Positions 1 through 64,000 of a stretch of 64,000 nucleotides of DNA are shown one piece after another (position 1 is the first letter of the stretch; each line of letters begins with the position of its first letter). The DNA is from Ruminococcus sp. (GTDB taxonomy: Bacteria; Bacillota; Clostridia; Oscillospirales; Ruminococcaceae): positions 1 through 64,000 of the forward strand of contig JAFXSC010000008.1 in NCBI GenBank assembly GCA_017525915.1, in the 5' to 3' direction. The position numbers were made by a program, and so were the translations under genes. Below the pieces are notes generated by a model. That model ran no database searches. It saw only the letters and a program-made list of their open reading frames with translations, and was not told the origin of the DNA.

Positions 1-429
1 CGAGACCTCGTGTCCCTGGCTCTGGAATGTGAGTGTCGGAACTGAACCGATGAATGCAACGTCAAGCTTGTCGGATTCGAGACCGTTTATCAGCTCAGAC
101 GCGCTGGAGAACTGTACCAGATCTACGTCAAGGCCTTCCTCATCGAAGTAGCCTTCCTCCTCTGCAACAAATGCGAGAAGGTGAGCGGTGGAGTTAAGAT
201 AGCCTATCGAGATGTCTGACTTTTCAGGTTCACCTAATGAAACCTTGGGGGTTTCTGTTGCCTTTTCAGAGGAGCTTTCAGCAGTTGTTGAACTGTCAGT
301 TGCAGCGGAAGTGCTTGCTGTTGTCGTTTCACTTTTCTTTGAAGAGCTTGAAGAACTGTTAAGTCCTGCACAGCCTGTGGAAAGCGAAAGAGCTGCGAGA
401 ACGGATACTATCTTGATCTTGTTATTCAT
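1..429 (-). CDS. Sulfonate-type ABC transporter substrate-binding lipoprotein (3' end outside window)
   Basis: The first 143 codons are present and the frame is open to base 1, so the C-terminal part lies outside. The N terminus is a short lipoprotein signal with lipobox LSTGC, then a Ser/Thr-rich linker of about 45 residues, then a periplasmic-binding-protein fold start (SDISIGYLNSTAHLLAFVAEEEGYF). The pattern 'GYFxxEGLDVDLVQF...ELINGLESDKLDVAFIG' is typical of the NMT1/SsuA/TauA-like family that binds sulfonates, nitrate or thiamine precursors. A ribosome site AAGGTG lies before ATG 429. An Rrf2 regulator diverges from it and the neighbours are sulfur genes, so a sulfonate or taurine substrate is inferred; the substrate cannot be read from this fragment. 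Confidence 0.8.
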   Translation of the reverse strand, partial: MNNKIKIVSVLAALSLSTGCAGLNSSSSSSKKSETTTASTSAATDSSTTAESSSEKATETPKVSLGEPEKSDISIGYLNSTAHLLAFVAEEEGYFDEEGLDVDLVQFSSASELINGLESDKLDVAFIGSVPTLTFQSQGHEVS

Positions 430-491
430 ATTAATTCACCTTATAATTACCTTTCGATTTTATATTTTATAATTTGTTATTAATTGGGAGC

Positions 492-551
492 TTATTTCTG
501 TCTGCAACATCGCATTCGCTCCGAATTATTAAAAGGTCTGTAGCTTTTCAT
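492..551 (-). CDS. Putative 19-residue cysteine leader peptide ahead of the sulfonate transporter
   Basis: ATG 551 has a strong ribosome site (AAGGAG at 560-565) at 8-base spacing. The peptide begins MKSYRPFNN and ends SERMRCCRQK, then TAA. It stops 62 bases before the substrate-binding protein and shares its promoter. Two adjacent Cys codons among basic residues near the C terminus are what a cysteine-sensing leader would look like. An in-frame ATG at 557 is too close to the ribosome site. No GC-rich terminator hairpin is visible between the leader and the lipoprotein gene, so if it regulates, translation coupling or Rho is as likely as classical attenuation. Function is inferred. Confidence 0.55.
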   Translation of the reverse strand: MKSYRPFNNSERMRCCRQK

Positions 552-578
552 ATTCATCACTCCTTGTTTTTTCTATGT

Positions 579-636
579 TCTAATCATACCATACCATTGC
601 TGATATGTCCAATACGTAAAACACATTATCAGCAAT
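579..636 (-). promoter_or_regulatory. Promoter and inverted repeat for leader peptide and sulfonate transporter
   Basis: On the minus strand TTGGAC and TATGAT are separated by 18 bases. The -35 lies inside a perfect 10-base inverted repeat, ATTGCTGATA (596-605) and TATCAGCAAT (627-636), with 21 bases between arms. This is a plausible operator for one of the Rrf2 regulators. Confidence 0.5.
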
Positions 637-679
637 AGCAAAAGTGTATAATCAAAATACTTGAAAAACGGATGGCGAT

Positions 680-708
680 TTGTTAAACTGGTATTATAAT
701 ACTATAAT
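680..708 (+). promoter_or_regulatory. Promoter of first Rrf2 gene
   Basis: TTGTTA (680-685), 17-base spacer, TATAAT (703-708), ending 16 bases before the gene start. Confidence 0.65.
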
Positions 709-724
709 AAGCAGGTGAAACAAA

Positions 725-1180
725 ATGAGGATATCTACCAAAGTTGAATGCGGTATCATTGCATTGCTTGATATTGCTTTAAACACAAACTATGAAAACA
801 CTGTAAAAGTAAATGCCATTTCAAAGAGGAATAATATTTCTGCAAAGTATCTTGAACAGATACTGCCTCTGCTGAAACAGTCCGAACTAATAATAAGTGT
901 AAAAGGTTCAAACGGGGGATACCGTTTGTCTCGCAGCCTTGGGGATATTACTCTTTACGAGATAGTAAATGCACTGGACAGGTCAATTCTCTCATCATCC
1001 GAGTTCAGCAAAGAGCTTGAGCAGAATGCAACTGAGGCAATAGAAAGGTGTCTGTGGAAACCGATGACGAGCTATCTTTGCAAATACGCACAAAGGGTGA
1101 CACTGAAAGATCTAACTGATATCTATTATGAGCGCAAAAAGTATAATGACGATATTTCATATATAAGCGCTTGTGTGTAG
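725..1180 (+). CDS. Rrf2-family regulator, CymR-like (paralog 1)
   Basis: This 151-residue Rrf2-family winged-helix repressor starts MRISTKVECGIIALLDIAL and carries the recognition-helix pattern NNISAKYLEQILPLLKQ, then the wing KGSNGGYRLSR. There is no closely spaced three-Cys cluster of the IscR/NsrR type, so it groups with cluster-free members such as CymR, the cysteine regulator of Firmicutes that acts with CysK. A second, clearly homologous copy starts at 3046. It is divergent from the sulfonate transporter. Ribosome site AGGTGA is modest. Control of sulfur uptake is inferred from position and family. Confidence 0.82.
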   Translation: MRISTKVECGIIALLDIALNTNYENTVKVNAISKRNNISAKYLEQILPLLKQSELIISVKGSNGGYRLSRSLGDITLYEIVNALDRSILSSSEFSKELEQNATEAIERCLWKPMTSYLCKYAQRVTLKDLTDIYYERKKYNDDISYISACV

Positions 1181-1234
1181 CTTGAAGAGCAGTATTATCT
1201 GTGGTACAGGGAAACACAAGAATATGTTATACAT

Positions 1235-1266
1235 AAAAAGCTTCTTCATAACTGAAGAAGCTTTTT
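1235..1266. terminator. Bidirectional terminator between converging genes
   Basis: A 13-base perfect inverted repeat (1235-1247 and 1254-1266) with loop ATAACT has an A-run on one side and a T-run on the other, so it can serve both the Rrf2 gene and the leftward gene at 1265, whose stop codon it overlaps. Confidence 0.8.
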
Positions 1267-1474
1267 ACAATTCTGAATAATAGCTGAGAAATTCCTCTAT
1301 GCAGGCTTTTTTTGACTGCGGTGCGGACTGCCATACAAGTTCCCCGTTTCGTTCAAGGCTAAGTACATAGCCGTCGCACTGGTCCCAGCCGTAGAGTAGG
1401 TAATCATTGCCGTTAAGTGAAAATGCAGTTTCATTTTCGTTGATAACTGCCAGTTTTATATCGTTTGCACTCAT
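1265..1474 (-). CDS. Small conserved-looking protein, function unknown (69 aa)
   Basis: A 69-residue soluble protein (MSANDIKLAVINENETAFSL...) with no membrane segment and no motif I recognise. Its ATG overlaps the stop of the upstream ACT-domain gene by 4 bases (ATGA), so the two are translationally coupled. The coupling and the bidirectional terminator at its 3' end support it as a real gene. The content (aromatic-rich, alternating strands such as NDYLLYGWDQCDGYVLSLERNG) suggests a small beta-rich fold. Confidence 0.6.
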   Translation of the reverse strand: MSANDIKLAVINENETAFSLNGNDYLLYGWDQCDGYVLSLERNGELVWQSAPQSKKACIEEFLSYYSEL

Positions 1475-1713
1475 ATATCCGTTATCCTCACCTGTCTGAC
1501 GTTTTTTATCTTTCTCAGTCTTCTTGAAAGAGTTTCGGTATCAAAATCCGTATTTATATCGACGTCCGCACTGAAATGGGATATGGCAGTGAAGCCGTCG
1601 GAAGATACATCTGCTGTATGGGTGATAATATTGCAGTTCACACGGCTCAGCAGTTTGGAAATATCGCCGACAAGCCCTATTCTGTCAATGGAAATAACTT
1701 CGATCTTTTTCAT
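1471..1713 (-). CDS. Stand-alone ACT-domain protein
   Basis: This 80-residue protein is one ACT domain: beta strand KKIEVISID, glycine turn RIGLVGDISKLLS, then 'CNIITHTADVSSDGFTAISHFSADV', the order seen in RelA/SpoT-type ACT domains that bind amino acids. ATG 1713 was chosen over an upstream in-frame start because GGAGGTG lies 6 bases before it. It has its own promoter and is followed, with a 4-base overlap, by the 69-residue gene. The ligand is unknown. Confidence 0.75.
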   Translation of the reverse strand: MKKIEVISIDRIGLVGDISKLLSRVNCNIITHTADVSSDGFTAISHFSADVDINTDFDTETLSRRLRKIKNVRQVRITDI

Positions 1714-1754
1714 TTTGCACCTCCGCAGATATACTGTATTATTATGTTTATAAT

Positions 1755-1783
1755 ATACCATGATAAGCATATTTTGTCAATAT
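1755..1783 (-). promoter_or_regulatory. Promoter of ACT-domain gene
   Basis: Minus-strand TTGACA, 17-base spacer, TATATT about 40 bases before ATG 1713. Confidence 0.6.
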
Positions 1784-1803
1784 GTTTTCTATGTATTTAA
1801 CTA

Positions 1804-1832
1804 TTGACATTTTTGATGATGCGATATATAAT
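1804..1832 (+). promoter_or_regulatory. Promoter of tcdA-like gene
   Basis: TTGACA (1804-1809), 17-base spacer, TATAAT (1827-1832). Confidence 0.75.
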
Positions 1833-1874
1833 CATACTATATGTATGGACCTAATATGAAAAGTGAGGTTAAAA

Positions 1875-2633
1875 ATGCTTAATCAGTTTTCAAGAACACA
1901 GCTCCTTATCGGTGCAGATGCTATACAAAAACTCTCGGAGTCGAGGGTTGCGGTATTTGGTATAGGCGGCGTGGGAGGTTATGTATGCGAGGCTCTTGTC
2001 AGGAGCGGCGTAGGTCATTTCGATCTTATCGACGATGACAAGGTATGCCTGACAAACCTTAACCGCCAGATACTTGCCACAAGAAAAACGGTGGGGAAGT
2101 ACAAAGCCGAAGTAATGGCTGAACGTATGCAGGAGATAAATCCCGAAGCGGATATACGTATACACAAATGCTTTTTTCTGCCCGAAAACGCCAATGATTT
2201 TCCATTTGATGAATACGATTATGTTATTGACGCAGTTGATACGGTCACAGCCAAGCTGGAACTCATAATGCGCTGCAAGGAAAAGAATGTACCAGTGATA
2301 AGCGCAATGGGCGCTGGCAACAAGCTGGACGCGGGACGTATGAAAATAGCCGATATCTATGAAACTTCTGTCTGTCCTCTTGCCCGTGTCATGCGGCACG
2401 AGCTTAGGAAACGCGGCGTTAAGAAGCTGAAGGTGGTTTACTCCGACGAGCAGCCTATCCGTCCTCTTGAGGATATGTCCATAAGCTGCCGGAGCCACTG
2501 TATATGTCCTCCGGGAGCACAGCACAAATGCACGGAGCGCCGTGATATTCCCGGAAGTACCGCTTTTGTGCCTGCTGTGGCAGGTCTGCTTATCGCAGGT
2601 GAGGTGGTCAGAGACCTTATCAGGAACAGCTAA
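1875..2633 (+). CDS. tcdA: tRNA threonylcarbamoyladenosine dehydratase (TcdA/CsdL)
   Basis: This 252-residue ThiF/E1-like enzyme uses ATP to cyclise t6A at position 37 of ANN-decoding tRNAs to ct6A. The Rossmann motif VAVFGIGGVGGYVCEALVRSG and the block DDDKVCLTNLNRQILA (ATP and Arg/Asn residues of the E1 fold) are clear; the 'GAGNKLDAGRMKIADIYETSVCPLARVMR' stretch is characteristic of TcdA rather than MoeB or ThiF, and the C-terminal part lacks the rhodanese domain seen in the fusion at 11689. ATG 1875 was chosen since the earlier GTG (1863) lies inside the GAGG ribosome site. Confidence 0.88.
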   Translation: MLNQFSRTQLLIGADAIQKLSESRVAVFGIGGVGGYVCEALVRSGVGHFDLIDDDKVCLTNLNRQILATRKTVGKYKAEVMAERMQEINPEADIRIHKCFFLPENANDFPFDEYDYVIDAVDTVTAKLELIMRCKEKNVPVISAMGAGNKLDAGRMKIADIYETSVCPLARVMRHELRKRGVKKLKVVYSDEQPIRPLEDMSISCRSHCICPPGAQHKCTERRDIPGSTAFVPAVAGLLIAGEVVRDLIRNS

Positions 2634-2686
2634 TGATGTATCCTCAGCTATAATCAGCTCCTATTGCCTGCAATGGCTTTTTCGGA

Positions 2687-2921
2687 TTGGACAAATCTTA
2701 AATTACGGGTTATAATATAACCATACCAAGAGAAAGGAGCTGTACGAATGGTAACAGGAAAGGACTCCATACAGCACATTTCTCGCTCGGTACTCATTTG
2801 TACAGAGCGAATGTGGAAAGCAGGACGATGTTGATGATCTGTAATATCAGATCGACCTCCTAAATATGTATGCCATTTAAAGATACGTCCGGACTTTCAT
2901 CAGGCCCGGACGTTATTCTTT
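2687..2921 (+). ncRNA. Candidate structured RNA with its own promoter and terminator-like hairpin
   Basis: The 412 bases between tcdA and the second Rrf2 gene hold a promoter-like pair (TTGGAC, 18-base spacer, TATAAT at 2711-2716), then helices: AGGAG (2735-2739) with CTCCT (2857-2861) enclosing three hairpins. The first pairs CTGT+ATGG with CCAT+ACAG (2740-2774). The second is long, CACATT/AATGTG, CGCTC/GAGCG and GTAC/GTAC (2775-2815). The third is GATCTG/CAGATC (2836-2853). A fourth, ACGTCCGG/CCGGACGT (2885-2913), is followed by a T-rich run. It could be a small RNA or a cis-acting leader. A 28-codon ORF with a good ribosome site overlaps it (2748-2834). No known family was recognised. Confidence 0.45.
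2748..2834 (+). CDS. Possible 28-residue peptide inside the structured RNA
   Basis: ATG 2748 follows AAAGGAG by 8 bases. The peptide starts MVTGKDSIQH and ends ICTERMWKAGRC before TGA. Like the leader peptide at 492-551, it carries 'ERM' close to a C-terminal Arg-Cys, which may be chance. The same bases form strong hairpins, so RNA structure may be the selected feature instead. Confidence 0.3.
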   Translation: MVTGKDSIQHISRSVLICTERMWKAGRC

Positions 2922-2974
2922 ATCGGCTGCAATTATAAATAGCTGTATATAGGCAAATTCTATAACTGAAACAC

Positions 2975-3024
2975 TTGAAAAAGCTCTGCTGATATGTTAT
3001 ACTTAGTATATAGATAGGAATTAT
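2975..3024 (+). promoter_or_regulatory. Promoter and candidate Rrf2 operator of second Rrf2 gene
   Basis: TTGAAA (2975-2980), 17 bases, TATACT (2998-3003). Eight bases downstream lies AGATAGGAATTAT (3012-3024), a 13-base string repeated exactly at almost the same place in the cysK promoter, so it would overlap the transcript start in both. This fits an autoregulated repressor that also controls cysK. Confidence 0.6.
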
Positions 3025-3045
3025 ACAATAAGGAGGCGCCTATTA

Positions 3046-3501
3046 ATGAGAGTGTCATCAAAAGTTGAATGCGGAATTATCGCACTGGTCGATATAGCGG
3101 TCAATTCCAGGAGCGAGAACGTTGAGAGCATCGTCAAGGTGAATGCAATTTCGCAGCGCAATAATATCTCTGCAAAGTATCTGGAACAGATAATACCGCT
3201 GCTCAAACAGGCAGGCCTGCTGCGGAGCGTTAAGGGTTCCGGCGGCGGATATACGCTCTCGCGGGAGCCGTCGAGTATAACTCTCAGTGAGATCGTCAAC
3301 GCCCTTGACAGCAGTATCCTTGCACCATCTGAATTCAACGATCAGCTTGATCCCAGAGCGACAGAAACTATCGCTGAGTGCTTATGGGAGCCTGTCAATG
3401 ACTATATCCAGAAGTTTTCCAGAAACCTCACGCTGAAAGATCTTGCCGATAAATTAACCGAGAAAAAGAACGAGCAGCGCGAACTGATGTATTATATATG
3501 A
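3046..3501 (+). CDS. Rrf2-family regulator, CymR-like (paralog 2)
   Basis: This 151-residue protein is similar along its whole length to the regulator at 725: MRVSSKVECGIIALVDIAV, NNISAKYLEQIIPLLKQ, KGSGGGYTLSR and LSEIVNALDSSIL align without large gaps. It lacks an Fe-S Cys cluster, again CymR-like. AAGGAGG gives a strong ribosome site. It converges with cysK, whose product is the partner that senses O-acetylserine for CymR in Bacillus; whether that holds here is inference. The promoter shares a 13-base motif with cysK. Confidence 0.83.
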   Translation: MRVSSKVECGIIALVDIAVNSRSENVESIVKVNAISQRNNISAKYLEQIIPLLKQAGLLRSVKGSGGGYTLSREPSSITLSEIVNALDSSILAPSEFNDQLDPRATETIAECLWEPVNDYIQKFSRNLTLKDLADKLTEKKNEQRELMYYI

Positions 3502-3507
3502 TCCGGT

Positions 3508-3541
3508 CCCGGAGGAGCAAATCAGCTCCTCCGGGATTTTT
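3508..3541 (+). terminator. Rho-independent terminator of second Rrf2 gene
   Basis: CCCGGAGGAGC (3508-3518), 6-base loop, GCTCCTCCGGG (3525-3535), then ATTTTT. Confidence 0.9.
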
Positions 3542-3550
3542 GACTGCAGA

Positions 3551-3586
3551 CAAAAATAAACAGCTCAGAATTTACTCTGAGCTGTT
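3551..3586 (-). terminator. Rho-independent terminator of cysK
   Basis: An 11-base stem AACAGCTCAGA/TCTGAGCTGTT (3559-3586) is followed on the minus strand by TTATTTTTG. Confidence 0.88.
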
Positions 3587-3593
3587 GGTGTTA

Positions 3594-4526
3594 TCAGTCG
3601 CTGAAAAGGGGAGTTGAGTAGTATCTGTCGCCGCTGTCGGGGAGCAGTGCAACGATGGTCTTGCCCTTGTTCTCCGGTCTCTTTGCAAGCTCTAAAGCTG
3701 CGTAGTAAGCAGCGCCTGCGGAGATACCAACGAGTACGCCCTCTTGCTTTGCGATGAGCTTTGAGGTCTCGAATGCGTCCTCGTTTGCAACCGGGATCAC
3801 CTCGTCGTATACATCGGTATTGAGTGTCTTAGGAACGAAACCTGCACCGATACCCTGTATCTTGTGAGGACCTGCTGTACCCTTTGAAAGCACGGGAGAA
3901 TCCTTAGGCTCAACTGCAACTACCTTGACGTTGGGGTTCTGGGACTTCAGATATTCGCCTGTACCTGTTACTGTACCGCCTGTACCTACGCCAGCAACGA
4001 AGAAATCTACCTTTCCGTCGGTATCGTTCCATACCTCAGGACCTGTTGTAAGTCTGTGTATCTCAGGGTTTGCAGGGTTCTCGAACTGTTCGGGAACGAA
4101 GCTGTCAGGAGTTTCCTTTGCAAGCTCTTCAGCCTTTGCGATAGCGCCCTTCATACCCTTTGAGCCCTCTGTGAGAACGATCTCTGCGCCGTAAGCCTTG
4201 AGGATATTTCTTCTCTCAACGCTCATAGTTTCGGGCATCGTAAGGATTATCTTGTAGCCCTTTGCAGCAGCGATAGAAGCAAGACCGATACCGGTGTTTC
4301 CCGATGTAGGCTCGATGATAGTGGAACCAGCCTTGAGAAGTCCCTTCTTCTCAGCGTCCTCGATCATAGCAAGAGCGATCCTGTCCTTGACGCTTCCTGC
4401 GGGATTGAAGTATTCAAGCTTTGCAAGAACTGTTGCTTCAAGCTTCTGTGATCTTTCAATGTTTGTGAACTCCACGAGGGGAGTGTTTCCTATGAGACCT
4501 GTTGCACCTTTATAAATTTTTGACAT
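3594..4526 (-). CDS. cysK: Cysteine synthase A (O-acetylserine sulfhydrylase)
   Basis: This 310-residue PLP enzyme makes cysteine from O-acetylserine and sulfide, the usual length for CysK. The lysine that binds PLP is in NPAGSVKDR, the substrate loop is [11 protein letters not shown], the phosphate-binding loop is [13 protein letters not shown], and the C-terminal Ser of PLP N1 contact is in [12 protein letters not shown] 4526 has AAGGAGG at good spacing. It has its own promoter with the same 13-base motif as the nearby Rrf2 gene, so joint control is likely. O-acetylserine would come from the cysE gene at 13332. Confidence 0.95.
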
Positions 4527-4554
4527 ATAATTTCCTCCTTCTGATAGTAACTTG

Positions 4555-4605
4555 ATAATTCCTATCTGTTAAGTATATTATACACCCTGTTTGTCAAAAT
4601 TGCAA
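4555..4605 (-). promoter_or_regulatory. cysK promoter with candidate Rrf2 operator
   Basis: Minus-strand TTGCAA (4600-4605), 17 bases, TATAAT (4577-4582). AGATAGGAATTAT reads at 4567-4555, 9 bases past the -10, identical to 3012-3024. Confidence 0.65.
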
Positions 4606-4663
4606 TACCCTTTTTAATCATTTTTCTTTATTCTGAGTTATAGCCTGAAACTATAGGTCTGAC

Positions 4664-4696
4664 ACATAAAATGCACAGACTTTTCTGCCTGTGCAT
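4664..4696 (-). terminator. Terminator after trxB
   Basis: ATGCACAG/CTGTGCAT stem (4671-4678, 4689-4696), followed on the minus strand by TTTATG. The T-run is short. Confidence 0.65.
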
Positions 4697-4702
4697 AAAT
4701 GC

Positions 4703-5608
4703 TTATTTATTGATACAGCCAAGTGCTGATACTACGGCATTTGCACCGTCTGCTGCTGCGGTTATGACCTGACGGACTGCCTTTGTACGCACATCTCCTG
4801 CCGCGAACAGTCCCTCTGCCGAGGTGACACAGCTTTCATCTGCAATGACATATCCTCGCTCGTCAAGGCCGGCTATACCGCTGAGAACAGCAGTATTCGG
4901 CAGCGAACCAACCGCCGCGAACACACCGTTTGTATCAAGAGTTTTCTCTGTGCCGTTCTGAGTATATTTTACACCTGTGACCGAATCCTCGCCGATTATT
5001 TCAAGGGGTACGGCTTCAAGAACGAACTCGATATTTGAAGTTCCCTCCGCCTTTTTTACAAGTGAAGCACTGGCTCTGAACTCACTTCGGCGGTGAATGA
5101 CATACACCTTAGCAGTCGTCTTTGAAAGGTACAGCGCATCGCTGAGCGCAGTATCTCCGCCGCCGATCACAGCAACCGTCCTTCCCTCGAAAAATGCTCC
5201 GTCGCACAGCGCACAGTAGGACACGCCCCTTCCGGCGAACTCCTCCTCGCCCGGTATCGCAAGCTTTTTCGGTGAAGCTCCAAGGGCATATATTACTGTC
5301 CTTGCCCCGAAGGAATTGCCGTCGGACAGCAGTATTTTCCAGCCGCTGTCTGTACGGGAAAGCTCTGTGACTTCGCCCTCGATGAACTCAGTACCCAGTG
5401 CCTCTGCGTGTTCACGGAACTTTTCACCGAGAGAATAGCCGTCAATGCCGCAGTATCCGAGGTAGTTGTCAACCTGTTCGGTATAGGCTATCTGACCGGT
5501 GCCCATATACTCCTTTTCGATGACCGCAAAGCTCAGTCCCGCACGGCTTGCGTAAACAGCGGCAGACAGCCCTGCAGGACCGCTGCCTAGAATCATAACG
5601 TCATACAT
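4703..5608 (-). CDS. trxB: Thioredoxin reductase, last gene of the sulfur operon
   Basis: This 301-residue flavoprotein moves electrons from NADPH through FAD to thioredoxin. The FAD loop GSGPAGLSAAVYASRAG is at the N terminus, the redox pair is CALCDG, the NADPH loop is GGGDTALSDA, and the C-terminal FAD motif FAAGDV is present. It starts 4 bases after the JAMM peptidase gene ends, so it belongs to the metY-to-trxB operon, together with its thioredoxin at 7042. Both probably keep the sulfur carriers and persulfides of this operon reduced. Confidence 0.92.
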   Translation of the reverse strand: MYDVMILGSGPAGLSAAVYASRAGLSFAVIEKEYMGTGQIAYTEQVDNYLGYCGIDGYSLGEKFREHAEALGTEFIEGEVTELSRTDSGWKILLSDGNSFGARTVIYALGASPKKLAIPGEEEFAGRGVSYCALCDGAFFEGRTVAVIGGGDTALSDALYLSKTTAKVYVIHRRSEFRASASLVKKAEGTSNIEFVLEAVPLEIIGEDSVTGVKYTQNGTEKTLDTNGVFAAVGSLPNTAVLSGIAGLDERGYVIADESCVTSAEGLFAAGDVRTKAVRQVITAAADGANAVVSALGCINK

Positions 5609-5612
5609 ATCA

Positions 5613-6026
5613 TCAGTCCTGCACTATGACAAGCTCTTCCTTCTCAGCCTTGTCTCCCTCGATGTGGAAGGAATTGAGAACAGGCTCATCGTCCATAAGT
5701 GAGAGTATGAGGTAACTTGCACTGCTGTCGTAGGCAAGTCTCTTGTCCTCGTCTGACGGACGAGACGGCGAAACGGGGTGGGAGTGCCAGTTGCCGAGGG
5801 GAACAAGTCCGTTCGCCCTCATATCCTTTACCGCAAAGAGCTGTTCCTTCGGATCAAGGGTGAAATGCTCCTCTGCGTGGTCAGTATTCGTGAGGATATA
5901 GACCTTTTTCACTATCTTGTCATCGCCGGAAAGCTCTCCTGCGATAAGTCCGCAGGCTTCCACTGGTGCTTCGTTTTTTGCGTGTGCAACTATCTTATCA
6001 TAGTCGCTTTTGCTGAGTTTAATCAT
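5613..6026 (-). CDS. JAMM/MPN+ metalloprotease acting on a sulfur carrier (HcyD/Mec-like)
   Basis: This 137-residue protein has the zinc JAMM signature: Glu in VEACGLIAGE, then His-Ser-His-Pro with downstream Ser and Asp in NWHSHPVSPSRPSDEDKRLA. Prokaryotic members linked to ThiS-like carriers trim their C termini (QbsD, HcyD) or release cysteine from the carrier (Mec of Mycobacterium). Its ATG overlaps the E1-like gene by 4 bases, and the carrier gene lies just upstream. The carrier ends GGG-Gln, which needs trimming to expose Gly-Gly, so an HcyD-type role is inferred. Confidence 0.85.
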   Translation of the reverse strand: MIKLSKSDYDKIVAHAKNEAPVEACGLIAGELSGDDKIVKKVYILTNTDHAEEHFTLDPKEQLFAVKDMRANGLVPLGNWHSHPVSPSRPSDEDKRLAYDSSASYLILSLMDDEPVLNSFHIEGDKAEKEELVIVQD

Positions 6027-6835
6027 AGACCAACACCGTCACATTCTGCCTGTTCGTAGTCGATGAGCTCAGTGATCGTAGGATTATCGCCGCATACAGC
6101 GCAGTTATGCGTATCGCTCGGCAGCTTTACTTTGCGGAACTGCATTTTCAGAGCATCGTATGTGAGCAGCCAGCCTGTGAGAAGATCGCCCACACCGAGA
6201 ATATACTTGACAGCCTCCATAGCCTGAAGGCTTCCGATAACACCGCCCATTGCGCCGATAACTCCTGCCTGCTTGCAGGTGGGTACAGCGTCCTTCGGGG
6301 GCGGTTCCTTGAATACGCAGCGGTAGCACGGTCCCTGACCCGGAACGTAGGTCATGAGCTGTCCCTGGAAGCGGATTATACCGGCGTGTGAAAACGGCTT
6401 CTTAGCCATTACGCAGGCGTCATTTATCAGGAACTTTGCAGGGAAATTGTCGGTGCCGTCGATAATGAAGTCGTAGTCCTTGATGATGTCGAGAATGTTC
6501 TCGCTGGTGATGAACTCATGGTAGGTTATTACCTTGACATCGGGGTTCATCGCCTCCATTGTCTCCTTTGCGGACTCTACTTTCGGCTTGCCTACGTCCT
6601 TTGTCTGGTGGATTATCTGGCGCTGGAGGTTGGAAAGATCAACCTCGTCAGCATCTGCGATACCGATAGTGCCGATACCTGCCGCTGCAAGATACATTGC
6701 AGCAGGTGCGCCGAGACCGCCTGCACCGATAATGAGGACCTTTGCGTTAAGGAGCTTTTTCTGTCCCTTTGCGCCGACCTCTTTGAGTATGATGTGGCGT
6801 GAGTAGCGCTCTATCTGTTCATTTGTGAATGCCAT
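6023..6835 (-). CDS. ThiF/MoeB-family E1-like adenylyltransferase (HcyF-like)
   Basis: This 270-residue enzyme would adenylate the C terminus of a ThiS-like carrier before sulfur transfer. It shows the nucleotide loop VLIIGAGGLGAPAAMYLAAAG, DADEVDLSNLQRQIIH, and zinc pairs CYRC and CAVC. There is no rhodanese domain, unlike the fusion at 11689. Its ATG overlaps the carrier gene stop by one base (TAATG) and its stop overlaps the JAMM gene. The set carrier-E1-JAMM-MetY matches the thiocarboxylate methionine pathway described in Wolinella. Confidence 0.87.
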   Translation of the reverse strand: MAFTNEQIERYSRHIILKEVGAKGQKKLLNAKVLIIGAGGLGAPAAMYLAAAGIGTIGIADADEVDLSNLQRQIIHQTKDVGKPKVESAKETMEAMNPDVKVITYHEFITSENILDIIKDYDFIIDGTDNFPAKFLINDACVMAKKPFSHAGIIRFQGQLMTYVPGQGPCYRCVFKEPPPKDAVPTCKQAGVIGAMGGVIGSLQAMEAVKYILGVGDLLTGWLLTYDALKMQFRKVKLPSDTHNCAVCGDNPTITELIDYEQAECDGVGL

Positions 6836-7041
6836 TACTGACCGCCTCCCATGAAATAAAGAAATTCAATGTTATCGCCGTCGTGGAGGACTGTCTCCTC
6901 GAACTGACCGTGATCCACGAAATCATCGTTGATAGTAACTGTAACGTACTGCGGTGTCTCTACATTTTCGTCAATAACGAGCTGTGCAACGGTAAGACCG
7001 TCAGCGACCTCTTTTTTTACGCCTGCAACTGTGATCTTCAT
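6835..7041 (-). CDS. ThiS/MoaD-like sulfur carrier with C-terminal GGG-Gln (HcyS-like)
   Basis: A 68-residue beta-grasp protein: MKITVAGVKKEVADG, TVTINDDFVDHGQF, then DGDNIEFLYFMGGGQ. Carriers of this kind are adenylated and thiocarboxylated on a terminal Gly-Gly. Here one Gln follows GGG, as in precursors that a JAMM protease must trim. It begins directly after the thioredoxin stop (TAAATG) with AAAGGAG upstream and overlaps the E1 gene. It could serve thiamine synthesis, but no other thi gene is present and metY heads the operon, so homocysteine synthesis is preferred. Confidence 0.82.
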   Translation of the reverse strand: MKITVAGVKKEVADGLTVAQLVIDENVETPQYVTVTINDDFVDHGQFEETVLHDGDNIEFLYFMGGGQ

Positions 7042-7359
7042 TTATATCTGCTCCTTTATAAGAGTAATTATCTCGTCTTTTTTTGCCGCGCCCCTGATGC
7101 GTGAAACTTCCTCGCCTTTGTTGAAGAGGATAAGCGTGGGAGCGGCCTGTATGCTGTATTTTTCCACGAGCTCCTTCTCGAAGTTCGTGTTTATCTTCAC
7201 TATTTTTATCTTGTCCGCATACTCTGTTTCAAGCTGGCTCAGTATGGGAGACATACGCTTGCACGGTATGCAGCTGTCCGAATAGAAATCAGCAAGTACG
7301 GGCAGTTCAGCACCCAGTACCTCGCTGTCGAATTCGTCTTTGCTTATCCTTGCCGGCAT
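7042..7359 (-). CDS. Thioredoxin-fold protein with CIPC active site
   Basis: A 105-residue thioredoxin: PVLADFYSDSCIPCKRMSPIL places the redox pair as Cys-Ile-Pro-Cys instead of the usual Cys-Gly-Pro-Cys; cis-Pro is in QAAPTLILF. ATG 7359 directly follows the tusA-like stop (TGATATG) with GGTGA as ribosome site; an in-frame GTG 9 bases earlier is less likely. It sits between two sulfur carrier genes and is cotranscribed with trxB, so it probably reduces persulfide or disulfide intermediates of the pathway. Confidence 0.85.
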   Translation of the reverse strand: MPARISKDEFDSEVLGAELPVLADFYSDSCIPCKRMSPILSQLETEYADKIKIVKINTNFEKELVEKYSIQAAPTLILFNKGEEVSRIRGAAKKDEIITLIKEQI

Positions 7360-7360
7360 A

Positions 7361-7606
7361 TCAGTCACCGACCTTCTGAACGATAAGCTCGAATGTACCG
7401 TCGCCGTTGTCAGTAAGGCTCAGTACCTTGTGTCCCTCTTCCTTTATGCTCTTGGGGACGTTCTGTACCGGCTCGCCGTCGTTGAGTTTTATGGAGAGTA
7501 TATCTCCGTCGTCAAGCTCTTCAAGAGCTATTTTTGCCTTAACGAATGTTATGGGGCAGTTTACATCAGTGATGTCGATAGAGTCTGTAATATTGAAATC
7601 AGCCAT
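7361..7606 (-). CDS. TusA/SirA-family sulfurtransferase
   Basis: An 81-residue TusA-fold protein. TusA proteins accept persulfide sulfur from a cysteine desulfurase on the Cys of a CPxP motif; here the motif reads DVNCPITFVKAKIALEELDDGD, keeping Cys-Pro but with Ile-Thr. The rest (DILSIKLNDGEP, the helix VPKSIKEEGHKV) is typical. A strong AAAGGAGG precedes ATG 7606, 12 bases after metY. It could pass sulfur from the desulfurase at 8912 to the E1/carrier pair; this is inferred. Confidence 0.82.
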   Translation of the reverse strand: MADFNITDSIDITDVNCPITFVKAKIALEELDDGDILSIKLNDGEPVQNVPKSIKEEGHKVLSLTDNGDGTFELIVQKVGD

Positions 7607-7618
7607 TATAATCCTCCT

Positions 7619-8845
7619 TTAAAGGCTCTCAACAGCCTGTCTGAAATCTTCGATAAGATCGTCTATATCTTCTATTCCAACGCTTATGCGTATGGTATCG
7701 TCATATACTCCGGCACTTATACGCTGCGGCTCGGTGTTGTGGGTATAAATGGTGCTTGCAGGGTGTATCACAAGGGTCCGGACATCACCTATATTCGTGG
7801 CAACAGAAGCAAATTCAATACTGTCCATAAGTCTGAACGCTCTCTCCTTGCTGCCGGCTCTGATGGTGACTATCGCACCGCCCTTTCCGGAAAGCTCTCT
7901 CTGTACAAGCTCATAATAGGGTGAGGAAGGAAGTCCGGGGTAATTGACCTCTATGCTGTCAAGGGACTCAAAGAACTCCGCAAGCTTCAATGCGTTGTCA
8001 CAGCAGCGCTCCATACGCAGACCGAGAGTTTCAAGTCCGACTATATTCATAAAAGCGTTGAACGGTGAAAGACAGCCGCCGGTATTTCGCCACAGACCAT
8101 TCCTGAGCTTTGACATAAAGGCAAACGGTCCGAATTTGAGATAGGGTTCAAGTCCGGGGTATTTCTCCTTGTCCCACTTGAACTTTCCACCGTCAACGAT
8201 AATGCCGCTTATGGAATTTCCGCCGCCGTTGATGTACTTCGACGAGGAATGCACCACAATATCTGCGCCGTGTTTCAGCGGATTGATTATGTAGGGAGTT
8301 GCAGTCGTGCTGTCAACTATGAGCGGAATGCCCTTCTCATTGCAGGCCTTTGAAACTGCTTCAAGGTCAACTACATCTAGCTTCGGATTGCCGATAAGCT
8401 CCGTGAAAACTGCCTTGGTTTTCTTGTTTGCAGCAGCAGTGACGCTTTCATAGGTTATCGCTTCAAGGAAATGTGCTGTTATGCCGAATGCTTTGAGGTC
8501 GTTGAAGAGGTCGATAGTTCCGCCGAAAAGTCCTGTGCTGACTATGACCTCGTCACCTGTTTTCAGTATATTCAGCAGGACAGCAGTTATCGCTGCCATT
8601 CCCGATGAACAGGCGACAGCTCCGATACCGCCTTCAAGTACGGCTATGCGGCTCTCAAAAGCACTGACGGTGGGATTGCCGACTCTTGTGTAGGAAAAGC
8701 CTGCCGCCTTGTTGTTGAATACCTTTTCCAGCTGCTCTGCCGATTCGCAGGCAAAAGCGCTGACCTGGTAAAGCGGCGGAAGAGTTGCTCCCTTGTCTTC
8801 ACCGTTGAACTTTGAACTGTGCAGCAGAGATGTATTGAATTTCAT
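7619..8845 (-). CDS. metY: O-acetylhomoserine sulfhydrylase (MetY)
   Basis: This 408-residue Cys/Met-metabolism PLP enzyme forms homocysteine from O-acetylhomoserine and a sulfur donor. The PLP lysine is in HSSSKYINGGGNSISG, the phosphate loop in ACSSGMAAITAVLL, and the tail 'VATNIGDVRTLVIHPASTIYTH' fits MetY/OAH sulfhydrylases. Length is a little under the usual 420-430. A 66-base gap with a strong hairpin separates it from the desulfurase gene, so expression may be partly uncoupled. In the thiocarboxylate pathway MetY takes sulfur from the carrier protein rather than free sulfide. Confidence 0.9.
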   Translation of the reverse strand: MKFNTSLLHSSKFNGEDKGATLPPLYQVSAFACESAEQLEKVFNNKAAGFSYTRVGNPTVSAFESRIAVLEGGIGAVACSSGMAAITAVLLNILKTGDEVIVSTGLFGGTIDLFNDLKAFGITAHFLEAITYESVTAAANKKTKAVFTELIGNPKLDVVDLEAVSKACNEKGIPLIVDSTTATPYIINPLKHGADIVVHSSSKYINGGGNSISGIIVDGGKFKWDKEKYPGLEPYLKFGPFAFMSKLRNGLWRNTGGCLSPFNAFMNIVGLETLGLRMERCCDNALKLAEFFESLDSIEVNYPGLPSSPYYELVQRELSGKGGAIVTIRAGSKERAFRLMDSIEFASVATNIGDVRTLVIHPASTIYTHNTEPQRISAGVYDDTIRISVGIEDIDDLIEDFRQAVESL

Positions 8846-8865
8846 TGTATCACCACTATTCGTGA

Positions 8866-8903
8866 AAAAATGGCTTACAGGACGGTGTAGTGCCGTCCTG
8901 TAA
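8866..8903 (-). terminator. Intercistronic terminator or attenuator between desulfurase and metY
   Basis: An 11-base perfect stem TTACAGGACGG/CCGTCCTGTAA (8875-8885, 8893-8903) with a 7-base loop is followed on the minus strand by GCCATTTTTTC. No promoter is visible after it, so metY and the carrier genes would depend on read-through. Confidence 0.7.
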
Positions 8904-8911
8904 ATTATGTA

Positions 8912-10627
8912 TTACGCAAGTGTTCTTATGCCCTGTACAAGTCTGTCAATATCGTTGAACGAGTTGTAAAGCGCAAGTGTCGGGCGGACAGTGCCTTCAA
9001 GTCCAAAATGACGGAGTATAGGCTGTGCACAGTGATGACCTGTGCGGACTGCTATGCCGAGCTCGTTGAGACGCTGACCGACTGCTTCGTTGTCCACTCC
9101 GTCAAGCACGAATGAGAGCACGCTTGCCTTGTTGGTTGCTGTACCGATGAGGTGCAGACCGTTTATCTTCTGCATTTCCTTCATCGCGTACACAAGAAGC
9201 TCGTGTTCGTGACGGTTTACCTCTGCCATGCCGATGGAATTGAGGTATTCAAGAGCTGCACCAAGACCTACTGCGTCCGCAATGCTTCCTGTGCCTGCCT
9301 CAAACTTGTTGGGAGCGGGATTGTAGATAGTACGCTCGAAAGTAACGTCCTTTATCATGTTTCCGCCGCCGTGGTAAGGTCTTGCAGCTTCAAGCACATC
9401 GGACTTGCCGTAAACAGCGCCGATACCTGTGGGAGCGAATATCTTGTGACCGGAGAACACGAAGAAATCAGTGTCCAGAGCTGTAACGTTTATCGGGATA
9501 TGTGCAATGGACTGTGCACCGTCAATGAGAGTGCGTACACCGTGAGCGTGAGCGATAGCAACTATCTCCTCAACAGGAGTTACAGTGCCGAGAGCGTTTG
9601 AAACGTGAGTTGCGGAAACCAATTTAGTCCTTCTGGTGAAGAGCTTTTCGTACTCGGAAATGATTATCTGACCGCTCTTGTCAACAGGTACTACCTTGAT
9701 GACCGCGCCTGTCTCCTCGCAGATGAGCTGCCACGGAACGATGTTTGCGTGGTGTTCGAGCATGGTGAGGATTATCTCGTCACCGGGCTGGAGAAGAGGC
9801 TTGACATAGGCATTTGCAACGAGGTTGATAGCCTCTGTGGTACCTCTTACGAAAACGATATTGTCCTTTGAGGGGGCGCCGATGAAGTCAGCAGTTATCT
9901 GTCTTGCATTTTCGTATGCGTCAGTGGAACGTGCTGCGAGTTCGTGAGCACCTCTGTGAACGTTGGAGTTTTCGTGAGTGTAGTAGTAGCTGAGCCTGTC
10001 GATGACCTGCTGAGGCCGCTGAGTTGTAGCGCCGTTGTCGAGCCATACAAGGTCATGACCGTTTATCTTCTCGCTGAGAATAGGGAAGTCGTTCCTTATC
10101 TGGGCGAGGGTTTTTGTGCCCACGATTATCTGGCTGTCAGACTTTGCTGTGGGAACGCTCTGAGCTGCCGGCTGCTGAGTATTCTTCGGAACATAGCTGT
10201 CTGCCTGTCCCTGTGAGAGTACAACAGGGGAGTAGCCGCCAGAAGCCGGCTGCTCCTGAGGAGCTGTGTATGTATCGAAGGTGCTGTACTGCTGTGCCGC
10301 GCCGACAGCCGGTGAAGCGCCGTAATCGTCAGCGATCTTTTCATACTCAGAAACGCTGCCGTAGCCGTTGTACTCATTGGCTATCTGCTCAAACTCGGAA
10401 ACGCTGCCGTAGCCGCTGAAAGCCTGTTCAGCAGATGAAGCGTAATTTGTACCGCCGCCGTAGGAAGCCGCCTTGCTGAAGGCATCATTTACAACGGAAG
10501 TGTCACCGCTTGTGACAAGTCCCTCAATGCCCTTTGCACAGCGTGTGGGGTCGAAGTCCGGGAACAGCGAATTCGCGAGGTTTTCAAGCTCAGACTCAGA
10601 AGGTATTCCGTAATTAGTCGTAGTCAT
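8912..10627 (-). CDS. SufS-type cysteine desulfurase with encapsulin cargo-loading extension
   Basis: The last ~400 of 571 residues are a group II cysteine desulfurase that converts cysteine to alanine and an enzyme-bound persulfide: PLP lysine in VFSGHKIFAPTG and catalytic Cys in RTGHHCAQP. The first ~170 residues are low-complexity (Gly, Ser, Gln, Pro, Tyr) and absent from ordinary SufS. They start with a conserved-looking GIPSESELENLANSLFPDF and hold two near-copies of GYGSVSEFEQIANEY. Such extensions load desulfurases into family 2A encapsulins, and the shell gene is immediately upstream, overlapping by 14 bases. ATG 10627 was preferred over GTG 10636, which lies in the ribosome site. Confidence 0.92.
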   Translation of the reverse strand: MTTTNYGIPSESELENLANSLFPDFDPTRCAKGIEGLVTSGDTSVVNDAFSKAASYGGGTNYASSAEQAFSGYGSVSEFEQIANEYNGYGSVSEYEKIADDYGASPAVGAAQQYSTFDTYTAPQEQPASGGYSPVVLSQGQADSYVPKNTQQPAAQSVPTAKSDSQIIVGTKTLAQIRNDFPILSEKINGHDLVWLDNGATTQRPQQVIDRLSYYYTHENSNVHRGAHELAARSTDAYENARQITADFIGAPSKDNIVFVRGTTEAINLVANAYVKPLLQPGDEIILTMLEHHANIVPWQLICEETGAVIKVVPVDKSGQIIISEYEKLFTRRTKLVSATHVSNALGTVTPVEEIVAIAHAHGVRTLIDGAQSIAHIPINVTALDTDFFVFSGHKIFAPTGIGAVYGKSDVLEAARPYHGGGNMIKDVTFERTIYNPAPNKFEAGTGSIADAVGLGAALEYLNSIGMAEVNRHEHELLVYAMKEMQKINGLHLIGTATNKASVLSFVLDGVDNEAVGQRLNELGIAVRTGHHCAQPILRHFGLEGTVRPTLALYNSFNDIDRLVQGIRTLA

Positions 10628-11567
10628 AGTATTCACCTACCTCGACATCCTCGAGAACAGCGATAGCGTCGTCTGAGAGAATAGCTGCCGAGCAGTAGAG
10701 TGAAAGCAGATAAGAAGCAACGCCCTTATCGTCGATTCCTCTGAAACGAACTGAAAGTCCTCTTGACTGTTCATTCTTGAGATTGCGCTGGAAGAGACCG
10801 ATAACGCCTCTCTTAGCCTCACCTGTACGAACGAGGAGGATATTTGTCTTGCCGCTCTTGCTCTTGGGGTTCTTGAGACCGTCAACGAGAAGCTTGTCGG
10901 TAGGAATGATAGGGATACCTCTCCAGCAGATGAATGTGCCGCCTGCGATGTTTGCAGTTACGGGTGGTACGCCTCTCTTTGTACATTCTCTCTCGAAAGC
11001 AGCGATAGCTCTGGGGTGAGCAAGGAAGAACGAAGGCTCCTTCCATACCTTTGTGATGAGCTCGTCGAGGTCATCGGGAGTAGGCGCACCGTTTCTGGTC
11101 TGGATACGCTGAGAGTCGGGAACGTTCTTGAGAAGGCCGTAGTCATCGTTGTTGATGAGCTGGCTCTCCTGACGCTCACGGAGACTCTCGATAGCAAGGT
11201 CGAGCTGTTCCTTTACCTGGTCGTAGGGTGAACCGTAAACGTCTGCAACTGCTGTATTAACGTTGATGATAGTGGAGATAGAAGCAAGCTGGAGCTCTCT
11301 GGGGTTCTCCTCGTACTCAACGTAGCCCTGAGGGATTATGTCGGACTTCTTCTCAACGCTGCAAAGAACGTCAAGGGGAGTTTCACCCTCTTTTACCTTG
11401 TTTATTCTGTAAATACCGGAGTCAAGTCCTTTGAATTCGAGCACCTTTGTGATCCACTTGGGAGTGAGTGCGCCGTACTGAGGTCTGGTCTTGTTCACGT
11501 CGGCGAGGTTATATGCTGCCTTTTTGCCGAGTGCAACTATGGTGTCATTCTTTGTTTCCTTAGACAT
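10614..11567 (-). CDS. Family 2A encapsulin shell protein (SrpI-like)
   Basis: This 317-residue HK97-fold protein assembles into a cytosolic nanocompartment. The sequence follows cyanobacterial SrpI closely as I recall it: LTPKWITKVLEF, SGIYRINKV, SISTIINVNTAVADVYGSP, QLINNDDYGLL, GAPTPDDLDELITKVWKEP, PSFFLAHPRAIAAFERE, RGVPP and the C-terminal SDDAIAVLEDV. There is no cyclic-nucleotide-binding domain, so it is 2A, not 2B. The strong ribosome site GGAGGTAG precedes ATG 11567. The desulfurase downstream is the known cargo of this family, and CysE and a rhodanese fusion upstream are typical companions. Family members are induced by sulfur starvation; control here is not readable. Confidence 0.93.
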   Translation of the reverse strand: MSKETKNDTIVALGKKAAYNLADVNKTRPQYGALTPKWITKVLEFKGLDSGIYRINKVKEGETPLDVLCSVEKKSDIIPQGYVEYEENPRELQLASISTIINVNTAVADVYGSPYDQVKEQLDLAIESLRERQESQLINNDDYGLLKNVPDSQRIQTRNGAPTPDDLDELITKVWKEPSFFLAHPRAIAAFERECTKRGVPPVTANIAGGTFICWRGIPIIPTDKLLVDGLKNPKSKSGKTNILLVRTGEAKRGVIGLFQRNLKNEQSRGLSVRFRGIDDKGVASYLLSLYCSAAILSDDAIAVLEDVEVGEYYDYD

Positions 11568-11688
11568 AATAGTCTACCTCCAATTAAAATATATATTTTA
11601 CAGATGTATTTAATAGCCTTTGCGGCAAACAATTCAGCTATGTGATAAGAAACTGAATATATTCGCTTAGTGCATCATCTGTAAATTA

Positions 11689-13146
11689 TCAGTATATCGG
11701 GAAATCCTTGTCAACTTCCCTTGCCCATGCGTTCGTGCCGCCTTTGAGGTTGTAGAGCGGACCGGTATAGCCTGCCTCTCGGAGAGTATTTACGGCGAGA
11801 ATACTGCGCTTGCCCTCCTTGCAGATAAAAACTGTATCAACAGAAGTATCAAATTCGTCTTTTCGCCTTTCAAGCTGTCCTATCGGTATCGCCTTGGCTT
11901 CGAGGAATTTTGCTATCGCTCTTTCGTGGGGCTCACGGACGTCGATTATAGTGATCTTTTCGCCCTCGTCAATGCGGCGTTTGAGCTCCTTTGGCTCTAT
12001 GCCCTCGACTTCGGCTTCTTCCTCTTTCTGCTGAGTGAGACCGCAGAAGTCCTCGTAGTCGAAATCCTCTATCTCGGTGATAGTACGGTTCTTGCCGCAG
12101 ATAGGACAGGCGTCGTTCTTATGTATTTTCAGCTCACGCCATTTGAGATTCCACGCATCAAAGGTGACTACTCTGCCGATGAGGTTCTTTCCTCCGCCGA
12201 CTATGAGCTTTATGACCTCGTTAGCCTGCAATGTACCAATAACTCCGGGGAGAACTCCCACAACGCCGCCCATTGCACATGAGGGAACAAGTCCAGCCGG
12301 AGGAGGTGCAGGGTACATACATCTGTAACACGGACCTTCCTTTGCATAGTAGACCGAGACCTGTCCCTCGAACTGGTACATAGCTCCGAATACATCGGGC
12401 TTTCCAAGAAGTACACAGGTATCGTTTACAAGGTAACGGGTGGGGTAGTTGTCAGAAGCGTCCGCGACCACGTCGTACCCGGATATGATATCCTCAGCAT
12501 TTTCAGCCGTAAGGCGCGTATTGTAGGTCTCCACCTTTACAAGCGGATTTATCTGGCGTATGCTGTCCTTAGCGGAAGCTACCTTCGGTCTGCCGATGTC
12601 GCGCGTGCCGTGCATGACCTGACGCTGGAGATTGGACTCCTCCACCTCGTCGTCGTCGATAATGCCGATAGTGCCGACGCCTGCCGCTGCAAGATACTGG
12701 GCGAGGGGAGTGCCGAGACCGCCTGCGCCTACGATAAGCACCTTTGCGGCTTTGAGCCTTTTCTGTCCCTTTACGCCTATCTCCTGCAAAAGCAGATGAC
12801 GGCTGTAACGGTTTATCTCGTCGTTGGTGAGTTTTTCACCCTTTCTGTCGCCGAGAACGCTTTCAAGTCCCGAACCGCCGGCGATCGCAGGGATAAGTAT
12901 GACCTCGTCGCCATCCCTGACCTCGGTGCCGAAGTCTTTAAGGTCACGGATATTCTCGTCGTTTACGAATACATTTATGAAAGCTCTGAGCTGACCGTTT
13001 TCGTCAAAGAGAGCCTTTTTAGTCTCGGGGTATTCCTCGGAAAGGAGAGTGAGCACTTCGCCTACTGTCTTTCCTTCGAGTTCTATTTCAGATCTGTGCC
13101 CGGTAAAGAGCCTCAGAGTTGTCGGAATAACTACTGTAACTGCCAT
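11689..13146 (-). CDS. MoaD-like carrier fused to MoeB-type E1 and rhodanese domain
   Basis: The 485-residue protein has three parts. Residues 1-~91 are a MoaD/CysO-like beta-grasp carrier ending IPAIAGG. Residues ~95-360 are a MoeB/ThiF E1 (NRYSRHLLLQEIGVKGQ, VLIVGAGGLGTPLAQYL, zinc pairs CYRC and CPIC). Residues ~385-485 are a rhodanese with active Cys in FICKEGKRS. It joins in one chain what M. tuberculosis makes as CysO and MoeZ. The carrier Gly-Gly is internal (AGG-SGLES), so release by proteolysis, perhaps by the JAMM enzyme at 5613, would be needed for thiocarboxylation. It has its own promoter and GGAGG ribosome site. Confidence 0.9.
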   Translation of the reverse strand: MAVTVVIPTTLRLFTGHRSEIELEGKTVGEVLTLLSEEYPETKKALFDENGQLRAFINVFVNDENIRDLKDFGTEVRDGDEVILIPAIAGGSGLESVLGDRKGEKLTNDEINRYSRHLLLQEIGVKGQKRLKAAKVLIVGAGGLGTPLAQYLAAAGVGTIGIIDDDEVEESNLQRQVMHGTRDIGRPKVASAKDSIRQINPLVKVETYNTRLTAENAEDIISGYDVVADASDNYPTRYLVNDTCVLLGKPDVFGAMYQFEGQVSVYYAKEGPCYRCMYPAPPPAGLVPSCAMGGVVGVLPGVIGTLQANEVIKLIVGGGKNLIGRVVTFDAWNLKWRELKIHKNDACPICGKNRTITEIEDFDYEDFCGLTQQKEEEAEVEGIEPKELKRRIDEGEKITIIDVREPHERAIAKFLEAKAIPIGQLERRKDEFDTSVDTVFICKEGKRSILAVNTLREAGYTGPLYNLKGGTNAWAREVDKDFPIY

Positions 13147-13236
13147 TTGTAAGCCTCCATTGATCTATTTTTCCAATGCATATCACATAATTCATATTTG
13201 TTTACTATGGTTTTTATGCACAGTTTCAATATAGGC

Positions 13237-13265
13237 ATTATAGCATATAGTGACAAAAAAATCAA
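13237..13265 (-). promoter_or_regulatory. Promoter of the carrier-E1-rhodanese fusion gene
   Basis: Minus-strand TTGATT (13260-13265), 17 bases, TATAAT (13237-13242). The transcript could run on through the encapsulin and desulfurase genes, since no terminator follows 11689. Confidence 0.7.
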
Positions 13266-13294
13266 TAGTTTTCCCTGATAAATAACTTAGCATC

Positions 13295-13317
13295 AGTTAT
13301 AGTTATTTCCTATAACT
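13295..13317. repeat. AT-rich inverted repeat between cysE and the fusion gene
   Basis: AGTTATAG (13295-13302) and CTATAACT (13310-13317) form a perfect 8-base inverted repeat; ATAACTTAG also occurs directly repeated at 13282 and 13312. Too AT-rich for a good terminator; may be an operator upstream of the promoter at 13237. Confidence 0.4.
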
Positions 13318-13331
13318 TAGGTCGGAATTGC

Positions 13332-14276
13332 TCAGATGATGTAGAACCAGCTTGTATCCTCTTCAATTTCAACGCGCTCAACAGGCCTGGAAGCGTCATA
13401 GTTGTAACGAAGCTCCTGATTTTTGACGCTTACCTTTGCACCGTCCGGAACTGAACGTGTGATGAATGCGTTGCCGCCGATGACAACGTCCTTGCCGATG
13501 ACCGTATCTCCGCCGAGTATGGAAGCTCCCGAATATATCGTAACATTGTCCTCAATGGTGGGGTGACGCTTCTTGCTTTTAAGTGCCTGACCGCCTCTTG
13601 TGGACAGCGCTCCGAGAGTAACGCCCTGGTATATCTTGACATTGCTGCCGATAACGGTAGTCTCGCCGATAACTATACCCGTTCCGTGGTCAATGAAGAA
13701 GTATTTGCCTATGGTCGCACCGGGGTGAATGTCGATACCGGTCTCGCTGTGGGCGTATTCCGTCATCATTCGGGGTATGACCGGTACTCCGAGCGTGAAC
13801 AGCTCGTGGGCGATCCTGTTGACGAGTATCGCGAACAGTCCCGGATAGGAGTAGATTATCTCGTCCTTACTGTAAGCGGCAGGGTCACCGTCATAGGCTG
13901 CCTGAACGTCGGTCTCGATATATTCCCTTATCCTGCGGATACGCTTTACAAATTCCAGCGTCATCCGCTGTGCCTTTTCGACTATCTGTTCGTCGTTCTT
14001 ATCCTTGCCGCCGAGAACTATGGCTATCTGCTTCGTGAGCTTGAACATGACGTCCTCGATGAGCATGGAGAGGTTGTTTCTGAGCGTATACACCTTTGTG
14101 GAGCCGTTTCTGAAATATCCCGGGAATATTATCTTTCTCAGACTCGAAAGTATGTCTATTATTACCTCCTTGTCGGGGTGGTTGAATACTCCGACATTGT
14201 CTTTCGTGTTTTCTTTTTCATAGTACCCGATGAGGTCGGAGACTATGTCATTGATATTGCTCTCAAATGTACTCAA
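13332..14276 (-). CDS. cysE: Serine O-acetyltransferase
   Basis: This 314-residue enzyme makes O-acetylserine from serine and acetyl-CoA. The N-terminal half is helical; the C-terminal half is a left-handed beta helix of hexapeptide repeats (IDIHPGATIGKYFFIDHGTGIVIGETTVIG with catalytic Asp-His in IDHG). Length and the alpha-rich N-terminal arm fit the EpsC-type long form. TTG 14276 was chosen because AAGGAG ends 9 bases before it; an upstream TTG at 14285 abuts the ribosome site. It has its own promoter containing an inverted repeat. Serine acetyltransferases are common neighbours of family 2A encapsulins. Confidence 0.92.
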   Translation of the reverse strand: MSTFESNINDIVSDLIGYYEKENTKDNVGVFNHPDKEVIIDILSSLRKIIFPGYFRNGSTKVYTLRNNLSMLIEDVMFKLTKQIAIVLGGKDKNDEQIVEKAQRMTLEFVKRIRRIREYIETDVQAAYDGDPAAYSKDEIIYSYPGLFAILVNRIAHELFTLGVPVIPRMMTEYAHSETGIDIHPGATIGKYFFIDHGTGIVIGETTVIGSNVKIYQGVTLGALSTRGGQALKSKKRHPTIEDNVTIYSGASILGGDTVIGKDVVIGGNAFITRSVPDGAKVSVKNQELRYNYDASRPVERVEIEEDTSWFYII

Positions 14277-14312
14277 CTGCTGCAACTCCTTACGAAATCA
14301 ATTCATACTATT

Positions 14313-14341
14313 ATTATAGGCTTTGACTCCGGAAAAGTCAA
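14313..14341 (-). promoter_or_regulatory. cysE promoter with inverted repeat
   Basis: Minus-strand TTGACT (14336-14341), 17 bases, TATAAT (14313-14318). The -35 hexamer is one arm of an inverted repeat TTGACT/AGTCAA (14323-14341) with a 7-base centre, a candidate operator. Confidence 0.7.
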
Positions 14342-14428
14342 TACTGCCCAGTATACTGCTTTTTTATCGCCGGTTATAGGGCGAACCGATAAGGAGCGGA
14401 CTGGCACAGCTGCCATAGACATACTGAA

Positions 14429-14785
14429 TTACTGAAAAAGCGTTCCGGTCGTTCTTGCCGTAACGGACAGGAATGAGGAGTGAAGCCAAAGTTCTTTAAC
14501 CGGTTCGTCCGAGTATTCTGCAAAAAGGAAGAATATGGCGGGAAGGACAAGAAGTATTGAGGTCGTGAACAGCACGATCTTTGTCTGAAGGCGATACTTC
14601 TTGAAATGCTGACGGTGCTTGACGAAATCGTCCCAGGTCAGGAAGCCGATACCTCCGGTTATGATAAGAAACATCAGCACTGTGCTGCTGTGAAAAGAGT
14701 GCCCTTGAAAGGCATGACTGAGAGGCTCTGTGAAGCTGTCGGAAGCATTAGCAGCCGCTCTCCTCTTGACAAATGCACCGGTATA
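14429..14785 (-). pseudogene. TrkH/KtrB potassium transporter remnant
   Basis: The open frame keeps a stretch close to TrkH-family proteins: HSSTVLMFLIITGGIGFLTWDDF, KYRLQTKIVLFTTSILLV, then 'SVTARTTG', the start of a pore loop, followed at once by Leu-Phe-Gln and a stop. Extended upstream without a start, the frame reads SFTEPLSHAFQGHSF, also family-like. Family members are about 450-500 residues, so only about 110 remain, both ends missing, with no ribosome site. It is an internal fragment of a decayed gene between cysE and the lipoprotein gene. Confidence 0.75.
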
Positions 14786-14794
14786 TAATATACT
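14766..14794 (+). promoter_or_regulatory. Promoter of lipoprotein gene
   Basis: TTGACA (14766-14771), 17 bases, TATACT (14789-14794). Confidence 0.65.
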
Positions 14795-14891
14795 AATATA
14801 CAGCGCAGATTTAATTGTAATTGCCGCGGACTTTGAAGCCTGTTATACCAGCACTGTTTCAGAGCCCGTACATTCAGGAGGTTCAGTAATA

Positions 14892-15449
14892 ATGAAAATT
14901 TCGATCATCGCAAAGACCGCAGCTATGCTTGTTGCTGCTGCTATGACACTTTCTTTCCCTTCATGCGGAAGCAGCAGTTCTTCTAAAAAAGACGATTCTG
15001 AAAACGGTACGGCTGCTAACGATAATGTGAACGAGAATACAACTCAGCCGGATGAGATAACAGGTACAGAGCAGACATGGGGCGTATTTACCGTAATGGT
15101 ACCGGAAGGCTGGGAGCTCAGGCACGGAGATGCTCTGGACGAGAATGACCCCAACGTTTGCTCAGTCAAGAAGTCGAGCTTCAAATATTTTGACCTCAAG
15201 AGCGAGAAGGAAAATGTTCAGAAGCAGCAGTATGAGTACAACAAGAATACCTATACAAACGGTCAGACGGATATCCCTCCAACGACCATAGGCAGCATCG
15301 AATGGACGGGCTTCCAGTACACCAATGATTTCGGCGGAGGATTTGAGTTGTACGCTCAGTCCAACGGAAAGTATATCCGTGTTTCGTGTGCAGGCTTCAG
15401 CTTTGACAGCATCGAGACCAGTGCCGTGCTCGGCTCACTGAAGGTCTGA
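14892..15449 (+). CDS. Lipoprotein of unknown function (185 aa)
   Basis: The N terminus KISIIAKTAAMLVAAAMTLSFPSC is a lipoprotein signal with lipid-carrying Cys, followed by a Ser/Asn/Glu-rich linker and a beta-rich domain beginning WGVFTVMVPEGWELRHGD. The 'F.V.VPEGW' opening and a single compact domain recall PsbP/DcrB-like lipoproteins, but this is only a resemblance. ATG 14892 was taken because AGGAGG precedes it by 10 bases and because the signal peptide starts here, not at an upstream in-frame start. Confidence 0.75.
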   Translation: MKISIIAKTAAMLVAAAMTLSFPSCGSSSSSKKDDSENGTAANDNVNENTTQPDEITGTEQTWGVFTVMVPEGWELRHGDALDENDPNVCSVKKSSFKYFDLKSEKENVQKQQYEYNKNTYTNGQTDIPPTTIGSIEWTGFQYTNDFGGGFELYAQSNGKYIRVSCAGFSFDSIETSAVLGSLKV

Positions 15450-15553
15450 TGCGGACGGCAGGGGAAACGTCAGGAACAGCTTGCAGGGCAGTCCCGGCAT
15501 CGCCTCTGCGTTCGCGTAGACATAGTATTTGATGTGAAACACCGGAAAAGTGC

Positions 15554-15582
15554 TTGACAAACCGGAAATTATCGTGTATAAT
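15554..15582 (+). promoter_or_regulatory. Promoter of the T-box valS operon
   Basis: TTGACA (15554-15559), 17 bases, TATAAT (15577-15582). Confidence 0.85.
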
Positions 15583-15589
15583 ATTAGCA

Positions 15590-15846
15590 TATCTTAAAAG
15601 CTGAGAAGAAAAGGAGTACGCATATCACCGATTTTCAGAGAGCTGCCGGACGGTGCAAGGCAGTATGAGGAGTGTGCGGAAGTAGTTTCGGAGCTCCACG
15701 GGCGAAACAGCAGTAGTCCGCGGCGTGTCCTCACGTTACAGGGGGAGAGGTTAGCAGACCTCGCAGAGTGCGGGATTTTCCCGAATTCAGGTGGTAACAC
15801 GGACTTTGTTCGCCCTGAGCCTTAATTGGTTCAGGGCGTTTTTTTG
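15590..15846 (+). promoter_or_regulatory. T-box riboswitch, valine specifier GTA
   Basis: The leader has the stem I signature AGAGAGCTGCCGGACGGTGCAAGGCAG region (15639-15665), a specifier loop with loop-E halves AGTA (about 15615) and GAA (15679-15681) followed by GTA (15682-15684), the T-box AGGTGGTAACACGG (15789-15802), and a terminator CGCCCTGA/TCAGGGCG (15811-15838) with seven T. Uncharged tRNA-Val would pair with GTA and the T-box and prevent termination. GTA fits valS two genes downstream. Confidence 0.9.
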
Positions 15847-15861
15847 AAGGAGTAATAAGCA

Positions 15862-16689
15862 ATGGAAACAAATGACGTTACATACAGTCAGCCGGTCAGC
15901 TTGCGTTCTGAAAGCTGCTCACTAAAGTATACATTGCTTTTTTGGGGGATATTGACGGTATTCCTCATCGTGCTTATCGCAGTTCTTACACCGCTTTCTA
16001 ACAGGCTTCAGGAGAAAGAGGACAGAAAAACAGCTGAAAGAAACTATGATAAATATTACAGCGAGGTCGTTGATTTTATCGCAAAGGAAAGCGAGGAATA
16101 CCGCAGCAAAAACCCTGACGGCAATATAAGGGAGCTTGACAGTATCGAGAAGATACTTGACCTTTTTACCTTGGGAGAGTATTCAGCGTCTGACCCCGAA
16201 CGCTTCAACGATGAGATCAGTTATATCCGCAGCCGGATAGAGTCACACTATTCTGCATTTTCGTTTTCAGAGGCAGAACCGGAACGCGTTATAGGACTCG
16301 GTATCGCGGACAGCAAGAGCCGCAGCGAGATAATAGACGACCTTATAGATGCTGAAAGGGAAAGCAGGTGGTTCGGCAACGATAATGCTGTTGCCAGCGT
16401 TATTCTTATAGCCGTGATACTGCTTATCCTGATAATACCGGCATGCTTGATATCCGTTATCGCTGCCGCTGTTCTCAAAAATCGCAGATGTGTCACAGTC
16501 ACCGATGCCGGGATATACTTCGGCAGTAGCTTCTTTGTACCGATGTCCGAGGTCACAGATGCTAAGGCCAAAGGCTTCGGAAGGCTTATTGTCGTGACAC
16601 CGCAGAAGAAGTTCAAGCGGAAATGTATCCGCAACAACTGCGAGATAATAAAGTTTATCAACGAGCACCGCAACAATGCTGCTCAATAA
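15862..16689 (+). CDS. Two-helix membrane protein in the valS operon, function unknown
   Basis: This 275-residue protein has a hydrophobic segment at about residues 27-50 (LFWGILTVFLIVLIAVL), an extracytoplasmic or cytosolic acidic helical loop of about 120 residues, a second segment at about 176-205 (VILIAVILLILIIPACLISVIAAAVL), and a basic C-terminal domain with beta pattern CVTVTDAGIYFGSSFF that could be a PH-like fold. AAGGAG lies right after the T-box terminator, so valine supply controls it directly; it is 19 bases from valS. No function is recognised. Confidence 0.8.
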   Translation: METNDVTYSQPVSLRSESCSLKYTLLFWGILTVFLIVLIAVLTPLSNRLQEKEDRKTAERNYDKYYSEVVDFIAKESEEYRSKNPDGNIRELDSIEKILDLFTLGEYSASDPERFNDEISYIRSRIESHYSAFSFSEAEPERVIGLGIADSKSRSEIIDDLIDAERESRWFGNDNAVASVILIAVILLILIIPACLISVIAAAVLKNRRCVTVTDAGIYFGSSFFVPMSEVTDAKAKGFGRLIVVTPQKKFKRKCIRNNCEIIKFINEHRNNAAQ

Positions 16690-16708
16690 TACATAAGGAG
16701 AAATACCA

Positions 16709-19327
16709 ATGGCAAAAGAACTTGCAAAGGCTTATGACCCCAAGGATTTTGAAGACCGTATCTATGCGGCATGGAACGACAAGGGCTGCTTCCGAGCTGA
16801 GGCTGACCCGAAGAAAACACCTTATACGATAGTTATTCCCCCTCCGAACATCACAGGACAGCTCCACATGGGACACGCCCTCGATGAGACACTTCAGGAC
16901 ATACTTATCCGCTGGAAGCGCATGAGCGGTTACAGCGCACTCTGGCTGCCGGGTACTGACCACGCGGCTATTGCTACCGAGGCTAAGATAGTTGAGGCTA
17001 TGCGCAAGGAAGGCGTTACCAAGGAGGACCTCGGACGTGAGGGCTTCATGAAGCGCGCATGGGAATGGAAAAAGCAGTACGGCGGACGTATCGTTGAACA
17101 GCTCAAGAAGCTCGGCTCATCATGCGACTGGTCACGCGAGCGCTTTACTATGGACGAGGGCTGCTCAAAGGCGGTCAAGGAGGTATTCGTAAAGTACTAC
17201 GAAAAAGGCCTTATCTACCGCGGTGAGCGTATCATCAACTGGTGCCCCAAGTGTAAGACTTCGCTCTCCGACGCTGAGGTTACCTATGAAGATCAGGCTG
17301 GTCATTTCTGGCATCTCCGCTACAAGATAAAGGACGCTGACGGCTACCTCGAGCTTGCTACCACACGTCCGGAGACACTTCTCGGCGATACCGCTGTTGC
17401 CGTAAATCCGGCTGACGAGCGCTACAAGGATTTAGTCGGCAAGACCGTTATCCTTCCCCTTGTTCACAGAGAGATACCCATTGTTGCCGATGACTATGTT
17501 GAAATGGACTTCGGTACCGGCGTTGTTAAGATAACTCCTGCACACGACCCCAATGACTTTGAGGTAGGTCTCCGCCACAAGCTTCCCGTTATCAACGTTA
17601 TGAACGACGACGCGACTATCGTTGACGATTATCCTGCTTACGCCGGAATGGACAGATATGAGGCAAGGAAGAAGATAGTCGAGGACCTCGAGGCTGAGGG
17701 CGCTCTCGTTAAAATTGAGGAGTACAGCCACAATGTCGGCACCTGCTACCGCTGCGGCACTACCGTTGAGCCGAAGGTATCAACTCAGTGGTTCGTAAAG
17801 ATGAAGCCTCTTGCCGAGCCTGCTATCAAGGCTGTAAAGAACGGCGACACCAAGTTCGTTCCGGAGCGCTTTGACAAGATATACTTCCACTGGCTCGAAA
17901 ATATCAAGGACTGGTGCATCTCCCGTCAGATATGGTGGGGACACCAGATACCTGCGTTCTACTGCGACGAGTGCGGCGAAATGGTCGTAACTAAGGAGAA
18001 CAGCGCGGTATGTCCAAAGTGCGGCAAGCCCATGAGACAGGACCCCGACACCCTCGATACATGGTTCAGCTCAGCACTCTGGCCGTTCTCAACTCTCGGC
18101 TGGCCGGAGAATACTGAGGACTTAAAGTATTTCTATCCCACAAATACCCTTGTTACCGGCTATGATATCATCTTCTTCTGGGTAATCAGAATGATGTTCA
18201 GCGGTCTGGAGAATATGGGCAAAGTCCCCTTCGATACAGTCCTCATCCACGGACTTGTCCGCGATGCTCAGGGACGCAAGATGTCCAAGTCTCTCGGCAA
18301 CGGCATCGACCCCCTCGAAGTCATCAATGAGTACGGCGCTGACGCTCTCCGCTTTATGCTCGCGACCGGCAACTCTCCCGGAAACGATATGCGTTACATC
18401 GACGACAAGGTAAAGGCTGCGCGTAACTTCGCAAACAAGCTCTGGAACGCTTCACGTTTCATCATGATGAACCTTCCCGAGGACTTCGAGTTCAGGGGAC
18501 TTCCCGCTGACCTCGAACTGGAGGACAAGTGGCTCGTCAACAAGTTCAACCAGCTTGCAAAGGAAGTTGGCGAGAACCTTGACAGATACGAGCTCGGCGT
18601 TGCTTCACAGAAGATATACGACTTCATCTGGGACGTTTACTGCGACTGGTACATCGAGCTCACAAAGCCCAGGATCCAGGCTGGCGGCGAGACAAAGGCA
18701 AAGGCTCAGGCAGTGCTTGTATGGGCAATGCAGGGTATGTTGAAGCTCCTCCACCCGTTCATGCCGTTCATTACCGAGGAGATATGGCAGGTCCTCAACA
18801 ACGAGAAGTCCATGATAATCCTCGAGACTTACCCCACCTACGACGCTTCGATCGACTACTCGGCAGAGGAAAAGGCTTTCGAGAAGATAATCTCCGCTAT
18901 CAAGGCTGTCCGCAACGTCCGTACAGAGATGAACGTTCCGCCGTCGGTAAAGGCAAAGCTCCTCATCGAGACTGCCGATGCTGCTCTGTTTGATTCCTGC
19001 GCTGTATTCTTCGAGAAGCTTGCTTCCGCTTCGTCAATTGAGACTGGTTCAAGCCTTGCTCACGACAACTGCGCTAATGCGGTAACTGATACCGCACGCA
19101 TCTTCATTCCTATGGACGAGCTCGTTGACAAGGAGAAGGAAATTGCCCGTCTCGAAAAAGAGAAGGCAAAGGTACAGAAAGACATCGACTTCCTCAGCGG
19201 AAAGCTCAATAATCAGGGCTTCGTTGCAAAGGCACCTGCACAGCTCATTGAGGCTGAAAAGGCAAAGCTTGCAAAGGCTCAGGAGAAAATGGCAAAGATC
19301 GAGCAGTCTATGGCTGCATTCAGGTAA
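16709..19327 (+). CDS. valS: Valyl-tRNA synthetase
   Basis: This 872-residue class I synthetase charges tRNA-Val. The HIGH motif is HMGH in PPPNITGQLHMGHALDETL, the KMSKS motif is in GRKMSKSLGNGIDP, the editing domain contains TTRPETLLGDTAVAVNP, and the C-terminal coiled coil (ELVDKEKEIARLEKEKAKV) is typical of ValRS. Full length and intact. TAAGGAG precedes ATG 16709. Controlled by the T-box at 15590. Confidence 0.97.
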   Translation: MAKELAKAYDPKDFEDRIYAAWNDKGCFRAEADPKKTPYTIVIPPPNITGQLHMGHALDETLQDILIRWKRMSGYSALWLPGTDHAAIATEAKIVEAMRKEGVTKEDLGREGFMKRAWEWKKQYGGRIVEQLKKLGSSCDWSRERFTMDEGCSKAVKEVFVKYYEKGLIYRGERIINWCPKCKTSLSDAEVTYEDQAGHFWHLRYKIKDADGYLELATTRPETLLGDTAVAVNPADERYKDLVGKTVILPLVHREIPIVADDYVEMDFGTGVVKITPAHDPNDFEVGLRHKLPVINVMNDDATIVDDYPAYAGMDRYEARKKIVEDLEAEGALVKIEEYSHNVGTCYRCGTTVEPKVSTQWFVKMKPLAEPAIKAVKNGDTKFVPERFDKIYFHWLENIKDWCISRQIWWGHQIPAFYCDECGEMVVTKENSAVCPKCGKPMRQDPDTLDTWFSSALWPFSTLGWPENTEDLKYFYPTNTLVTGYDIIFFWVIRMMFSGLENMGKVPFDTVLIHGLVRDAQGRKMSKSLGNGIDPLEVINEYGADALRFMLATGNSPGNDMRYIDDKVKAARNFANKLWNASRFIMMNLPEDFEFRGLPADLELEDKWLVNKFNQLAKEVGENLDRYELGVASQKIYDFIWDVYCDWYIELTKPRIQAGGETKAKAQAVLVWAMQGMLKLLHPFMPFITEEIWQVLNNEKSMIILETYPTYDASIDYSAEEKAFEKIISAIKAVRNVRTEMNVPPSVKAKLLIETADAALFDSCAVFFEKLASASSIETGSSLAHDNCANAVTDTARIFIPMDELVDKEKEIARLEKEKAKVQKDIDFLSGKLNNQGFVAKAPAQLIEAEKAKLAKAQEKMAKIEQSMAAFR

Positions 19328-19332
19328 AAATA

Positions 19333-19356
19333 ATCGGGACGCCGTTCTGGCGTCCC
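19333..19356 (+). terminator. Hairpin after valS
   Basis: GGGACGCC/GGCGTCCC stem with a 5-base loop, followed by TCATTATA; the T-run is poor, so read-through into the next gene is likely. Confidence 0.5.
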
Positions 19357-19372
19357 TCATTATAGGTTGAAT

Positions 19373-19723
19373 ATGAGAAACAGGATATTATCTTACGTTG
19401 CAGAGCAGTACGGCACCGAGCCGGAATACCTCTGGGCGAAAACGCCTGACTGCGCCGTTATCCGTCACCGCGGAAACCGCAAGTGGTACGGCATAATCAT
19501 GGATGTGTCTCGGAAAACTCTCGGACTTTCCGGTGAAGGCATCATCGACATACTCAATGTGAAGTGCAGTCCTGCAGTCCGGGAGATACTTCTCGGCGAG
19601 GGCAGAGCGCTTCCGGCTTATCATATGAACAAGCAGCACTGGATAAGCCTTCCGCTCGACGGCTCACTCGATGAAAAAACGATCTTCGCCCTCATCAGCG
19701 AAAGCTACGAGCTGACAAAATAA
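19373..19723 (+). CDS. MmcQ/YjbR-family protein
   Basis: A 116-residue CyaY-like-fold protein of the MmcQ/YjbR (DUF419) family: YGTEPEYLWAKTPDCAVIRHRGNRKWYGII, 'LNVKCSPAVREIL' and a C-terminal 'MNKQHWISLPLDG...LISESYELT' are the family's blocks. Members are small putative DNA-binding proteins of unclear role. ATG 19373 preferred over TTG 19367 since AGGT lies at the TTG. It probably shares the valS transcript. Confidence 0.82.
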   Translation: MRNRILSYVAEQYGTEPEYLWAKTPDCAVIRHRGNRKWYGIIMDVSRKTLGLSGEGIIDILNVKCSPAVREILLGEGRALPAYHMNKQHWISLPLDGSLDEKTIFALISESYELTK

Positions 19724-19728
19724 AATGA

Positions 19729-19763
19729 TACCGCCCCCTGAGAGTTCAGAGGGCGGTATTTTA
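19729..19763. terminator. Bidirectional terminator
   Basis: ATACCGCCC/GGGCGGTAT stem flanked by AAAATG and TTTTAT, between the converging YjbR-family gene and ychF. Confidence 0.8.
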
Positions 19764-19773
19764 TGCTTATAAG

Positions 19774-20868
19774 TCATACGTTGAATCTGAAGAGGACGAT
19801 ATCGCCGTCCTGCATAACGTATTCCTTACCTTCGAGGCGGACGAGGCCTTTTTCCTTTGCGGCTGCCATTGTACCGCACTCCATCAGGTCGTTGAAGGAG
19901 ATGACCTCGGCACGGATAAAGCCTTTCTCGAAGTCTGTATGTATCTTGCCGGCAGCCTGTGGCGCTTTTGTGCCGCGTGTGATAGTCCATGCGCGAACCT
20001 CCTGCTTACCTGCGGTCAGGAAGGAGATAAGTCCGAGGAGTGAATAGCCCTCCTTGATAATGCGGTTGAGACCGGATATCTCCAGACCGAGCTCGGCGAG
20101 GAACATCTTCTTGTCCTCCTCGTCCATTTCGGCGATCTCAGCTTCGGTCTGAGCGCATATCGGCAGAACTGCGGAATGCTCCTCAGCTGCGAGACGGCTT
20201 ACCTTAGCGAAATTCTCGTTGCCTTCAAGTCCGCCGGAGAAATCAGCCTCGCTGAGATTTGCAGCGTAGATAACGGGCTTAGCGGAGAGCAGGGGAGTGG
20301 ACTTTATGAGTTCGCGCTCCTCGTCTGTGAAATCAAATCCGCGGGCAGACTTTCCGTCCTCAAGGTGAGCCTTCAGCCTTTCAAGGAAATCAATTTCCGC
20401 AAGGTACTTCTTATCGCCCTTAGCTGCCTTCTTAGCGCGGTCGATGCGCCTTTCGAGCATTTCGATATCCGAGAATATGAGCTCGAGATTTATAGTTTCA
20501 ATATCGCGGAGAGGGTCGATGCTGCCGTCAACGTGAACGATATTGTCGTCCTCGAAGCAGCGCACAACGTGAACGATAGCGTCCACCTCGCGGATATCCG
20601 CAAGGAACTTGTTTCCGAGACCCTCGCCCTTTGAAGCGCCCTTTACGAGACCGGCAATGTCAACGAATTCAAGAGTTGCCGGAGTGAACTTATCCGGCTC
20701 GTACATTTCCGCAAGTTTGTCAAGTCTCTCGTCGGGGACAGAGACGATGCCCACGTTCTTTTCGATAGTGCAGAACGGGTAATTCGCCGATTCTGCGCCT
20801 GCGTTCGTAAGTGCGTTAAAGAGAGTGCTTTTGCCGACATTCGGCAGTCCAACCATACCAAGCTTCAT
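19774..20868 (-). CDS. ychF: Redox-regulated ribosome-associated ATPase YchF/OLA1
   Basis: This 364-residue Obg-family P-loop protein binds ATP rather than GTP and associates with ribosomes and stress responses. P-loop GLPNVGKSTLFNAL, switch region FVDIAGLVKGASKGEGLGNKFLADIREVDAIVHVVRCF, and the C-terminal TGS domain ending VRLEGKEYVMQDGDIVLFRFNV are present. AAGGA ribosome site before ATG 20868. Only 59 bases separate it from the upstream c-di-GMP-type gene, with a weak hairpin between. Confidence 0.95.
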   Translation of the reverse strand: MKLGMVGLPNVGKSTLFNALTNAGAESANYPFCTIEKNVGIVSVPDERLDKLAEMYEPDKFTPATLEFVDIAGLVKGASKGEGLGNKFLADIREVDAIVHVVRCFEDDNIVHVDGSIDPLRDIETINLELIFSDIEMLERRIDRAKKAAKGDKKYLAEIDFLERLKAHLEDGKSARGFDFTDEERELIKSTPLLSAKPVIYAANLSEADFSGGLEGNENFAKVSRLAAEEHSAVLPICAQTEAEIAEMDEEDKKMFLAELGLEISGLNRIIKEGYSLLGLISFLTAGKQEVRAWTITRGTKAPQAAGKIHTDFEKGFIRAEVISFNDLMECGTMAAAKEKGLVRLEGKEYVMQDGDIVLFRFNV

Positions 20869-20903
20869 TAAAATTTATCCTTCCATTATTTATTCATAGC
20901 TTT

Positions 20904-20921
20904 CCCCTCCGGAGGGAGGGG
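20904..20921 (-). terminator. Weak GC-rich hairpin between the EAL gene and ychF
   Basis: CCCCTCC/GGAGGGG stem (20904-20910, 20915-20921) with a 4-base loop and no T-run. Probably incomplete termination. Confidence 0.35.
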
Positions 20922-20927
20922 AGAGCG

Positions 20928-23657
20928 TCAGTGACTTATCCTCTTGTTGTTTACGAGCGAGCTGACAGTTGAGTTCTGAATCTGCAAGTCGCCGCTTCCT
21001 GTGCCGATATCCTTTGGATTTCCGGCAAGAACCTTTATAGCGATTGTCGAATCTATGACGGCAACATTTCCTGTACCGGCAGCATCGCCGATGCCAGTCA
21101 CCTCATCGCCTTCTGAATCGAGATTTATCTCAGCATCGCGTATCTTAGTGTTCACGCTGCCGTTGATAGCACCGATGCAGGTATGCTTAGCGGAGCGCAT
21201 CTTCATGTTGATTTTGCCCTGCTTTATGAGGATGCTGCCCTCGCCTTCCTCCATGACGCCTATACCGACAGCCTGAGCGCCTGTGCAGGACATCTCGATA
21301 TCCGCTGCTGAGGTGATAGTGGAAATACCTCGGCAGCTTCCGATACCTGTAACCTTGATACCGGAAATAGTGATATCAAGCGAAGCCTTTTCAGCGATAT
21401 CAATGAGCGAATCGCCGTTGAAGCTTCCGACCGCAAGACCGTTGTGGGCGTAGAGGAAAAGCTTTATCTTTCCGGAGCGGAGGTTTATTTCGGATTCTCC
21501 CTCGTTGAAGCCGCCGCCGATGCAGAGACAGTCAACGCTGTTGGAGATAATTTCGAGAGTGCCGTCCATGTCCACGGTGATATCGCCGTAACTGTGGTCG
21601 TAATCGTTGCCTATGCCGATGCCTTCGGAAGCGTAGCAGTCGATAGTAAGGCTGCCTTTGCCGCTGAGTTCAAACTGCGAACCGATGGGGACATAGATGC
21701 CTGAATACCCGAGCTTGTTGTTCTTTACGACATTAAGGTGCAGGCGGGCGTATTCACCGACAGTGATAGTAGGCTTGCTGTTGCCGCTTATCATGTTGAC
21801 GTTTTTGAAAGTGAGCTCACAGCTGTGATTGTCCATGACGGAAATGTTCATCTTCACCGGTTTGTCCGGGTCGCCGATTATAGTGAGTTTGCTCTGATAA
21901 ACGTGGATATCGGTGTATTTTTCGAGCGCGAGCTTGAGCAGGTCAAGCTCGGTGTCGTTCTGGGCGGCGTATATCTTCTTCATGCCGTTGGGACGGCTTT
22001 CGAGATTGGTCTTGATTATCTCGTCCTTTACGTCCGAGGCTATGCTGTTGAGCAGCAGCGGCTTCGGCTTGGAGGTGTAGTAACCCTGAATAAGGTCAAC
22101 TCCGAGACGAATGACCGTCTTCATCTCCTGCAAGGTCTCAACGCCCTCTGCGAGCGCCTGGAGCTGGTTCTCGTGGCAGAACTCGATGACGGAAGCAACG
22201 AGCTGCTGTTTCTTCAGGTCGTTGTGGATATCGCTGATGAGTGAGCGGTCTATCTTGATATAATCAGGGGAGTAATTCAGCAGATTTGAGCTGTTTGAGT
22301 ATCCTGTGCCGTAATCGTCGATCGCAAGATTTGAATGTGCGAGACGGCAGCGCTTTTTCAGCAGGTCTATGCCGTCGGGAGTTGCATCGCTCTCCTCGAC
22401 GATCTCGATGACAGCCTTTTCGAGCAGTTCACCGTAATTGAGGTAGAGTTCGTTGAAGTCCTCGTCTGAGAGCAGAGAATTTGACAGGCAGTTTATGAAC
22501 AGCTTGCGCTTCTCGAAGATCTGCTGGTTATCGCTCAGAAGCCTGAGAGTATTGAAAAATGTGAGCTTTTCAACAGCATAGAGGTCGTTCTGGTTCTCGG
22601 CGATCTTCAGTATCTGTCCCGGCGTCATTTTGATGTCGCCGGTGGTACGCATCAGCGCCTCATATCCTACTATCTCGCCGGTATGAGCTTCAACAATCGG
22701 CTGGAGGTGATAGGTCAGGAGGTTTTCCTGAACGATGCGCGAGAACAGCTGTGCGTTGCGGTAGGAGTCCTTGTCGCGGTTATAGTTTTCCTCAGAGAAC
22801 CAGTTGATGATGCCGCGTCTGCCGTTTTTGGCTTCATACAGGGCAAAATCGGAATAGTTCACGAGCATGTTGAAGTCTGAAGCCTCGTCCGGGTAAGAGG
22901 AGCAGCCTATCGAGAGACTCAGGCGGCTCTTGTCCGAGATATCTATTATCTCGCCGAAATTATCAGTGAGTATGCAGCTCTGTACAGCCTCGTCCATACT
23001 GTTGAGAATGTTATAAACGTTCATTTTGTCGGTATCGCGGAAGAAAGCACATATCTCATAGTTGGACTTTGAGCCGATGATAAGTGAATCGCCTGCAAAG
23101 CTTTTCAGCACCTCGCAGACGGAGGTTATGCAGTTGTTGGTATTGTCAACGGTAAGGTAAGAGCCGAGCTTGTCGATGCCGTTGATGTAAATGGTAGCGA
23201 GACAGCCGCGCTGTACCTCGGGCAGTATCTTCTTGATGCTCTGCGAGAACGAGGGGAATGACGGGAGACGGGTCACGGGGTCGTATTCCACCATATTCTG
23301 CTGTGTGCCGAGGTCTGTGATCTGCCTTGTGAAATCCTGAACGAATCCGAGCCACTCATCGCTGCTCTCGTAAATGTTCATCTTGATGTATCTTGTGGTG
23401 ATGTTGTCAGTAAAGCGGTAGATGTGCTTCTGACCCTCGACCGGGTTTTTTGATATCCTTTCAAGAAGGTCGAAGAATTCAAATTCGTTGAGCTTTTCTC
23501 CGGAGCAGCCGAGCATACGGCAGGCAGCGGCATCGAGGTAAGCCGACTTGTCCTTTGCTATATAGGTGAAAGCTCCTATATTTCCTACGAACTGCTGGAA
23601 GACCTGCCAGTCATGGCTGAGTTCGGGAGGTTTCTTGCTTAAATTGAATATACTCAT
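20928..23657 (-). CDS. Degenerate-GGDEF/EAL protein with C-terminal beta-helix-like domain
   Basis: The 909 residues divide into a PAS-like N terminus (1-~130), a GGDEF-fold domain (~135-290) whose signature has become SNYEI so cyclase activity is unlikely, an EAL phosphodiesterase domain (~305-550) and a ~320-residue C-terminal part. The EAL residues look intact: YEALMR, FINCLSN, EIVEES, AIDDYGTGYS, IKIDRS, AEGVET, IQGYY. The C-terminal part repeats short 'GIG-x-G/D...I-x-I' rungs (ASEGIGIGNDYDHSYGDITV, GLAVGSFNGDSLIDI, AVGIGVMEEGEGSILI), as in right-handed beta helices. No signal peptide, so all is cytosolic. AGGAGG precedes ATG 23657; strong promoter upstream. Role: cyclic-di-GMP degradation or sensing, inferred. 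Confidence 0.85.
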   Translation of the reverse strand: MSIFNLSKKPPELSHDWQVFQQFVGNIGAFTYIAKDKSAYLDAAACRMLGCSGEKLNEFEFFDLLERISKNPVEGQKHIYRFTDNITTRYIKMNIYESSDEWLGFVQDFTRQITDLGTQQNMVEYDPVTRLPSFPSFSQSIKKILPEVQRGCLATIYINGIDKLGSYLTVDNTNNCITSVCEVLKSFAGDSLIIGSKSNYEICAFFRDTDKMNVYNILNSMDEAVQSCILTDNFGEIIDISDKSRLSLSIGCSSYPDEASDFNMLVNYSDFALYEAKNGRRGIINWFSEENYNRDKDSYRNAQLFSRIVQENLLTYHLQPIVEAHTGEIVGYEALMRTTGDIKMTPGQILKIAENQNDLYAVEKLTFFNTLRLLSDNQQIFEKRKLFINCLSNSLLSDEDFNELYLNYGELLEKAVIEIVEESDATPDGIDLLKKRCRLAHSNLAIDDYGTGYSNSSNLLNYSPDYIKIDRSLISDIHNDLKKQQLVASVIEFCHENQLQALAEGVETLQEMKTVIRLGVDLIQGYYTSKPKPLLLNSIASDVKDEIIKTNLESRPNGMKKIYAAQNDTELDLLKLALEKYTDIHVYQSKLTIIGDPDKPVKMNISVMDNHSCELTFKNVNMISGNSKPTITVGEYARLHLNVVKNNKLGYSGIYVPIGSQFELSGKGSLTIDCYASEGIGIGNDYDHSYGDITVDMDGTLEIISNSVDCLCIGGGFNEGESEINLRSGKIKLFLYAHNGLAVGSFNGDSLIDIAEKASLDITISGIKVTGIGSCRGISTITSAADIEMSCTGAQAVGIGVMEEGEGSILIKQGKINMKMRSAKHTCIGAINGSVNTKIRDAEINLDSEGDEVTGIGDAAGTGNVAVIDSTIAIKVLAGNPKDIGTGSGDLQIQNSTVSSLVNNKRISH

Positions 23658-23815
23658 AGCGCCTCCTTTCTGCGCTTCGGCACGCTCGGGCGCACCGGCG
23701 GCAGCACTGCGATTTAACGGTATGCAGTTAAGACCGGTATAAGGTATTTTCCGTTATAAAAAATGCCGGTACAGGCTGAGAGTACCTGATGCTGACATCT
23801 GAATATCACATATTA

Positions 23816-23844
23816 ATTATATACGATTTTCCTTCTCATGTCAA
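23816..23844 (-). promoter_or_regulatory. Promoter of the GGDEF/EAL gene
   Basis: Minus-strand TTGACA (23839-23844), 17 bases, TATAAT (23816-23821), about 160 bases before the gene. The leader between contains a GGTAC/GTACC hairpin followed by GGCATTTTTT that could act as an early terminator. Confidence 0.75.
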
Positions 23845-23921
23845 TAGGAACAGGAGCAAATACACTTCCGGGAGCACATTGTGAGCATCAGCAGGGGAAT
23901 ATGAAAGCAGCGTCAGAAATC

Positions 23922-23981
23922 TTTCACATTCCTTTCATGAATGTGAAAAAACTTACACAGAATATTACTGAAAACTATACT
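23922..23981 (+). promoter_or_regulatory. htrA promoter with upstream inverted repeat
   Basis: TTACAC (23953-23958), 17 bases, TATACT (23976-23981). A perfect 10-base inverted repeat TTTCACATTC/GAATGTGAAA (23922-23931, 23939-23948) ends 4 bases before the -35, placed as an activator or repressor site. Confidence 0.55.
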
Positions 23982-24075
23982 TTCATTGCAAATTCATTTC
24001 ACAAAGGGCAGATATAATATAACCATAGCCTGAGGGAAGAACTCATAGAAATAAACGAAAAGGAAAGTGAACATT

Positions 24076-25392
24076 ATGATGAATTATGAAAACGAGAATA
24101 ACGTGAATACAAGCGTCCGCTTTGATGCAGAGGCTCCCTTCAATCCTTATAGATCAGTTCCCCAGCAGACCGCTCCCAGGAGCACAAAGAAACGTGCCGC
24201 AGCAAAGTTTGCAGCAGGCATAATGGCAATGGCAATGGTTTCTTTCGGCTCAGTAGCAGTATACAGAGCAGCGGAGGGTGACAAGGTCCAGACCACAAAG
24301 ATCATCACAGAGTATGTTGACAGAACTACCGGCGATACATTATCGGCAGATGCCATGAGTTTCCTTGCAGGAGAAAATACCAGCGGCACTGCAGCACTTT
24401 CAACAGAGGATATCGTTGACAAGCTCCTTCCGACAGTAGTTGGCATCACTTCCGAGTATAAAGTCTCCAGGCAGAATTACGGCGGCTTCTACGGCTTCGG
24501 CATGAGCGGCGGAAACACCTCGTCCAATCCCTCTGCAACAGGTACAGGCGTCATTGTCTCCGAGGACGGCTACATCGTTACAAACGCTCACGTTATCTAC
24601 GACACTGAGTACAACTACGGTCTTGCAGAGACTATCACGGTTGATCTCAATGACGGCAGCACATATGACGCAGAGGTGATCGGCTACGATACCGATTATG
24701 ACCTTGCCGTGCTGAAAATAAAGGCAGACGGCCTTGCCGCTGCTGAATTCGGCAACAGCGACAGTCTCCGCCTCGGCGAATCCGTAATAGCTATCGGCAA
24801 TCCTCTCGGCACAAAGCTCAAAAACTCCGTGACCACGGGCGTTGTTTCCGGAAAGGACAGACAGGTCACAATAAGCAATCAGAGCATGACACTTCTCCAG
24901 ACAGATGCAGCTATAAATTCCGGCAACTCCGGCGGTCCGCTCATTAATAAATACGGTCAGGTAATAGGTATCAATTCCTCTAAGATGTCTTCGTCCTACT
25001 CAGGTGCTTCAATTGACAACATCGGCTTTGCGATACCCTCAAACGAGGTAACGAAGGTCGTTCGCGACCTTATCGACAACGGCTATGTCACAGGCAAACC
25101 ACAGCTCGGAATAAGCTGTCAGGACGTTGATGCACAGACCGCTCAGATGTACAGTCTCCCCGTAGGCGTGTACGTTACATCAGTGAACGAGGGCAGCGCT
25201 GCTGCGAAGGCAGGTCTGAAGTCCGGCGATATCATCACAGCCATCGGCGGCACCGAGGTAACTACTTCTGCCGAGCTTGTATCGCAGAAGAACCGTTACA
25301 GCGCAGGAGATACCGTAGAGATAACCTTTACAAGAAGCGGCGAAACAAAGACAGCTGAGCTTACATTTGACGAAGCAGAAGAAGATGACTGA
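24076..25392 (+). CDS. htrA: Membrane-anchored HtrA/DegP-type serine protease with PDZ domain
   Basis: This 438-residue protein has a cytosolic start, one membrane anchor at about residues 47-64, a trypsin-like protease domain and one C-terminal PDZ domain (QLGISCQDVDAQTAQMYSLPVGVYV). The catalytic triad is His in YIVTNAHVIYD, Asp in DTDYDLAVLKI and Ser in INSGNSGGPLIN. It acts outside the membrane on misfolded exported proteins. The start at ATG 24076 is one of two adjacent ATGs; an earlier GTG lies in the ribosome site. A strong promoter with an inverted repeat precedes it and a terminator follows. Confidence 0.95.
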   Translation: MMNYENENNVNTSVRFDAEAPFNPYRSVPQQTAPRSTKKRAAAKFAAGIMAMAMVSFGSVAVYRAAEGDKVQTTKIITEYVDRTTGDTLSADAMSFLAGENTSGTAALSTEDIVDKLLPTVVGITSEYKVSRQNYGGFYGFGMSGGNTSSNPSATGTGVIVSEDGYIVTNAHVIYDTEYNYGLAETITVDLNDGSTYDAEVIGYDTDYDLAVLKIKADGLAAAEFGNSDSLRLGESVIAIGNPLGTKLKNSVTTGVVSGKDRQVTISNQSMTLLQTDAAINSGNSGGPLINKYGQVIGINSSKMSSSYSGASIDNIGFAIPSNEVTKVVRDLIDNGYVTGKPQLGISCQDVDAQTAQMYSLPVGVYVTSVNEGSAAAKAGLKSGDIITAIGGTEVTTSAELVSQKNRYSAGDTVEITFTRSGETKTAELTFDEAEEDD

Positions 25393-25424
25393 TACACTGT
25401 AATCCCCCCTTCCCTTCAATAATA

Positions 25425-25460
25425 AAACAGCCTCCCGAATGGGAGGCTGTTTCCGTTTTT
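25425..25460. terminator. Bidirectional terminator
   Basis: AAACAGCCTCCC/GGGAGGCTGTTT stem with GAAT loop and CCGTTTTT on the plus side; serves htrA and possibly the converging propeller gene. Confidence 0.9.
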
Positions 25461-25462
25461 AT

Positions 25463-27856
25463 TCAATCATTATTTATAAACTTAACACCGGTTTCGTTAT
25501 TGTCAACCGAAACAATTGTTACACCTTTAAGGTCTACGATGTCCTTTACGGTCATCGTATCAATATCCGCAGATAGAATCGAATGATCCGATACTGCAAA
25601 GACATAGTCCCCGATGTACAGCGCACGTTCAAAGCCGCGGGTGTTGAAATAATCTCCTCTGAGATCATCATAGAAGAGCTGTTCTGTGATATCGCCCTTG
25701 GGAATGAACTTGCCGTCCTCATAGGAGAAGAACTTGTAGGTGTTCTCACATATGCAGTCTGTGGCCTTATCGACATCGTAGTTCTCTTTGACGATAGGGA
25801 AGCCGATGAGGTTTTTCTCCGGAGCGATGAGCAGAGCCTTGCGGTCGTGAACGGCAACAGAATAGAACCATTCATCGTCAGATTCGTGCATGGTATAGAA
25901 GCCTGCCTGTTTGAGCTCGTTCGGGTCGGAGTTGTCGAACATGACCATCTTCACGCCGATCTCCACGCCTCTTGCGTCAGCGTCGGGACCGAAGCCGAAC
26001 AGGAGACCGTCGTCCCAGTTCTGCATATAGCTGCTGTAACCGAGCATCTTGTATTCGTCGAGTATCTTAGGCGAATCCGGTGTGCTGAGGTCGATCGCAA
26101 AGAGTGGATCGGTCTGCTCATATGTGACTACATAAGCCATATCGCCGTTGAAATTCACGGACTTTACAGATTCGTCGATGCCGAAGTCTCCGATGCTTCC
26201 GACTGTATTGAGGTCGAGATCGAGAACGTAAAGGCGGTTGTCGTGCTTTACGTTATCGTAGTCATAGTAGCCGTATTCCTCAGTTACGGGCACGTTGAGC
26301 CTGTAAGTATCGCCCTTGGCGTTTGTGGAGAAATAGTTCTTGTGTACGCCTTTCTTGTAAGTGATGCGGTATTCTTCGCAGGTGGTCGCAACGCGGAAGT
26401 AACCGTCGTATTCGCTCATCGAGAACTGGTCGTTCACCGTTCCGGGAACACTGCCGGAAGCCTCAGGAGTGATCTTTCCGCCGCCGATAGCTATACGGGT
26501 TATCTCGGTATTTGTGCTCATTTCCTCGGAATAGCCGTAATCGACTTCCTCGGGCAGCTCATTGTATCTGTCTTCGACAGCCGTGTAGAGGTTGCCTGCG
26601 GAGCAGTAGATCTGTCCTGCAAAGCCTGCAAGAGCCTTTGTATCGGATACTGCAATGCTGCCGGAGGTATTAAGGTCAAGGCTTGTGATTACAGAATACT
26701 TGAGGAACATGGAAGGCTTGCCGGTGCTCTCGGGCATAAGTATGTCATTTGCTTCAATGGGGGACATGGAATCGGGAGTGCCGGTGTGGGGGATATACTT
26801 TTTTATTTTATTCTCGTCATCAATGTACATGACATTATCTGAGGAGTAGTCCGAAATAATGTACATATAACCGTCGGGAGAAATGCGGACATCGTTGAGC
26901 GCTCCCTCCTGACAGTAGCTTCCGAGCAGTCTGTGGTCATCGTCTGTTGAGAACGCGAGCACGACTGTCTTGGGCTTTGGAACGGTATAGTCACTGCTCT
27001 TGGATTCGAGCCTTGTTTTGGTAAGCTCCTGATAATAGCCGGTGAATATCACCATATCATTGTAAAGGTAGAGCTGTACGTCTGCAATGAACATATTGGA
27101 AGTATCAGCGCCGAGATCCTTCAGTGTCTTTGTAATGTTGATATATCCGACCTTGCCGAAGCTGCCGTCCTTAACCGGAACAGCCTTTATTCTGCATTCA
27201 TTGTCACGCCCGTAGTATTCATTGCTGAGGGCGTATATCGTCTTTCCGTCAGTTTTGACGATATCAGCCTCGAGGACATTCTCCTCCTGATTGAAGGTGT
27301 CGGAGTGCTGTTCGTCTTCATTGGCGTTCTGAGCAGTGGGTTTATCCTCGTTGATCGCAGGAACGTCTCCGTCAGCGGTTTTTATGCTGGTGCTCAGATC
27401 ACGTTCGTTTGACTCTTCAATCATATCGTCAACGGCGTAGAACTTCATTCCGGCACCGTAGTTAGCCTCGCTGTTCTGCTGGTATTTTTCATATGAGCTC
27501 TGCATAAGAGCGTAGACCTCACTGTAATCCTTAGCGCCGTTCATATACGGAGCCTGGACTGCCGGAGCAGGTGAGTTTCCGCCATCAATTTTTCCGGGCT
27601 CAGCACCTCCATCGGAAGCCTGCTGTACGCTCTTGCCCTTGCTGCCGGGCTGATTGCCCTTGCCTGCAAAATGTATTGCCGTACCGCTTACGACCGCACA
27701 GGCAGCGGCAACTGCCGCAAAACGTGAAACGGCTGATATTCTCTTTCTCTTTACTGCCGGAGCCTTTTCATCGAGCATAATCTTTATGTTCTCGGGCTCA
27801 AGCTTTTCGGGTATCTTTTCTTCTTCAAGCATATTCCTGACCTCTTTATCGTTCAT
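25463..27856 (-). CDS. Membrane-anchored beta-propeller protein, anti-sigma-like
   Basis: The 797-residue protein begins with about 45 charged cytosolic residues (MNDKEVRNMLEEEKIPEKL), a membrane segment (FAAVAAACAVVSGTAIHFAG), an Asn/Gly/Pro-rich linker and a long extracellular domain of the C-terminal beta-propeller family (PF09826 type: DVQLYLYNDMVIFTGYYQEL, DVRISPDGYMYIISDY, LYVLDLDLNTVGSIGDFG, VKSVNFNGDMAYVVTYEQTDPLFAIDLS). It starts 12 bases after an ECF-like sigma gene, with AGGAGG. Position and topology are those of an anti-sigma factor with an external sensor; no zinc anti-sigma motif is seen, so the sigma contact is inferred. Confidence 0.85.
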   Translation of the reverse strand: MNDKEVRNMLEEEKIPEKLEPENIKIMLDEKAPAVKRKRISAVSRFAAVAAACAVVSGTAIHFAGKGNQPGSKGKSVQQASDGGAEPGKIDGGNSPAPAVQAPYMNGAKDYSEVYALMQSSYEKYQQNSEANYGAGMKFYAVDDMIEESNERDLSTSIKTADGDVPAINEDKPTAQNANEDEQHSDTFNQEENVLEADIVKTDGKTIYALSNEYYGRDNECRIKAVPVKDGSFGKVGYINITKTLKDLGADTSNMFIADVQLYLYNDMVIFTGYYQELTKTRLESKSSDYTVPKPKTVVLAFSTDDDHRLLGSYCQEGALNDVRISPDGYMYIISDYSSDNVMYIDDENKIKKYIPHTGTPDSMSPIEANDILMPESTGKPSMFLKYSVITSLDLNTSGSIAVSDTKALAGFAGQIYCSAGNLYTAVEDRYNELPEEVDYGYSEEMSTNTEITRIAIGGGKITPEASGSVPGTVNDQFSMSEYDGYFRVATTCEEYRITYKKGVHKNYFSTNAKGDTYRLNVPVTEEYGYYDYDNVKHDNRLYVLDLDLNTVGSIGDFGIDESVKSVNFNGDMAYVVTYEQTDPLFAIDLSTPDSPKILDEYKMLGYSSYMQNWDDGLLFGFGPDADARGVEIGVKMVMFDNSDPNELKQAGFYTMHESDDEWFYSVAVHDRKALLIAPEKNLIGFPIVKENYDVDKATDCICENTYKFFSYEDGKFIPKGDITEQLFYDDLRGDYFNTRGFERALYIGDYVFAVSDHSILSADIDTMTVKDIVDLKGVTIVSVDNNETGVKFINND

Positions 27857-27868
27857 AATGATCCCTCC

Positions 27869-28363
27869 TCAAGTCAATTCCAGTCTGAGTTTTTCTTTTA
27901 TGCGCGAAAGCTTGGAACGTACTGTACCTGCTTTGATGCTGCATATGCCGGCTATCTCATCGCTGGAGTATCCTCCGAGCACCGACATGGACAGCAGCAG
28001 TCTTGATTCGCTGTCGAGCTTCCCGAGAGCTTCCTTCAGTTCAGCATTCTCATAGCTGAAACTGCTTATCTCGGTATCCTCGCTGAGTTCTTCACCAGCC
28101 CTGAAATATTCCTTCTGTTTCAGCTTTATCTTCGCTGAGAGTATTTTCATTATCCAGCCGCGGAAGGCGCTGGGATCACGAAGCTTCTTTATAGAACAGA
28201 AAGCATCGAGGACGGCGTCGCTTACTGCATCGGAAGCGTCGTCCGTGCTTCTCAGACTGTAACGTGCAATGTGATACATATCCTTATAGACCTCGGCATA
28301 GAGCCGCGCAAAGGCTTCTGTACTGCCTTTCTGGGCAAGCTTTACGTCTTCGGTAAAGTCCAT
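27869..28363 (-). CDS. ECF-type RNA polymerase sigma factor
   Basis: This 164-residue sigma-70 family protein has region 2 (FARLYAEVYKDMYHIARYSLRSTDDASDAVSDAVLDAF, FRGWIMKIL) and region 4 with helix-turn-helix (LGGYSSDEIAGICSIKAGTVRSKLSRIKEKL) and no regions 1 or 3, the ECF layout. AAAAGGGGGG precedes ATG 28363. The next gene encodes a membrane beta-propeller protein likely to hold it inactive. Confidence 0.9.
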   Translation of the reverse strand: MDFTEDVKLAQKGSTEAFARLYAEVYKDMYHIARYSLRSTDDASDAVSDAVLDAFCSIKKLRDPSAFRGWIMKILSAKIKLKQKEYFRAGEELSEDTEISSFSYENAELKEALGKLDSESRLLLSMSVLGGYSSDEIAGICSIKAGTVRSKLSRIKEKLRLELT

Positions 28364-28381
28364 ATCGGATCCCCCCTTTTA

Positions 28382-28422
28382 TGAAACGTTTCACAAACAA
28401 AGTGTCAGGAAATGCCATAATT
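28382..28422 (-). promoter_or_regulatory. Regulatory region of the sigma/anti-sigma operon
   Basis: A 12-base perfect palindrome TGAAACGTTTCA (28382-28393) lies 18 bases before the sigma gene. On the minus strand upstream, TGCAAC then 16 bases then GACA resembles an ECF promoter (typical TGAAC/TGCAAC -35), compatible with autoregulation. Both readings are tentative. Confidence 0.35.
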
Positions 28423-28429
28423 GTTGCAA

Positions 28430-28488
28430 GAAAAAATAAAAAACGGCTATATGCACAAAAATGACCGTTTTGATTTGTGCATATAGCC
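28430..28488 (-). terminator. Terminator of manA-glcK operon
   Basis: A perfect 15-base stem GGCTATATGCACAAA/TTTGTGCATATAGCC (28445-28459, 28474-28488) is followed on the minus strand by GTTTTTTATTTTTTC. Confidence 0.9.
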
Positions 28489-28506
28489 TGAATATGAGTG
28501 AGCCGG

Positions 28507-29472
28507 TTACTGATTTGTTCTGCCGAGGAATGCTGCACCGATGATGCCGGCATCGTTTCCGAGCTTGGCAATAACGATCTCGCAGTTCTTGGGAGAATTT
28601 CTTGTGTAAACTTCCTTTTCAACGAGTGCCTTCATGGGGAGGAGAAGGGGATCACCCTCGTTGCATACACCGCCGCCGATGCAGAGGATATCCGGCTGGA
28701 AGATATTGATAGTATTTGTGATACCGGCTGCGAGGTACTTGATGTACTTGTCAACGACGTCCTTGGCAGCCTTGTCGCCTGCCCTCATAGCGTCGAAGGA
28801 GGTGCGTGCAGTAACCTTGCCCTTCTCGTCAGCCATTTTCTTCATAATGCAGTCAGGGAACATCTCGATAGCTTCGTTTGTCATGCGTATAAGACCGGTT
28901 GCTGAGGAATAAGCTTCGAAGCAGCCCTTTCTTCCGCATGAACACTGTGCGCCGTCTACCTCGATAACGGTGTGACCTATCTCTGCACCGGCAAAGTTGG
29001 AACCGGAGTAGATCTTGCCGTCGATGATGATACCGCCGCCGACACCTGTACCGAGAGTGATGCAGACAGCATTCTTTGCGCCCTTTGCAGCACCGGCAAC
29101 AAATTCACCGTAAGCAGCTGCGTTGGCATCATTCTCTATGTATACGGGAGTGTCATCTCTGCCGATGAATTCAGTGATGTACTTCACCATAGGAGTGTCC
29201 TTGAAGCCGAGATTGTTGGAATACTCGATTATGCCGGTCTTGCTGTTTGCGATGCCAGGAGTACCGATACCTATCCACTCGATAGAATCAAAGGTCAGAC
29301 CTGCGTTCTCAACGGCTTCAAAAGCCATTTTCGCCATGTCGGCAGCGATCTCCTTTTCGGGTCTGGGACAGTTGGTCTTTGTGCTTGCCTTGGCGATGAT
29401 CCTGTATGATTCATCAACGACACCGGCGACGATATTTGTTCCGCCGAGGTCAATTCCCACATAGTATTTCAT
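28507..29472 (-). CDS. glcK: ROK-family glucokinase
   Basis: A 321-residue ROK kinase that phosphorylates glucose with ATP. Phosphate loop GIDLGGTNIVAGVVDE, catalytic region VYIENDANAAAYGE, GTGVGGGIIIDG, sugar contact GAEIGHTVIE, and the ROK zinc motif CSCGRKGCFEAY are all present. Its ATG overlaps the upstream manA stop by 4 bases (ATGA), with AAGGAGG before it. With manA it feeds hexoses, from plant polysaccharides presumably, into glycolysis. Confidence 0.95.
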   Translation of the reverse strand: MKYYVGIDLGGTNIVAGVVDESYRIIAKASTKTNCPRPEKEIAADMAKMAFEAVENAGLTFDSIEWIGIGTPGIANSKTGIIEYSNNLGFKDTPMVKYITEFIGRDDTPVYIENDANAAAYGEFVAGAAKGAKNAVCITLGTGVGGGIIIDGKIYSGSNFAGAEIGHTVIEVDGAQCSCGRKGCFEAYSSATGLIRMTNEAIEMFPDCIMKKMADEKGKVTARTSFDAMRAGDKAAKDVVDKYIKYLAAGITNTINIFQPDILCIGGGVCNEGDPLLLPMKALVEKEVYTRNSPKNCEIVIAKLGNDAGIIGAAFLGRTNQ

Positions 29473-30452
29473 TTATGTTTTTCCTCCTTGTAATAAGGTG
29501 CAGCAGTCATAATTACGCTGCATCTGCCTTTTATATAGCACATTTCCGCTCCTGCCGGAACGAATATGCTTGAGCCTTTTTTTATGTGCATCAGACTGCC
29601 TGTGCTGCTTGTGATATCAGCCTCACCGTCAATAACGAGAATGTGCCTGAAAAAGCTTAGCGGTTCGAGAGACATCTCCTGAGAAATGTCATATCTGTCA
29701 GCAGTGAAGTATCTGCAAGAGGCGAGGGGAGTCTTTGTGACATCTTCCATTGCTGATGGAGTGCGCTGCCCGTAGGGTTGTGAAGGGGGCTCTGTCGAAG
29801 CAACTTCAAGTGCCTTAGCGATATGCAGCTCGCGCGGTCTGCCGTCAGCACCGAGCCTTCCGTAGTCGTATACGCGGTAGGTAATGTTCGAACTCTGCTG
29901 TATCTCAGCGATCAGTATGCCTTTCCCGATAGCGTGGACCGTTCCGGGTTCAATGAAGAAAACGTCGCCTTTTTTCACCGGAACAGTATTCATCAGTTCC
30001 ATAAGAGTGTTGTTCTCGACAGCAGTCCGGAATTCTTCTCTGGCAGTGTTTTTCCGGAAACCGTAAATGAGGCTTGCGCCTTCATCGCAGTCAACAACGT
30101 ACCACATCTCCGTCTTGCCCTGTCCGCCTTCAACGCGCATAGCGTATTCGTCATCGGGATGAACCTGAACTGAGAGGTCGTTCTTTGCGTCAATGAGTTT
30201 TACCAATACCGGAAAGGTATCACCGCTGCGGAAATCCTTTCCAACAGCTTCCGGGTGGAGCTGCACAAAACCGTTCAGGGTCATGCCCTTGAATTCACCG
30301 GTTGAAATAACACTTTCGCCGTCCGGGTGACAGCTTAATTCCCAGCTTTCGGCGAGACGGTCGGAGTTGCTTTTTTTGCCGAATTCGTCTCTGAGTCTTG
30401 TGCCGCCCCAGATGTAGTCCTTAACGGGCGGAGCGAGTTCAAATGGTAACAT
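29469..30452 (-). CDS. manA: Mannose-6-phosphate isomerase, class I
   Basis: This 327-residue cupin-fold zinc enzyme interconverts mannose-6-P and fructose-6-P. Metal ligands: Gln and His in VQVHPDDEYA, Glu in TEMWYVVD, His in EPGTVHAIGKG. ATG 30452 chosen because the conserved N terminus MLPFELAPPVKDYIWGG begins there and CGGAGG precedes it; an upstream in-frame start adds 22 unconserved residues. Own promoter; followed by glcK. Confidence 0.93.
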   Translation of the reverse strand: MLPFELAPPVKDYIWGGTRLRDEFGKKSNSDRLAESWELSCHPDGESVISTGEFKGMTLNGFVQLHPEAVGKDFRSGDTFPVLVKLIDAKNDLSVQVHPDDEYAMRVEGGQGKTEMWYVVDCDEGASLIYGFRKNTAREEFRTAVENNTLMELMNTVPVKKGDVFFIEPGTVHAIGKGILIAEIQQSSNITYRVYDYGRLGADGRPRELHIAKALEVASTEPPSQPYGQRTPSAMEDVTKTPLASCRYFTADRYDISQEMSLEPLSFFRHILVIDGEADITSSTGSLMHIKKGSSIFVPAGAEMCYIKGRCSVIMTAAPYYKEEKHK

Positions 30453-30473
30453 AGGACCTCCGTGAACGTTGAT

Positions 30474-30558
30474 TGTATCGTTGATACATACTTGATGTAC
30501 GCTAAAGCTTCTGAGCATACACTATTTATATAATACTCCAAAAACGGTAAATAGTCAA
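30474..30558 (-). promoter_or_regulatory. manA promoter and TGTATC inverted repeat
   Basis: Minus-strand TTGACT (30553-30558), 17 bases, TATTAT (30530-30535). Downstream of the start lies TGTATC-GTT-GATACA (30474-30488), a small perfect inverted repeat. Confidence 0.6.
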
Positions 30559-30589
30559 TAGTTATTTTAAAATTCGTCATATAAATGAG

Positions 30590-30632
30590 AAAGAGCCTGC
30601 CAGTATCCGCCGAAGCGGATACCTGACAGGCT
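30590..30632 (-). terminator. Terminator of the giant surface-protein operon
   Basis: Long stem AGCCTGCCAG-GTATCCGC type (30594-30632) with TTCG tetraloop on the minus strand, followed by CTTTCTC. Confidence 0.75.
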
Positions 30633-30643
30633 TTGCTCAGTGA

Positions 30644-33600
30644 TCATGTCTGAGGAACTAAGTCGTAATAGATCCTTGCGTTTGAATAGATGATGTGGTC
30701 ATCAGTGTCTGAACCGTTTACAAGTTTTCCTCCGGAATCCTTGAGCTGAACATCAAGACGGACCATATAGTTTGAGTAGAATCTGTGAGTGCCGCTGCCG
30801 TATGTTGTCTTTTCAAAATTGTCGTTTTCGCCGGTATAGACATCAAACGTTATCGGGATACTCAGATTGTCATTGGTGAAGTTGTCTTTGGTAACATCAG
30901 CTGTGTAAACGAATGAAGTATCTGTGCTGTGCTCATTATCTTTTGCAAGAGCATTCAAAGAAAGTGAATCAATGAACTCATTTATCGGTAGACTGTCACC
31001 GTAATCTCCGTATTTGCTGCGGAGAGTCACCCTGACCTCTATGCTTGCAATGCTATCCTTTGCACCCTGAGAAAGGTTCTGGATGTTGTAATCAGCCTGT
31101 GTCTGCATGTGCAGCTTGCTGTCATCCGTTGTCTTGCGTTCAGGGTCAATAGCATTCACACCGAACTGTGCGTACTTATTCTTGACCACAGCTACCTCTT
31201 CGGTAACGATTTGTGTTGTAGTTGAAGAAGTTGTTGTAGAAACCACAGGTGTTTCTGCTGCTGCCGTTGTAACGATGCGGGTCTCAGTAGCCGCAGAATG
31301 ATAATTCAGCTGAGCCTTTCTTGTACCGCTTCGATAATAGAGTTTGTCGCTTTCATCTGACTTTGTTGCCTTACTGTACGAAGCAGCCTCGGGGATCGAT
31401 GCGAGATTTGATGAACCGCTGATATAAGTACCGATATTCGGTCCGTTGCCAACAAGAGGATCAGTGTTCTCAGGGAACTGCTGTTCAATCTGACTGCTTG
31501 TAGGGTATGCCATTTTGACTTTTGCAACTACTGTGATGGTGTTGCTGTCTGCACTTTGGATATCAGACCGTAAATCTTTTTTGCTTCGCAGTTCAAGAGA
31601 TATCGAATCGATAATTGCATTCTGACCGCTCATCATTTTAAGATTGTTCCAATCTTTCGTCACATTGTCAGCATAGTCTATTGATGTACCCGCGACTGTG
31701 AATTCTTCGACCGTAACGATAGGGTCACTGTAAGGAGCGATTCCCTTTTCCTTGTGCTGAACGTTTTCATCGTCATAGTATTGCTTGTTCAGAGTGAGGA
31801 TAAAGCTCTGATAGATTTTAACCGACTTACTGTTAAGTGCGTTGGCAAGAGCAGTTCTGTAACCGGTTTTTACACCGATAGTAGCAGTCATGACAGCTTC
31901 GATATAATTGTTGGTTTCAGCAGACAATGCCGAAGAATTGCTTCCGGCGCTGATATTCAGTTCATTATCGAAAATATCACCGATATAAAGGTGACTTGCG
32001 TTGCCGCTGCTTGGTTTTCTGCTTGAAGGATGATTGGAGTCGGCTTTGTGATCAGCGTTCTTTACAAAGCTGTCCGGTGCAGAGAACTCATAATGATAGA
32101 GAAACTCATCGTCTTCATCAGTATACATTGTCAGGTAGTAGTCTTCTTTAAGATGGATATTATTGCCAGTGCCTACATACCTGCCGTTCTTGTATCTGAT
32201 CCATAGATCTTTTGCACCATTACCTGTACCGGGTTTATAGAGCGTTCCTCCGTTTGTTCTGATCGTAGCATCGCTGCTATCAGCAGGTACGAACGTCACA
32301 GTTGTTTTGGTGTATGGGTTCGCAGCATCTACCGCAGGTTCGCTGTCGTAAACATCGAAGAGATCATTGAAATCTAACGGTCCAAAACTCTGAGAATCAG
32401 AATTAGTGAATGCGTTCAGATCCAGATAGTATATGTTGCTTGTGCCAGTCTGGGTCAGCAGTGATGCATTACTGTCAGCATAGTAGACATTGCCGTTATT
32501 GTTCGCGTCAACAAGTGCAAAACGCACATTTGTCGGCAGGACAGCTCCGTTATGCGAGATGTGATTCTTCAGGAGCAGATGTTTGTCATAATTCCAGAGA
32601 AGATTCTCACCTTTCTCTATCTGTGACATCCATTCATTGAAGCTCTGCTGATACTCCCAGCTGAACTGCACTGTTACAGGGTTACCGATATTCTCGAGAA
32701 TGGTATTTCCTCTTGCATCTCCGGTGTAAGTATCGAGATGATAGCTTGTGCCGGAAACAGTCGAAACCTGGAACGTATAGTGCATCATTTTCTTGACAAG
32801 CACCGGAACATACAGATGATAAGCGACCTTGCTTGTCTCACTCGGGTCATAGAATTCAACATCAATGAGAGTGAAGCGGTTTTGAGTTGCATTGTCATAT
32901 GTACCGGTCAGTGCGAACTGGCTGTTAGAGAAACCGAGCGACTTGTTGGCAGCGTTATAATCTACTGTCAGTACGCCGTTGCTGTCGTAAGTGCAGGTCG
33001 CTATCCTGACTGTGAATACATCGGAAACCGTTTCCGCCTTGAAGTTCATATCTGTATTCGTCAGCGCACGCAGATAACCGTTCAGCAGATTGGTCGTGTT
33101 GTCTTTGTTCATGTCGTCAAGGATGAGAACGGGAAGATTTTTCAGAGCCGGTACATAGGTGATATTACCGGAAGCCGCCTCATACAGCTTGTATTTGCCG
33201 TTTGTGTTGAGCTGATCGGCGAGGGTCGGCTCACGGGTATAGCTCTGATACTTCTTATTGCTTGCGTCGCTGAGGATAGCAGCTATTGCCGAGCCTGCAT
33301 AATCCGGAGTAGAACTGCTGTTGTAGATGCCGTCGCCGGTGAGGAATTTTGTGCCGTCAACCATGCGCTTGTCGTTGACTGTGACATATGGTTCAGCCGC
33401 CGCGACGTTTGCCTTGGCTCCTGTTATTCCCGATGCCTTTGCGTTGATGCCGGAAAACTCATCGTTGTGACTGCTATTCAGAGCAGTGCCTGCGTAATCG
33501 GCAAAAACAACGTAGCCTTCGCTGCCGTAGTTCTCGGAGATTGCAGAAGAACTGTTTCCCACCATTTTAGCTTGAATGCCAGTGCCCTGACGTGAGAAGC

Positions 33601-36600
33601 CAACTAACTTAATGTTTTTAGAATTATTATTTCCGACTATCTGACCACAATTGCTCATATCAGAACTTGAATATTTTTCAAATGTGATATTATTTGTTAG
33701 GATATTGTAGCCAAGCAGATTTCCGGTAGACAGGTGCCCAATGAGTCCTCCACTGTTTGTTGTGTTTTTAATAGTTACATCACTGATATAAATGTTATTG
33801 GAAACAATTGACTGTGTTGTGTTTGCTTTTTTTCCGATTAGTCCACCAGCATTTTGGGGAGATTCAATGGTGTAGCCGTTAATAATGCTATCGGTTATTG
33901 AGATGTTTGATGTGCCCCGTTCAATATATCCAATTACACCACCACTGCCAGCAGCTTCATTATTATAATCGCTCAACAGTTTAGATTCACTATTCTCGGC
34001 TGTCAACTTAAACGAAATAATTTCTGCTGTTGGTAAACCATCGTTTTCTGTATTACTTATGTAACCTATCGCACCACCTGTTCGCCTTCCACGTACAACA
34101 ACGTTTTTGACCTCACATGACTCCAATTTAACATTTGGTCCTCTTCGTGTGTATCCAATAATACCACCCGAATAATTATGATTATTGCTGTTCCCAATAT
34201 ATCCCAATCGTTTTGGCGTGTTTGTACCTTCATACATAACTTCATTTCCGTTATTATCTCTAACAATAGCACCATCTATAGAAAGATTCGTTACATTACA
34301 GGTGGTTTTACTTCGATTACAGCCGATTAGCCCGCCAGCGCCAAAATTGTCAGAACCGCTACTTATACTCTTAATGATAAATGATTTATCAGTATCAAAT
34401 TCTGCTACAAATTTTGCAGCTGCATTTCTAACTAATCCTACCATACCTCCGGCATAATGTCCGCCAAATACTGTGATCTCATCTGCACTACAATTTTTTG
34501 TATGGAATTCTCCACTTCCGCCTGAACCAAGATTGATACAGCCTACCATGCCACCAGTAAACTTACAACCAGAAATTGAAATTTTATCCAATGATATGTT
34601 TTCAAAATAATACGTATTCTTATCGTCAGATCCTACTGCACCTGTAAATCCTCCAGTTGACAAGAGTCCTGCTTCGTTCTCATCAGTTCTATAAGTATCA
34701 GAGACGCCTGTATTTGTTTTAATATCAAAGATAACGCTGCCTTTTAAGTGGAGATTCTTGATTTTAGTCGCTGATTTTGTAGTATCATTTGTAGTAACAT
34801 ATTTGCATCTAATACCATTGAAAAAACCAAATCCGAGGTCGAGAGTACTGTTATTTCCATATTTAGGGGTTGAATAATTATCATTTGATTTGCCATAAGA
34901 ATAATAGGACATATTCAATGAAACTATATTCTCATTTCCTTCAAATCCGGCAAGATACATATAAAAATCATCATTTTTGATTTTGGAAATATTACTTAAT
35001 GGTGTCACTTTATCCGCTCTCTGATTAAGCACATCATCATTCGTAGTAGTTAACAGCATACAACCTATTCCACGATATCCGTCAGGCAAATAGAATGTCT
35101 GCGTATTATTATTATTATTTGCAAGTGTCATATAATAGAATCTGCTGTTTTCAGAGTTTGTGATATTAAATGCAGCATAATGAGCAGAATCAATTGCAGG
35201 AGAGTATGTCTTTATAATATGCGGTATTGTATCAGTGCTGCCGCTATGTGTGTCATTAGCAGCAAGAGTACTATAGTCGGTTGATGAAGTATTGCCTATC
35301 TCGTTATAATTGCCATGGTGCGTGGACATATTATCTGTGTATGACTTTATAAAGAAATCATCATGGGTAGAATTATCCTTGAAGGTGTAATACTGTTTTT
35401 CATCATAATACTGTCCGTTGTTTGACTGTCCAAGACCTGCCTGCGTAATACACGAAATCAAGAACAATTCCTGAGCATCATGAACCGTTATTGTTGCGCC
35501 GTTATCACCGCTTGTGGTATTATTCTTCTTCATATCAAACGTGCTCGAAGCATTCCTGTTAACATCCGCAATCGAATAATTCTTCGTGCCGTTGCGCATA
35601 GTAACACCGACCTTATCGCCGGTATACTCTTCGCCAGCCGCCTTTTCCACGAAATTCGTTCCGTCAAAATAAACGTGCGAGCCGTCGGGATACTCACGCG
35701 AACCATCTTCAAAAGGTCTGAATTTGTCTGTTTCAGTTATCGCAAAGCCGTTCATCACGCGACCGATTATCGGGTTGACATAGAGATATTTCATGTTGGG
35801 ATCAGTTGTAAATGTACGCTGATTATTAACCTTTTTGTAAGTGTAGATCAAGGATTCGCTATTAACGCCTACACTTCCCTTGTACGTCTTATCATTCGGC
35901 AGACCACTTACGTTACCGTTGTTCATATTGCGGAAATACAGACCGCCGTTAAGCAGAACGCCTACATATCCGCCGACAGGGATAACGTGAGGATTGCTGC
36001 CCTTGATCGTTACTGAGGCATCTGAATAGTCAACATAAACGTTGTCGATAATATTATCGCCGCCGAAGATCTGTCCGATAACAGCGCCGTAATACGGACA
36101 GCCGCCTCCGGCTGTGCCTAACGAAAATGGAGTTGTAGCTGCTTTACTTCCGATATCAACCTCTACATTTTTGTCGACTTTAATTGTCAAGCCGCGAACA
36201 ACGCTGCCGTAGCTTGATGCAATAAGAGGGGAATTTGTCTTATTGATGATAGTTTCTGTTCCGGTTCCAACGATTACTCCTCGGAAAACGGCGAAGGTGT
36301 GGTTTCCGTTGTTGATATTGCCGAGACCAGAAAAACTTTTACTATCATTTGTATCTATTGTAATTGTAGAGCCTTCGTTGATTTTATAGTATGCACCAGC
36401 AAGATAGGTGCGAAGTGCGGTTTCATCAACACTATCCGAATTGTTCGTAGCTGTAACCGAACTTGAGGTTTTATTAATCGAATAGCTTGCATGCTGGCTG
36501 CACCATGTTGCCGTACTGTCAAAAGATGCAGTGCTGTTTTGGGGCAGACAGATACTTTGTAAGTCTATACTGCCATATTCGCCGTTGATAATATATGCAA

Positions 36601-39600
36601 TACTCTTTAAATCACCGCCGCTCGTAATGATATACGGGTCATTGTATGTACCGCATCCACTGAATGACGCTGAAACATGGTTGACCTTGAGCTGATGTGC
36701 ACCGGTAACACCCACAATACCGTCATTACCTGCTGCATCGCTATACTTTGTATAGACGTAAGGCAGGAATCCTGAAAAGTCATAGGGAGCAGTCCATGTA
36801 GTTACGCCATTTGTTGTTGTTGCTCCGGCATTACCCTTTGTTGAAGAGAAAGAAGTTGGGTTAACATAATAACCTTTTGTATAACCGGCTTCGTCTGTTT
36901 CTTGCCCGTCTTTGTACCAGAATTCCTGACCGAAGAACTCCTTGCGCTCAGTATTATCACTGATTTCCGAGCCATAAGTCACTTTGATTGGATCATGCGT
37001 TGTTCCGGTCCAGTCATCAGTAGTTTTGAACTCATAAGTACCGCCGCCCGTGCTGTAGATTAGCTTATTGAGCAGTGTAGCCTTAGTGAACAGTGTTTCG
37101 TCTGTATGATACATTCCGTCAAGAGCTGTGTCTCCCGTAAGCGTATCATGCTTTCTGCCGTCAAGCTGAATCTCAGAGAAAGATACACTGACGTTCAGAG
37201 AGTCTTTATTCTCTCCGCAGTTACCGATAAGGCTTGTAGCGATCTTCGGCTTTGAATTGGTATCGAAGAAAATAGTTGAATTGGAGCTGGTTTTTGTTTT
37301 GTAAGAATTATCGCTGTCAACTTTCACACCCTTGATAGTAAGAGTGGAGAAGTTGCCGCTCTTATTTATCAGCAAAGGTGCATATTCGGTGTTTGCAGAA
37401 AGGTTATGTACATGGATGCCGTCAAGTGTTATGCCGTTGCCTGAAGCCTCATTTACTTTGACTTCTGCGGTGCCGTTAGTCGAGGAGTCCTTACCTTTGA
37501 CGATACCGTATACCAGCGCACCGGAGCCGTCATCGGTTGCACCGACATTACCCTGCAAGGTAACAGAACCCACGGTCAGCTTACTGTTCACATCATTGAA
37601 CAGCGCATTCTGCATCAGATAGTGCTGAGTGTGAGGCGTATCGAGCGTAGAGTATTTGGTATCTGCTCTCGCATCGATTCCTTTCTCAATCTCGTAATTA
37701 TAGAACTTGAAGGTGCCGTTTACTTCAATGCCAGTGTTCACATCGACTGGATACCAGCTGTACTCGACCATATCATAAGTGTCATTGGTAATCGTGCCGT
37801 TGCTAAACGGGTTGCAGAAGTTGCTCAGAATGTTTGAGCAGGCATACTGATAAAGCCCCCAGTTCATAAGCTTTACCGGAGCGGTAAGAGCAGCAATCGT
37901 TTCTGCACTTGTATCGCTTGGATTGGCTATCGTATCGAGGTTATAGTAATACCTTGTATTGGGATTGCTCTTGATTTTGCCGAGGTCAGTCTTCGCGGAA
38001 TATGTGTTGGCAGAAGTGCCGTCCATAGTTAAAGTTCCGTTAGATGTATGAATGGAAACGATACCCTGACCGTTCGCAGTTACCTTGCCGTTCTCTGCGC
38101 TGAATGCCACGAGCTCGTCATAAACGTTGCTGTAGGTTGTCGGCAGTGAATCTGCATTGCTTGCTATGGAATAAGTATAGCCATCCGGCAATACCATGTA
38201 GATAGCCTGCTTAGCAGATTTGCCGTCAGCGCCTTTGTCCCAGCCCTTATTGACGATCATGCCGAACGAAGCTGAGTCAGAATTTGCAGAAAATTCTGTG
38301 AAGACAAGGTTATTGACAGTCCACTTGCCGGTTGCACAGTAGACAAGACCGGCAGCGTTTCCTGAATGGCTGTTTACTTTACCATCGCTGACAGTAACGC
38401 CGGCTGCGCTGATGCTGCCAACTGTGACATCAGTATTGTACCAGCCATAGCCGAGGAGACCGCCGCAGGAATCAGTTGCATTGCCATTGACTGTGAGTCC
38501 ATTGGCTGTGACGCCTGAAAGTGCTACAGAGCTTGCGGTGGAGTCTCTTTCTATAACTGCAACGAGACCGCCTATCTTCTGTGTGGCCTTTGAGGCAGTG
38601 TTATTGATAGCTCCGCTAACGGTAACACTTGAAAAACTTGAAGTCGTTTTACTGCTGATACGTCCGATGATGCCGCCGTAGCAGTTATTTGCAGCCGTAG
38701 CAGCGGCATTGATATCGCCGTTGTACGTGCCGCCGCTTATTACAACATTACCTGAGACATTTCCGGCGAGTCTGCCGAGGATAATGGTATTGTCGCCGGC
38801 AGTGTCATTAAATGCTGCGTTTACTGTGCAGGTGCTGGCTGTGATACCTTTTGCCATTGCAGCAGCCATACCTGCATACATATAATTGACCGGACAAAGC
38901 TTCATCGTTCCGTCAAAGTTAAGCGAAGTGACAGTCAAATTTGTAGCTGTGGATTCACCGATAAGACCGTTGTAAGCATGACGGTATACGGGATTTCCGC
39001 CGATATTCTCTATATCGAGACTGACAGTGCTGCTGTTTCCTGTGATAGAAGCTATTGCAGACTGGTGCTTTTTGTCGTTAGTGTCAATATAGTTGTCTCT
39101 TGTCAGACCTCTGAGACCAGTTCCGGTCAGATCAATATTTGCACCTGTTGAAGAAGTGCCGAACTCAATTGTCGTTGGAGCTGTGATATTGCTGTTTGTG
39201 ATTATAGGATTGTCGGAATAAGCTATCTGCATTGCAAGTGACAGGACAGCATAGCTGTTCGCATCTGTAATAGCAGCTTTTCCGCTTGTTATGACAGGTT
39301 CAGTCATAGTAATGGTATGATTGCTGTTTTCTGTCAGTATGCTTGACTTTGCCAGCTTAGTTCCGTCCAATACAAGGATATCGCCCCATGTGCCGACGTT
39401 GTCGATAGCTGTACTGCTGAGTGACAGACCGCTGCTGCCGTCAAAATAGATGAGGGTATTGTTGCGGTATCCAACTATTTTACCGTCGTGAATTGAGCTG
39501 ATATCTGATGTTGAAGGAACTGCACCTGAGAAATTAACAGTGCCTTTGAGCTTGAGAACGCCTGCTTCCATGTGTCCCACAGCTGCGCCGCCGTGGAAAC

Positions 39601-41299
39601 CGCTTGCAGTTACCTTGACATTCTCAGCATCAACGAATGCGTGGTTGCCTGTACCAACAAGACCGCCGAAGTACCTTGTACCGCAGCCCGTAGCATTTAC
39701 GTCGAAATTCTTTATTTTGATGTACGGCTTTGAGGTTGCAGCTGTGCCTGCAAGTCCTATTGCACCGCCCATATTAGCTGAATAGCTTCCGTTGTTTGTG
39801 ATCTGTGCTTTAACATCGGTTATTTCCAGTGTATCTGATAAGTCGTAAGATTCGTATGTTCCGGCGATTCCGCCGATATTTGAAGCGCTTCCTGCGCTGT
39901 GAGTTAGAGTAAATGAGTTTGTGTTTGTTCCGTACTTGTCAGAAGTGATTTTCAGTGTTCCGCCGGCACCGTAGGTACGGCTTTCAGGAGTGTTACCGCT
40001 TGCAGGAGTTATGGTCACTGATTTGTTCACCAGCTCACCAAAAAGTCCGCCGATATTTCCTGTGCCGTTTACAATTGTGGTTATGGAATACTTACTTAGT
40101 GATATTGTTTTTTCTGTTTCTGTTGTATCAGTAGTTGTCGGATCATCTGTGCGTACACGGTAATAACCGAACATACCGCCTGCGCCGCTCGTTCCTGATA
40201 TCGTATTATTTATGGTGTATGTTGAGAGACTTCTGTCAATATTAACAGTACCGCCGTCGTTCTTTCCGACTATGCCTCCGGCGTAACCGGAATCAGTTAC
40301 TATTTCAGCATTTGTAACAAGTGGATTGCAATTAAGTGTTAATACTGAGCCGTCATCCATGCTTCCGACGATACCGCCGGCATTTCCGGAAGAGGTGTGT
40401 ATTTTTGCGTAAGGCGTTACATTTGCCGGTCCTGTTGAATTAACAGTAAGCTGAGAATTTACGCCCATACTGCCGCACACATATCCGATATCGCCATTGC
40501 TGCTGATGTTGATCTTGCCGTAATTCGGACGAGTATCGCTGTTGCTGTATGGTCCCGTATTATCGGTGATATCAATTTTGAGCTTTGAATCTTTTTGCAT
40601 CTCACCGATAAATCCGGCAAAGTTGTAGCTTTTTGGAGTGCTGTCAGAGCCGGATGTAAAGGCTTCAAGCTTTATCTGCCAATTGCTGCCGTTCCATGAA
40701 CTTTCCTGGTCTGGATCATGCATAACGTGTTTTGCAAGAATAGGTTCATTGGTATCATCGTTTTGCCGGCTTAGTGTAAGATATGTCGGCAGATTAGTTG
40801 TTGAATCAACTATTGCTGCTGAGTCATAAACATAATCGAAGAACGATTCAGGGATCTTTAGCACGGTATCCGCTGTCGAGTCGATTTTGACCGTACCTTT
40901 AAACGGATTATCATTTGTACCGATTGCTATGAAATCGTCGATCGGATCCGAAGTTCCGCCGCTCAGAAATGCTAAAATAACAGTTTCATCTGCAGTGTTA
41001 TGAAGTTCGGAGAATGAATAATAGCTCAGAGTATATAATTCAAGTTTTTCGAGGCTGTCAATAGTGTAAGTATGACCGTTGAGGTCATCAGGCTTGATAG
41101 CTGAGTTAGGATCAGTCAGCTTGGTTATTCTGTCTTTGTTTGTTGCACTGGCAGTGATTTTTTGCCTTGTCATTTCCTCGAATATCGGCGAAGGAATACT
41201 GCCTATCATGATAGCCGCAGCAATACCTGCGCTGTAAAGGCGTTTGCGGGTGCTTCCGCGCAGCCGGTTTGTCTTTTTCATATTATGTAATAATTTCAT
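30644..41299 (-). CDS. Giant 3551-residue secreted surface protein with GLUG-like repeats
   Basis: A basic N terminus and signal peptide (RLYSAGIAAAIMIGSIPSP) lead into a very long repetitive protein. Rungs of the form 'GGIVG', 'AGGMFGYY', 'IGGLFGEL', 'FGGLVGTG', 'CGGIIGRIS', 'SGGIIGYTRRG', 'AGGLIGKK' recur every 30-60 residues through residues ~280-2700, like GLUG repeats of adhesins that build beta helices. The last ~800 residues hold non-repetitive beta domains and a Thr-rich linker (TTTSSTTTQ), then a final domain. There is no LPxTG motif, dockerin or C-terminal anchor. ATG 41299 follows AGGAG by 8 bases. It is the last gene of the SipW-substrate operon, so it may coat or cap the fibre. 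Function inferred. Confidence 0.85.
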   Translation of the reverse strand: MKLLHNMKKTNRLRGSTRKRLYSAGIAAAIMIGSIPSPIFEEMTRQKITASATNKDRITKLTDPNSAIKPDDLNGHTYTIDSLEKLELYTLSYYSFSELHNTADETVILAFLSGGTSDPIDDFIAIGTNDNPFKGTVKIDSTADTVLKIPESFFDYVYDSAAIVDSTTNLPTYLTLSRQNDDTNEPILAKHVMHDPDQESSWNGSNWQIKLEAFTSGSDSTPKSYNFAGFIGEMQKDSKLKIDITDNTGPYSNSDTRPNYGKINISSNGDIGYVCGSMGVNSQLTVNSTGPANVTPYAKIHTSSGNAGGIVGSMDDGSVLTLNCNPLVTNAEIVTDSGYAGGIVGKNDGGTVNIDRSLSTYTINNTISGTSGAGGMFGYYRVRTDDPTTTDTTETEKTISLSKYSITTIVNGTGNIGGLFGELVNKSVTITPASGNTPESRTYGAGGTLKITSDKYGTNTNSFTLTHSAGSASNIGGIAGTYESYDLSDTLEITDVKAQITNNGSYSANMGGAIGLAGTAATSKPYIKIKNFDVNATGCGTRYFGGLVGTGNHAFVDAENVKVTASGFHGGAAVGHMEAGVLKLKGTVNFSGAVPSTSDISSIHDGKIVGYRNNTLIYFDGSSGLSLSSTAIDNVGTWGDILVLDGTKLAKSSILTENSNHTITMTEPVITSGKAAITDANSYAVLSLAMQIAYSDNPIITNSNITAPTTIEFGTSSTGANIDLTGTGLRGLTRDNYIDTNDKKHQSAIASITGNSSTVSLDIENIGGNPVYRHAYNGLIGESTATNLTVTSLNFDGTMKLCPVNYMYAGMAAAMAKGITASTCTVNAAFNDTAGDNTIILGRLAGNVSGNVVISGGTYNGDINAAATAANNCYGGIIGRISSKTTSSFSSVTVSGAINNTASKATQKIGGLVAVIERDSTASSVALSGVTANGLTVNGNATDSCGGLLGYGWYNTDVTVGSISAAGVTVSDGKVNSHSGNAAGLVYCATGKWTVNNLVFTEFSANSDSASFGMIVNKGWDKGADGKSAKQAIYMVLPDGYTYSIASNADSLPTTYSNVYDELVAFSAENGKVTANGQGIVSIHTSNGTLTMDGTSANTYSAKTDLGKIKSNPNTRYYYNLDTIANPSDTSAETIAALTAPVKLMNWGLYQYACSNILSNFCNPFSNGTITNDTYDMVEYSWYPVDVNTGIEVNGTFKFYNYEIEKGIDARADTKYSTLDTPHTQHYLMQNALFNDVNSKLTVGSVTLQGNVGATDDGSGALVYGIVKGKDSSTNGTAEVKVNEASGNGITLDGIHVHNLSANTEYAPLLINKSGNFSTLTIKGVKVDSDNSYKTKTSSNSTIFFDTNSKPKIATSLIGNCGENKDSLNVSVSFSEIQLDGRKHDTLTGDTALDGMYHTDETLFTKATLLNKLIYSTGGGTYEFKTTDDWTGTTHDPIKVTYGSEISDNTERKEFFGQEFWYKDGQETDEAGYTKGYYVNPTSFSSTKGNAGATTTNGVTTWTAPYDFSGFLPYVYTKYSDAAGNDGIVGVTGAHQLKVNHVSASFSGCGTYNDPYIITSGGDLKSIAYIINGEYGSIDLQSICLPQNSTASFDSTATWCSQHASYSINKTSSSVTATNNSDSVDETALRTYLAGAYYKINEGSTITIDTNDSKSFSGLGNINNGNHTFAVFRGVIVGTGTETIINKTNSPLIASSYGSVVRGLTIKVDKNVEVDIGSKAATTPFSLGTAGGGCPYYGAVIGQIFGGDNIIDNVYVDYSDASVTIKGSNPHVIPVGGYVGVLLNGGLYFRNMNNGNVSGLPNDKTYKGSVGVNSESLIYTYKKVNNQRTFTTDPNMKYLYVNPIIGRVMNGFAITETDKFRPFEDGSREYPDGSHVYFDGTNFVEKAAGEEYTGDKVGVTMRNGTKNYSIADVNRNASSTFDMKKNNTTSGDNGATITVHDAQELFLISCITQAGLGQSNNGQYYDEKQYYTFKDNSTHDDFFIKSYTDNMSTHHGNYNEIGNTSSTDYSTLAANDTHSGSTDTIPHIIKTYSPAIDSAHYAAFNITNSENSRFYYMTLANNNNNTQTFYLPDGYRGIGCMLLTTTNDDVLNQRADKVTPLSNISKIKNDDFYMYLAGFEGNENIVSLNMSYYSYGKSNDNYSTPKYGNNSTLDLGFGFFNGIRCKYVTTNDTTKSATKIKNLHLKGSVIFDIKTNTGVSDTYRTDENEAGLLSTGGFTGAVGSDDKNTYYFENISLDKISISGCKFTGGMVGCINLGSGGSGEFHTKNCSADEITVFGGHYAGGMVGLVRNAAAKFVAEFDTDKSFIIKSISSGSDNFGAGGLIGCNRSKTTCNVTNLSIDGAIVRDNNGNEVMYEGTNTPKRLGYIGNSNNHNYSGGIIGYTRRGPNVKLESCEVKNVVVRGRRTGGAIGYISNTENDGLPTAEIISFKLTAENSESKLLSDYNNEAAGSGGVIGYIERGTSNISITDSIINGYTIESPQNAGGLIGKKANTTQSIVSNNIYISDVTIKNTTNSGGLIGHLSTGNLLGYNILTNNITFEKYSSSDMSNCGQIVGNNNSKNIKLVGFSRQGTGIQAKMVGNSSSAISENYGSEGYVVFADYAGTALNSSHNDEFSGINAKASGITGAKANVAAAEPYVTVNDKRMVDGTKFLTGDGIYNSSSTPDYAGSAIAAILSDASNKKYQSYTREPTLADQLNTNGKYKLYEAASGNITYVPALKNLPVLILDDMNKDNTTNLLNGYLRALTNTDMNFKAETVSDVFTVRIATCTYDSNGVLTVDYNAANKSLGFSNSQFALTGTYDNATQNRFTLIDVEFYDPSETSKVAYHLYVPVLVKKMMHYTFQVSTVSGTSYHLDTYTGDARGNTILENIGNPVTVQFSWEYQQSFNEWMSQIEKGENLLWNYDKHLLLKNHISHNGAVLPTNVRFALVDANNNGNVYYADSNASLLTQTGTSNIYYLDLNAFTNSDSQSFGPLDFNDLFDVYDSEPAVDAANPYTKTTVTFVPADSSDATIRTNGGTLYKPGTGNGAKDLWIRYKNGRYVGTGNNIHLKEDYYLTMYTDEDDEFLYHYEFSAPDSFVKNADHKADSNHPSSRKPSSGNASHLYIGDIFDNELNISAGSNSSALSAETNNYIEAVMTATIGVKTGYRTALANALNSKSVKIYQSFILTLNKQYYDDENVQHKEKGIAPYSDPIVTVEEFTVAGTSIDYADNVTKDWNNLKMMSGQNAIIDSISLELRSKKDLRSDIQSADSNTITVVAKVKMAYPTSSQIEQQFPENTDPLVGNGPNIGTYISGSSNLASIPEAASYSKATKSDESDKLYYRSGTRKAQLNYHSAATETRIVTTAAAETPVVSTTTSSTTTQIVTEEVAVVKNKYAQFGVNAIDPERKTTDDSKLHMQTQADYNIQNLSQGAKDSIASIEVRVTLRSKYGDYGDSLPINEFIDSLSLNALAKDNEHSTDTSFVYTADVTKDNFTNDNLSIPITFDVYTGENDNFEKTTYGSGTHRFYSNYMVRLDVQLKDSGGKLVNGSDTDDHIIYSNARIYYDLVPQT

Positions 41300-41367
41300 A
41301 TGCTTCACTCCTATATCATTTGTGTGAAACTGTATGACGTGCTAACAGTAATTATATGTTTATATCT

Positions 41368-42459
41368 TTAAGGACCCGGAATTGCTTCAGTGGTCGTGGT
41401 TACAGGATGAGAGAATGCTGCCGCATCATCATTTACATTGGTTAAGCAGTAAATGTAATTATTAAGATCTGTTTGAGGAATAGTTCCTGATGATCCCTTC
41501 ATATAGACCTGAATATCATAACGGCTTGCAATATCCGAATCGGCACCGATAAGAATGGATTTCCATGTGGTCGTACCGCTTTCGGAAATTAGTCCGTTTG
41601 CATTGTATTTACCGTTTTCATATCTGAATTCACTGTTTTCTCCTGAAGGATGATCATCAGTGAAATACTTGCTTATCTCAATTCGTGATGAATCATAGCA
41701 TATTATGATGTTTGATTTGCCGCTTCCGCTGATGACAAGATTGAAACCATCGTAGGTTATGTTAGCGTCTTGTTCAGTGAAAACAGCACTCCAGCCTTTG
41801 GCTTTGATATTCTTTGCCTCTGAGGTGAGACTCAGTCGAGCTTTGAGAATATCGAGTTCATTTATACGGGTCGTGTGACCTGGATCCGAGAAAGGCGTTG
41901 CTGTAAGTTCAATATACACCTTCTCGTCTGCTGGTTTTTCTATCTGAGAAGCCGGAAGGAATAATGTGAATATCTGGGAAGAATCGCTTGCAGTTCCGGT
42001 AAAATTACCTGATAACGTCTTGATTTCATTATAAGATGAGAAATAATCTGTTTCTCCGGAAGTCCCTTTTTTTATACCATATGAATTCGCTGCAAAATCA
42101 GCTTCATTTATAGCAGTTCCGTCGTTGTTTACGAGTTTTGCTTCAACAGTGTAGTATATCTCTCCGGGATACCAGCGTGTGTTGTCCTTGGAGCTGAAAT
42201 TGTAAATATGAAAATCAATAGTAGGATTTACAGAATTGGCAGCAACAGGAACTTCGTTCGGGGAAGGAGTGGTTATGGCTGACAAACGGTCTGATGAAAA
42301 ACGCTTACCGGAATCACCCATATTTGCGACTACACGCTTTTCACGGTTCTGATCCTGAATGTACGCACTGTAAGAGAATACTCCGACGGCAGCAGTGACC
42401 GAGACTACGAGCCAAAGTGTTATCCAGTATTTTTTGAAGAAGCTTTTGAGCTTATTCAT
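41368..42459 (-). CDS. Surface protein with SipW-type signal, minor fibre component candidate
   Basis: This 363-residue protein has a basic start (MNKLKSFFKKYW), a hydrophobic segment and the cut-site-like SYSAYIQDQN, similar to SipW-processed signals. The mature part is beta-rich, Ser/Thr/Asn-rich and ends in a short Thr-rich tail (HPVTTTTEAIPGP). ATG 42459 was chosen since AGGAG precedes it; the open frame extends 78 codons further upstream without family-like sequence. It lies 31 bases after one exported protein gene and 68 before the giant protein. No enzyme motif seen. Confidence 0.75.
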   Translation of the reverse strand: MNKLKSFFKKYWITLWLVVSVTAAVGVFSYSAYIQDQNREKRVVANMGDSGKRFSSDRLSAITTPSPNEVPVAANSVNPTIDFHIYNFSSKDNTRWYPGEIYYTVEAKLVNNDGTAINEADFAANSYGIKKGTSGETDYFSSYNEIKTLSGNFTGTASDSSQIFTLFLPASQIEKPADEKVYIELTATPFSDPGHTTRINELDILKARLSLTSEAKNIKAKGWSAVFTEQDANITYDGFNLVISGSGKSNIIICYDSSRIEISKYFTDDHPSGENSEFRYENGKYNANGLISESGTTTWKSILIGADSDIASRYDIQVYMKGSSGTIPQTDLNNYIYCLTNVNDDAAAFSHPVTTTTEAIPGP

Positions 42460-42490
42460 ATCGGTCACGCTCCTTTCTTGCATAATGGTA

Positions 42491-43447
42491 TCAGTCGCCA
42501 GATGCGGTGATGTAAATGATATCGGTATCCTTGTATGTTGGTGAAGCTCCGTTGAAGTAAACACGGAGTATGTATTCGCGGTAGAATGCGTTTTTGCTTG
42601 TGCCGTCGCTTCCCGGGATATTGGTACACTGCCAGTAAAGCGGCACTGAGTGCTCGTCATAATAAGAATAACCGCTGTATGATTTGGTGACATATGTGGT
42701 ATTCGCGAGCATATACTTCGTGGTCGCGGTAGTAGTTGTGGTAGTTTCGGCAGTAGTTGTTACTGTTGTTGTTGTCGCCGTTGTTGTTGGCGGCTCAACA
42801 AGGTTAAGGTATTTTCCGTTATAATTATATGTTGACGATGAGCCGATCTGGAAACTGCAAAGATTGGTTTCGCCTGCTTGCAGGTCGGAGGTCTGGTTGA
42901 GCGAGACCTTATTGTTTGCGGTCTTCTTTATGCGGTAGTAGATAATGCCGTCTGTGATTTGCGTACCGCTTGTATCAGCAATCCCTGCGAGCTCATCGTA
43001 ATAATTATTCGTGACATTGTAGATGACATAGTCTCTGCCTTCGATCTCGCCTTCGCCCGGTGATCCGCCGGTCGGATCAGCCTCGAATATCTCATAATAG
43101 TACGGATTGTTTGTTGTATGAGTGAGCTGTAAAGTGAAGCTTTCAACATATTCGCCTGCGACGCAGAAAACATAGTCCTGATACTGCATATCGTCGCCTG
43201 AGCTCCATTTGCCGTCAACAGTTATGTCGTCCATGACTAAGTTTATCGCATCTTCACGGTGGGCTGCGGTGATGTAAAGAGTGTTCGGAGCATCTATGCG
43301 CTCCATTCTTGCAGCCTCGCGCTGGTTGCGGAACCATGCGCCTGTTGGGAGCTGCACGGTAAGCAGGAGAGTCAGCAGGGAGGCTGCTGCGATCTGCACC
43401 TTTCTGCCCTTTGTAAGTGACTTCCAGTTATTTGCCAGCTTTTTCAC
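42491..43447 (-). CDS. Surface protein with SipW-type signal and Thr-rich linker
   Basis: This 318-residue protein starts at GTG 43447 (GGGAGG 7 bases before it). The signal region KVQIAAASLLTLLLTVQLPTGAWFRNQ ends in the Gly-Ala-Trp-Phe cut-site form seen in the other locus members. About residues 205-235 are a Thr-rich linker and the final ~80 residues a Tyr-rich beta domain. The order of modules suggests a fibre tip or anchor subunit; this is inferred. Member of the 44590-to-30644 operon. Confidence 0.75.
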   Translation of the reverse strand: MKKLANNWKSLTKGRKVQIAAASLLTLLLTVQLPTGAWFRNQREAARMERIDAPNTLYITAAHREDAINLVMDDITVDGKWSSGDDMQYQDYVFCVAGEYVESFTLQLTHTTNNPYYYEIFEADPTGGSPGEGEIEGRDYVIYNVTNNYYDELAGIADTSGTQITDGIIYYRIKKTANNKVSLNQTSDLQAGETNLCSFQIGSSSTYNYNGKYLNLVEPPTTTATTTTVTTTAETTTTTTATTKYMLANTTYVTKSYSGYSYYDEHSVPLYWQCTNIPGSDGTSKNAFYREYILRVYFNGASPTYKDTDIIYITASGD

Positions 43448-43474
43448 AGCTTTCCCTCCCTTGCATATCATTTT

Positions 43475-44590
43475 TTATTCTGCTGTAAGTACCAGCAGCA
43501 TATAGTCAATGTGCTTGCCGATCTCTGAATCCGCCCTGTTGTATCCGCGGCTGAGATCGTCAAGATTTGCGTTAATAGTATCTTCGTATGTTGAGCCGCT
43601 TGGTGCAGTCATTCTGGCTTGTGCATCAGCTGCCGTGATATCCTTGAACATGGTGGCTGCATTATCGTATGCGTACTGCCTGATAGCATTTCTGATCTCG
43701 GTATTAGTAGTGACCGGCAGAGCAGATTCACTGCCGCTGAGCACCATCTGCTGGAAGGTATTGGTCCAGTCCCAGCGTATATGCACTTCTATCGGTTCAC
43801 CCTGGGTGGCATCCTCGAAGTTCTTTATGAACATACCGTTTTTCATTGTGGTATTCATAAACTCTGAATGTTCCCAGTTATCGGTGCTTGAATTTTTTTC
43901 TTCCCATATAAAGAGTATGTGTGTCCTCAGAAAATTGACTGCGTTGATCTGTTTCTGCTGTTCCGCCTGCTCGTCTTCACTTTTTGTGGTATCAACGGAG
44001 GAGGGGATAAGTGTTACCGAATCAACATCAAAGGGAGCCTGTTCGCTCTGCTCAGCTGTGTATCCGAGTATATCGAGCTTCAGGTTCACTGTAAGAGGAC
44101 CGGTCTTCTTAGGAACGATCCAGAAAACAAGGTCATTGCCGTCTCCGGGCTTGAGACCGGTTTCTTTTTCCGTGGTGCCATAAGCCCAGTCCATTCGCAT
44201 AATTATACGCTCGCTGCGGCCGGTATCGTAGTAACCTTCGATATTCTGAACGCCATCGGGCAGGGAATAAGCGGGATCATCAGTCGGTATGACCTTATCG
44301 TAAATACTTTCTGTGGTGTAGGCGACTGTACCGCCTACGCTTTCTGTATGAGGCTGATAGCTCCATGCACCGACATTGTCTCCGGTAAAGCGGAGCTCAT
44401 ATCCGAGCTCACCGACTTTTACACCGCCGTTTGAGACATTAACGTTCCGGTTGGCTGAGAACCATGAAAGCGAGCCTATCACGATAACTATGACCGTGAA
44501 AATCAGAAGGGCGCCAAGCTTCAGGACTGCGGCGCGTTTAACGCGGCGCTTCTCGTTGGCAGAGGCGTTTTGTATATTCTGTTGTTTCAT
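43475..44590 (-). CDS. SipW-type exported fibre-like protein
   Basis: This 371-residue protein begins with a basic region and a hydrophobic segment (LKLGALLIFTVIVIVIGSLSWFSANRNVNVSNGGVKV). Ser-Leu-Ser-Trp-Phe followed by Asn/Val-rich strands is the pattern of SipW substrates such as TasA-like fibre proteins. The mature part is beta-rich. ATG 44590 follows GGAGG. First gene of the four-gene operon ending in the giant surface protein, with its own strong promoter. Confidence 0.78.
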   Translation of the reverse strand: MKQQNIQNASANEKRRVKRAAVLKLGALLIFTVIVIVIGSLSWFSANRNVNVSNGGVKVGELGYELRFTGDNVGAWSYQPHTESVGGTVAYTTESIYDKVIPTDDPAYSLPDGVQNIEGYYDTGRSERIIMRMDWAYGTTEKETGLKPGDGNDLVFWIVPKKTGPLTVNLKLDILGYTAEQSEQAPFDVDSVTLIPSSVDTTKSEDEQAEQQKQINAVNFLRTHILFIWEEKNSSTDNWEHSEFMNTTMKNGMFIKNFEDATQGEPIEVHIRWDWTNTFQQMVLSGSESALPVTTNTEIRNAIRQYAYDNAATMFKDITAADAQARMTAPSGSTYEDTINANLDDLSRGYNRADSEIGKHIDYMLLVLTAE

Positions 44591-44658
44591 AAGCCTCACC
44601 TCCGGGAGTATACAGAGCGAATAATCCGAGCTCTTTCGGGTACGTTTATTCATAATAT

Positions 44659-44687
44659 ATTGTAACATAAAACACCGGAAAAATCAA
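44659..44687 (-). promoter_or_regulatory. Promoter of the four-gene surface-protein operon
   Basis: Minus-strand TTGATT (44682-44687), 17 bases, TACAAT (44659-44664). Confidence 0.75.
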
Positions 44688-44767
44688 GAGTTTTCGCATA
44701 ATTTTCACCTTTTGTAACAATTAGACAACGAGTATAATACGGTGAAAATATAACCGCTTTCGCCGGT

Positions 44768-44797
44768 AAAGAAAACCGCCGGACTTTAGCCGGCGGT
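44768..44797 (-). terminator. Terminator of the O-antigen-ligase-like gene
   Basis: ACCGCCGG/CCGGCGGT stem (44775-44782, 44790-44797) then TTTTC on the minus strand. Confidence 0.8.
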
Positions 44798-46201
44798 GGT
44801 TGATTTTTGCATTTCATCGGCGGCTGTAAAGCCCCTGTGCAGGTGTTCCGCATACGTCAGTCCCAGAAAGATGTAGATGTAAGGTGTTGTATAGTAAATT
44901 GCTACGCCGAACATTGAGCTCGTCAGGTAGCCTATGCTCACAAAGAAGCAAATCATCGTCGTATAGTCCATAGACTTGCAGTTTTTGAGGACTATCAGCA
45001 GCACTGACGCACACGCTGCAACGTACAGCAGGGCGGCAGGTATACCGAAGAACTCCATGTACTGCAAGACCTCGTTATGCGGAGTGCCGACATAGTGCGT
45101 ATTCAGCAGACCTTCTACGCCGAAGCCGGTCCACGGACTTTCGTGGATATTCTTGACCGTACCCTTCCAGAGCTTCCAGCGGGACGAGCCTGCGGAATCG
45201 GCTTCGAGCGGATCGGAGGCTATCTTACCGACGTCGTGGAAAAGCACGACAAAGCTTGACATTACCGTGTTATAGCGGAAGCTCATGAAAAATGTTATCA
45301 GCAGGAACACTCCCATGACGGCGAGCGACTGCCAGCGGTACTGCTTCGAGATGAAGAAGCTGTAAATGATGAACAGGAAAAATGCGAACGCCACCGCGAT
45401 ATAAGCGCCGAGAGTGTTGTTGATTATCAGCACCATAGTCGCAATAACGGCGGAAACAGCCGACACCGCTTTCAGCCAGAGCCTTTTCTCGTAGACTGCC
45501 ATTAGTCCACCGGCGATAATAGTGATCGCAAGGTAATAGCCGTAGTGGTTGGAATTGTGGAAGACCGCCGCAACGCCTCTGCCGAGGTAAATTTCCACCG
45601 GCTTGACCCACTCGTCATAGAGGGAAATGATGTTGAGCGGCATGGACGAGAACAGCAGGAGGTAAATCAGCGACTTTTTCGAGCGGCTCTGCCAGATCAT
45701 CGCGCCGCAGAAAAAATAGCAGGTCGGGTAGAGCATATAGGAGTAGATGCTCTCGAACATATAAGGGTGACCGGTGAGATCGTACTCGTTATGTCCGCGA
45801 ATGACCGTAACTACGGGGATAAGTATGGCGAATGCCCAGAAAAGGAACAGGGGGGAGAGCCTGCACAGGCGTTCTTTCATCGGAGGGTGCGGCTTTCCGC
45901 GGCTTGCAATGATGCGGTAGATGAAGTAGATGTAGCACAGCACCGCGGTAAAAACGGCAAGGTAGTTCACTTTCTGTATCATGTCCTGATACTCGCGGAT
46001 ATCCTTGCTGAGGTTGTACCAGCGGTCGGAGTTTTTTCCGCCGATAAAGCGCATAATGAGCTGCTGGCAGGGCGAGAAGATGAAAATGCCGACAGTGAAC
46101 ATCAGCAGGCACTGCGCCATTATGCCGAGAATTTTCTCGCGCGTTTCGGCTTGCTTTTTCTTCTGTATTTCCGCCCAGATGCGCTCCTCCTGTTCGGTCA
46201 T
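44786..46201 (-). CDS. O-antigen ligase/polymerase-like membrane protein (Wzy_C family)
   Basis: The 471-residue protein has about eleven hydrophobic segments and a large loop before the last three. The loop carries the family pattern: Arg-Trp in SSRWKLWKGTVKNIHESPWTGFGVEG, and His-Asn-Glu in PHNEVLQYMEFFGIPAALLY. Such proteins join or polymerise undecaprenyl-linked glycans, or transfer them to acceptors outside the membrane. AAGGA precedes ATG 46201. It lies alone between the fibre gene and the surface-protein operon with its own promoter, so it may decorate the fibre or make its glycan; inferred. Confidence 0.82.
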   Translation of the reverse strand: MTEQEERIWAEIQKKKQAETREKILGIMAQCLLMFTVGIFIFSPCQQLIMRFIGGKNSDRWYNLSKDIREYQDMIQKVNYLAVFTAVLCYIYFIYRIIASRGKPHPPMKERLCRLSPLFLFWAFAILIPVVTVIRGHNEYDLTGHPYMFESIYSYMLYPTCYFFCGAMIWQSRSKKSLIYLLLFSSMPLNIISLYDEWVKPVEIYLGRGVAAVFHNSNHYGYYLAITIIAGGLMAVYEKRLWLKAVSAVSAVIATMVLIINNTLGAYIAVAFAFFLFIIYSFFISKQYRWQSLAVMGVFLLITFFMSFRYNTVMSSFVVLFHDVGKIASDPLEADSAGSSRWKLWKGTVKNIHESPWTGFGVEGLLNTHYVGTPHNEVLQYMEFFGIPAALLYVAACASVLLIVLKNCKSMDYTTMICFFVSIGYLTSSMFGVAIYYTTPYIYIFLGLTYAEHLHRGFTAADEMQKSTTAG

Positions 46202-46224
46202 TTCATCACGTCCTTTCGGCTTAT

Positions 46225-46253
46225 ATTATAGCACGGGAACGTGCTTGTGTCAA
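46225..46253 (-). promoter_or_regulatory. Promoter with palindrome in the spacer
   Basis: Minus-strand TTGACA (46248-46253), 17 bases, TATAAT (46225-46230). The spacer contains GCACG-TTCC-CGTGC (46231-46244), a position where a bound repressor would block polymerase. Confidence 0.75.
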
Positions 46254-46255
46254 TT

Positions 46256-46287
46256 AAAAAGTGACCCCACCGGTCGAACCGGTGGGG
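46256..46287 (-). terminator. Terminator of the fibre subunit gene
   Basis: CCCCACCGG/CCGGTGGGG stem (46265-46273, 46279-46287), then TCACTTTTT on the minus strand. Confidence 0.85.
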
Positions 46288-46324
46288 GAGTGAGGTTGGA
46301 TTATGTTAATGTGAGTTTGCTTGA

Positions 46325-47401
46325 TTACGAGCCAGAATCCCACTGATTGCCGACAAGTCTTGTACCGCTGGGAATGGTAAACTGATTATTAGTAATCTCC
46401 TTAACTGCGGTGTCCGTATCGCTGCTTTCCACAATCTTAAATGCCATATCAAGAGAATAAGAATTGGTAAGCTTTGCATAAGTTTCAGATGTACAAGTAT
46501 TATCCTCGCCCTCAAGCCACAGTCTTACAACAACCTTATAGTACTTTGTTACGTTTGCGGTAGAGATTGTATCAAGAACAACACCGCTACCTGATGCGTT
46601 GTTTGTAATAGCCGTAGGGGCGGCGTTTTCAGCGCTAACAGCCATATTTGCTGTCTGATTTTCTGCATCTGCAAGTGCGATCAAGCCCTTTTGATTACCT
46701 TCGATTGCAATATCTGTTGCAAGAACACCGGTGCCCTGTGGAACGCTCGTTGAAGTTGCAAATACAGCAACACGCCAAGCACGATCAGGACCGCCTTCCT
46801 TGCCCAGTGCGCCGCTTGCACCGCTTGTAGCGAGTGCATTTCCTACATAGTCTAAATCACACTGAGACATAACCACCTTTTGACCGGCAGCACTGGAAGT
46901 TGCTTTAAGATAGAATGTGTAGTCAACATAACCATAAGCGATGCCAAAATCTTCGGAAGTACTTACTGTGTTACCATACGAAGTCTGAAATCCGTTCATA
47001 TAAGCGTTCTTGCCAGCTTTCGCATCGGAATTAGCGGTAGTTCCGCTTCCTGTTTCGAAATAAGGGTAGTAAACATCGGAAACGGCATCACCGTCAGCCT
47101 TTGCATCAACAGTATAGTAGAAAGAACCTGTTGCACCAGTAACAGATGATACGGGTTCAAGCAGTGCTTTACGAGACTGAGACAGTGGCGTTGAGGTGAA
47201 GTCGGAATCCATATTTGTGGTACAAATCAGAAGGTTGTCTCCTACCTTTGTACGAACCATCATTCCTTCAACTTTAACTTCCTTATTCATAGTGAACCAA
47301 GCGTAGGTTGCTGAGGAGAGAGAAATAGCCGAAACTGCGAGCATTGCGACAGCAGGCAATAACTTTCTTCTGGCTGAGCTTTTCTTCTTGTTAGTTTTCA
47401 T
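46325..47401 (-). CDS. Major fibre subunit candidate, SipW-type exported
   Basis: This 358-residue protein has an Arg/Lys-rich start, a hydrophobic core and cut-site region AISLSSATYAWFTMNKEVKV, a textbook SipW-dependent signal (Ala-Thr-Tyr-Ala-Trp-Phe-Thr). The mature protein is rich in Ala, Ser, Thr, Gly and Asn with beta-strand periodicity and ends with a conserved-looking VRLWLEGEDNTCTSETYAKL block. It is monocistronic with the best promoter of the locus (TTGACA-17-TATAAT), a structured 5' leader and a strong terminator, as expected for an abundant structural subunit. It faces the rightward operon that encodes the two SipW peptidases. Confidence 0.8.
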   Translation of the reverse strand: MKTNKKKSSARRKLLPAVAMLAVSAISLSSATYAWFTMNKEVKVEGMMVRTKVGDNLLICTTNMDSDFTSTPLSQSRKALLEPVSSVTGATGSFYYTVDAKADGDAVSDVYYPYFETGSGTTANSDAKAGKNAYMNGFQTSYGNTVSTSEDFGIAYGYVDYTFYLKATSSAAGQKVVMSQCDLDYVGNALATSGASGALGKEGGPDRAWRVAVFATSTSVPQGTGVLATDIAIEGNQKGLIALADAENQTANMAVSAENAAPTAITNNASGSGVVLDTISTANVTKYYKVVVRLWLEGEDNTCTSETYAKLTNSYSLDMAFKIVESSDTDTAVKEITNNQFTIPSGTRLVGNQWDSGS

Positions 47402-47428
47402 AAATCATTACCCCTTCATTAGTAATTT

Positions 47429-47456
47429 CGGCTGTTTTGCGAGCCGCCGTGGCTCG
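47429..47456 (-). promoter_or_regulatory. Alternative hairpins in the fibre-gene 5' leader
   Basis: CGAGCC/GGCTCG (47440-47456) and a competing CGGCT/AGCCG pairing (47429-47433 with 47442-47446) cannot form together. Could tune stability or translation; no riboswitch class matched. Confidence 0.35.
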
Positions 47457-47496
47457 TATTTTGTTGTCAGGAATATTACGTTCTGTTTATATTTAG

Positions 47497-47525
47497 ATTA
47501 TACACTGTTTTTACTGATTTGTCAA
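47497..47525 (-). promoter_or_regulatory. Promoter of the fibre subunit gene
   Basis: Minus-strand TTGACA (47520-47525), 17 bases, TATAAT (47497-47502): full consensus. The rest of the 439-base divergent intergenic region holds the opposing promoter at 47772 and AT-rich sequence with no other feature seen. Confidence 0.85.
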
Positions 47526-47771
47526 TATCCTTTTCAAAAATACTTTGATTCGACATCAAAATCGTGAAAAGTACCAAAATACGACATTTCGATTTGCCAA
47601 TATTTACTGAGGGGCTTTGTAGAATATTTTTTGTGTTATACAAGGCGTATATATTTGTCTATGTTTGTCCAAACCTTGTTCATACCTCGTTCATAAGTTG
47701 ACGTTTATACTATTATAATATATAAAAGCCGTTGCATTTGGAATACTTTATCGTGCTAAAGTCTTTTTCCG

Positions 47772-47800
47772 TTGACAATTCCGTAAGTGTGTGATATAAT
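47772..47800 (+). promoter_or_regulatory. Promoter of the rightward SipW/AAA+ operon
   Basis: TTGACA (47772-47777), 17 bases, TATAAT (47795-47800): full consensus, 40 bases before the first gene. Confidence 0.85.
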
Positions 47801-47840
47801 TATATTGATAAATTATACCTGTGAGGGGGGGCGGTGAGCT

Positions 47841-48626
47841 ATGAAAAACGGAAATGCCGGAATAAAGCCTGTTCAGGGCGATAATGTCGGCGGACTGCGT
47901 GCAGTTGAGCTGTACTACCGCGCGATCAAGGAGATATCGAGCGGTGCGGTCGCCTATTATCAGTCCCAGACGCGGCTTAACTCACGGAAATTCGGGGTGC
48001 TCCTGCCGGACACTTACCGCGAGGTCGCGGAAATGTCTCCGCAGTGCCTCAGCCTGTTCTCCCTCGAACTTACGCAGGCGCTCCAGACGAGCGCGGACTT
48101 CATCGAAAACGAGGTCCCTTACTCGTGGCTCTCGGTCTATATGCCGGTGTGGTTTTTGAAGGAAAAACGCGCGGAGCACAAGCTCATCGAGCAGTGCGAC
48201 AAGTACGGCGTACCGACCAACAGGATATGCTTCCAGCTTTCCGAGAAGCTGCTCGCCGAGAAGGACGGTGCTGCCGCCGATGCGATATCGCATCTCCGCA
48301 ACAGAGGATTTCATTTCCTGCTGGAGGACTTCGGCGGTGAGGTCTGCCCCATGATGAGACTTGCAGATTTTCCGGTCGATTACGTCATGCTCAGTCCCGA
48401 GGTGGCTAATCATATCGGAAAGGACGAGCGCTCGGATAACGCCGTGAAGTCGATAATCGGCTTCGTCAGTGACCTCGGCTGTGAGCCTGTCGCGGACGGA
48501 GTTGTCAACAGCCGGCAGGCTGAGATGTTCTATGCGTTTGAATGCGCCTACTGTGCCGGCTCGCTTGCCGGAAACTACGACACAGAGCGGCATATCCGCC
48601 GGAAGTCAGACGACAGTGACAATTGA
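47841..48626 (+). CDS. Degenerate EAL-domain protein heading the SipW/AAA+ operon
   Basis: This 261-residue protein follows the EAL fold but the catalytic residues are changed. AYYQSQTRLNSRKFGVLLP stands where YYQP...EAL should be and has no Glu-Ala-Leu; ICFQLSEKLL replaces the EITE block; FHFLLEDFGGEV keeps one Asp of the DDFG pair; DYVMLSPE replaces IKID; PVADGVVNSRQAE replaces AEGVET. It is therefore a likely non-catalytic sensor or scaffold, with cyclic-di-GMP binding uncertain. GGGG-rich ribosome site before ATG 47841. It is cotranscribed with the secretion genes, so it may link signalling to fibre export. Confidence 0.82.
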   Translation: MKNGNAGIKPVQGDNVGGLRAVELYYRAIKEISSGAVAYYQSQTRLNSRKFGVLLPDTYREVAEMSPQCLSLFSLELTQALQTSADFIENEVPYSWLSVYMPVWFLKEKRAEHKLIEQCDKYGVPTNRICFQLSEKLLAEKDGAAADAISHLRNRGFHFLLEDFGGEVCPMMRLADFPVDYVMLSPEVANHIGKDERSDNAVKSIIGFVSDLGCEPVADGVVNSRQAEMFYAFECAYCAGSLAGNYDTERHIRRKSDDSDN

Positions 48627-48659
48627 TATACTACTTTATTATAGAACGGAGAATGCGAA

Positions 48660-49481
48660 TTGATCGGTAAAAAGAAAAAACTGGACGTTCCCGCAGCTCC
48701 CGAGGATCAGGCGCCTGAGAATCAGGCTGCCGAGGGTCAGGCTCCGGCGTCGGACGCAGTCCGTGACGCAGAGACCAAGCTCCGCGACGTTCTTGAATTG
48801 AGACGAACCGCCAAGGAGGTCAAGCGGTACGTCGTAATAATGAGGATACTGAGCCTCCTTGTAGTGCTGCTCATCGCTATTGTTGCCGTAGCCTACGCGA
48901 TTTCCTACTTCTATGACCAGTTCGGCAGCTTTACCGTCCGGGTCAACAAGTACGACATGATAAACCAGGGACTTACTCTTTCCGAGACACCTGAGTACAA
49001 CAAGACCAATGCTGTGCTCAATGCCGATATCGTCTACGATATGACGAATATCAGCGGTGAGGATCTTCCGCCCAATCTCGATAAGATAAACGGCAGCCAT
49101 AACGGTGAGAACTACATCGCCTATACGTTCTATCTTATCAATTCCGGCGACGATACTATTTCCTATGAAGGCGTGCTGAATATCGAAAGCGTTTCCAAGA
49201 ACGTGGACGAGGCGGTCAGGGTAATGGTCTACCGGAACGGCGAGAAGAAAGTCTATGGAAAGACTAAATCCAACGGCGGTGGCAAGGAGAGCGACTGTGA
49301 CGAAGAATTTGCCTCCTCCACAAAGGTAATGCAGGTGTTCAGGTCCGGCTTCAAGCCCAATGAAAAGGATAAGTATACCATAGTAATATGGCTCGAGGGC
49401 AATGATCCGGACTGCATAGATGACATTATAGGCGGAACTATAAAGCTTGGCATGGACTTTGAGATAACAGAATCAACATGA
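48660..49481 (+). CDS. Membrane-anchored fibre-like protein of the SipW locus
   Basis: This 273-residue protein has a cytosolic, Gln/Pro-rich start, a helical stretch, a membrane segment at about 60-85 (ILSLLVVLLIAIVAVAYAISYFY), then an extracellular beta domain with DNSGD-type turns and the block 'YTIVIWLEGNDPDCIDDIIGGTIKLGMDFEI', a form common in TasA/camelysin-like fibre proteins. The start is TTG 48660, set by GGAG 9 bases earlier; no in-frame ATG or GTG fits. It lacks a clear cut site, so it may remain membrane-bound as the fibre anchor. Between the EAL-like and first sipW genes. Confidence 0.78.
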   Translation: MIGKKKKLDVPAAPEDQAPENQAAEGQAPASDAVRDAETKLRDVLELRRTAKEVKRYVVIMRILSLLVVLLIAIVAVAYAISYFYDQFGSFTVRVNKYDMINQGLTLSETPEYNKTNAVLNADIVYDMTNISGEDLPPNLDKINGSHNGENYIAYTFYLINSGDDTISYEGVLNIESVSKNVDEAVRVMVYRNGEKKVYGKTKSNGGGKESDCDEEFASSTKVMQVFRSGFKPNEKDKYTIVIWLEGNDPDCIDDIIGGTIKLGMDFEITEST

Positions 49482-49500
49482 TATAAGGAGTAATAAGGAA

Positions 49501-50427
49501 ATGAAGAAAGCTGTAAAGATCATAGTAAACATTCTCGCATGGGTGCTGCTGATGCTGGCACTTCTCATAACGATAGTCGTATTCTCAGCAGAACGAAACA
49601 ACGGTGTATCGAACATTATGGGCTATATGCCGATGACAGTTGAATCAGACTCAATGAGCCCGACATTCAAGAAGGGCGACCTCATCATAGTAAAGGAAAT
49701 AAATGATATCAACAAGCTTGAGGAGGACGATGTAATAACCTTCTGGACGCTTATCGACGGTAACCGTGTAAAGAACACCCATAGGATCGTCGGCATCACA
49801 CGCGACGATCAGGGACAGATCGTAAGCTTCACCACACGAGGCGACAACAACAACGGTGTAAACGATGAGCTTCCGGCATATCCTAAGGATATCGTCGGAA
49901 AATGGACAGGCAAGCATCTGAAGGGCTGCGGCAAGGCGCTCGACTTCCTCAGAACAAAGAAGGGCTTCTTCATCTGCATAATCATACCGCTTGCAGCATT
50001 CTTCCTGTTCGAGCTCTACAAGTTCATTGCAACACTTGTTGAGATCAAGAAGGGCGACGCTCCCGAGCAGCTCGACGAGGAGGAGATCAAGCGCCGGGCT
50101 ATCGAGGAGTATCTTGCCGAGCAGAAGAAGAAGGAAGCCGAGAAGGAAGGCGCTTCCGCAGAGGCAAAGGAAGCTGTTACCGAGAAGGCAGAGGAAGTCA
50201 AGGAAGCCGTAACAGAGAAGGCTGAGACTGCCGCTGAGGAGGTCAGGGAAGCCGTGACGGAGAAGGCTGAGCCCGCCGCTGAGGAGGTCAAGGAAGCCGT
50301 GACCGAGAAGGCTGAAACTGCCGAAGAAGCTGTAAAGGAAGTGGTTACGGAGACTGCCGGAGCTGCTGCCGAAGAAATAAAGGAGGCCGCCGCTGAGGCT
50401 GCCGAGGATATCACCGGAGAAAAGTAA
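49501..50427 (+). CDS. sipW: SipW-type signal peptidase I with long charged C-terminal tail (1)
   Basis: Residues 1-~185 are a signal peptidase of the archaeal/ER type, with Ser in VESDSMSPTFKKGDLII and His instead of Lys in NTHRIVGI. Membrane segments lie at about 5-30 and 160-182. The remaining ~120 residues are a cytosolic Glu/Lys/Ala tail built of near-repeats of 'VTEKAETAAEEVKEA' (about 14-15 residues each). Ordinary SipW is about 190 residues and lacks this tail. SipW processes fibre proteins such as TasA; the substrates here are the exported proteins of this locus. AAGGAG 12 bases before ATG 49501. Confidence 0.88.
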   Translation: MKKAVKIIVNILAWVLLMLALLITIVVFSAERNNGVSNIMGYMPMTVESDSMSPTFKKGDLIIVKEINDINKLEEDDVITFWTLIDGNRVKNTHRIVGITRDDQGQIVSFTTRGDNNNGVNDELPAYPKDIVGKWTGKHLKGCGKALDFLRTKKGFFICIIIPLAAFFLFELYKFIATLVEIKKGDAPEQLDEEEIKRRAIEEYLAEQKKKEAEKEGASAEAKEAVTEKAEEVKEAVTEKAETAAEEVREAVTEKAEPAAEEVKEAVTEKAETAEEAVKEVVTETAGAAAEEIKEAAAEAAEDITGEK

Positions 50428-50469
50428 AACGAAGAATGACAGGCCCAGTGCCTAAGATCGGAGTTTATC

Positions 50470-52047
50470 ATGAACGGATTTCTTAAATTCTTTTTTGAGT
50501 TCATCTCGGAAATGCTGAAAGGCTATACCGAGATATGGCGAGGGCTGCGGGACGGCTTCGCCCAGATCTTCAACATACCGAACTACATAGATATCGTAAA
50601 GACTCATACCCGGAACATGGGCGCTGTCGGCTGGATACTTACGATCACGTCTATCGTTGTCGTTATACTGATATACCTTCTCATACTCGCTATCATATTC
50701 CTTGCGATAAGAAAGTATATCCGTTTCAGACATTCGATCGTAAGCAATGAGGACCTTCTTGAGGAAATAGCCGCCCTCCAGCGTCAGGTCATGAAAATGG
50801 CGAAGGAAAAGGACGAGATCATGGCTATGAAGGTCTCGCAGATGGGACTTCCCACCTCCGGAGCGCTTTCGTATGCGGGCGGAAATATGTTCCCCGGAGA
50901 GCCTGGAGCACAGGGCGGAGAGCTTCCCGCTGCCGCTTCTATCGAGGACGGCGTCGTGCAGACCACAGACTACCGTTTCTCGAAGCTCATTGAGGTCGAT
51001 ACATTCTACAAGACCTATACTCCGCCAGTATATGACAACGAGATAACTCTCGAGGAACTCTGCGAAAGGTACCGTAATTTCGCCTGTTCGCGTATGCACC
51101 TGTTCTATGAGCCCAAGACCATACGCCTGTTCATCGCAGGTATGGCTTCCACGAAGCTCATCATCCTACAGGGTATATCCGGTACCGGTAAGACCTCGCT
51201 GCCTTACTCTTTTGGTAAGTTCCTACAGATAGATACGACTATCGCATCAGTACAGCCTTCATGGCGTGACCGAACCGAGCTTTTCGGATACTTCAACGAA
51301 TTCACCAAGAACTTCAACGAAACCGAAGTCCTGAAGCGTATCTACTCCTCGAACTACAACAATGACATCAACCTCATACTCCTCGACGAAATGAACATCG
51401 CCCGAGTTGAGTATTACTTCGCCGAGATGCTCTCCATACTTGAAATGCCGAACCCGTCCGAATGGGCGCTCGACATCGTTCCTAACGCATGGAGCACCGA
51501 CCCTGTGAAGCTCGATAAGGGCAAGATCATGATACCTCAGAACATCTGGTATATCGGTACTGCGAACAACGATGACTCGACCTACGCTATCTCCGATAAG
51601 GTTTACGACCGTGCACAGCCGATCAACCTCGACTCGAAGGGCGTTGCGTTTGAAGCACCGGATACCCCTCCTATCAGCCTTGGCTTCGACCATCTCGACC
51701 AGCTGTTCAGGGACGCATTCGACAAGTACCCGATCTCTCAGGAGAACCTCAAGAAGATACAGCAGCTTGACCTCTGGGTAATCGAGAAGCTGAGAGTTGC
51801 GTTCGGTAACCGTATCCTCAAGCAGATGAACCTGTTCGTACCGGTATACGTTGCCTGCGGAGGCGATGAGCTCGAAGGTATCGACTATGTTCTCGCTACC
51901 AAGATATTCAGAAAATTTGAATCACTCAACCTTGCAATGCTGCGAGAGGAACTCCGCGAGCTTTGCGTATATATGAACAAATCCTTCGGAAAGAATAAGA
52001 TGAACGAATCAATAGCTTACCTCGAGAGGTTACAGAAGCTGTTCTGA
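50470..52047 (+). CDS. Membrane-tethered McrB-like AAA+ ATPase
   Basis: The 525-residue protein has an amphipathic start, one membrane segment at about 52-80 (ILTITSIVVVILIYLLILAIIFLAI), a coiled coil (EDLLEEIAALQRQVMKMAKEKDE), a Gly/Pro linker and an AAA+ domain from about 180. Walker A is GISGTGKTSL (~235-244), Walker B is INLILLDEMN (~303-312) and a sensor asparagine is in IWYIGTANNDDSTYAI. The 'LDEMNIARVEYYFAEML' block is that of McrB-type GTPase/ATPases. Its partner follows directly. No McrC, methylase or nuclease is nearby, and the membrane anchor argues against restriction. A role in moving or assembling surface proteins is inferred. Confidence 0.85.
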   Translation: MNGFLKFFFEFISEMLKGYTEIWRGLRDGFAQIFNIPNYIDIVKTHTRNMGAVGWILTITSIVVVILIYLLILAIIFLAIRKYIRFRHSIVSNEDLLEEIAALQRQVMKMAKEKDEIMAMKVSQMGLPTSGALSYAGGNMFPGEPGAQGGELPAAASIEDGVVQTTDYRFSKLIEVDTFYKTYTPPVYDNEITLEELCERYRNFACSRMHLFYEPKTIRLFIAGMASTKLIILQGISGTGKTSLPYSFGKFLQIDTTIASVQPSWRDRTELFGYFNEFTKNFNETEVLKRIYSSNYNNDINLILLDEMNIARVEYYFAEMLSILEMPNPSEWALDIVPNAWSTDPVKLDKGKIMIPQNIWYIGTANNDDSTYAISDKVYDRAQPINLDSKGVAFEAPDTPPISLGFDHLDQLFRDAFDKYPISQENLKKIQQLDLWVIEKLRVAFGNRILKQMNLFVPVYVACGGDELEGIDYVLATKIFRKFESLNLAMLREELRELCVYMNKSFGKNKMNESIAYLERLQKLF

Positions 52048-52075
52048 TGCGTTCCTGAACGGCAGGTGAATGTGA

Positions 52076-54292
52076 ATGAGCGACAATTTATACGAGCAGT
52101 GGTACGGTGAATTCCGCGACCTCATAGACGGCTTCAGCGATGACAGCCTTTTTAGCACGTTCGATCAGCTCATCCATTCCAGCCGCAACACCTTTGCCAT
52201 GAATCGTAAGATAATGGAGAAGGTAATAGACGTATCGTGGGTCGAGGCTATTGAGAACGGTATGATACACCTTGACAACGTCCTCCGCGCACCGAGAAAG
52301 ACCATCGAGGACGTTGAGGAGGTCGTTCCCATCGCTCTGTCGAGGAAGATAACCGTTGAATCGGTAAAGCACCTTGCACAGCATACCGACCTTATACAGA
52401 GCATCGACAAGAGGACGGGAAAAATAACGCCCTCGAAGATACTCAACGTCTATAAGGAAGAGAGCATGATGACGTATGAGAACAAGTTCGTGAATACGCT
52501 CATTGACAGGCTTTATATATTCATAAACCGCCGCTACGAGAAGCTTGCGGAGGTAACAAAGGACGAAAAGGTCATGGCACTCGGCTATGACACCGCTATC
52601 GACGACGGAAACGGCGGAAAGTTCCGCATACAGATGAAGGTCGAAACGACCGACAGCCTTGATTCCTACGATTCCAACGGCATAACCATATGGCAGAGAG
52701 TCGAGAAGCTCAAAAAGGCTATCGAGGGCTACAAGGGCTCGGAGCTCTGTCAGACTCTCGGCACATCGTATATTCGTCCGCCGGTAATGCGTACAAACGC
52801 CATCATGAAGAACGTTGACCTCAAAGCCTGCCTTACGCTCTGGCAGTACATCGAGAGCTATGACAAGGCAGGATATGAGATAAATGTTGAAAATACCGCT
52901 GTAAAGCCCGAAGATGACTATATCGAGGACTTCTACAAGGTAATGATACTCAATTTCCTCCTGTTCCGTTCATACAACAGCAGCAGAGAGGATAAGCTGA
53001 AAGAGCTGAAAACTCACAAGCCCAGAACTATCGCGCCAAAGTTTGTCAAGCGCTTCGACAGGGAGCTCGCGAGCGACTACAATATCGAGGCTGAAACAGT
53101 TGCCGGATATGTTACAGGCGGCGGTGAGCTCCAGTTCGTCAGAAAGCTCCCGGAAGACCTCACCGGTATATACGAGGAGCTCAACGAGATAATCGACACA
53201 GAGCGCGAATACCTCCAGAAGCTCGAAATTGAGCGTCAGGAGCGCCAGAAGGCAAAGGAAGAGGAAGAAGAACGCAGGCTCGAACAAGAGCGCATCGAAG
53301 AAGCCCGCCGTCAGGAGCTCGAACGTATCAGACTCCAGCGTGAGGAGGAGGAGCGCCAGCTCCAGGAAATGCTCGCGAAGAAAAAAGCCGAGCAGGAGGC
53401 AGAGGAGCGCGAGCGCCAGCGCCTTGAAGAAGAGCGCCTTGCACGTCTTGAAGATCTCAGGAAGCGTGAGGAGGCTGCCCGTCTCAGACGTGAGGAGCAG
53501 GAGCGCATAGCTGCCGAGAGAGCTCGTCTTGAGGGCGAGAAGAAGCGTGTAAGAGCAGAGCTCGGTGACGCTGAGGAAGTTGATGTTGACAGGCTCGAGA
53601 CCAAGGCTGCTGCCCGCGGTGAGCGTGAGAAGCGCTTCATTTACGAGCAGATGACCGAGTATGAGATCAGGAAGATCAACGAGCAGATCAGCCAGACCGC
53701 GGAAGGCGCTGAGCAGGAGATCGAGGATCCGCGTGAAGTTGCAGCCCGAATGAAGATCGAGCAGCAGCAGCGTGAAAAGGACCGTGCCGAAAAGGAACGA
53801 GCAGAACGTCTCAAACAGGAGCGCCAGTATTTCGAGAAGAAGCCGTTCGAGAGCATTCGCCGCGAGTATTCGCGCAATCCGTTCTACGTCATTGTCAGGG
53901 CGATACGCTATGTGCTCGCAATGGTATTCGGCTTAGTGCCGAAGAATGCCGACCGTCCGGACTTCAAGAAGAAGCGCGAGGAGCTCGAAGCCCGCAGACA
54001 GCTTCGCATAGATATGAAGCAGAAGCGCAACGTCATGGAGATATATTACAGGAAGTACGCACAGACTTTCGGATATCGCTTCCACCGCTGGCGTGCTGAT
54101 ATGAAGTTCAGGCGCAAACGCCGGAAAGAGGAAAAGAAGCGTCCGAAGCCCGTATACAGACCTCCTGTAATGACCCGTGAGCAGCGCGAAGCTATCCAGC
54201 AGATGATGAACAATCTCTACAAGGAATACCATGTCAGCCGTACCGAGCGCATACGCCGCTGGTGGGCAAACAAGATGCGTAAGTATGAATAA
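52076..54292 (+). CDS. DUF2357-like protein with long coiled coil, partner of the AAA+ ATPase
   Basis: The 738 residues comprise an N-terminal ~370-residue globular part, a Glu/Arg-rich coiled coil (~380-600) and a basic C terminus (~620-738, FRRKRRKEEKKRPKP). The globular part contains 'YENKFVNTLIDRLYIFINRRYEKL' and 'MRTNAIMKNVDLKACLTLWQYIESYD', which resemble DUF2357 proteins paired with McrB-like ATPases. In those, a PD-(D/E)xK nuclease usually follows; here it is replaced by the coiled coil and no nuclease motif is seen. AGGTGA lies 7 bases before ATG 52076; 28 bases after the ATPase gene. The DUF2357 assignment is from pattern memory only. Confidence 0.7.
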   Translation: MSDNLYEQWYGEFRDLIDGFSDDSLFSTFDQLIHSSRNTFAMNRKIMEKVIDVSWVEAIENGMIHLDNVLRAPRKTIEDVEEVVPIALSRKITVESVKHLAQHTDLIQSIDKRTGKITPSKILNVYKEESMMTYENKFVNTLIDRLYIFINRRYEKLAEVTKDEKVMALGYDTAIDDGNGGKFRIQMKVETTDSLDSYDSNGITIWQRVEKLKKAIEGYKGSELCQTLGTSYIRPPVMRTNAIMKNVDLKACLTLWQYIESYDKAGYEINVENTAVKPEDDYIEDFYKVMILNFLLFRSYNSSREDKLKELKTHKPRTIAPKFVKRFDRELASDYNIEAETVAGYVTGGGELQFVRKLPEDLTGIYEELNEIIDTEREYLQKLEIERQERQKAKEEEEERRLEQERIEEARRQELERIRLQREEEERQLQEMLAKKKAEQEAEERERQRLEEERLARLEDLRKREEAARLRREEQERIAAERARLEGEKKRVRAELGDAEEVDVDRLETKAAARGEREKRFIYEQMTEYEIRKINEQISQTAEGAEQEIEDPREVAARMKIEQQQREKDRAEKERAERLKQERQYFEKKPFESIRREYSRNPFYVIVRAIRYVLAMVFGLVPKNADRPDFKKKREELEARRQLRIDMKQKRNVMEIYYRKYAQTFGYRFHRWRADMKFRRKRRKEEKKRPKPVYRPPVMTREQREAIQQMMNNLYKEYHVSRTERIRRWWANKMRKYE

Positions 54293-54310
54293 TGAATCGG
54301 TGGTAAGGTT

Positions 54311-55342
54311 TTGAACAGCGACGAGATTATACAGGAGGAAAGTACCCCGGAGGAGGAAGTCAGCACCCTCAGGAAAAGGCTGAGCTTTGCCGGAAATGCG
54401 GCGATAGCGATAGTCACAGCCGTGCTTGTCGGATTTGTGGCATATGTCATGGTCTGCACGGCAAAGGGCAAACCAGTGAGCGTTTTCGGAAGAAGTCTTC
54501 TGAAAGTCGTTACCGGGAGCATGGAGCCTTCACTCCATACCGGAGATTACATCTATATCAAAAAAGTTCCTGCGGACGAGCTTTCAGCAGGTGATGTCAT
54601 AACCTTCCGCTCGGAGGAGGACGACGTCCGCGGCAAGCTCGTTACCCACAGGATAATAAGCATCGAGCCGGACGGCACATTCATAACCAAGGGCGATGCC
54701 AATCATACCCCCGACCATAAGCATATCAGGGCTGACCAGATAGTCGGGAAGTTTACCGGAAAAGCACGCTTCTACCGGTGGATAGGCTCTTTTGCGGACC
54801 ACAGGAAGCTCATACTCATGGCAGTTATGATATTAATGTCGGCTGCGGCGATCTACGAGGTCAGGACGATCTCAAGGATCACTGCAGAAGCCGCAAGGAA
54901 GAAGGAAGAAGCCGCAGAGGAGGAGCGTGAGGCGCTTATCCGTGAGGCTATCGAGAAGGAGAAGGAACGCCTTGCACAGGCTGCGCTTTCCGAGGAGGAG
55001 CTGCTGAAACTGAAGGAGCAGGCTGAGAAGCCTCCGGCGGCGGAGGAAGCTGTACCGGCTGAGGGCGAAGATGAAGCCCCGGCGGAGGTTGAAGCTGCCG
55101 AAGAGGAAGTCCTCGATGAGGGTGAAGACGAAGCCCCGGCGGAAGTTGAAGCTGCCGTGGAAGAAGTACCTGCGTCGGATGATGCAGAAGCTGCCGATGA
55201 GGGCGTAGTTGAAGTTCCGGCGGAGGAAGCAAAGCCGGAGGTCAAGGCACAGCTGCCGAAGCCTTCCGGGAATAAAGGAAATAACAGCGGCAGCAGAACT
55301 AATAACCGTAAAAAACACAAAAAACGCCGCGGAAAGAGGTGA
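54311..55342 (+). CDS. SipW-type signal peptidase I with acidic C-terminal tail (2)
   Basis: A second signal peptidase of 343 residues. Membrane segment about 27-48, catalytic Ser in VVTGSMEPSLHTGDYIYI, His in LVTHRIISIE, second segment about 170-185 (LILMAVMILMSAAAIY). Then comes a ~150-residue cytosolic tail: Glu/Arg coiled coil, acidic repeats (EDEAPAEVEAAEEEV), and a very basic end (NNRKKHKKRRGKR). Start TTG 54311 follows GGTGGTAAGG, 18 bases after the coiled-coil gene. Two SipW enzymes with different tails in one operon suggest different substrates or tethering to the AAA+ machine. Confidence 0.87.
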   Translation: MNSDEIIQEESTPEEEVSTLRKRLSFAGNAAIAIVTAVLVGFVAYVMVCTAKGKPVSVFGRSLLKVVTGSMEPSLHTGDYIYIKKVPADELSAGDVITFRSEEDDVRGKLVTHRIISIEPDGTFITKGDANHTPDHKHIRADQIVGKFTGKARFYRWIGSFADHRKLILMAVMILMSAAAIYEVRTISRITAEAARKKEEAAEEEREALIREAIEKEKERLAQAALSEEELLKLKEQAEKPPAAEEAVPAEGEDEAPAEVEAAEEEVLDEGEDEAPAEVEAAVEEVPASDDAEAADEGVVEVPAEEAKPEVKAQLPKPSGNKGNNSGSRTNNRKKHKKRRGKR

Positions 55343-55348
55343 TCGGGG

Positions 55349-55801
55349 TTGAATCAGGAAAAGCTGATGAAAAAGAGAATGTGGACAGCCATAATCATGC
55401 TGATCGTCACACTGTTTGCCCTGCTGATATTCATAGGGCTGTATATTGACGAAACGCGGCGCGTCCAGAGGACTTACCGGAAGCAGTACCGGACAGAACT
55501 CCGACACGTTTCCGGCGAGATAGAGGGCTATCTGAATACCGAGGGAGGCTATGATACGCGCTATTCCATGCTGATAGGGTATATGAGCAGCGCGGCTTCG
55601 TATGCGTTCCTGATAGATGACTTTGAAGACAAGCAGAAGATCATAAATGAGCTGAACACCTGTCTGATAAAGTATCCGGAGCAGATGGAGAAGAAGCTTC
55701 CCGAAGTGAAACAGGCGGTCGACGATATTCTTGATGATCTTGACAAGGGATATGACGAGGCTGCGGCTATCGTTGATGATATTAACAAGAAAGGTAATTG
55801 A
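55349..55801 (+). CDS. Small membrane-anchored protein of the SipW/AAA+ operon
   Basis: This 150-residue protein has a basic start, a membrane helix at about 12-33 (AIIMLIVTLFALLIFIGLYI) and a helical outside or inside domain (YRKQYRTELRHVSGEIEGYL, acidic C terminus VDDILDDLDKGYDEAAAIVDDI). No known family recognised. TTG 55349 follows GAGGTGAT. Six bases separate it from sipW-2 and 11 from the next gene, so it belongs to the operon and may be a structural partner. Confidence 0.72.
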   Translation: MNQEKLMKKRMWTAIIMLIVTLFALLIFIGLYIDETRRVQRTYRKQYRTELRHVSGEIEGYLNTEGGYDTRYSMLIGYMSSAASYAFLIDDFEDKQKIINELNTCLIKYPEQMEKKLPEVKQAVDDILDDLDKGYDEAAAIVDDINKKGN

Positions 55802-55812
55802 GGTGGAATAGA

Positions 55813-56049
55813 ATGAGTGCATGGAGTGAAAAGAGAAAGATCAAAAAAGAGATCAAGGTTTGTTTGCAGACTATCGAGGAGATCGAGCGTAAGCGTTCAA
55901 GATCGCAGTCGGCGCTCGTTCAGGCTGTTCTTTTGCAGGAAACACCGGAGGAAAGCGACGTTGAGTGGTTCAATAAGTATACCGGTGAGATCACAGCCTG
56001 CCGTAATCATATGATCGAGCTGCAAAAGAAACTCAAATCTCTTGGCTGA
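55813..56049 (+). CDS. Small helical protein, last gene of the SipW/AAA+ operon
   Basis: A 78-residue basic/acidic helical protein (MSAWSEKRKIKKEIKVCLQTIEEIERKR...) with no membrane segment, likely one or two coiled coils. ATG 55813 has GAGGTGG 8 bases before it; an in-frame TTG at 55798 is less suitable. It is followed by a terminator. Function unknown; probably cytosolic partner of the machine encoded upstream. Confidence 0.68.
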   Translation: MSAWSEKRKIKKEIKVCLQTIEEIERKRSRSQSALVQAVLLQETPEESDVEWFNKYTGEITACRNHMIELQKKLKSLG

Positions 56050-56065
56050 TGTTTTCGTATAGCAT

Positions 56066-56094
56066 AAGACCGCCTTTACAGGCGGTCTTGTTTT
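56066..56094. terminator. Terminator closing the SipW/AAA+ operon
   Basis: AAGACCGCC/GGCGGTCTT stem (56066-56074, 56081-56089), then GTTTT on the plus strand; the converging M50 gene ends beside it. Confidence 0.85.
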
Positions 56095-56651
56095 ATCCGG
56101 CAGTCTGAGTGTTCGCTGAGGAGGAGAATGAGCGAGGCTATGAAGAGGGGGGCGGTACCGTGTCCGCCTGAGACAGTTATCAGCAGCAGAACTGCGGAAA
56201 TACCGGCTCTCAGTGCCATTGACAGGCGGCAGAACGTATCCTCGTGGACAGCGCCCTCGGAGAGGAGCGATATTATCGCGCCGCCGTCCAGTCTCCGGTA
56301 TGGGAGAAGGTTGTATATCGCAGCGGCAAGGCTCAGAACTGCGAACTGTCCCGATGTAATGAGCCAGAGAAGTATATTTGCGGCAGGACCGGCGGCAAGC
56401 ACGCAAAGCTCCCGGAAGCGCGGCTGGAGGCGGCATTTCGAGGTCTTCATGATTATCCCGAATCCCGTGATATCGACCGATACTATGTGTATGCCGAAGA
56501 ACGAAGCGGCAGCTATATGTCCGGCTTCGTGGACGGCACAGACCGTGTAGAACCCGAGCATCAGCGAGCTGTCTCGAAGCATGAACAGCAGGGCGTTGAA
56601 GACAAAGAACGAGAACCGGAAGTGTATCCGCGGACGGCGTGAATTCGTCAC
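56076..56651 (-). CDS. Site-2-protease-like M50 metallopeptidase
   Basis: This 191-residue membrane protein has the zinc motif HEAGH in YTVCAVHEAGHIAAASFFG, AGPAANILLWL and the third ligand region NLLPYRRLDGG, the three blocks of M50 intramembrane proteases such as SpoIVFB. It has no PDZ or CBS domain. GTG 56651 is preferred: it overlaps the upstream stop (GTGA) and GAGG lies 7 bases earlier. Substrate unknown; the sigma/anti-sigma pair at 25-28 kb is one speculative target. Confidence 0.85.
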   Translation of the reverse strand: MTNSRRPRIHFRFSFFVFNALLFMLRDSSLMLGFYTVCAVHEAGHIAAASFFGIHIVSVDITGFGIIMKTSKCRLQPRFRELCVLAAGPAANILLWLITSGQFAVLSLAAAIYNLLPYRRLDGGAIISLLSEGAVHEDTFCRLSMALRAGISAVLLLITVSGGHGTAPLFIASLILLLSEHSDCRIKQDRL

Positions 56652-56902
56652 AGCAGTCCCTCGATGAAGCATATCGGGTTGCCTATGATCTCGTCCTGCG
56701 ACCGTGTGAGCTCTGCAAGGCGGCTGAATACCGGATCGGCGATGTCCGGCAGAAACATATGCGCTGCAAAGAATACCCCTGCAAGTATCAGGCAGAGGGC
56801 TGCCTGCATAGCTGCCGCATCGTCGATACGGCGGCGGTCGTAGATGCTCAGAAGCTCCCTGTCATCAGCAATGACGCCCTCATTGATAGCATTATTGTCC
56901 AT
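56648..56902 (-). CDS. Small membrane protein coupled to the M50 protease
   Basis: This 84-residue protein has an acidic start (MDNNAINEGVIADDREL), one membrane segment (AALCLILAGVFFAAHMFL) and a short tail. AGGAGG precedes ATG 56902. Its stop overlaps the protease start by 4 bases, so the two are coupled; it could be a regulator or substrate of the protease. No family recognised. Confidence 0.65.
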   Translation of the reverse strand: MDNNAINEGVIADDRELLSIYDRRRIDDAAAMQAALCLILAGVFFAAHMFLPDIADPVFSRLAELTRSQDEIIGNPICFIEGLL

Positions 56903-56954
56903 AGCTGCACCTCCTGCACAGTCAATGATATGCGCGGAGAGCAGGGTATATGCA

Positions 56955-56984
56955 GAAAAAGGAGGCTCTGCAGAGTCTCCTTTT
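56955..56984 (-). terminator. Terminator of the pectate lyase gene
   Basis: AAAAGGAG-x-CTC stem (56957-56968, 56973-56984) with one mismatch and a T-run on either side. Confidence 0.7.
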
Positions 56985-57015
56985 CCTGTATCATTATATT
57001 TATTGGGGGGGAAGG

Positions 57016-60000
57016 TTAGGTTAGAGAGGTTACGATACCGAGTTTATACTGCTGTATCCTGAGAGCGTCCTTGTTGGTGATGCCGGGAGTGCCGTCAACA
57101 TCTGCATTAGCCTCGCCCTTGTCGGAGAGCTTGTACTTGTCGGGATTGCCGATCGACTGCATGATGAATACCGCGTCTGCCATATTCACCTGACCGTCGC
57201 AGTTCGCATCGCCGGGAGTGCGCTCATTTCCGGGTGTTGCGGGCTCGCCTGATGCTGCATATACCATATAGAAGAGGTTGGCAGTATCAGCCTTTGTAAC
57301 GCTGTGAGAGCCTGCTGCGAGGTCAACAGTTATGATACCGTCGCCTGATGCGGTATATCTTGTGCCGTCGACCGTGATAGTTGCTGCCGGCTCAACAAAT
57401 ACGAGGGTAAGTGTGCCTGCTGAAGGAGCATTGAAGCCTATTGATGTAGCAGTTTCGAGCTTCAGGCACTGAGTGAGGGACTTGCCTGCATAGTTCACTG
57501 TGCCCTTTGAGGTAGAGAGGTTGCCGCTTATCGAGTAGAAGCTGCTGTCAGTGCCGTTTGCCGTGAAATCGTGGATATAATTGCCTGCGACCGGTACATT
57601 GCCTGTTGTAGTAGTGGTCGTGATGGTTGTTGTCGTTGTGGAGGTGCTTGAACCGGGCTGCGGAGAAGTTGTTGAAGCAGCATACGGGTCAGGAGTCGAA
57701 GCCTGAGAAATGCCGCCGCTCATTCTGTATCCGAGGGACTTGTAGGTGCCGTTGGCAGTCGTTTCCGCGAAGCCGCCGGGATTGGGTGAACCGTCCGCCT
57801 TACGCCATGACTTGTGGAAATCGGTTCCCATTCCGGCAACGCTGAGAGATACGAAGTCGGAATCCGAAGGCGTAACGACACTGCCGTTCTGGGGCTGAGA
57901 GCCGGTAGCAGTGAACGAGCCGGGCTCATAGTAATACTTGCTGTTGTAGTACAGAGCATTCTTCACGATGCCCTTGAACTTGTCGTTTGCAAGCTTGATA
58001 CCAGCCGCATTGGTCTTTGATACCTTAGAGGTATTGTAGTAGGTGACGATGTTCTGGATATCCGCATCAGCTGCACAGCGATAAACGAAGTAGTTAGCCT
58101 TGCCGTTGCCGCCGATGCCGTTGTTGTAGGCGGTACAGTTTTTCAGCACGCCGAACAGCGGATTATTGTTGTCGGTGAAGCCGCAGTTGAGGTTCTCGAA
58201 GGCGAGACAGTTCTCAACGACATGGCGGGTGCCTACACCGCCGCCGCCGAGCTTGAAGCCGTTTCCGTCACATCCGCCGTAGCCTCTGCCGTCCTCAGTG
58301 AAGCCGTTGCGGAAGGCGATACAGTTCTTTATCGTTACCACGCCGGTAGGACCGGTAGCTTCCTTGGCGTAGAGGTCCCAGCCGTCATCGGAGTTGTTGT
58401 AAGCCATACAGCCGTCAAAGACATTGCCCTGTCCGCAGGTGAGCTTAGCAGCGAAGCCGTCCGCATTCTCCATAGTTGCGTCATCGCAGTTGTTCTTGGA
58501 GGTGCAGTTCTTGACGAGGTTGTTCGTCGGCCACTGTGAAATGTCCGAGTAGGAGCCGTTGTACCGTGATATCTGGAGACCGGTGTCCTGATTTCTGTTG
58601 AAGGTCATCATCTCGATGATGTTGTTATCCCCTGAAAGGAGCATACCGTTATCGCCCGCATTGGCGATCTCGAAGCCGTAGAAATGCCAGTATGAACCGT
58701 CCAGAACGAAGCCTCTTGCCGCTCCGTCAACTGCCTGACCCGTGAAGTCGAACTTAACACTTGCGCCGGGATAAGCAGCGATAGTCTTGTATTTGCCTGC
58801 TGCGCCTGAATTTGCTTCCTCGATCATGATAGTGCTGGTGTACTTGTAAGTGCCTTCGAGGAGGTAGATATAGCCGCCTGCCGGAACTGACTTTATAGCC
58901 GTGAGAACATCGGTAGGCGAGTTCACGGACTTTCCGTCTCCGCCGCCGTTCGGTGAAGCGTATATAACATTTGCACCGGTAACGGGAGTAACAGTGCCGC
59001 CTGTTGTGGTGACAGTCGTGGTAGTTGTGCTCTGTGTAGTAGTTGTAGTGATATCGGTAACGATAGGCTGAGTTGAAACGGAAGGCGCTGAACCGTCCTC
59101 AACGAAGCCGCTGCCGATATGGGTGATGCTGTCCTTGTAGTTCACAAGTGCGGACTTGAGTCCGGTGTTTACAGTGTAGCTCTGGTCATCGACCGAGTTG
59201 TTGAATGTCCACTTCATGTCGCCGCCGTCAACACGTCCTGCATTTGCGGTAACGATAGCGGGAACGTCCTCGGCCTTGTCGGGAGTGTACTTGTACATAC
59301 TCGCTGAGGTATCGAAGTTGTTGTATGCCGTGCCGCCCTGCTTTGCCTTGACTGAGGAAGGAACAGCCTCGTTCCTTGAAGAAGCCTCATAAGCATCGAA
59401 TTCTGTATTGTTCTGCTGGTAGGTGGTGTAAGCCTTCTGACCAGTCATATAGTTGCCGTAGGACTTGATGACACCGCCGTCCTCGCCGGAGAATATACCG
59501 CCTGCGCCGACATCCGAGCCCTGCATAGAGATGAGCATGGGGTAGTTGCAGTTGCGGTAGTAGTTGTTCTCAACGAAGCATGAAGCGCCCATAGTCACAC
59601 CGACGCCGTACTTGGCATTGCCGTCGTAGTAGTTGTTGTAGCAGTGTACCGAGCAGGTGCGTATTCTCGGGTGACGGGAATCGGAGTGATCGTACCAGTT
59701 GTGGTGGTAGGTGATATAATTCTCGGTGGACTCCGACTTCATACCCTGGAGATTGCACTTTCCGTTATCCCAGAAGTGGTTGTAGGAGTGGGTAACATAG
59801 GACGAAGTCTTGGTATCGAGAGCACCGTCTCCCTTCACCTGATCGGCGTCAGAACCTGCATCGCCGTAGAAGAAATCGCAGTTGTGGACCCATACATGAT
59901 CATTGCCCTGCTGGAGACCGCAGTCATCGCCCTCAGAGCTGTTGCAGTTCATGAAGCCGATATTTCTTACCTCAACGTTTGAGGAATTCTTCATGACGAG

Positions 60001-60750
60001 ACCGAAGCCGTTGAAGGTAGCATCGCTGCCGATACCCTCTATCGTAAGACCGCAGGCAGCGGTGTCGATGTAGAGGTCTCCCTTTGTGAGCACAGCCGGG
60101 TCAGTGATATTGCCAATGAACCTGATACAAACAGGTCCGCACTTTGTATTGCTCTTTAAGTTTGTGATAATATTCTGAACGCCTGTGAGTGAAGTTGCTG
60201 TACCCTTCTTATCAGGGAGCGAAACGGTAACGCTGTCCTTGGTGGCGTTGGTGACATATACCACAGTTGCATTGCTCTTGAGTGTGCCGTCTTCGTTATA
60301 AGCACCTGAGGATGAGCCGTTCACGAAGCCGAATCCGGAGCGGTCGTGAGCCTTTGCCGAGACTACAGCCTCACCTGCCTTTGAAGTGTCCTCATTTCCG
60401 CTGATAACGGGAACGATCCTCATGGTATGGCTGCCTGCTTTAAGACCGACAGCATCGGCTCTGAGATAGCCGGGATACTGTCTTACAAGCATCGAGTCGA
60501 TCTTTGTTCCGTCAACGTAGACCTTGTAGTCGGAAGCGCCTGCAACGGAAGACCATGTAGCGTAGATGCCCTCGCCGTAGCCGGCAGAGGAGAGTATCTT
60601 CACGCTGGTCTCGACAGCGGCATCAGCGGTGATGCTGCCGCCGGTGATGAACGGACTGTAACTTCCGGAAGGTGCGGCGATACAGGTTACCGTAAGTACG
60701 GCAGCCGCAGCAGCAGAAGCAGCCCTCTTTCTCATAAGCTTGTTATTCAT
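57016..60750 (-). CDS. Secreted two-domain pectate lyase (PL1 and PL9) with type I dockerin
   Basis: The 1244 residues run: signal peptide (1-~40); a fibronectin-III-like domain (~45-140); a PL1 pectate lyase (~165-450: GIGSDATFNGFGLVMKNSSNVEVRNIGF, DHVWVHNCDFFYGDAGSDAD, VTHSYNHFWDNGK, HHNWYDHSDSRHPRIR); a Thr-rich linker; a PL9-type beta helix (~590-960: IYLLEGTYKYTSTIMIE, DNGMLLSGDNNIIEMMTF, NADGFAAKLTCGQGNVFDGCMAYNNSDDGWDLY); a second Thr-rich linker (~1040); a beta-sandwich, possibly carbohydrate-binding (~1055-1170); and a dockerin with two calcium loops (DANCDGQVNMADAVFIMQ and NADVDGTPGITNKDALRIQQ). It cuts polygalacturonate by beta-elimination on the cellulosome. ATG 60750 follows TGGAGGG. 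Confidence 0.93.
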   Translation of the reverse strand: MNNKLMRKRAASAAAAAVLTVTCIAAPSGSYSPFITGGSITADAAVETSVKILSSAGYGEGIYATWSSVAGASDYKVYVDGTKIDSMLVRQYPGYLRADAVGLKAGSHTMRIVPVISGNEDTSKAGEAVVSAKAHDRSGFGFVNGSSSGAYNEDGTLKSNATVVYVTNATKDSVTVSLPDKKGTATSLTGVQNIITNLKSNTKCGPVCIRFIGNITDPAVLTKGDLYIDTAACGLTIEGIGSDATFNGFGLVMKNSSNVEVRNIGFMNCNSSEGDDCGLQQGNDHVWVHNCDFFYGDAGSDADQVKGDGALDTKTSSYVTHSYNHFWDNGKCNLQGMKSESTENYITYHHNWYDHSDSRHPRIRTCSVHCYNNYYDGNAKYGVGVTMGASCFVENNYYRNCNYPMLISMQGSDVGAGGIFSGEDGGVIKSYGNYMTGQKAYTTYQQNNTEFDAYEASSRNEAVPSSVKAKQGGTAYNNFDTSASMYKYTPDKAEDVPAIVTANAGRVDGGDMKWTFNNSVDDQSYTVNTGLKSALVNYKDSITHIGSGFVEDGSAPSVSTQPIVTDITTTTTQSTTTTTVTTTGGTVTPVTGANVIYASPNGGGDGKSVNSPTDVLTAIKSVPAGGYIYLLEGTYKYTSTIMIEEANSGAAGKYKTIAAYPGASVKFDFTGQAVDGAARGFVLDGSYWHFYGFEIANAGDNGMLLSGDNNIIEMMTFNRNQDTGLQISRYNGSYSDISQWPTNNLVKNCTSKNNCDDATMENADGFAAKLTCGQGNVFDGCMAYNNSDDGWDLYAKEATGPTGVVTIKNCIAFRNGFTEDGRGYGGCDGNGFKLGGGGVGTRHVVENCLAFENLNCGFTDNNNPLFGVLKNCTAYNNGIGGNGKANYFVYRCAADADIQNIVTYYNTSKVSKTNAAGIKLANDKFKGIVKNALYYNSKYYYEPGSFTATGSQPQNGSVVTPSDSDFVSLSVAGMGTDFHKSWRKADGSPNPGGFAETTANGTYKSLGYRMSGGISQASTPDPYAASTTSPQPGSSTSTTTTTITTTTTTGNVPVAGNYIHDFTANGTDSSFYSISGNLSTSKGTVNYAGKSLTQCLKLETATSIGFNAPSAGTLTLVFVEPAATITVDGTRYTASGDGIITVDLAAGSHSVTKADTANLFYMVYAASGEPATPGNERTPGDANCDGQVNMADAVFIMQSIGNPDKYKLSDKGEANADVDGTPGITNKDALRIQQYKLGIVTSLT

Positions 60751-60836
60751 AATGTTTCCCTCCAAAAAATCCGTTCCTGTAAGCGGAACGGTACGCGGAC
60801 GCTTCCCCTGACGCGCCCGGCCTCACATCTTATGAT

Positions 60837-60871
60837 ATTATTATAAATGATAGCGGAGGATTTTTCAATGA
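60837..60871 (-). promoter_or_regulatory. Promoter of the pectate lyase gene
   Basis: Minus-strand TTGAAA, 17 bases, TATAAT about 90 bases before the gene start. Confidence 0.75.
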
Positions 60872-60954
60872 TAAATAATACTCATTAACTGATATTTTGC
60901 GCTTTTGGATAGTCATGTCTCGCGCAATAGTTCATATACTGCTTAGAGGGTACA

Positions 60955-60984
60955 AGAAAAGCGGACGGGGAATATCCGTCCGCT
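60955..60984 (-). terminator. Terminator of the zinc-ribbon membrane-protein operon
   Basis: AGCGGACGG/CCGTCCGCT stem then TTTTCTTG on the minus strand. Confidence 0.85.
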
Positions 60985-60990
60985 GAAATA

Positions 60991-61965
60991 TCAGAACAGT
61001 CTGTAACCCATGTTGTTCACAGGCTTTTTCTTGAGGAATGCGCTGATGAATGCACAGGCGCAGGCGCCGAGTACAAGTATGAAAGTGATAACAAGACCGA
61101 AGCCGATGCTTGCCTTGCCGTCAAGTACCTTGATGGCGTCCTTGAGCTTTGAAGCACAGGAGATGCCGGAGATGAATGCAACTATGAACATTACTGCTGA
61201 ACCGGCAGAGATGAACGCCATTATCTTCGGATTGATGAAGCCGAAGACGATAGCTGCGATAAGGCTGAGGAAACCGAGGAGACCGAACCACTTCATGAGA
61301 TTTCTTGAGGTGTCGGTATCGTCAGTCACAGAGCTGGTTGAAGAGTTCTTCTTGGCAGCAGTGTTGTAGCTGTTGAGGTAAGTCGCAGAGCTGTTGTTGT
61401 CGCGTGAGCTGTTGTAGTAGTAATAATAGTAATCATCGTCGTCAAAGTCATCGTAGCTGTAACCGCCGTATCCGCCGTATCCGCTGCTACTGCTGCTGTT
61501 CTTTGATGGGTCAAGGCAGTCCGAATCGAACAGCCCGAAGAAGCTGACGCTCTCCTTGATGTCAGCGGCTTTTATCTTGTAGGTGATCCACGGAGTGAAC
61601 ATACCTATGAGGCTGAGTACCATAAGACCGAGAGCGACCCAGTGAATAATGCTGTACTTAGCGAATAATGCAGCCGCACCGCCGCCGCTTCTGCCATAGT
61701 TGTATCCGCCCATTCCGGGAACGGCGTTCTGGGGAGGTGCATACATATTCGGCTGAGGCTGACCGTAGCCGGGCTGGGGAGCCATAGGAGGCTGACCGTA
61801 AGCAGGCTGAGCCGGAGCGGCTGGCTGAACCGGAGCTGCCGGCTGAGTGGGCTGTGCGAAGTTCTGGGGAGCAGACGGCTGAACAGGCTGGTTCAGAGCA
61901 TTTCCGCATCCTTTACAGAACTTAGCGCCGTCCTGATTCTGAGTACCGCAATTTCTGCAAAACAT
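60991..61965 (-). CDS. Zinc-ribbon membrane protein with Pro/Gln-rich linker (1)
   Basis: This 324-residue protein starts with a zinc ribbon (MFCRNCGTQNQDGAKFCKGCG), then a ~75-residue Pro/Gln/Ala/Tyr-rich linker, four predicted membrane helices (the first IIHWVALGLMVLSLIGMFTPWITYKI) and, between the first and second, a Ser/Tyr/Asp-rich loop (YSYDDFDDDDYYYYYYNSS). It shares the layout 'helix-FTPWI-acidic loop-MKWFGLLGF' with the next two genes, so the three are duplicates. AAAGGTGG precedes ATG 61965. Function unknown. Confidence 0.82.
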   Translation of the reverse strand: MFCRNCGTQNQDGAKFCKGCGNALNQPVQPSAPQNFAQPTQPAAPVQPAAPAQPAYGQPPMAPQPGYGQPQPNMYAPPQNAVPGMGGYNYGRSGGGAAALFAKYSIIHWVALGLMVLSLIGMFTPWITYKIKAADIKESVSFFGLFDSDCLDPSKNSSSSSGYGGYGGYSYDDFDDDDYYYYYYNSSRDNNSSATYLNSYNTAAKKNSSTSSVTDDTDTSRNLMKWFGLLGFLSLIAAIVFGFINPKIMAFISAGSAVMFIVAFISGISCASKLKDAIKVLDGKASIGFGLVITFILVLGACACAFISAFLKKKPVNNMGYRLF

Positions 61966-62029
61966 AATAATTCCACCTTTCAGTTATTTATGAAATATCT
62001 TCGCTGAATGCGAAGTTTTGATCCGCTTG

Positions 62030-62782
62030 TCATATGTGCGAGCCGAGCATGAGCTTGCGCGATTTCATGTCGCTGCAGGCTATTGCAGACGCTGCCGCGC
62101 TGCATATGAGTGAGATCCACAGACCGGCACCGGTGTTTACCTTGACGGTCAGCAGGCTCGACATATCGCCGAGAATATCGTTGATATACGACTTTGCGGT
62201 GAAGCAGTACACCACGTTCGCGGCAGTTGCGATTATGAAAAAGAGACCTGCGAGAGTTACCATCGTGGCAAAGTGCTTGTTTGAGACGACTCCGACGATC
62301 ACCGAGAGACCGGCAAAGATAAAGGCTGCGAGACCGCCCCACTTCATAATTCTGGCGCAGTAGTCCATTGTCTTGAGCTTGCTGTCCTTGAATTCCGAGG
62401 TCTTCAGGTCGTCGATGATATCGGAATCGCTGTTTTCAAACAGCTCGGTGTATTTTATGTTCTCCTTCTGCGTGCAGGTAAACGCGCTGACTTTAAGGGT
62501 CAGCCACGGCATGAAAAGACTTATGAAGGAGGCGATGATGAGAATGTAGGCTATCCAGTATGCCGAAGTCGGCGGCACCTCTGAAACGCTCCGATAGGTC
62601 TTTCCGGGAAGGGTGCTGTTGGCATATGTGTCATAGTGAGCAACAGGCGAGCCTTGTCCTGGACGGTTTGCGTATGAGCCTAAGCTGTCGGGAGTTACCG
62701 GAGCGCTGTTCATGAGATGACCGCAGTTTTTACAGCATTTTGCGTCATCACTGTTGTCACTTCCGCAATATTTGCAAAACAT
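62030..62782 (-). CDS. Zinc-ribbon membrane protein (2)
   Basis: A 250-residue paralogue: zinc ribbon MFCKYCGSDNSDDAKCCKNCG, a 45-residue linker, a first helix ending FISLFMPWLTLKVS, a shorter acidic loop (ENSDSDIIDDLKTSEFKDS), then RIMKWGGLAAFIFAGLSVIVGV and two further helices. AAGGTGG before ATG 62782; 27 bases from the upstream paralogue and 64 from the downstream one, so one operon. Function unknown. Confidence 0.82.
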   Translation of the reverse strand: MFCKYCGSDNSDDAKCCKNCGHLMNSAPVTPDSLGSYANRPGQGSPVAHYDTYANSTLPGKTYRSVSEVPPTSAYWIAYILIIASFISLFMPWLTLKVSAFTCTQKENIKYTELFENSDSDIIDDLKTSEFKDSKLKTMDYCARIMKWGGLAAFIFAGLSVIVGVVSNKHFATMVTLAGLFFIIATAANVVYCFTAKSYINDILGDMSSLLTVKVNTGAGLWISLICSAAASAIACSDMKSRKLMLGSHI

Positions 62783-62809
62783 GGTAATTCCACCTTCCTT
62801 TGAAATGTG

Positions 62810-64000
62810 TTATCTGTTCATGCCGAGCAGATGACGTCTTTCCCTGACATCTGCATTTGCACAGACCGCTGCAATAAGTGAGCAGACGAGCGGCAGATAT
62901 ATACCGATAAACGGATAGATTTTCAGCTTTGCAACAGAAAATACCGTCGGGAATTCGTCCTCCATGATGCCTTTTATGGTCGAGCATTCGATGAATGCGG
63001 CTATGAGCACCACAAGGAAGCATACGAACGCGACAGCATTGATACCGCTCAGGTAATTCCTGAAAGCCGCCGCAAATACGAGCGAGGTACCGCAGAGAAT
63101 GAAGCCGAAGAGTCCGCCCCACTTCAGTATTTTGTTGCAGGTCTTGCAGAGCTTCACTTTTTTGCTCTGCGATTTTGACAGGTAGGAGCTTATGATCTTT
63201 CCGTCCTCGTCTTTGTCATTGAAAATATCGGAATACGACAGCTTTTCCGTTTTGGAAGAACCGAGAGCGCTGATCTTTATACCTATCCACGGAGTGAAGA
63301 TGCCTACGAAGGAAACGAGCGTGAGGAACAGTGCTATCCAGAACATAGGCGTGACCGGCACCTGAGTTATATTAGTGTATCTTGCACCGTTATAGCGGTT
63401 CATGCCAGGCGGAGGACCGTACATACTGCGTGGGGGAGCGCCGTAACCATGGGGGTAACCGTAATCTCTCGGAGCATAGTCACGCGGCGGAGCACCGTAG
63501 TCCCTTGGAGCATAATCACGCGGAGGTGTGCCGTAATCTCTTGGTGTGTAGTCACGCGGAGGTGTGCCGTAATCTCTTGGTGTGTAGTCACGCGGAGGTG
63601 TGCCGTAGTCTCTTGGAGCATAATCACGCGGAGGTGTGCCGTAGTCTCTTGGAGCATAATCACGCGGAGGTGTACCGTAATCTCTTGGTGCGTAGTCACG
63701 CGGAGGTGTACCGTAATCTCTTGGTGCGTAGTCAAGCGGAGGTGTGCCGTAATCTCTTGGTGCGTAGTCATGCGGCGGTGCGCTGTATCCGCCCGGGGCT
63801 GAGCCTGAAGGCGGAATACCGTAATCTTTTGGTGCATAGTCCGGAGAAGGAGTGTAGCTCTTGGTTTCGGGACTGCTGCCGGAGGAGGTGCCTGGCTTGA
63901 CTCTTTTCAGCGGAGCAAGAGGTTTGACAGGTGCATTTTCCTTATCCGAAGCGGGGGAAGATGTACTTGCATATCCTACAACACGCGGTTCACCGAGACG
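62810..64000 (-). CDS. Repeat-bearing membrane protein, paralogue 3 (5' end outside window)
   Basis: The frame is open to the window edge, giving 396 residues without the start. The visible N-terminal ~190 residues are a Pro/Tyr/Asp-rich region with nine consecutive 12-residue repeats of the DYAPRDYGTPPR type plus one degenerate copy (about 63460-63840), then a Gly/Pro/Met stretch. The last ~190 residues are the four-helix unit shared with the two downstream genes (LVSFVGIFTPWIGIKISALG, acidic loop, KILKWGGLFGFILCG). A zinc ribbon may lie beyond the edge. Function unknown. Confidence 0.8.
   Translation of the reverse strand, partial: RLGEPRVVGYASTSSPASDKENAPVKPLAPLKRVKPGTSSGSSPETKSYTPSPDYAPKDYGIPPSGSAPGGYSAPPHDYAPRDYGTPPLDYAPRDYGTPPRDYAPRDYGTPPRDYAPRDYGTPPRDYAPRDYGTPPRDYTPRDYGTPPRDYTPRDYGTPPRDYAPRDYGAPPRDYAPRDYGYPHGYGAPPRSMYGPPPGMNRYNGARYTNITQVPVTPMFWIALFLTLVSFVGIFTPWIGIKISALGSSKTEKLSYSDIFNDKDEDGKIISSYLSKSQSKKVKLCKTCNKILKWGGLFGFILCGTSLVFAAAFRNYLSGINAVAFVCFLVVLIAAFIECSTIKGIMEDEFPTVFSVAKLKIYPFIGIYLPLVCSLIAAVCANADVRERRHLLGMNR
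63460..63780 (-). repeat. Nine tandem 36-base coding repeats
   Basis: Units of 36 bases, each encoding a variant of DYAPRDYGTPPR, run without spacers; two sub-variants of the DNA (CGTAATCTCTTGGTG and CGTAGTCTCTTGGAG) are interleaved, pointing to recent unequal exchange. A tenth diverged unit is at about 63805-63840. Confidence 0.9.

Follow-up and report, generated by a model that had tools for sequence, protein, structure and literature searches.

Why should a relative of the McrB restriction motor, held at the membrane, stand between two SipW-type signal peptidases in a Ruminococcus genome? We examined this question in a window of 64,000 nucleotides (the whole stretch of DNA analysed), where eight co-directional genes, 47841-56049, lie downstream of a single perfect sigma-70-type promoter, with a set of exported-protein genes on the opposite strand. 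The features, in window coordinates, are as follows:

43475..44668, minus strand: SUB2, the other exported protein, whose signal (LSWFS) is similar (transmembrane segment 46-64)
44786..46201, minus strand: Wzy_C / O-antigen-ligase-like membrane protein, between the two exported-protein genes (Pfam Wzy_C 1.5e-15)
46325..47401, minus strand: SUB-family exported protein with the SipW-like signal SSATYAWFT (from its sequence, the family alignment and co-occurrence with the ATPase)
47497..47525, minus strand: divergent promoter on the exported-protein side (TTGACA-17-TATAAT, 12/12 consensus)
47772..47800, plus strand: sigma-70-type promoter on the operon side (TTGACA-17-TATAAT, TG before the second hexamer, 12/12 consensus)
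47841..48626, plus strand: degenerate EAL-domain protein (Pfam EAL 2.9e-33)
48660..49481, plus strand: ANC ("anchor"), membrane-tethered relative of the exported protein (transmembrane segment 63-81; hhalign against the SUB family)
49501..50427, plus strand: SipW-type signal peptidase A (SIPA), with a long tail after its second transmembrane segment (TIGR02228 3.6e-22)
50470..52047, plus strand: AAA, membrane-anchored McrB-like NTPase with NxD motif (transmembrane segment 62-80, Walker A, NND; PDB matches McrB only)
52076..54292, plus strand: DUF2357 (McrC N-terminal) protein with a long charged helix (Pfam DUF2357 9.1e-9; no PDDEXK domain; ER/K helix pattern 365-528)
54311..55342, plus strand: SipW-type signal peptidase B (SIPB), in relatives part of one polypeptide with the DUF2357 protein (TIGR02228 4.4e-28)
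55349..55801, plus strand: SM1, small protein with a single transmembrane segment (15-33; orthologue in 50/55 loci)
55798..56049, plus strand: SM2, small helical protein without a transmembrane segment (orthologue in 53/55 loci; probable start 55813)

The first-pass annotation had described eight closely spaced genes behind one promoter, and all the reading frames are present, with intergenic gaps of 33, 19, 42, 28, 18, 6 and -4 bases. Between 46300 and 57000 the promoter at 47772-47800 is the only 12/12 match on the plus strand and that at 47525-47497, which faces the exported-protein gene, the only one on the minus strand. Because many SM2 orthologues are 74-78 residues long, the protein probably starts at the ATG at 55813 and not at the TTG at 55798; its heptad signal was reached by 5/1000 shuffles. 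The gene order is found again in dozens of genomes, and the arrangement is therefore not due to chance.

The ATPase and the peptidases proved to be what they had been taken for. When the ATPase profile was compared with the PDB, McrB was the only match (three sequences, best E 0.00066), and the protein displays one strong hydrophobic segment at residues 62-80 and an NxD motif of the form NND, in agreement with its description as a membrane-bound, McrB-like AAA+ protein; its heptad signal is weak (87/1000 shuffles equally high). SipW A and B score 78.9 and 98.1 bits against TIGR02228, over the cut-off of 51.85 bits, and their catalytic Ser-His-Asp residues are conserved: Ser51, His94 and Asp115 of SipW A are kept in 80, 81 and 81 of 81 aligned sequences (one gap), and Ser70, His113 and Asp129 of SipW B in 68/68. 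Both fall under the 190-bit cut-off of the Bacillus SipW equivalog NF046067 (107.9 and 93.8 bits). The system had been proposed as new, which it is not, because the class was named CoCoPALM in 2024 by Bell et al. (eLife; PMC11090510). The few sentences given to it there describe a shortened NxD McrB-type NTPase with an FtsB-like N-terminal transmembrane segment, signal-peptidase family neighbours, and coiled coils usually fused to the McrB and McrC homologues; they call the peptidases "likely pilus assembly factors", only hint at a function and announce a later paper on the group. Assigned by its NxD motif, N-terminal transmembrane segment and signal-peptidase neighbours, the operon is a CoCoPALM. 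A search of the open-access literature found neither that forthcoming paper nor a functional study of such a system.

To describe the neighbourhood across genomes we used the best-scoring 80 of 558 relatives, to which the following locus counts and those for the EAL-like protein, SM1 and SM2 apply. In 75/75 scorable loci a SipW gene immediately precedes the ATPase gene, the DUF2357 gene lies downstream of the latter in 67/67, and a second SipW is downstream or fused in 66/67, where L108 was counted as lacking it though a SIPB-like reading frame is present there. The linkage outlives rearrangement, for example where SUB genes lie between ANC and SIPA or where SIPB is displaced. The NxD motif is present in 80/80 named loci (79 by pattern, L109 by eye), and a transmembrane segment lies within the first 130 ATPase residues in all 80, against 0/20 controls, which were the 20 best other McrB loci from a phylum sample. 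In that sample, which holds few genomes of the host's class, 49/398 genomes gave ATPase matches at E 1e-20, with only the window's own gene above 130 bits, and 20 other match sites served as the controls. No SipW gene lies in the examined stretch of any of these 20 control loci. In our tree all membrane-anchored ATPases separate from the 20 controls (support 100), and 24 SipW-linked ATPases form one side of a branch (support 98). Among the 24 class-level loci (L216-L239, of which L238 and L239 come from one genome), 17 carry a SipW gene, five a transglutaminase and two (L236, L237) neither; other membrane-anchored relatives of the ATPase adjoin transglutaminase surface proteins instead of SipW. 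The co-occurrence with sipW, whose lack in other genomes had also been named as fatal to the proposal, holds in every scorable locus of the 80 best-scoring relatives (of 558). It is absent from 7/24 class-level loci, so that a membrane-anchored relative of the ATPase can do without SipW. The host's own second SipW locus, on contig C50, has no such ATPase. Of the 15 family-level ATPase matches, four weak ones (28-89 bits), and one genome of the genus search (G629) were excluded from the counts, and the sets of loci overlap partly (L033 and L215, for example), so counts were never summed.

Considering that restriction systems are known to use McrB proteins of the NxD group, to which the ATPase belongs, and that it is patchily distributed (18/60 genomes in the genus) and matches the PADLOC candidate defence model PDC-M26A (5e-39), the operon might be a membrane-linked anti-phage system of the CoCoNuT type that employs signal peptidases by happenstance. 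PDC-M26A scores higher on 4/4 tested controls than on the window ATPase, and it is the controls that resemble defence: one adjoins a Type III restriction gene, and 15/20 match a PDDEXK_7 model built from that part of three control McrC proteins (those three being among the 15), whereas 0/81 loci of the operon's kind do. A DUF2357 model made from the same control McrC proteins matches 20/20 controls and 66/81 of the latter loci. The Pfam DUF2357 model is met by 6/10 family members tested, no PDDEXK family was found in 10/10 DUF2357 proteins searched, and Pfam and NCBIfam profile searches assigned none of the eight window proteins credibly to a nuclease family, in agreement with the claim that the nuclease part is gone; nor are the homologues mostly nuclease-bearing defence loci, the outcome that had been named as fatal to the proposal. 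Moreover, searches of 72,556 plasmid and 50,697 phage records gave no ATPase copy at 80% cover, and the operon has dedicated exported partners, described below. We rejected defence as the main reading on the absence of nuclease, the plasmid and phage result and the differing controls, and consider it very improbable.

The DUF2357 identity of the ATPase's partner held (Pfam 9.1e-9), while the coiled coil ascribed to it found no support. Its charged stretch displays i-to-i+3/4 ion-pair patterning in 71/74 homologues and heptads in only 3/74, so that a single helix fits better; the periodicity test did not favour the coiled-coil reading. The stretch is probably a rigid charged single helix, with a median of about 137 residues, roughly 20 nm if straight. 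Matches of the charged tails to ArlX, RNase E, Cas12b and ZorA were discarded as low-complexity helix matches. In the top-scoring set of 80 relatives (of 558), 24/67 loci encode the DUF2357 protein and SipW B as a single polypeptide; R. albus 8 and R. flavefaciens, both isolates, are among the carriers. The trait requires four changes on the tree, three of them forced by strongly supported branches; it has changed at least three times.

The SUB family is present in 11/11 ATPase-positive and 1/183 ATPase-negative family-level genomes (Fisher 4e-17, uncorrected for kinship), the 194 genomes of this survey being taken as within the 197 of the ATPase survey. The single exception, G005, has SUB, ANC and SipW A, and its ATPase could not be scored because the contig stops 221 bases beyond SipW A. 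The SUB gene of G035 and its operon are on different contigs, both near contig starts, and the separation is therefore no proof that the genes are unlinked. Only 35/65 eligible loci of the 80 best-scoring relatives (of 558) yielded a SUB-family gene. ANC is homologous to SUB (hhalign probability 97.8, E 1e-12, 122 columns), and its consensus is without the YAWF signal that the SUB family shows, which suggests that ANC is left uncut. Of the "anchor-like fibre protein" first described, the membrane tether and the kinship to SUB were thus upheld, and of the "SipW-type fibre subunit gene" facing the operon, the SipW-like signal and the divergent promoter; the word fibre found no family match among the exported proteins. 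The exported proteins gave no convincing Pfam, NCBIfam or PDB family match, SUB2 matched no family in profile searches, and sequence searches matched SUB proteins to no known fibre subunit, TasA and camelysin included. None of 46 SUB proteins matched the SipW-signal model TIGR04088, for which only a protein on contig C50 exceeds the 19-bit cut-off in the host's genome. With the DUF2357-SipW fusions, the dedicated exported family and the SUB-related anchor, the link to surface proteins is nevertheless stronger than first claimed.

Taken together, the cluster, which is conserved in rumen bacteria, ties a restriction-motor relative to SipW peptidases and to its own surface proteins, and a defence engine therefore seems to have been re-used to make or free structures on the cell surface. 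We consider it most likely, with reasonable rather than high confidence, that the CoCoPALM operon encodes an NTP-driven membrane machine for the biogenesis of its own SipW-type surface proteins. In such a machine the ATPase would assemble into a membrane-held, McrB-like ring that drives the DUF2357 head seated in it; the rigid charged helix would transmit movement, or position SipW B at the membrane. SUB precursors would be cut by the SipW peptidases, and the uncut, membrane-tethered ANC may start or anchor assembly. More tentatively, the ring could power the DUF2357 head such that the helix of about 20 nm moves SipW, substrate cutting and fibre growth being powered and gated from the cytosol, and likewise in the transglutaminase relatives. 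To our knowledge, if this motor reading were true, it would be the first NTP-powered SipW surface-assembly system. The same genomic evidence would also fit an ATPase and DUF2357 protein that act without a motor, as a MoxR-like membrane chaperone or quality-control unit for SipW precursors, MoxR ATPases being said, in the passages cited, to mature dedicated protein complexes (PMC3893208). That the McrC-type cofactor is retained, and that the rigid helix is joined to a peptidase, would rather suggest a ring-plus-stalk device, and we regard the chaperone as improbable.

The EAL protein, which would serve the proposed machine as a c-di-GMP signalling input or a protein-binding regulator, bears on one further alternative. 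It had been called dead, and rightly: the E of the EAL motif, the catalytic N and the catalytic K are kept in 0/68 short EAL proteins (the window's and 67 others), and the first D of DDFG in 1/68, being lost in the window's. An EAL-like protein is upstream in 57/61 loci, and divergent operons carry one with an intact EAL motif close to their 3' end. LapD and LapG control whether an adhesin is held or released. In a comparable regulated-proteolysis switch, the NTPase/DUF2357 pair, informed by the EAL protein, would gate the SipW peptidases and thus leave surface proteins membrane-held or released. Both EAL arrangements would suit such a switch, as would the fusion of the NTPase cofactor DUF2357 directly to a SipW peptidase and the one subunit type, ANC, that seems uncut; most of the examined EAL residues are lost, however, and c-di-GMP binding is therefore doubtful. 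We judge the switch unlikely, though less so than the chaperone.

SipW pathways are usually viewed as simple cut-and-polymerise systems; the machine we favour predicts that the cytosol can both power and regulate them. The fusions, the dedicated exported family and the contrast with nuclease-bearing relatives make this a testable case of a defence NTPase recruited for building or controlling the surface of bacteria from the rumen and gut, and give a concrete functional proposal for a class whose function was left open at its naming.

With canonical McrBC (type IV restriction) and CoCoNuT systems the operon shares the NTPase fold, the NxD motif (in the CoCoNuT branch) and the DUF2357 head; unlike them, it has a membrane-anchored ATPase and SipW partners, and no PD-(D/E)xK or other nuclease was found in it. 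It resembles tapA-sipW-tasA of B. subtilis and sipW-bsaA of C. perfringens in placing SipW beside an exported substrate, and TapA is a second, anchor-like protein, as ANC is here (PMC9674648, PMC7395162). The cited passages on these fibre operons, which report that recombinant BsaA polymerises in E. coli, describe no NTPase or DUF2357 protein (PMC9674648, PMC7395162), and by sequence search the exported proteins of the window are unrelated to the solved TasA/BsaA-type proteins. The likeness to CoCoPALM is closest, comprising the NxD McrB-type NTPase with an N-terminal transmembrane segment, the McrC/DUF2357 partner and the signal-peptidase neighbours. To this already named combination, as briefly described (PMC11090510), the present analysis adds the SipW linkage counts, the peptidase fusions, the exported-protein family, the anchor and its kinship, the EAL protein, SM1 and SM2, the charged-helix character and the transglutaminase relatives.

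The operon encodes a membrane-anchored, McrB-like NTPase (AAA) flanked by two SipW signal peptidases and a DUF2357 protein, and it faces genes for exported proteins of the SUB family. The features are arranged as follows.

47841-56049 (+): eight-gene operon encoding, in order, a degenerate EAL protein, the 'anchor' protein ANC, SipW A, AAA, DUF2357, SipW B and two small proteins, SM1 with a TM segment and the helical SM2
47772-47800 (+): operon promoter, perfect TTGACA-17-TATAAT with a TG extension
47525-47497 (-): divergent perfect promoter TTGACA-17-TATAAT, reading towards SUB1, a Wzy_C membrane protein and SUB2
56066-56089 (3' of SM2): inverted repeat AAGACCGCCT-TTAC-AGGCGGTCTT

The proposal of eight closely spaced genes behind one promoter holds: the eight forward-strand frames are separated by 33, 19, 42, 28, 18, 6 and -4 bases (5' to 3') and follow a perfect promoter. 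The inverted repeat was spotted by eye in the sequence and was not in the output of the sequence scan of the region. The Wzy_C/O-antigen-ligase-like protein (44786-46201 (-)) adjoins SUB genes in the window and in two related loci (L083 and L095) and lies inside the operon locus of L107; possibly it is a glycosyltransferase for the exported proteins. The first-pass annotation regarded the assembly system as a candidate new one, but the class has carried a name, CoCoPALM, since Bell et al. (2024; excerpt of PMC11090510), so that a link to the surface had previously been suspected by name. The window operon displays three of the four CoCoPALM features tested: an NxD McrB-type NTPase, a TM segment N-terminal to it and signal-peptidase neighbours. 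For the fourth, coiled coils on both partners, the DUF2357 side has ion-pair rather than heptad spacing (see below) and the ATPase side gives a weak heptad signal (87 of 1000 shuffles as high). The relevant open-access matches to the name were Bell et al. (2024) and its preprint only.

The gene order was assessed in the best 80 of 558 relatives from a genome-collection scan, each feature being scored only in loci long enough to show it; the counts come from these best-scoring loci and from genome samples, many of them metagenome assemblies. A SipW gene lies immediately 5' of the ATPase gene in all 75 scorable loci, and no SipW gene occurs in the 11-19 kb examined at each of 20 control loci (from the best other McrB loci of the phylum search), which bears out the expected co-occurrence. 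The DUF2357 gene follows the ATPase in 67/67 and a second SipW, 3' or fused, is present in 66/67; EAL and ANC are each found in 57/61, SM1 in 50/55, SM2 in 53/55 and a SUB-family gene in 35/65. Carriers among these 80 include Ruminococcus flavefaciens, R. albus, Eubacterium ruminantium, E. uniforme, E. xylanophilum and Lachnospiraceae, and strains of the first two are the closest named relatives by ATPase. Counting the window's own genome in each, the ATPase occurs in 11/197 genomes of the bacterial family and 18/60 of the genus. At class level 21/391 genomes match at E 1e-35, the transglutaminase type (TM-anchored relatives without SipW) and the own genome included, and in a phylum sample (n=398) the window's own gene is alone in scoring above 130 bits.

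Pfam and NCBIfam assign the EAL, DUF2357 and SipW-type proteins, both peptidases scoring above the TIGR02228 cut-off. In the PDB, McrB chains are the sole matches to a profile of 11 orthologous ATPases. The McrB signature reads N-x-D in these 11 aligned ATPases and in all 80 named ones. The catalytic Ser/His/Asp are present in 80/81/81 of 81 A-type peptidases (one gap) and in 68/68/68 of the 68 B-type sequences, a set that takes in the fused tails. The EAL protein is dead, as had been claimed: none of 68 short EAL proteins (window included) retains the EAL glutamate or the catalytic N or K, and one retains the first D; 55 still have the EALxR arginine.

The controls are mostly NxD as well (18/20 by pattern), and none has a TM segment in the first 130 ATPase residues. 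An ORF with a YAWF-type signal occurs in 0/20 of them versus 34/51 CoCoPALM loci over 15 kb and 39/80 overall. Pfam finds PDDEXK_7 in all three control DUF2357 proteins scanned, and a Type III restriction gene adjoins one control locus. Of two models derived from these three proteins, that of the DUF2357 part matches 20/20 control and 66/81 CoCoPALM loci, and that of the PDDEXK part 15/20 control and 0/81 CoCoPALM loci, in agreement with the claimed loss of the nuclease. The PADLOC model PDC-M26A is not a marker of the TM-anchored family, because four controls (165-189 bits) outscore three TM-anchored ATPases (132-162 bits).

DUF2357 and SipW B form a single reading frame of about 970-1050 residues in 24/67 loci among the best 80 of 558 relatives, and two further such frames from other loci were aligned. 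Assembly error is unlikely, since isolate genomes are among the carriers. At least four changes of the trait are required on an ATPase tree of 78 rows, three of them forced by strongly supported branches. The topology of the fused protein is consistent, with the DUF2357 part N-terminal to the first SipW TM segment. The DUF2357 protein had been described as a coiled-coil partner. A charged stretch (residues 365-528 in the window protein) is found in 74/92 homologues, with a median of 137 residues. In 71 of the 74 the ion-pair spacing lies above 95% of shuffles, and in 3 the heptad spacing does; the counts are non-independent because the homologues are related. With a helix rise of 0.15 nm per residue, the better reading of these sequences would be a single rigid helix about 20 nm long rather than a coiled coil. 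The sole PDB profile match at E 0.01 was a chromatin assembly factor 1 construct (E 0.0069), aligned to the charged stretch.

The system has dedicated cargo. A SUB profile made from operon neighbours and searched through the genomes of the bacterial family matches 12/194: every one of the 11 genomes with the ATPase, plus G005 (Fisher 4e-17, computed ignoring kinship), where SUB, ANC and SipW A share a contig that stops 221 bases past SipW A. In G071 about 20 kb of one contig separate the SUB gene from the operon; in G035 the two are on separate contigs, each near the contig start. A further match of the profile in the own genome falls on the signal region of a protein of contig C50 (E 1.6e-5). 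That contig holds the host's second SipW locus (L207), which lacks the ATPase and comprises two peptidases plus an exported protein of the TIGR04088 type. SipW exceeds the cut-off in 59/197 genomes of the family versus 11/197 for the ATPase, which makes the ATPase module look like an add-on that elaborates SipW pathways and has cargo of its own. This cargo diverges quickly, at 20-40% identity to the window versus 74-83% (eight relatives) and 44% (two) for the ATPase. ANC, taken earlier for an anchor-like fibre protein, stands as a single-TM, SUB-related protein (hhalign probability 97.8, E 1e-12, with a common WLEGxDxxC motif); a hydrophilic N-terminus precedes the TM segment and the consensus is without the YAWF motif.

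In five loci without SipW (L219, L232-L235), two TM-anchored McrB-like ATPases flank a DUF2357 protein and a large protein adjoins; both large proteins scanned contain Transglut_core and the remaining three loci have homologous proteins. A tree of 56 ATPase domains separates all TM-anchored sequences from the 20 controls (support 100), with the 24 SipW-linked ones forming one side of a branch (98). The transglutaminase-type ATPases occupy two places, their branching order being unsure because the branches are long. These loci are possibly an undescribed relative of CoCoPALM, and with the two types the TM-anchored NTPase has two distinct kinds of link to surface proteins.

Elsewhere in the window we noted a 3554-residue ORF (30647-41308 (-)) with no Pfam match, a row of apparently paralogous proteins, zinc-ribbon-like and each with about four TM segments (60991-64000 (-) and beyond, L209), and a pectate lyase with CBM77 and dockerin type I (57016-60765 (-)), an indication that the host has cellulosome-type enzymes. 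A 909-residue GGDEF-EAL protein (20931-23657 (-)) lies on the operon's contig. In other loci (L221, L223, L224, L101-L104 and L106-L109) an intact-motif EAL protein of ~746-787 residues lies at or near the 3' end of the divergent operon; the one scanned by Pfam, that of L221, has a GGDEF domain as well.

By analogy with McrBC as presented in an excerpt of PMC11090510, the NTPase ring and a DUF2357 stimulator would form the core, whose action the charged helix and the fusion may carry to SipW B at the membrane. SUB proteins would be matured by SipW A and SipW B, ANC would nucleate or anchor them, and the EAL protein, with the intact-motif EAL protein of divergent operons, could couple the process to c-di-GMP; the output may be a fibre, a coat or a released protein. 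According to excerpts of the respective papers, TasA fibres assemble by strand exchange (PMC9674648) and BsaA polymerises even when recombinant (PMC7395162); both SipW fibres are described there without an NTPase, whereas the CoCoPALM operon encodes one.
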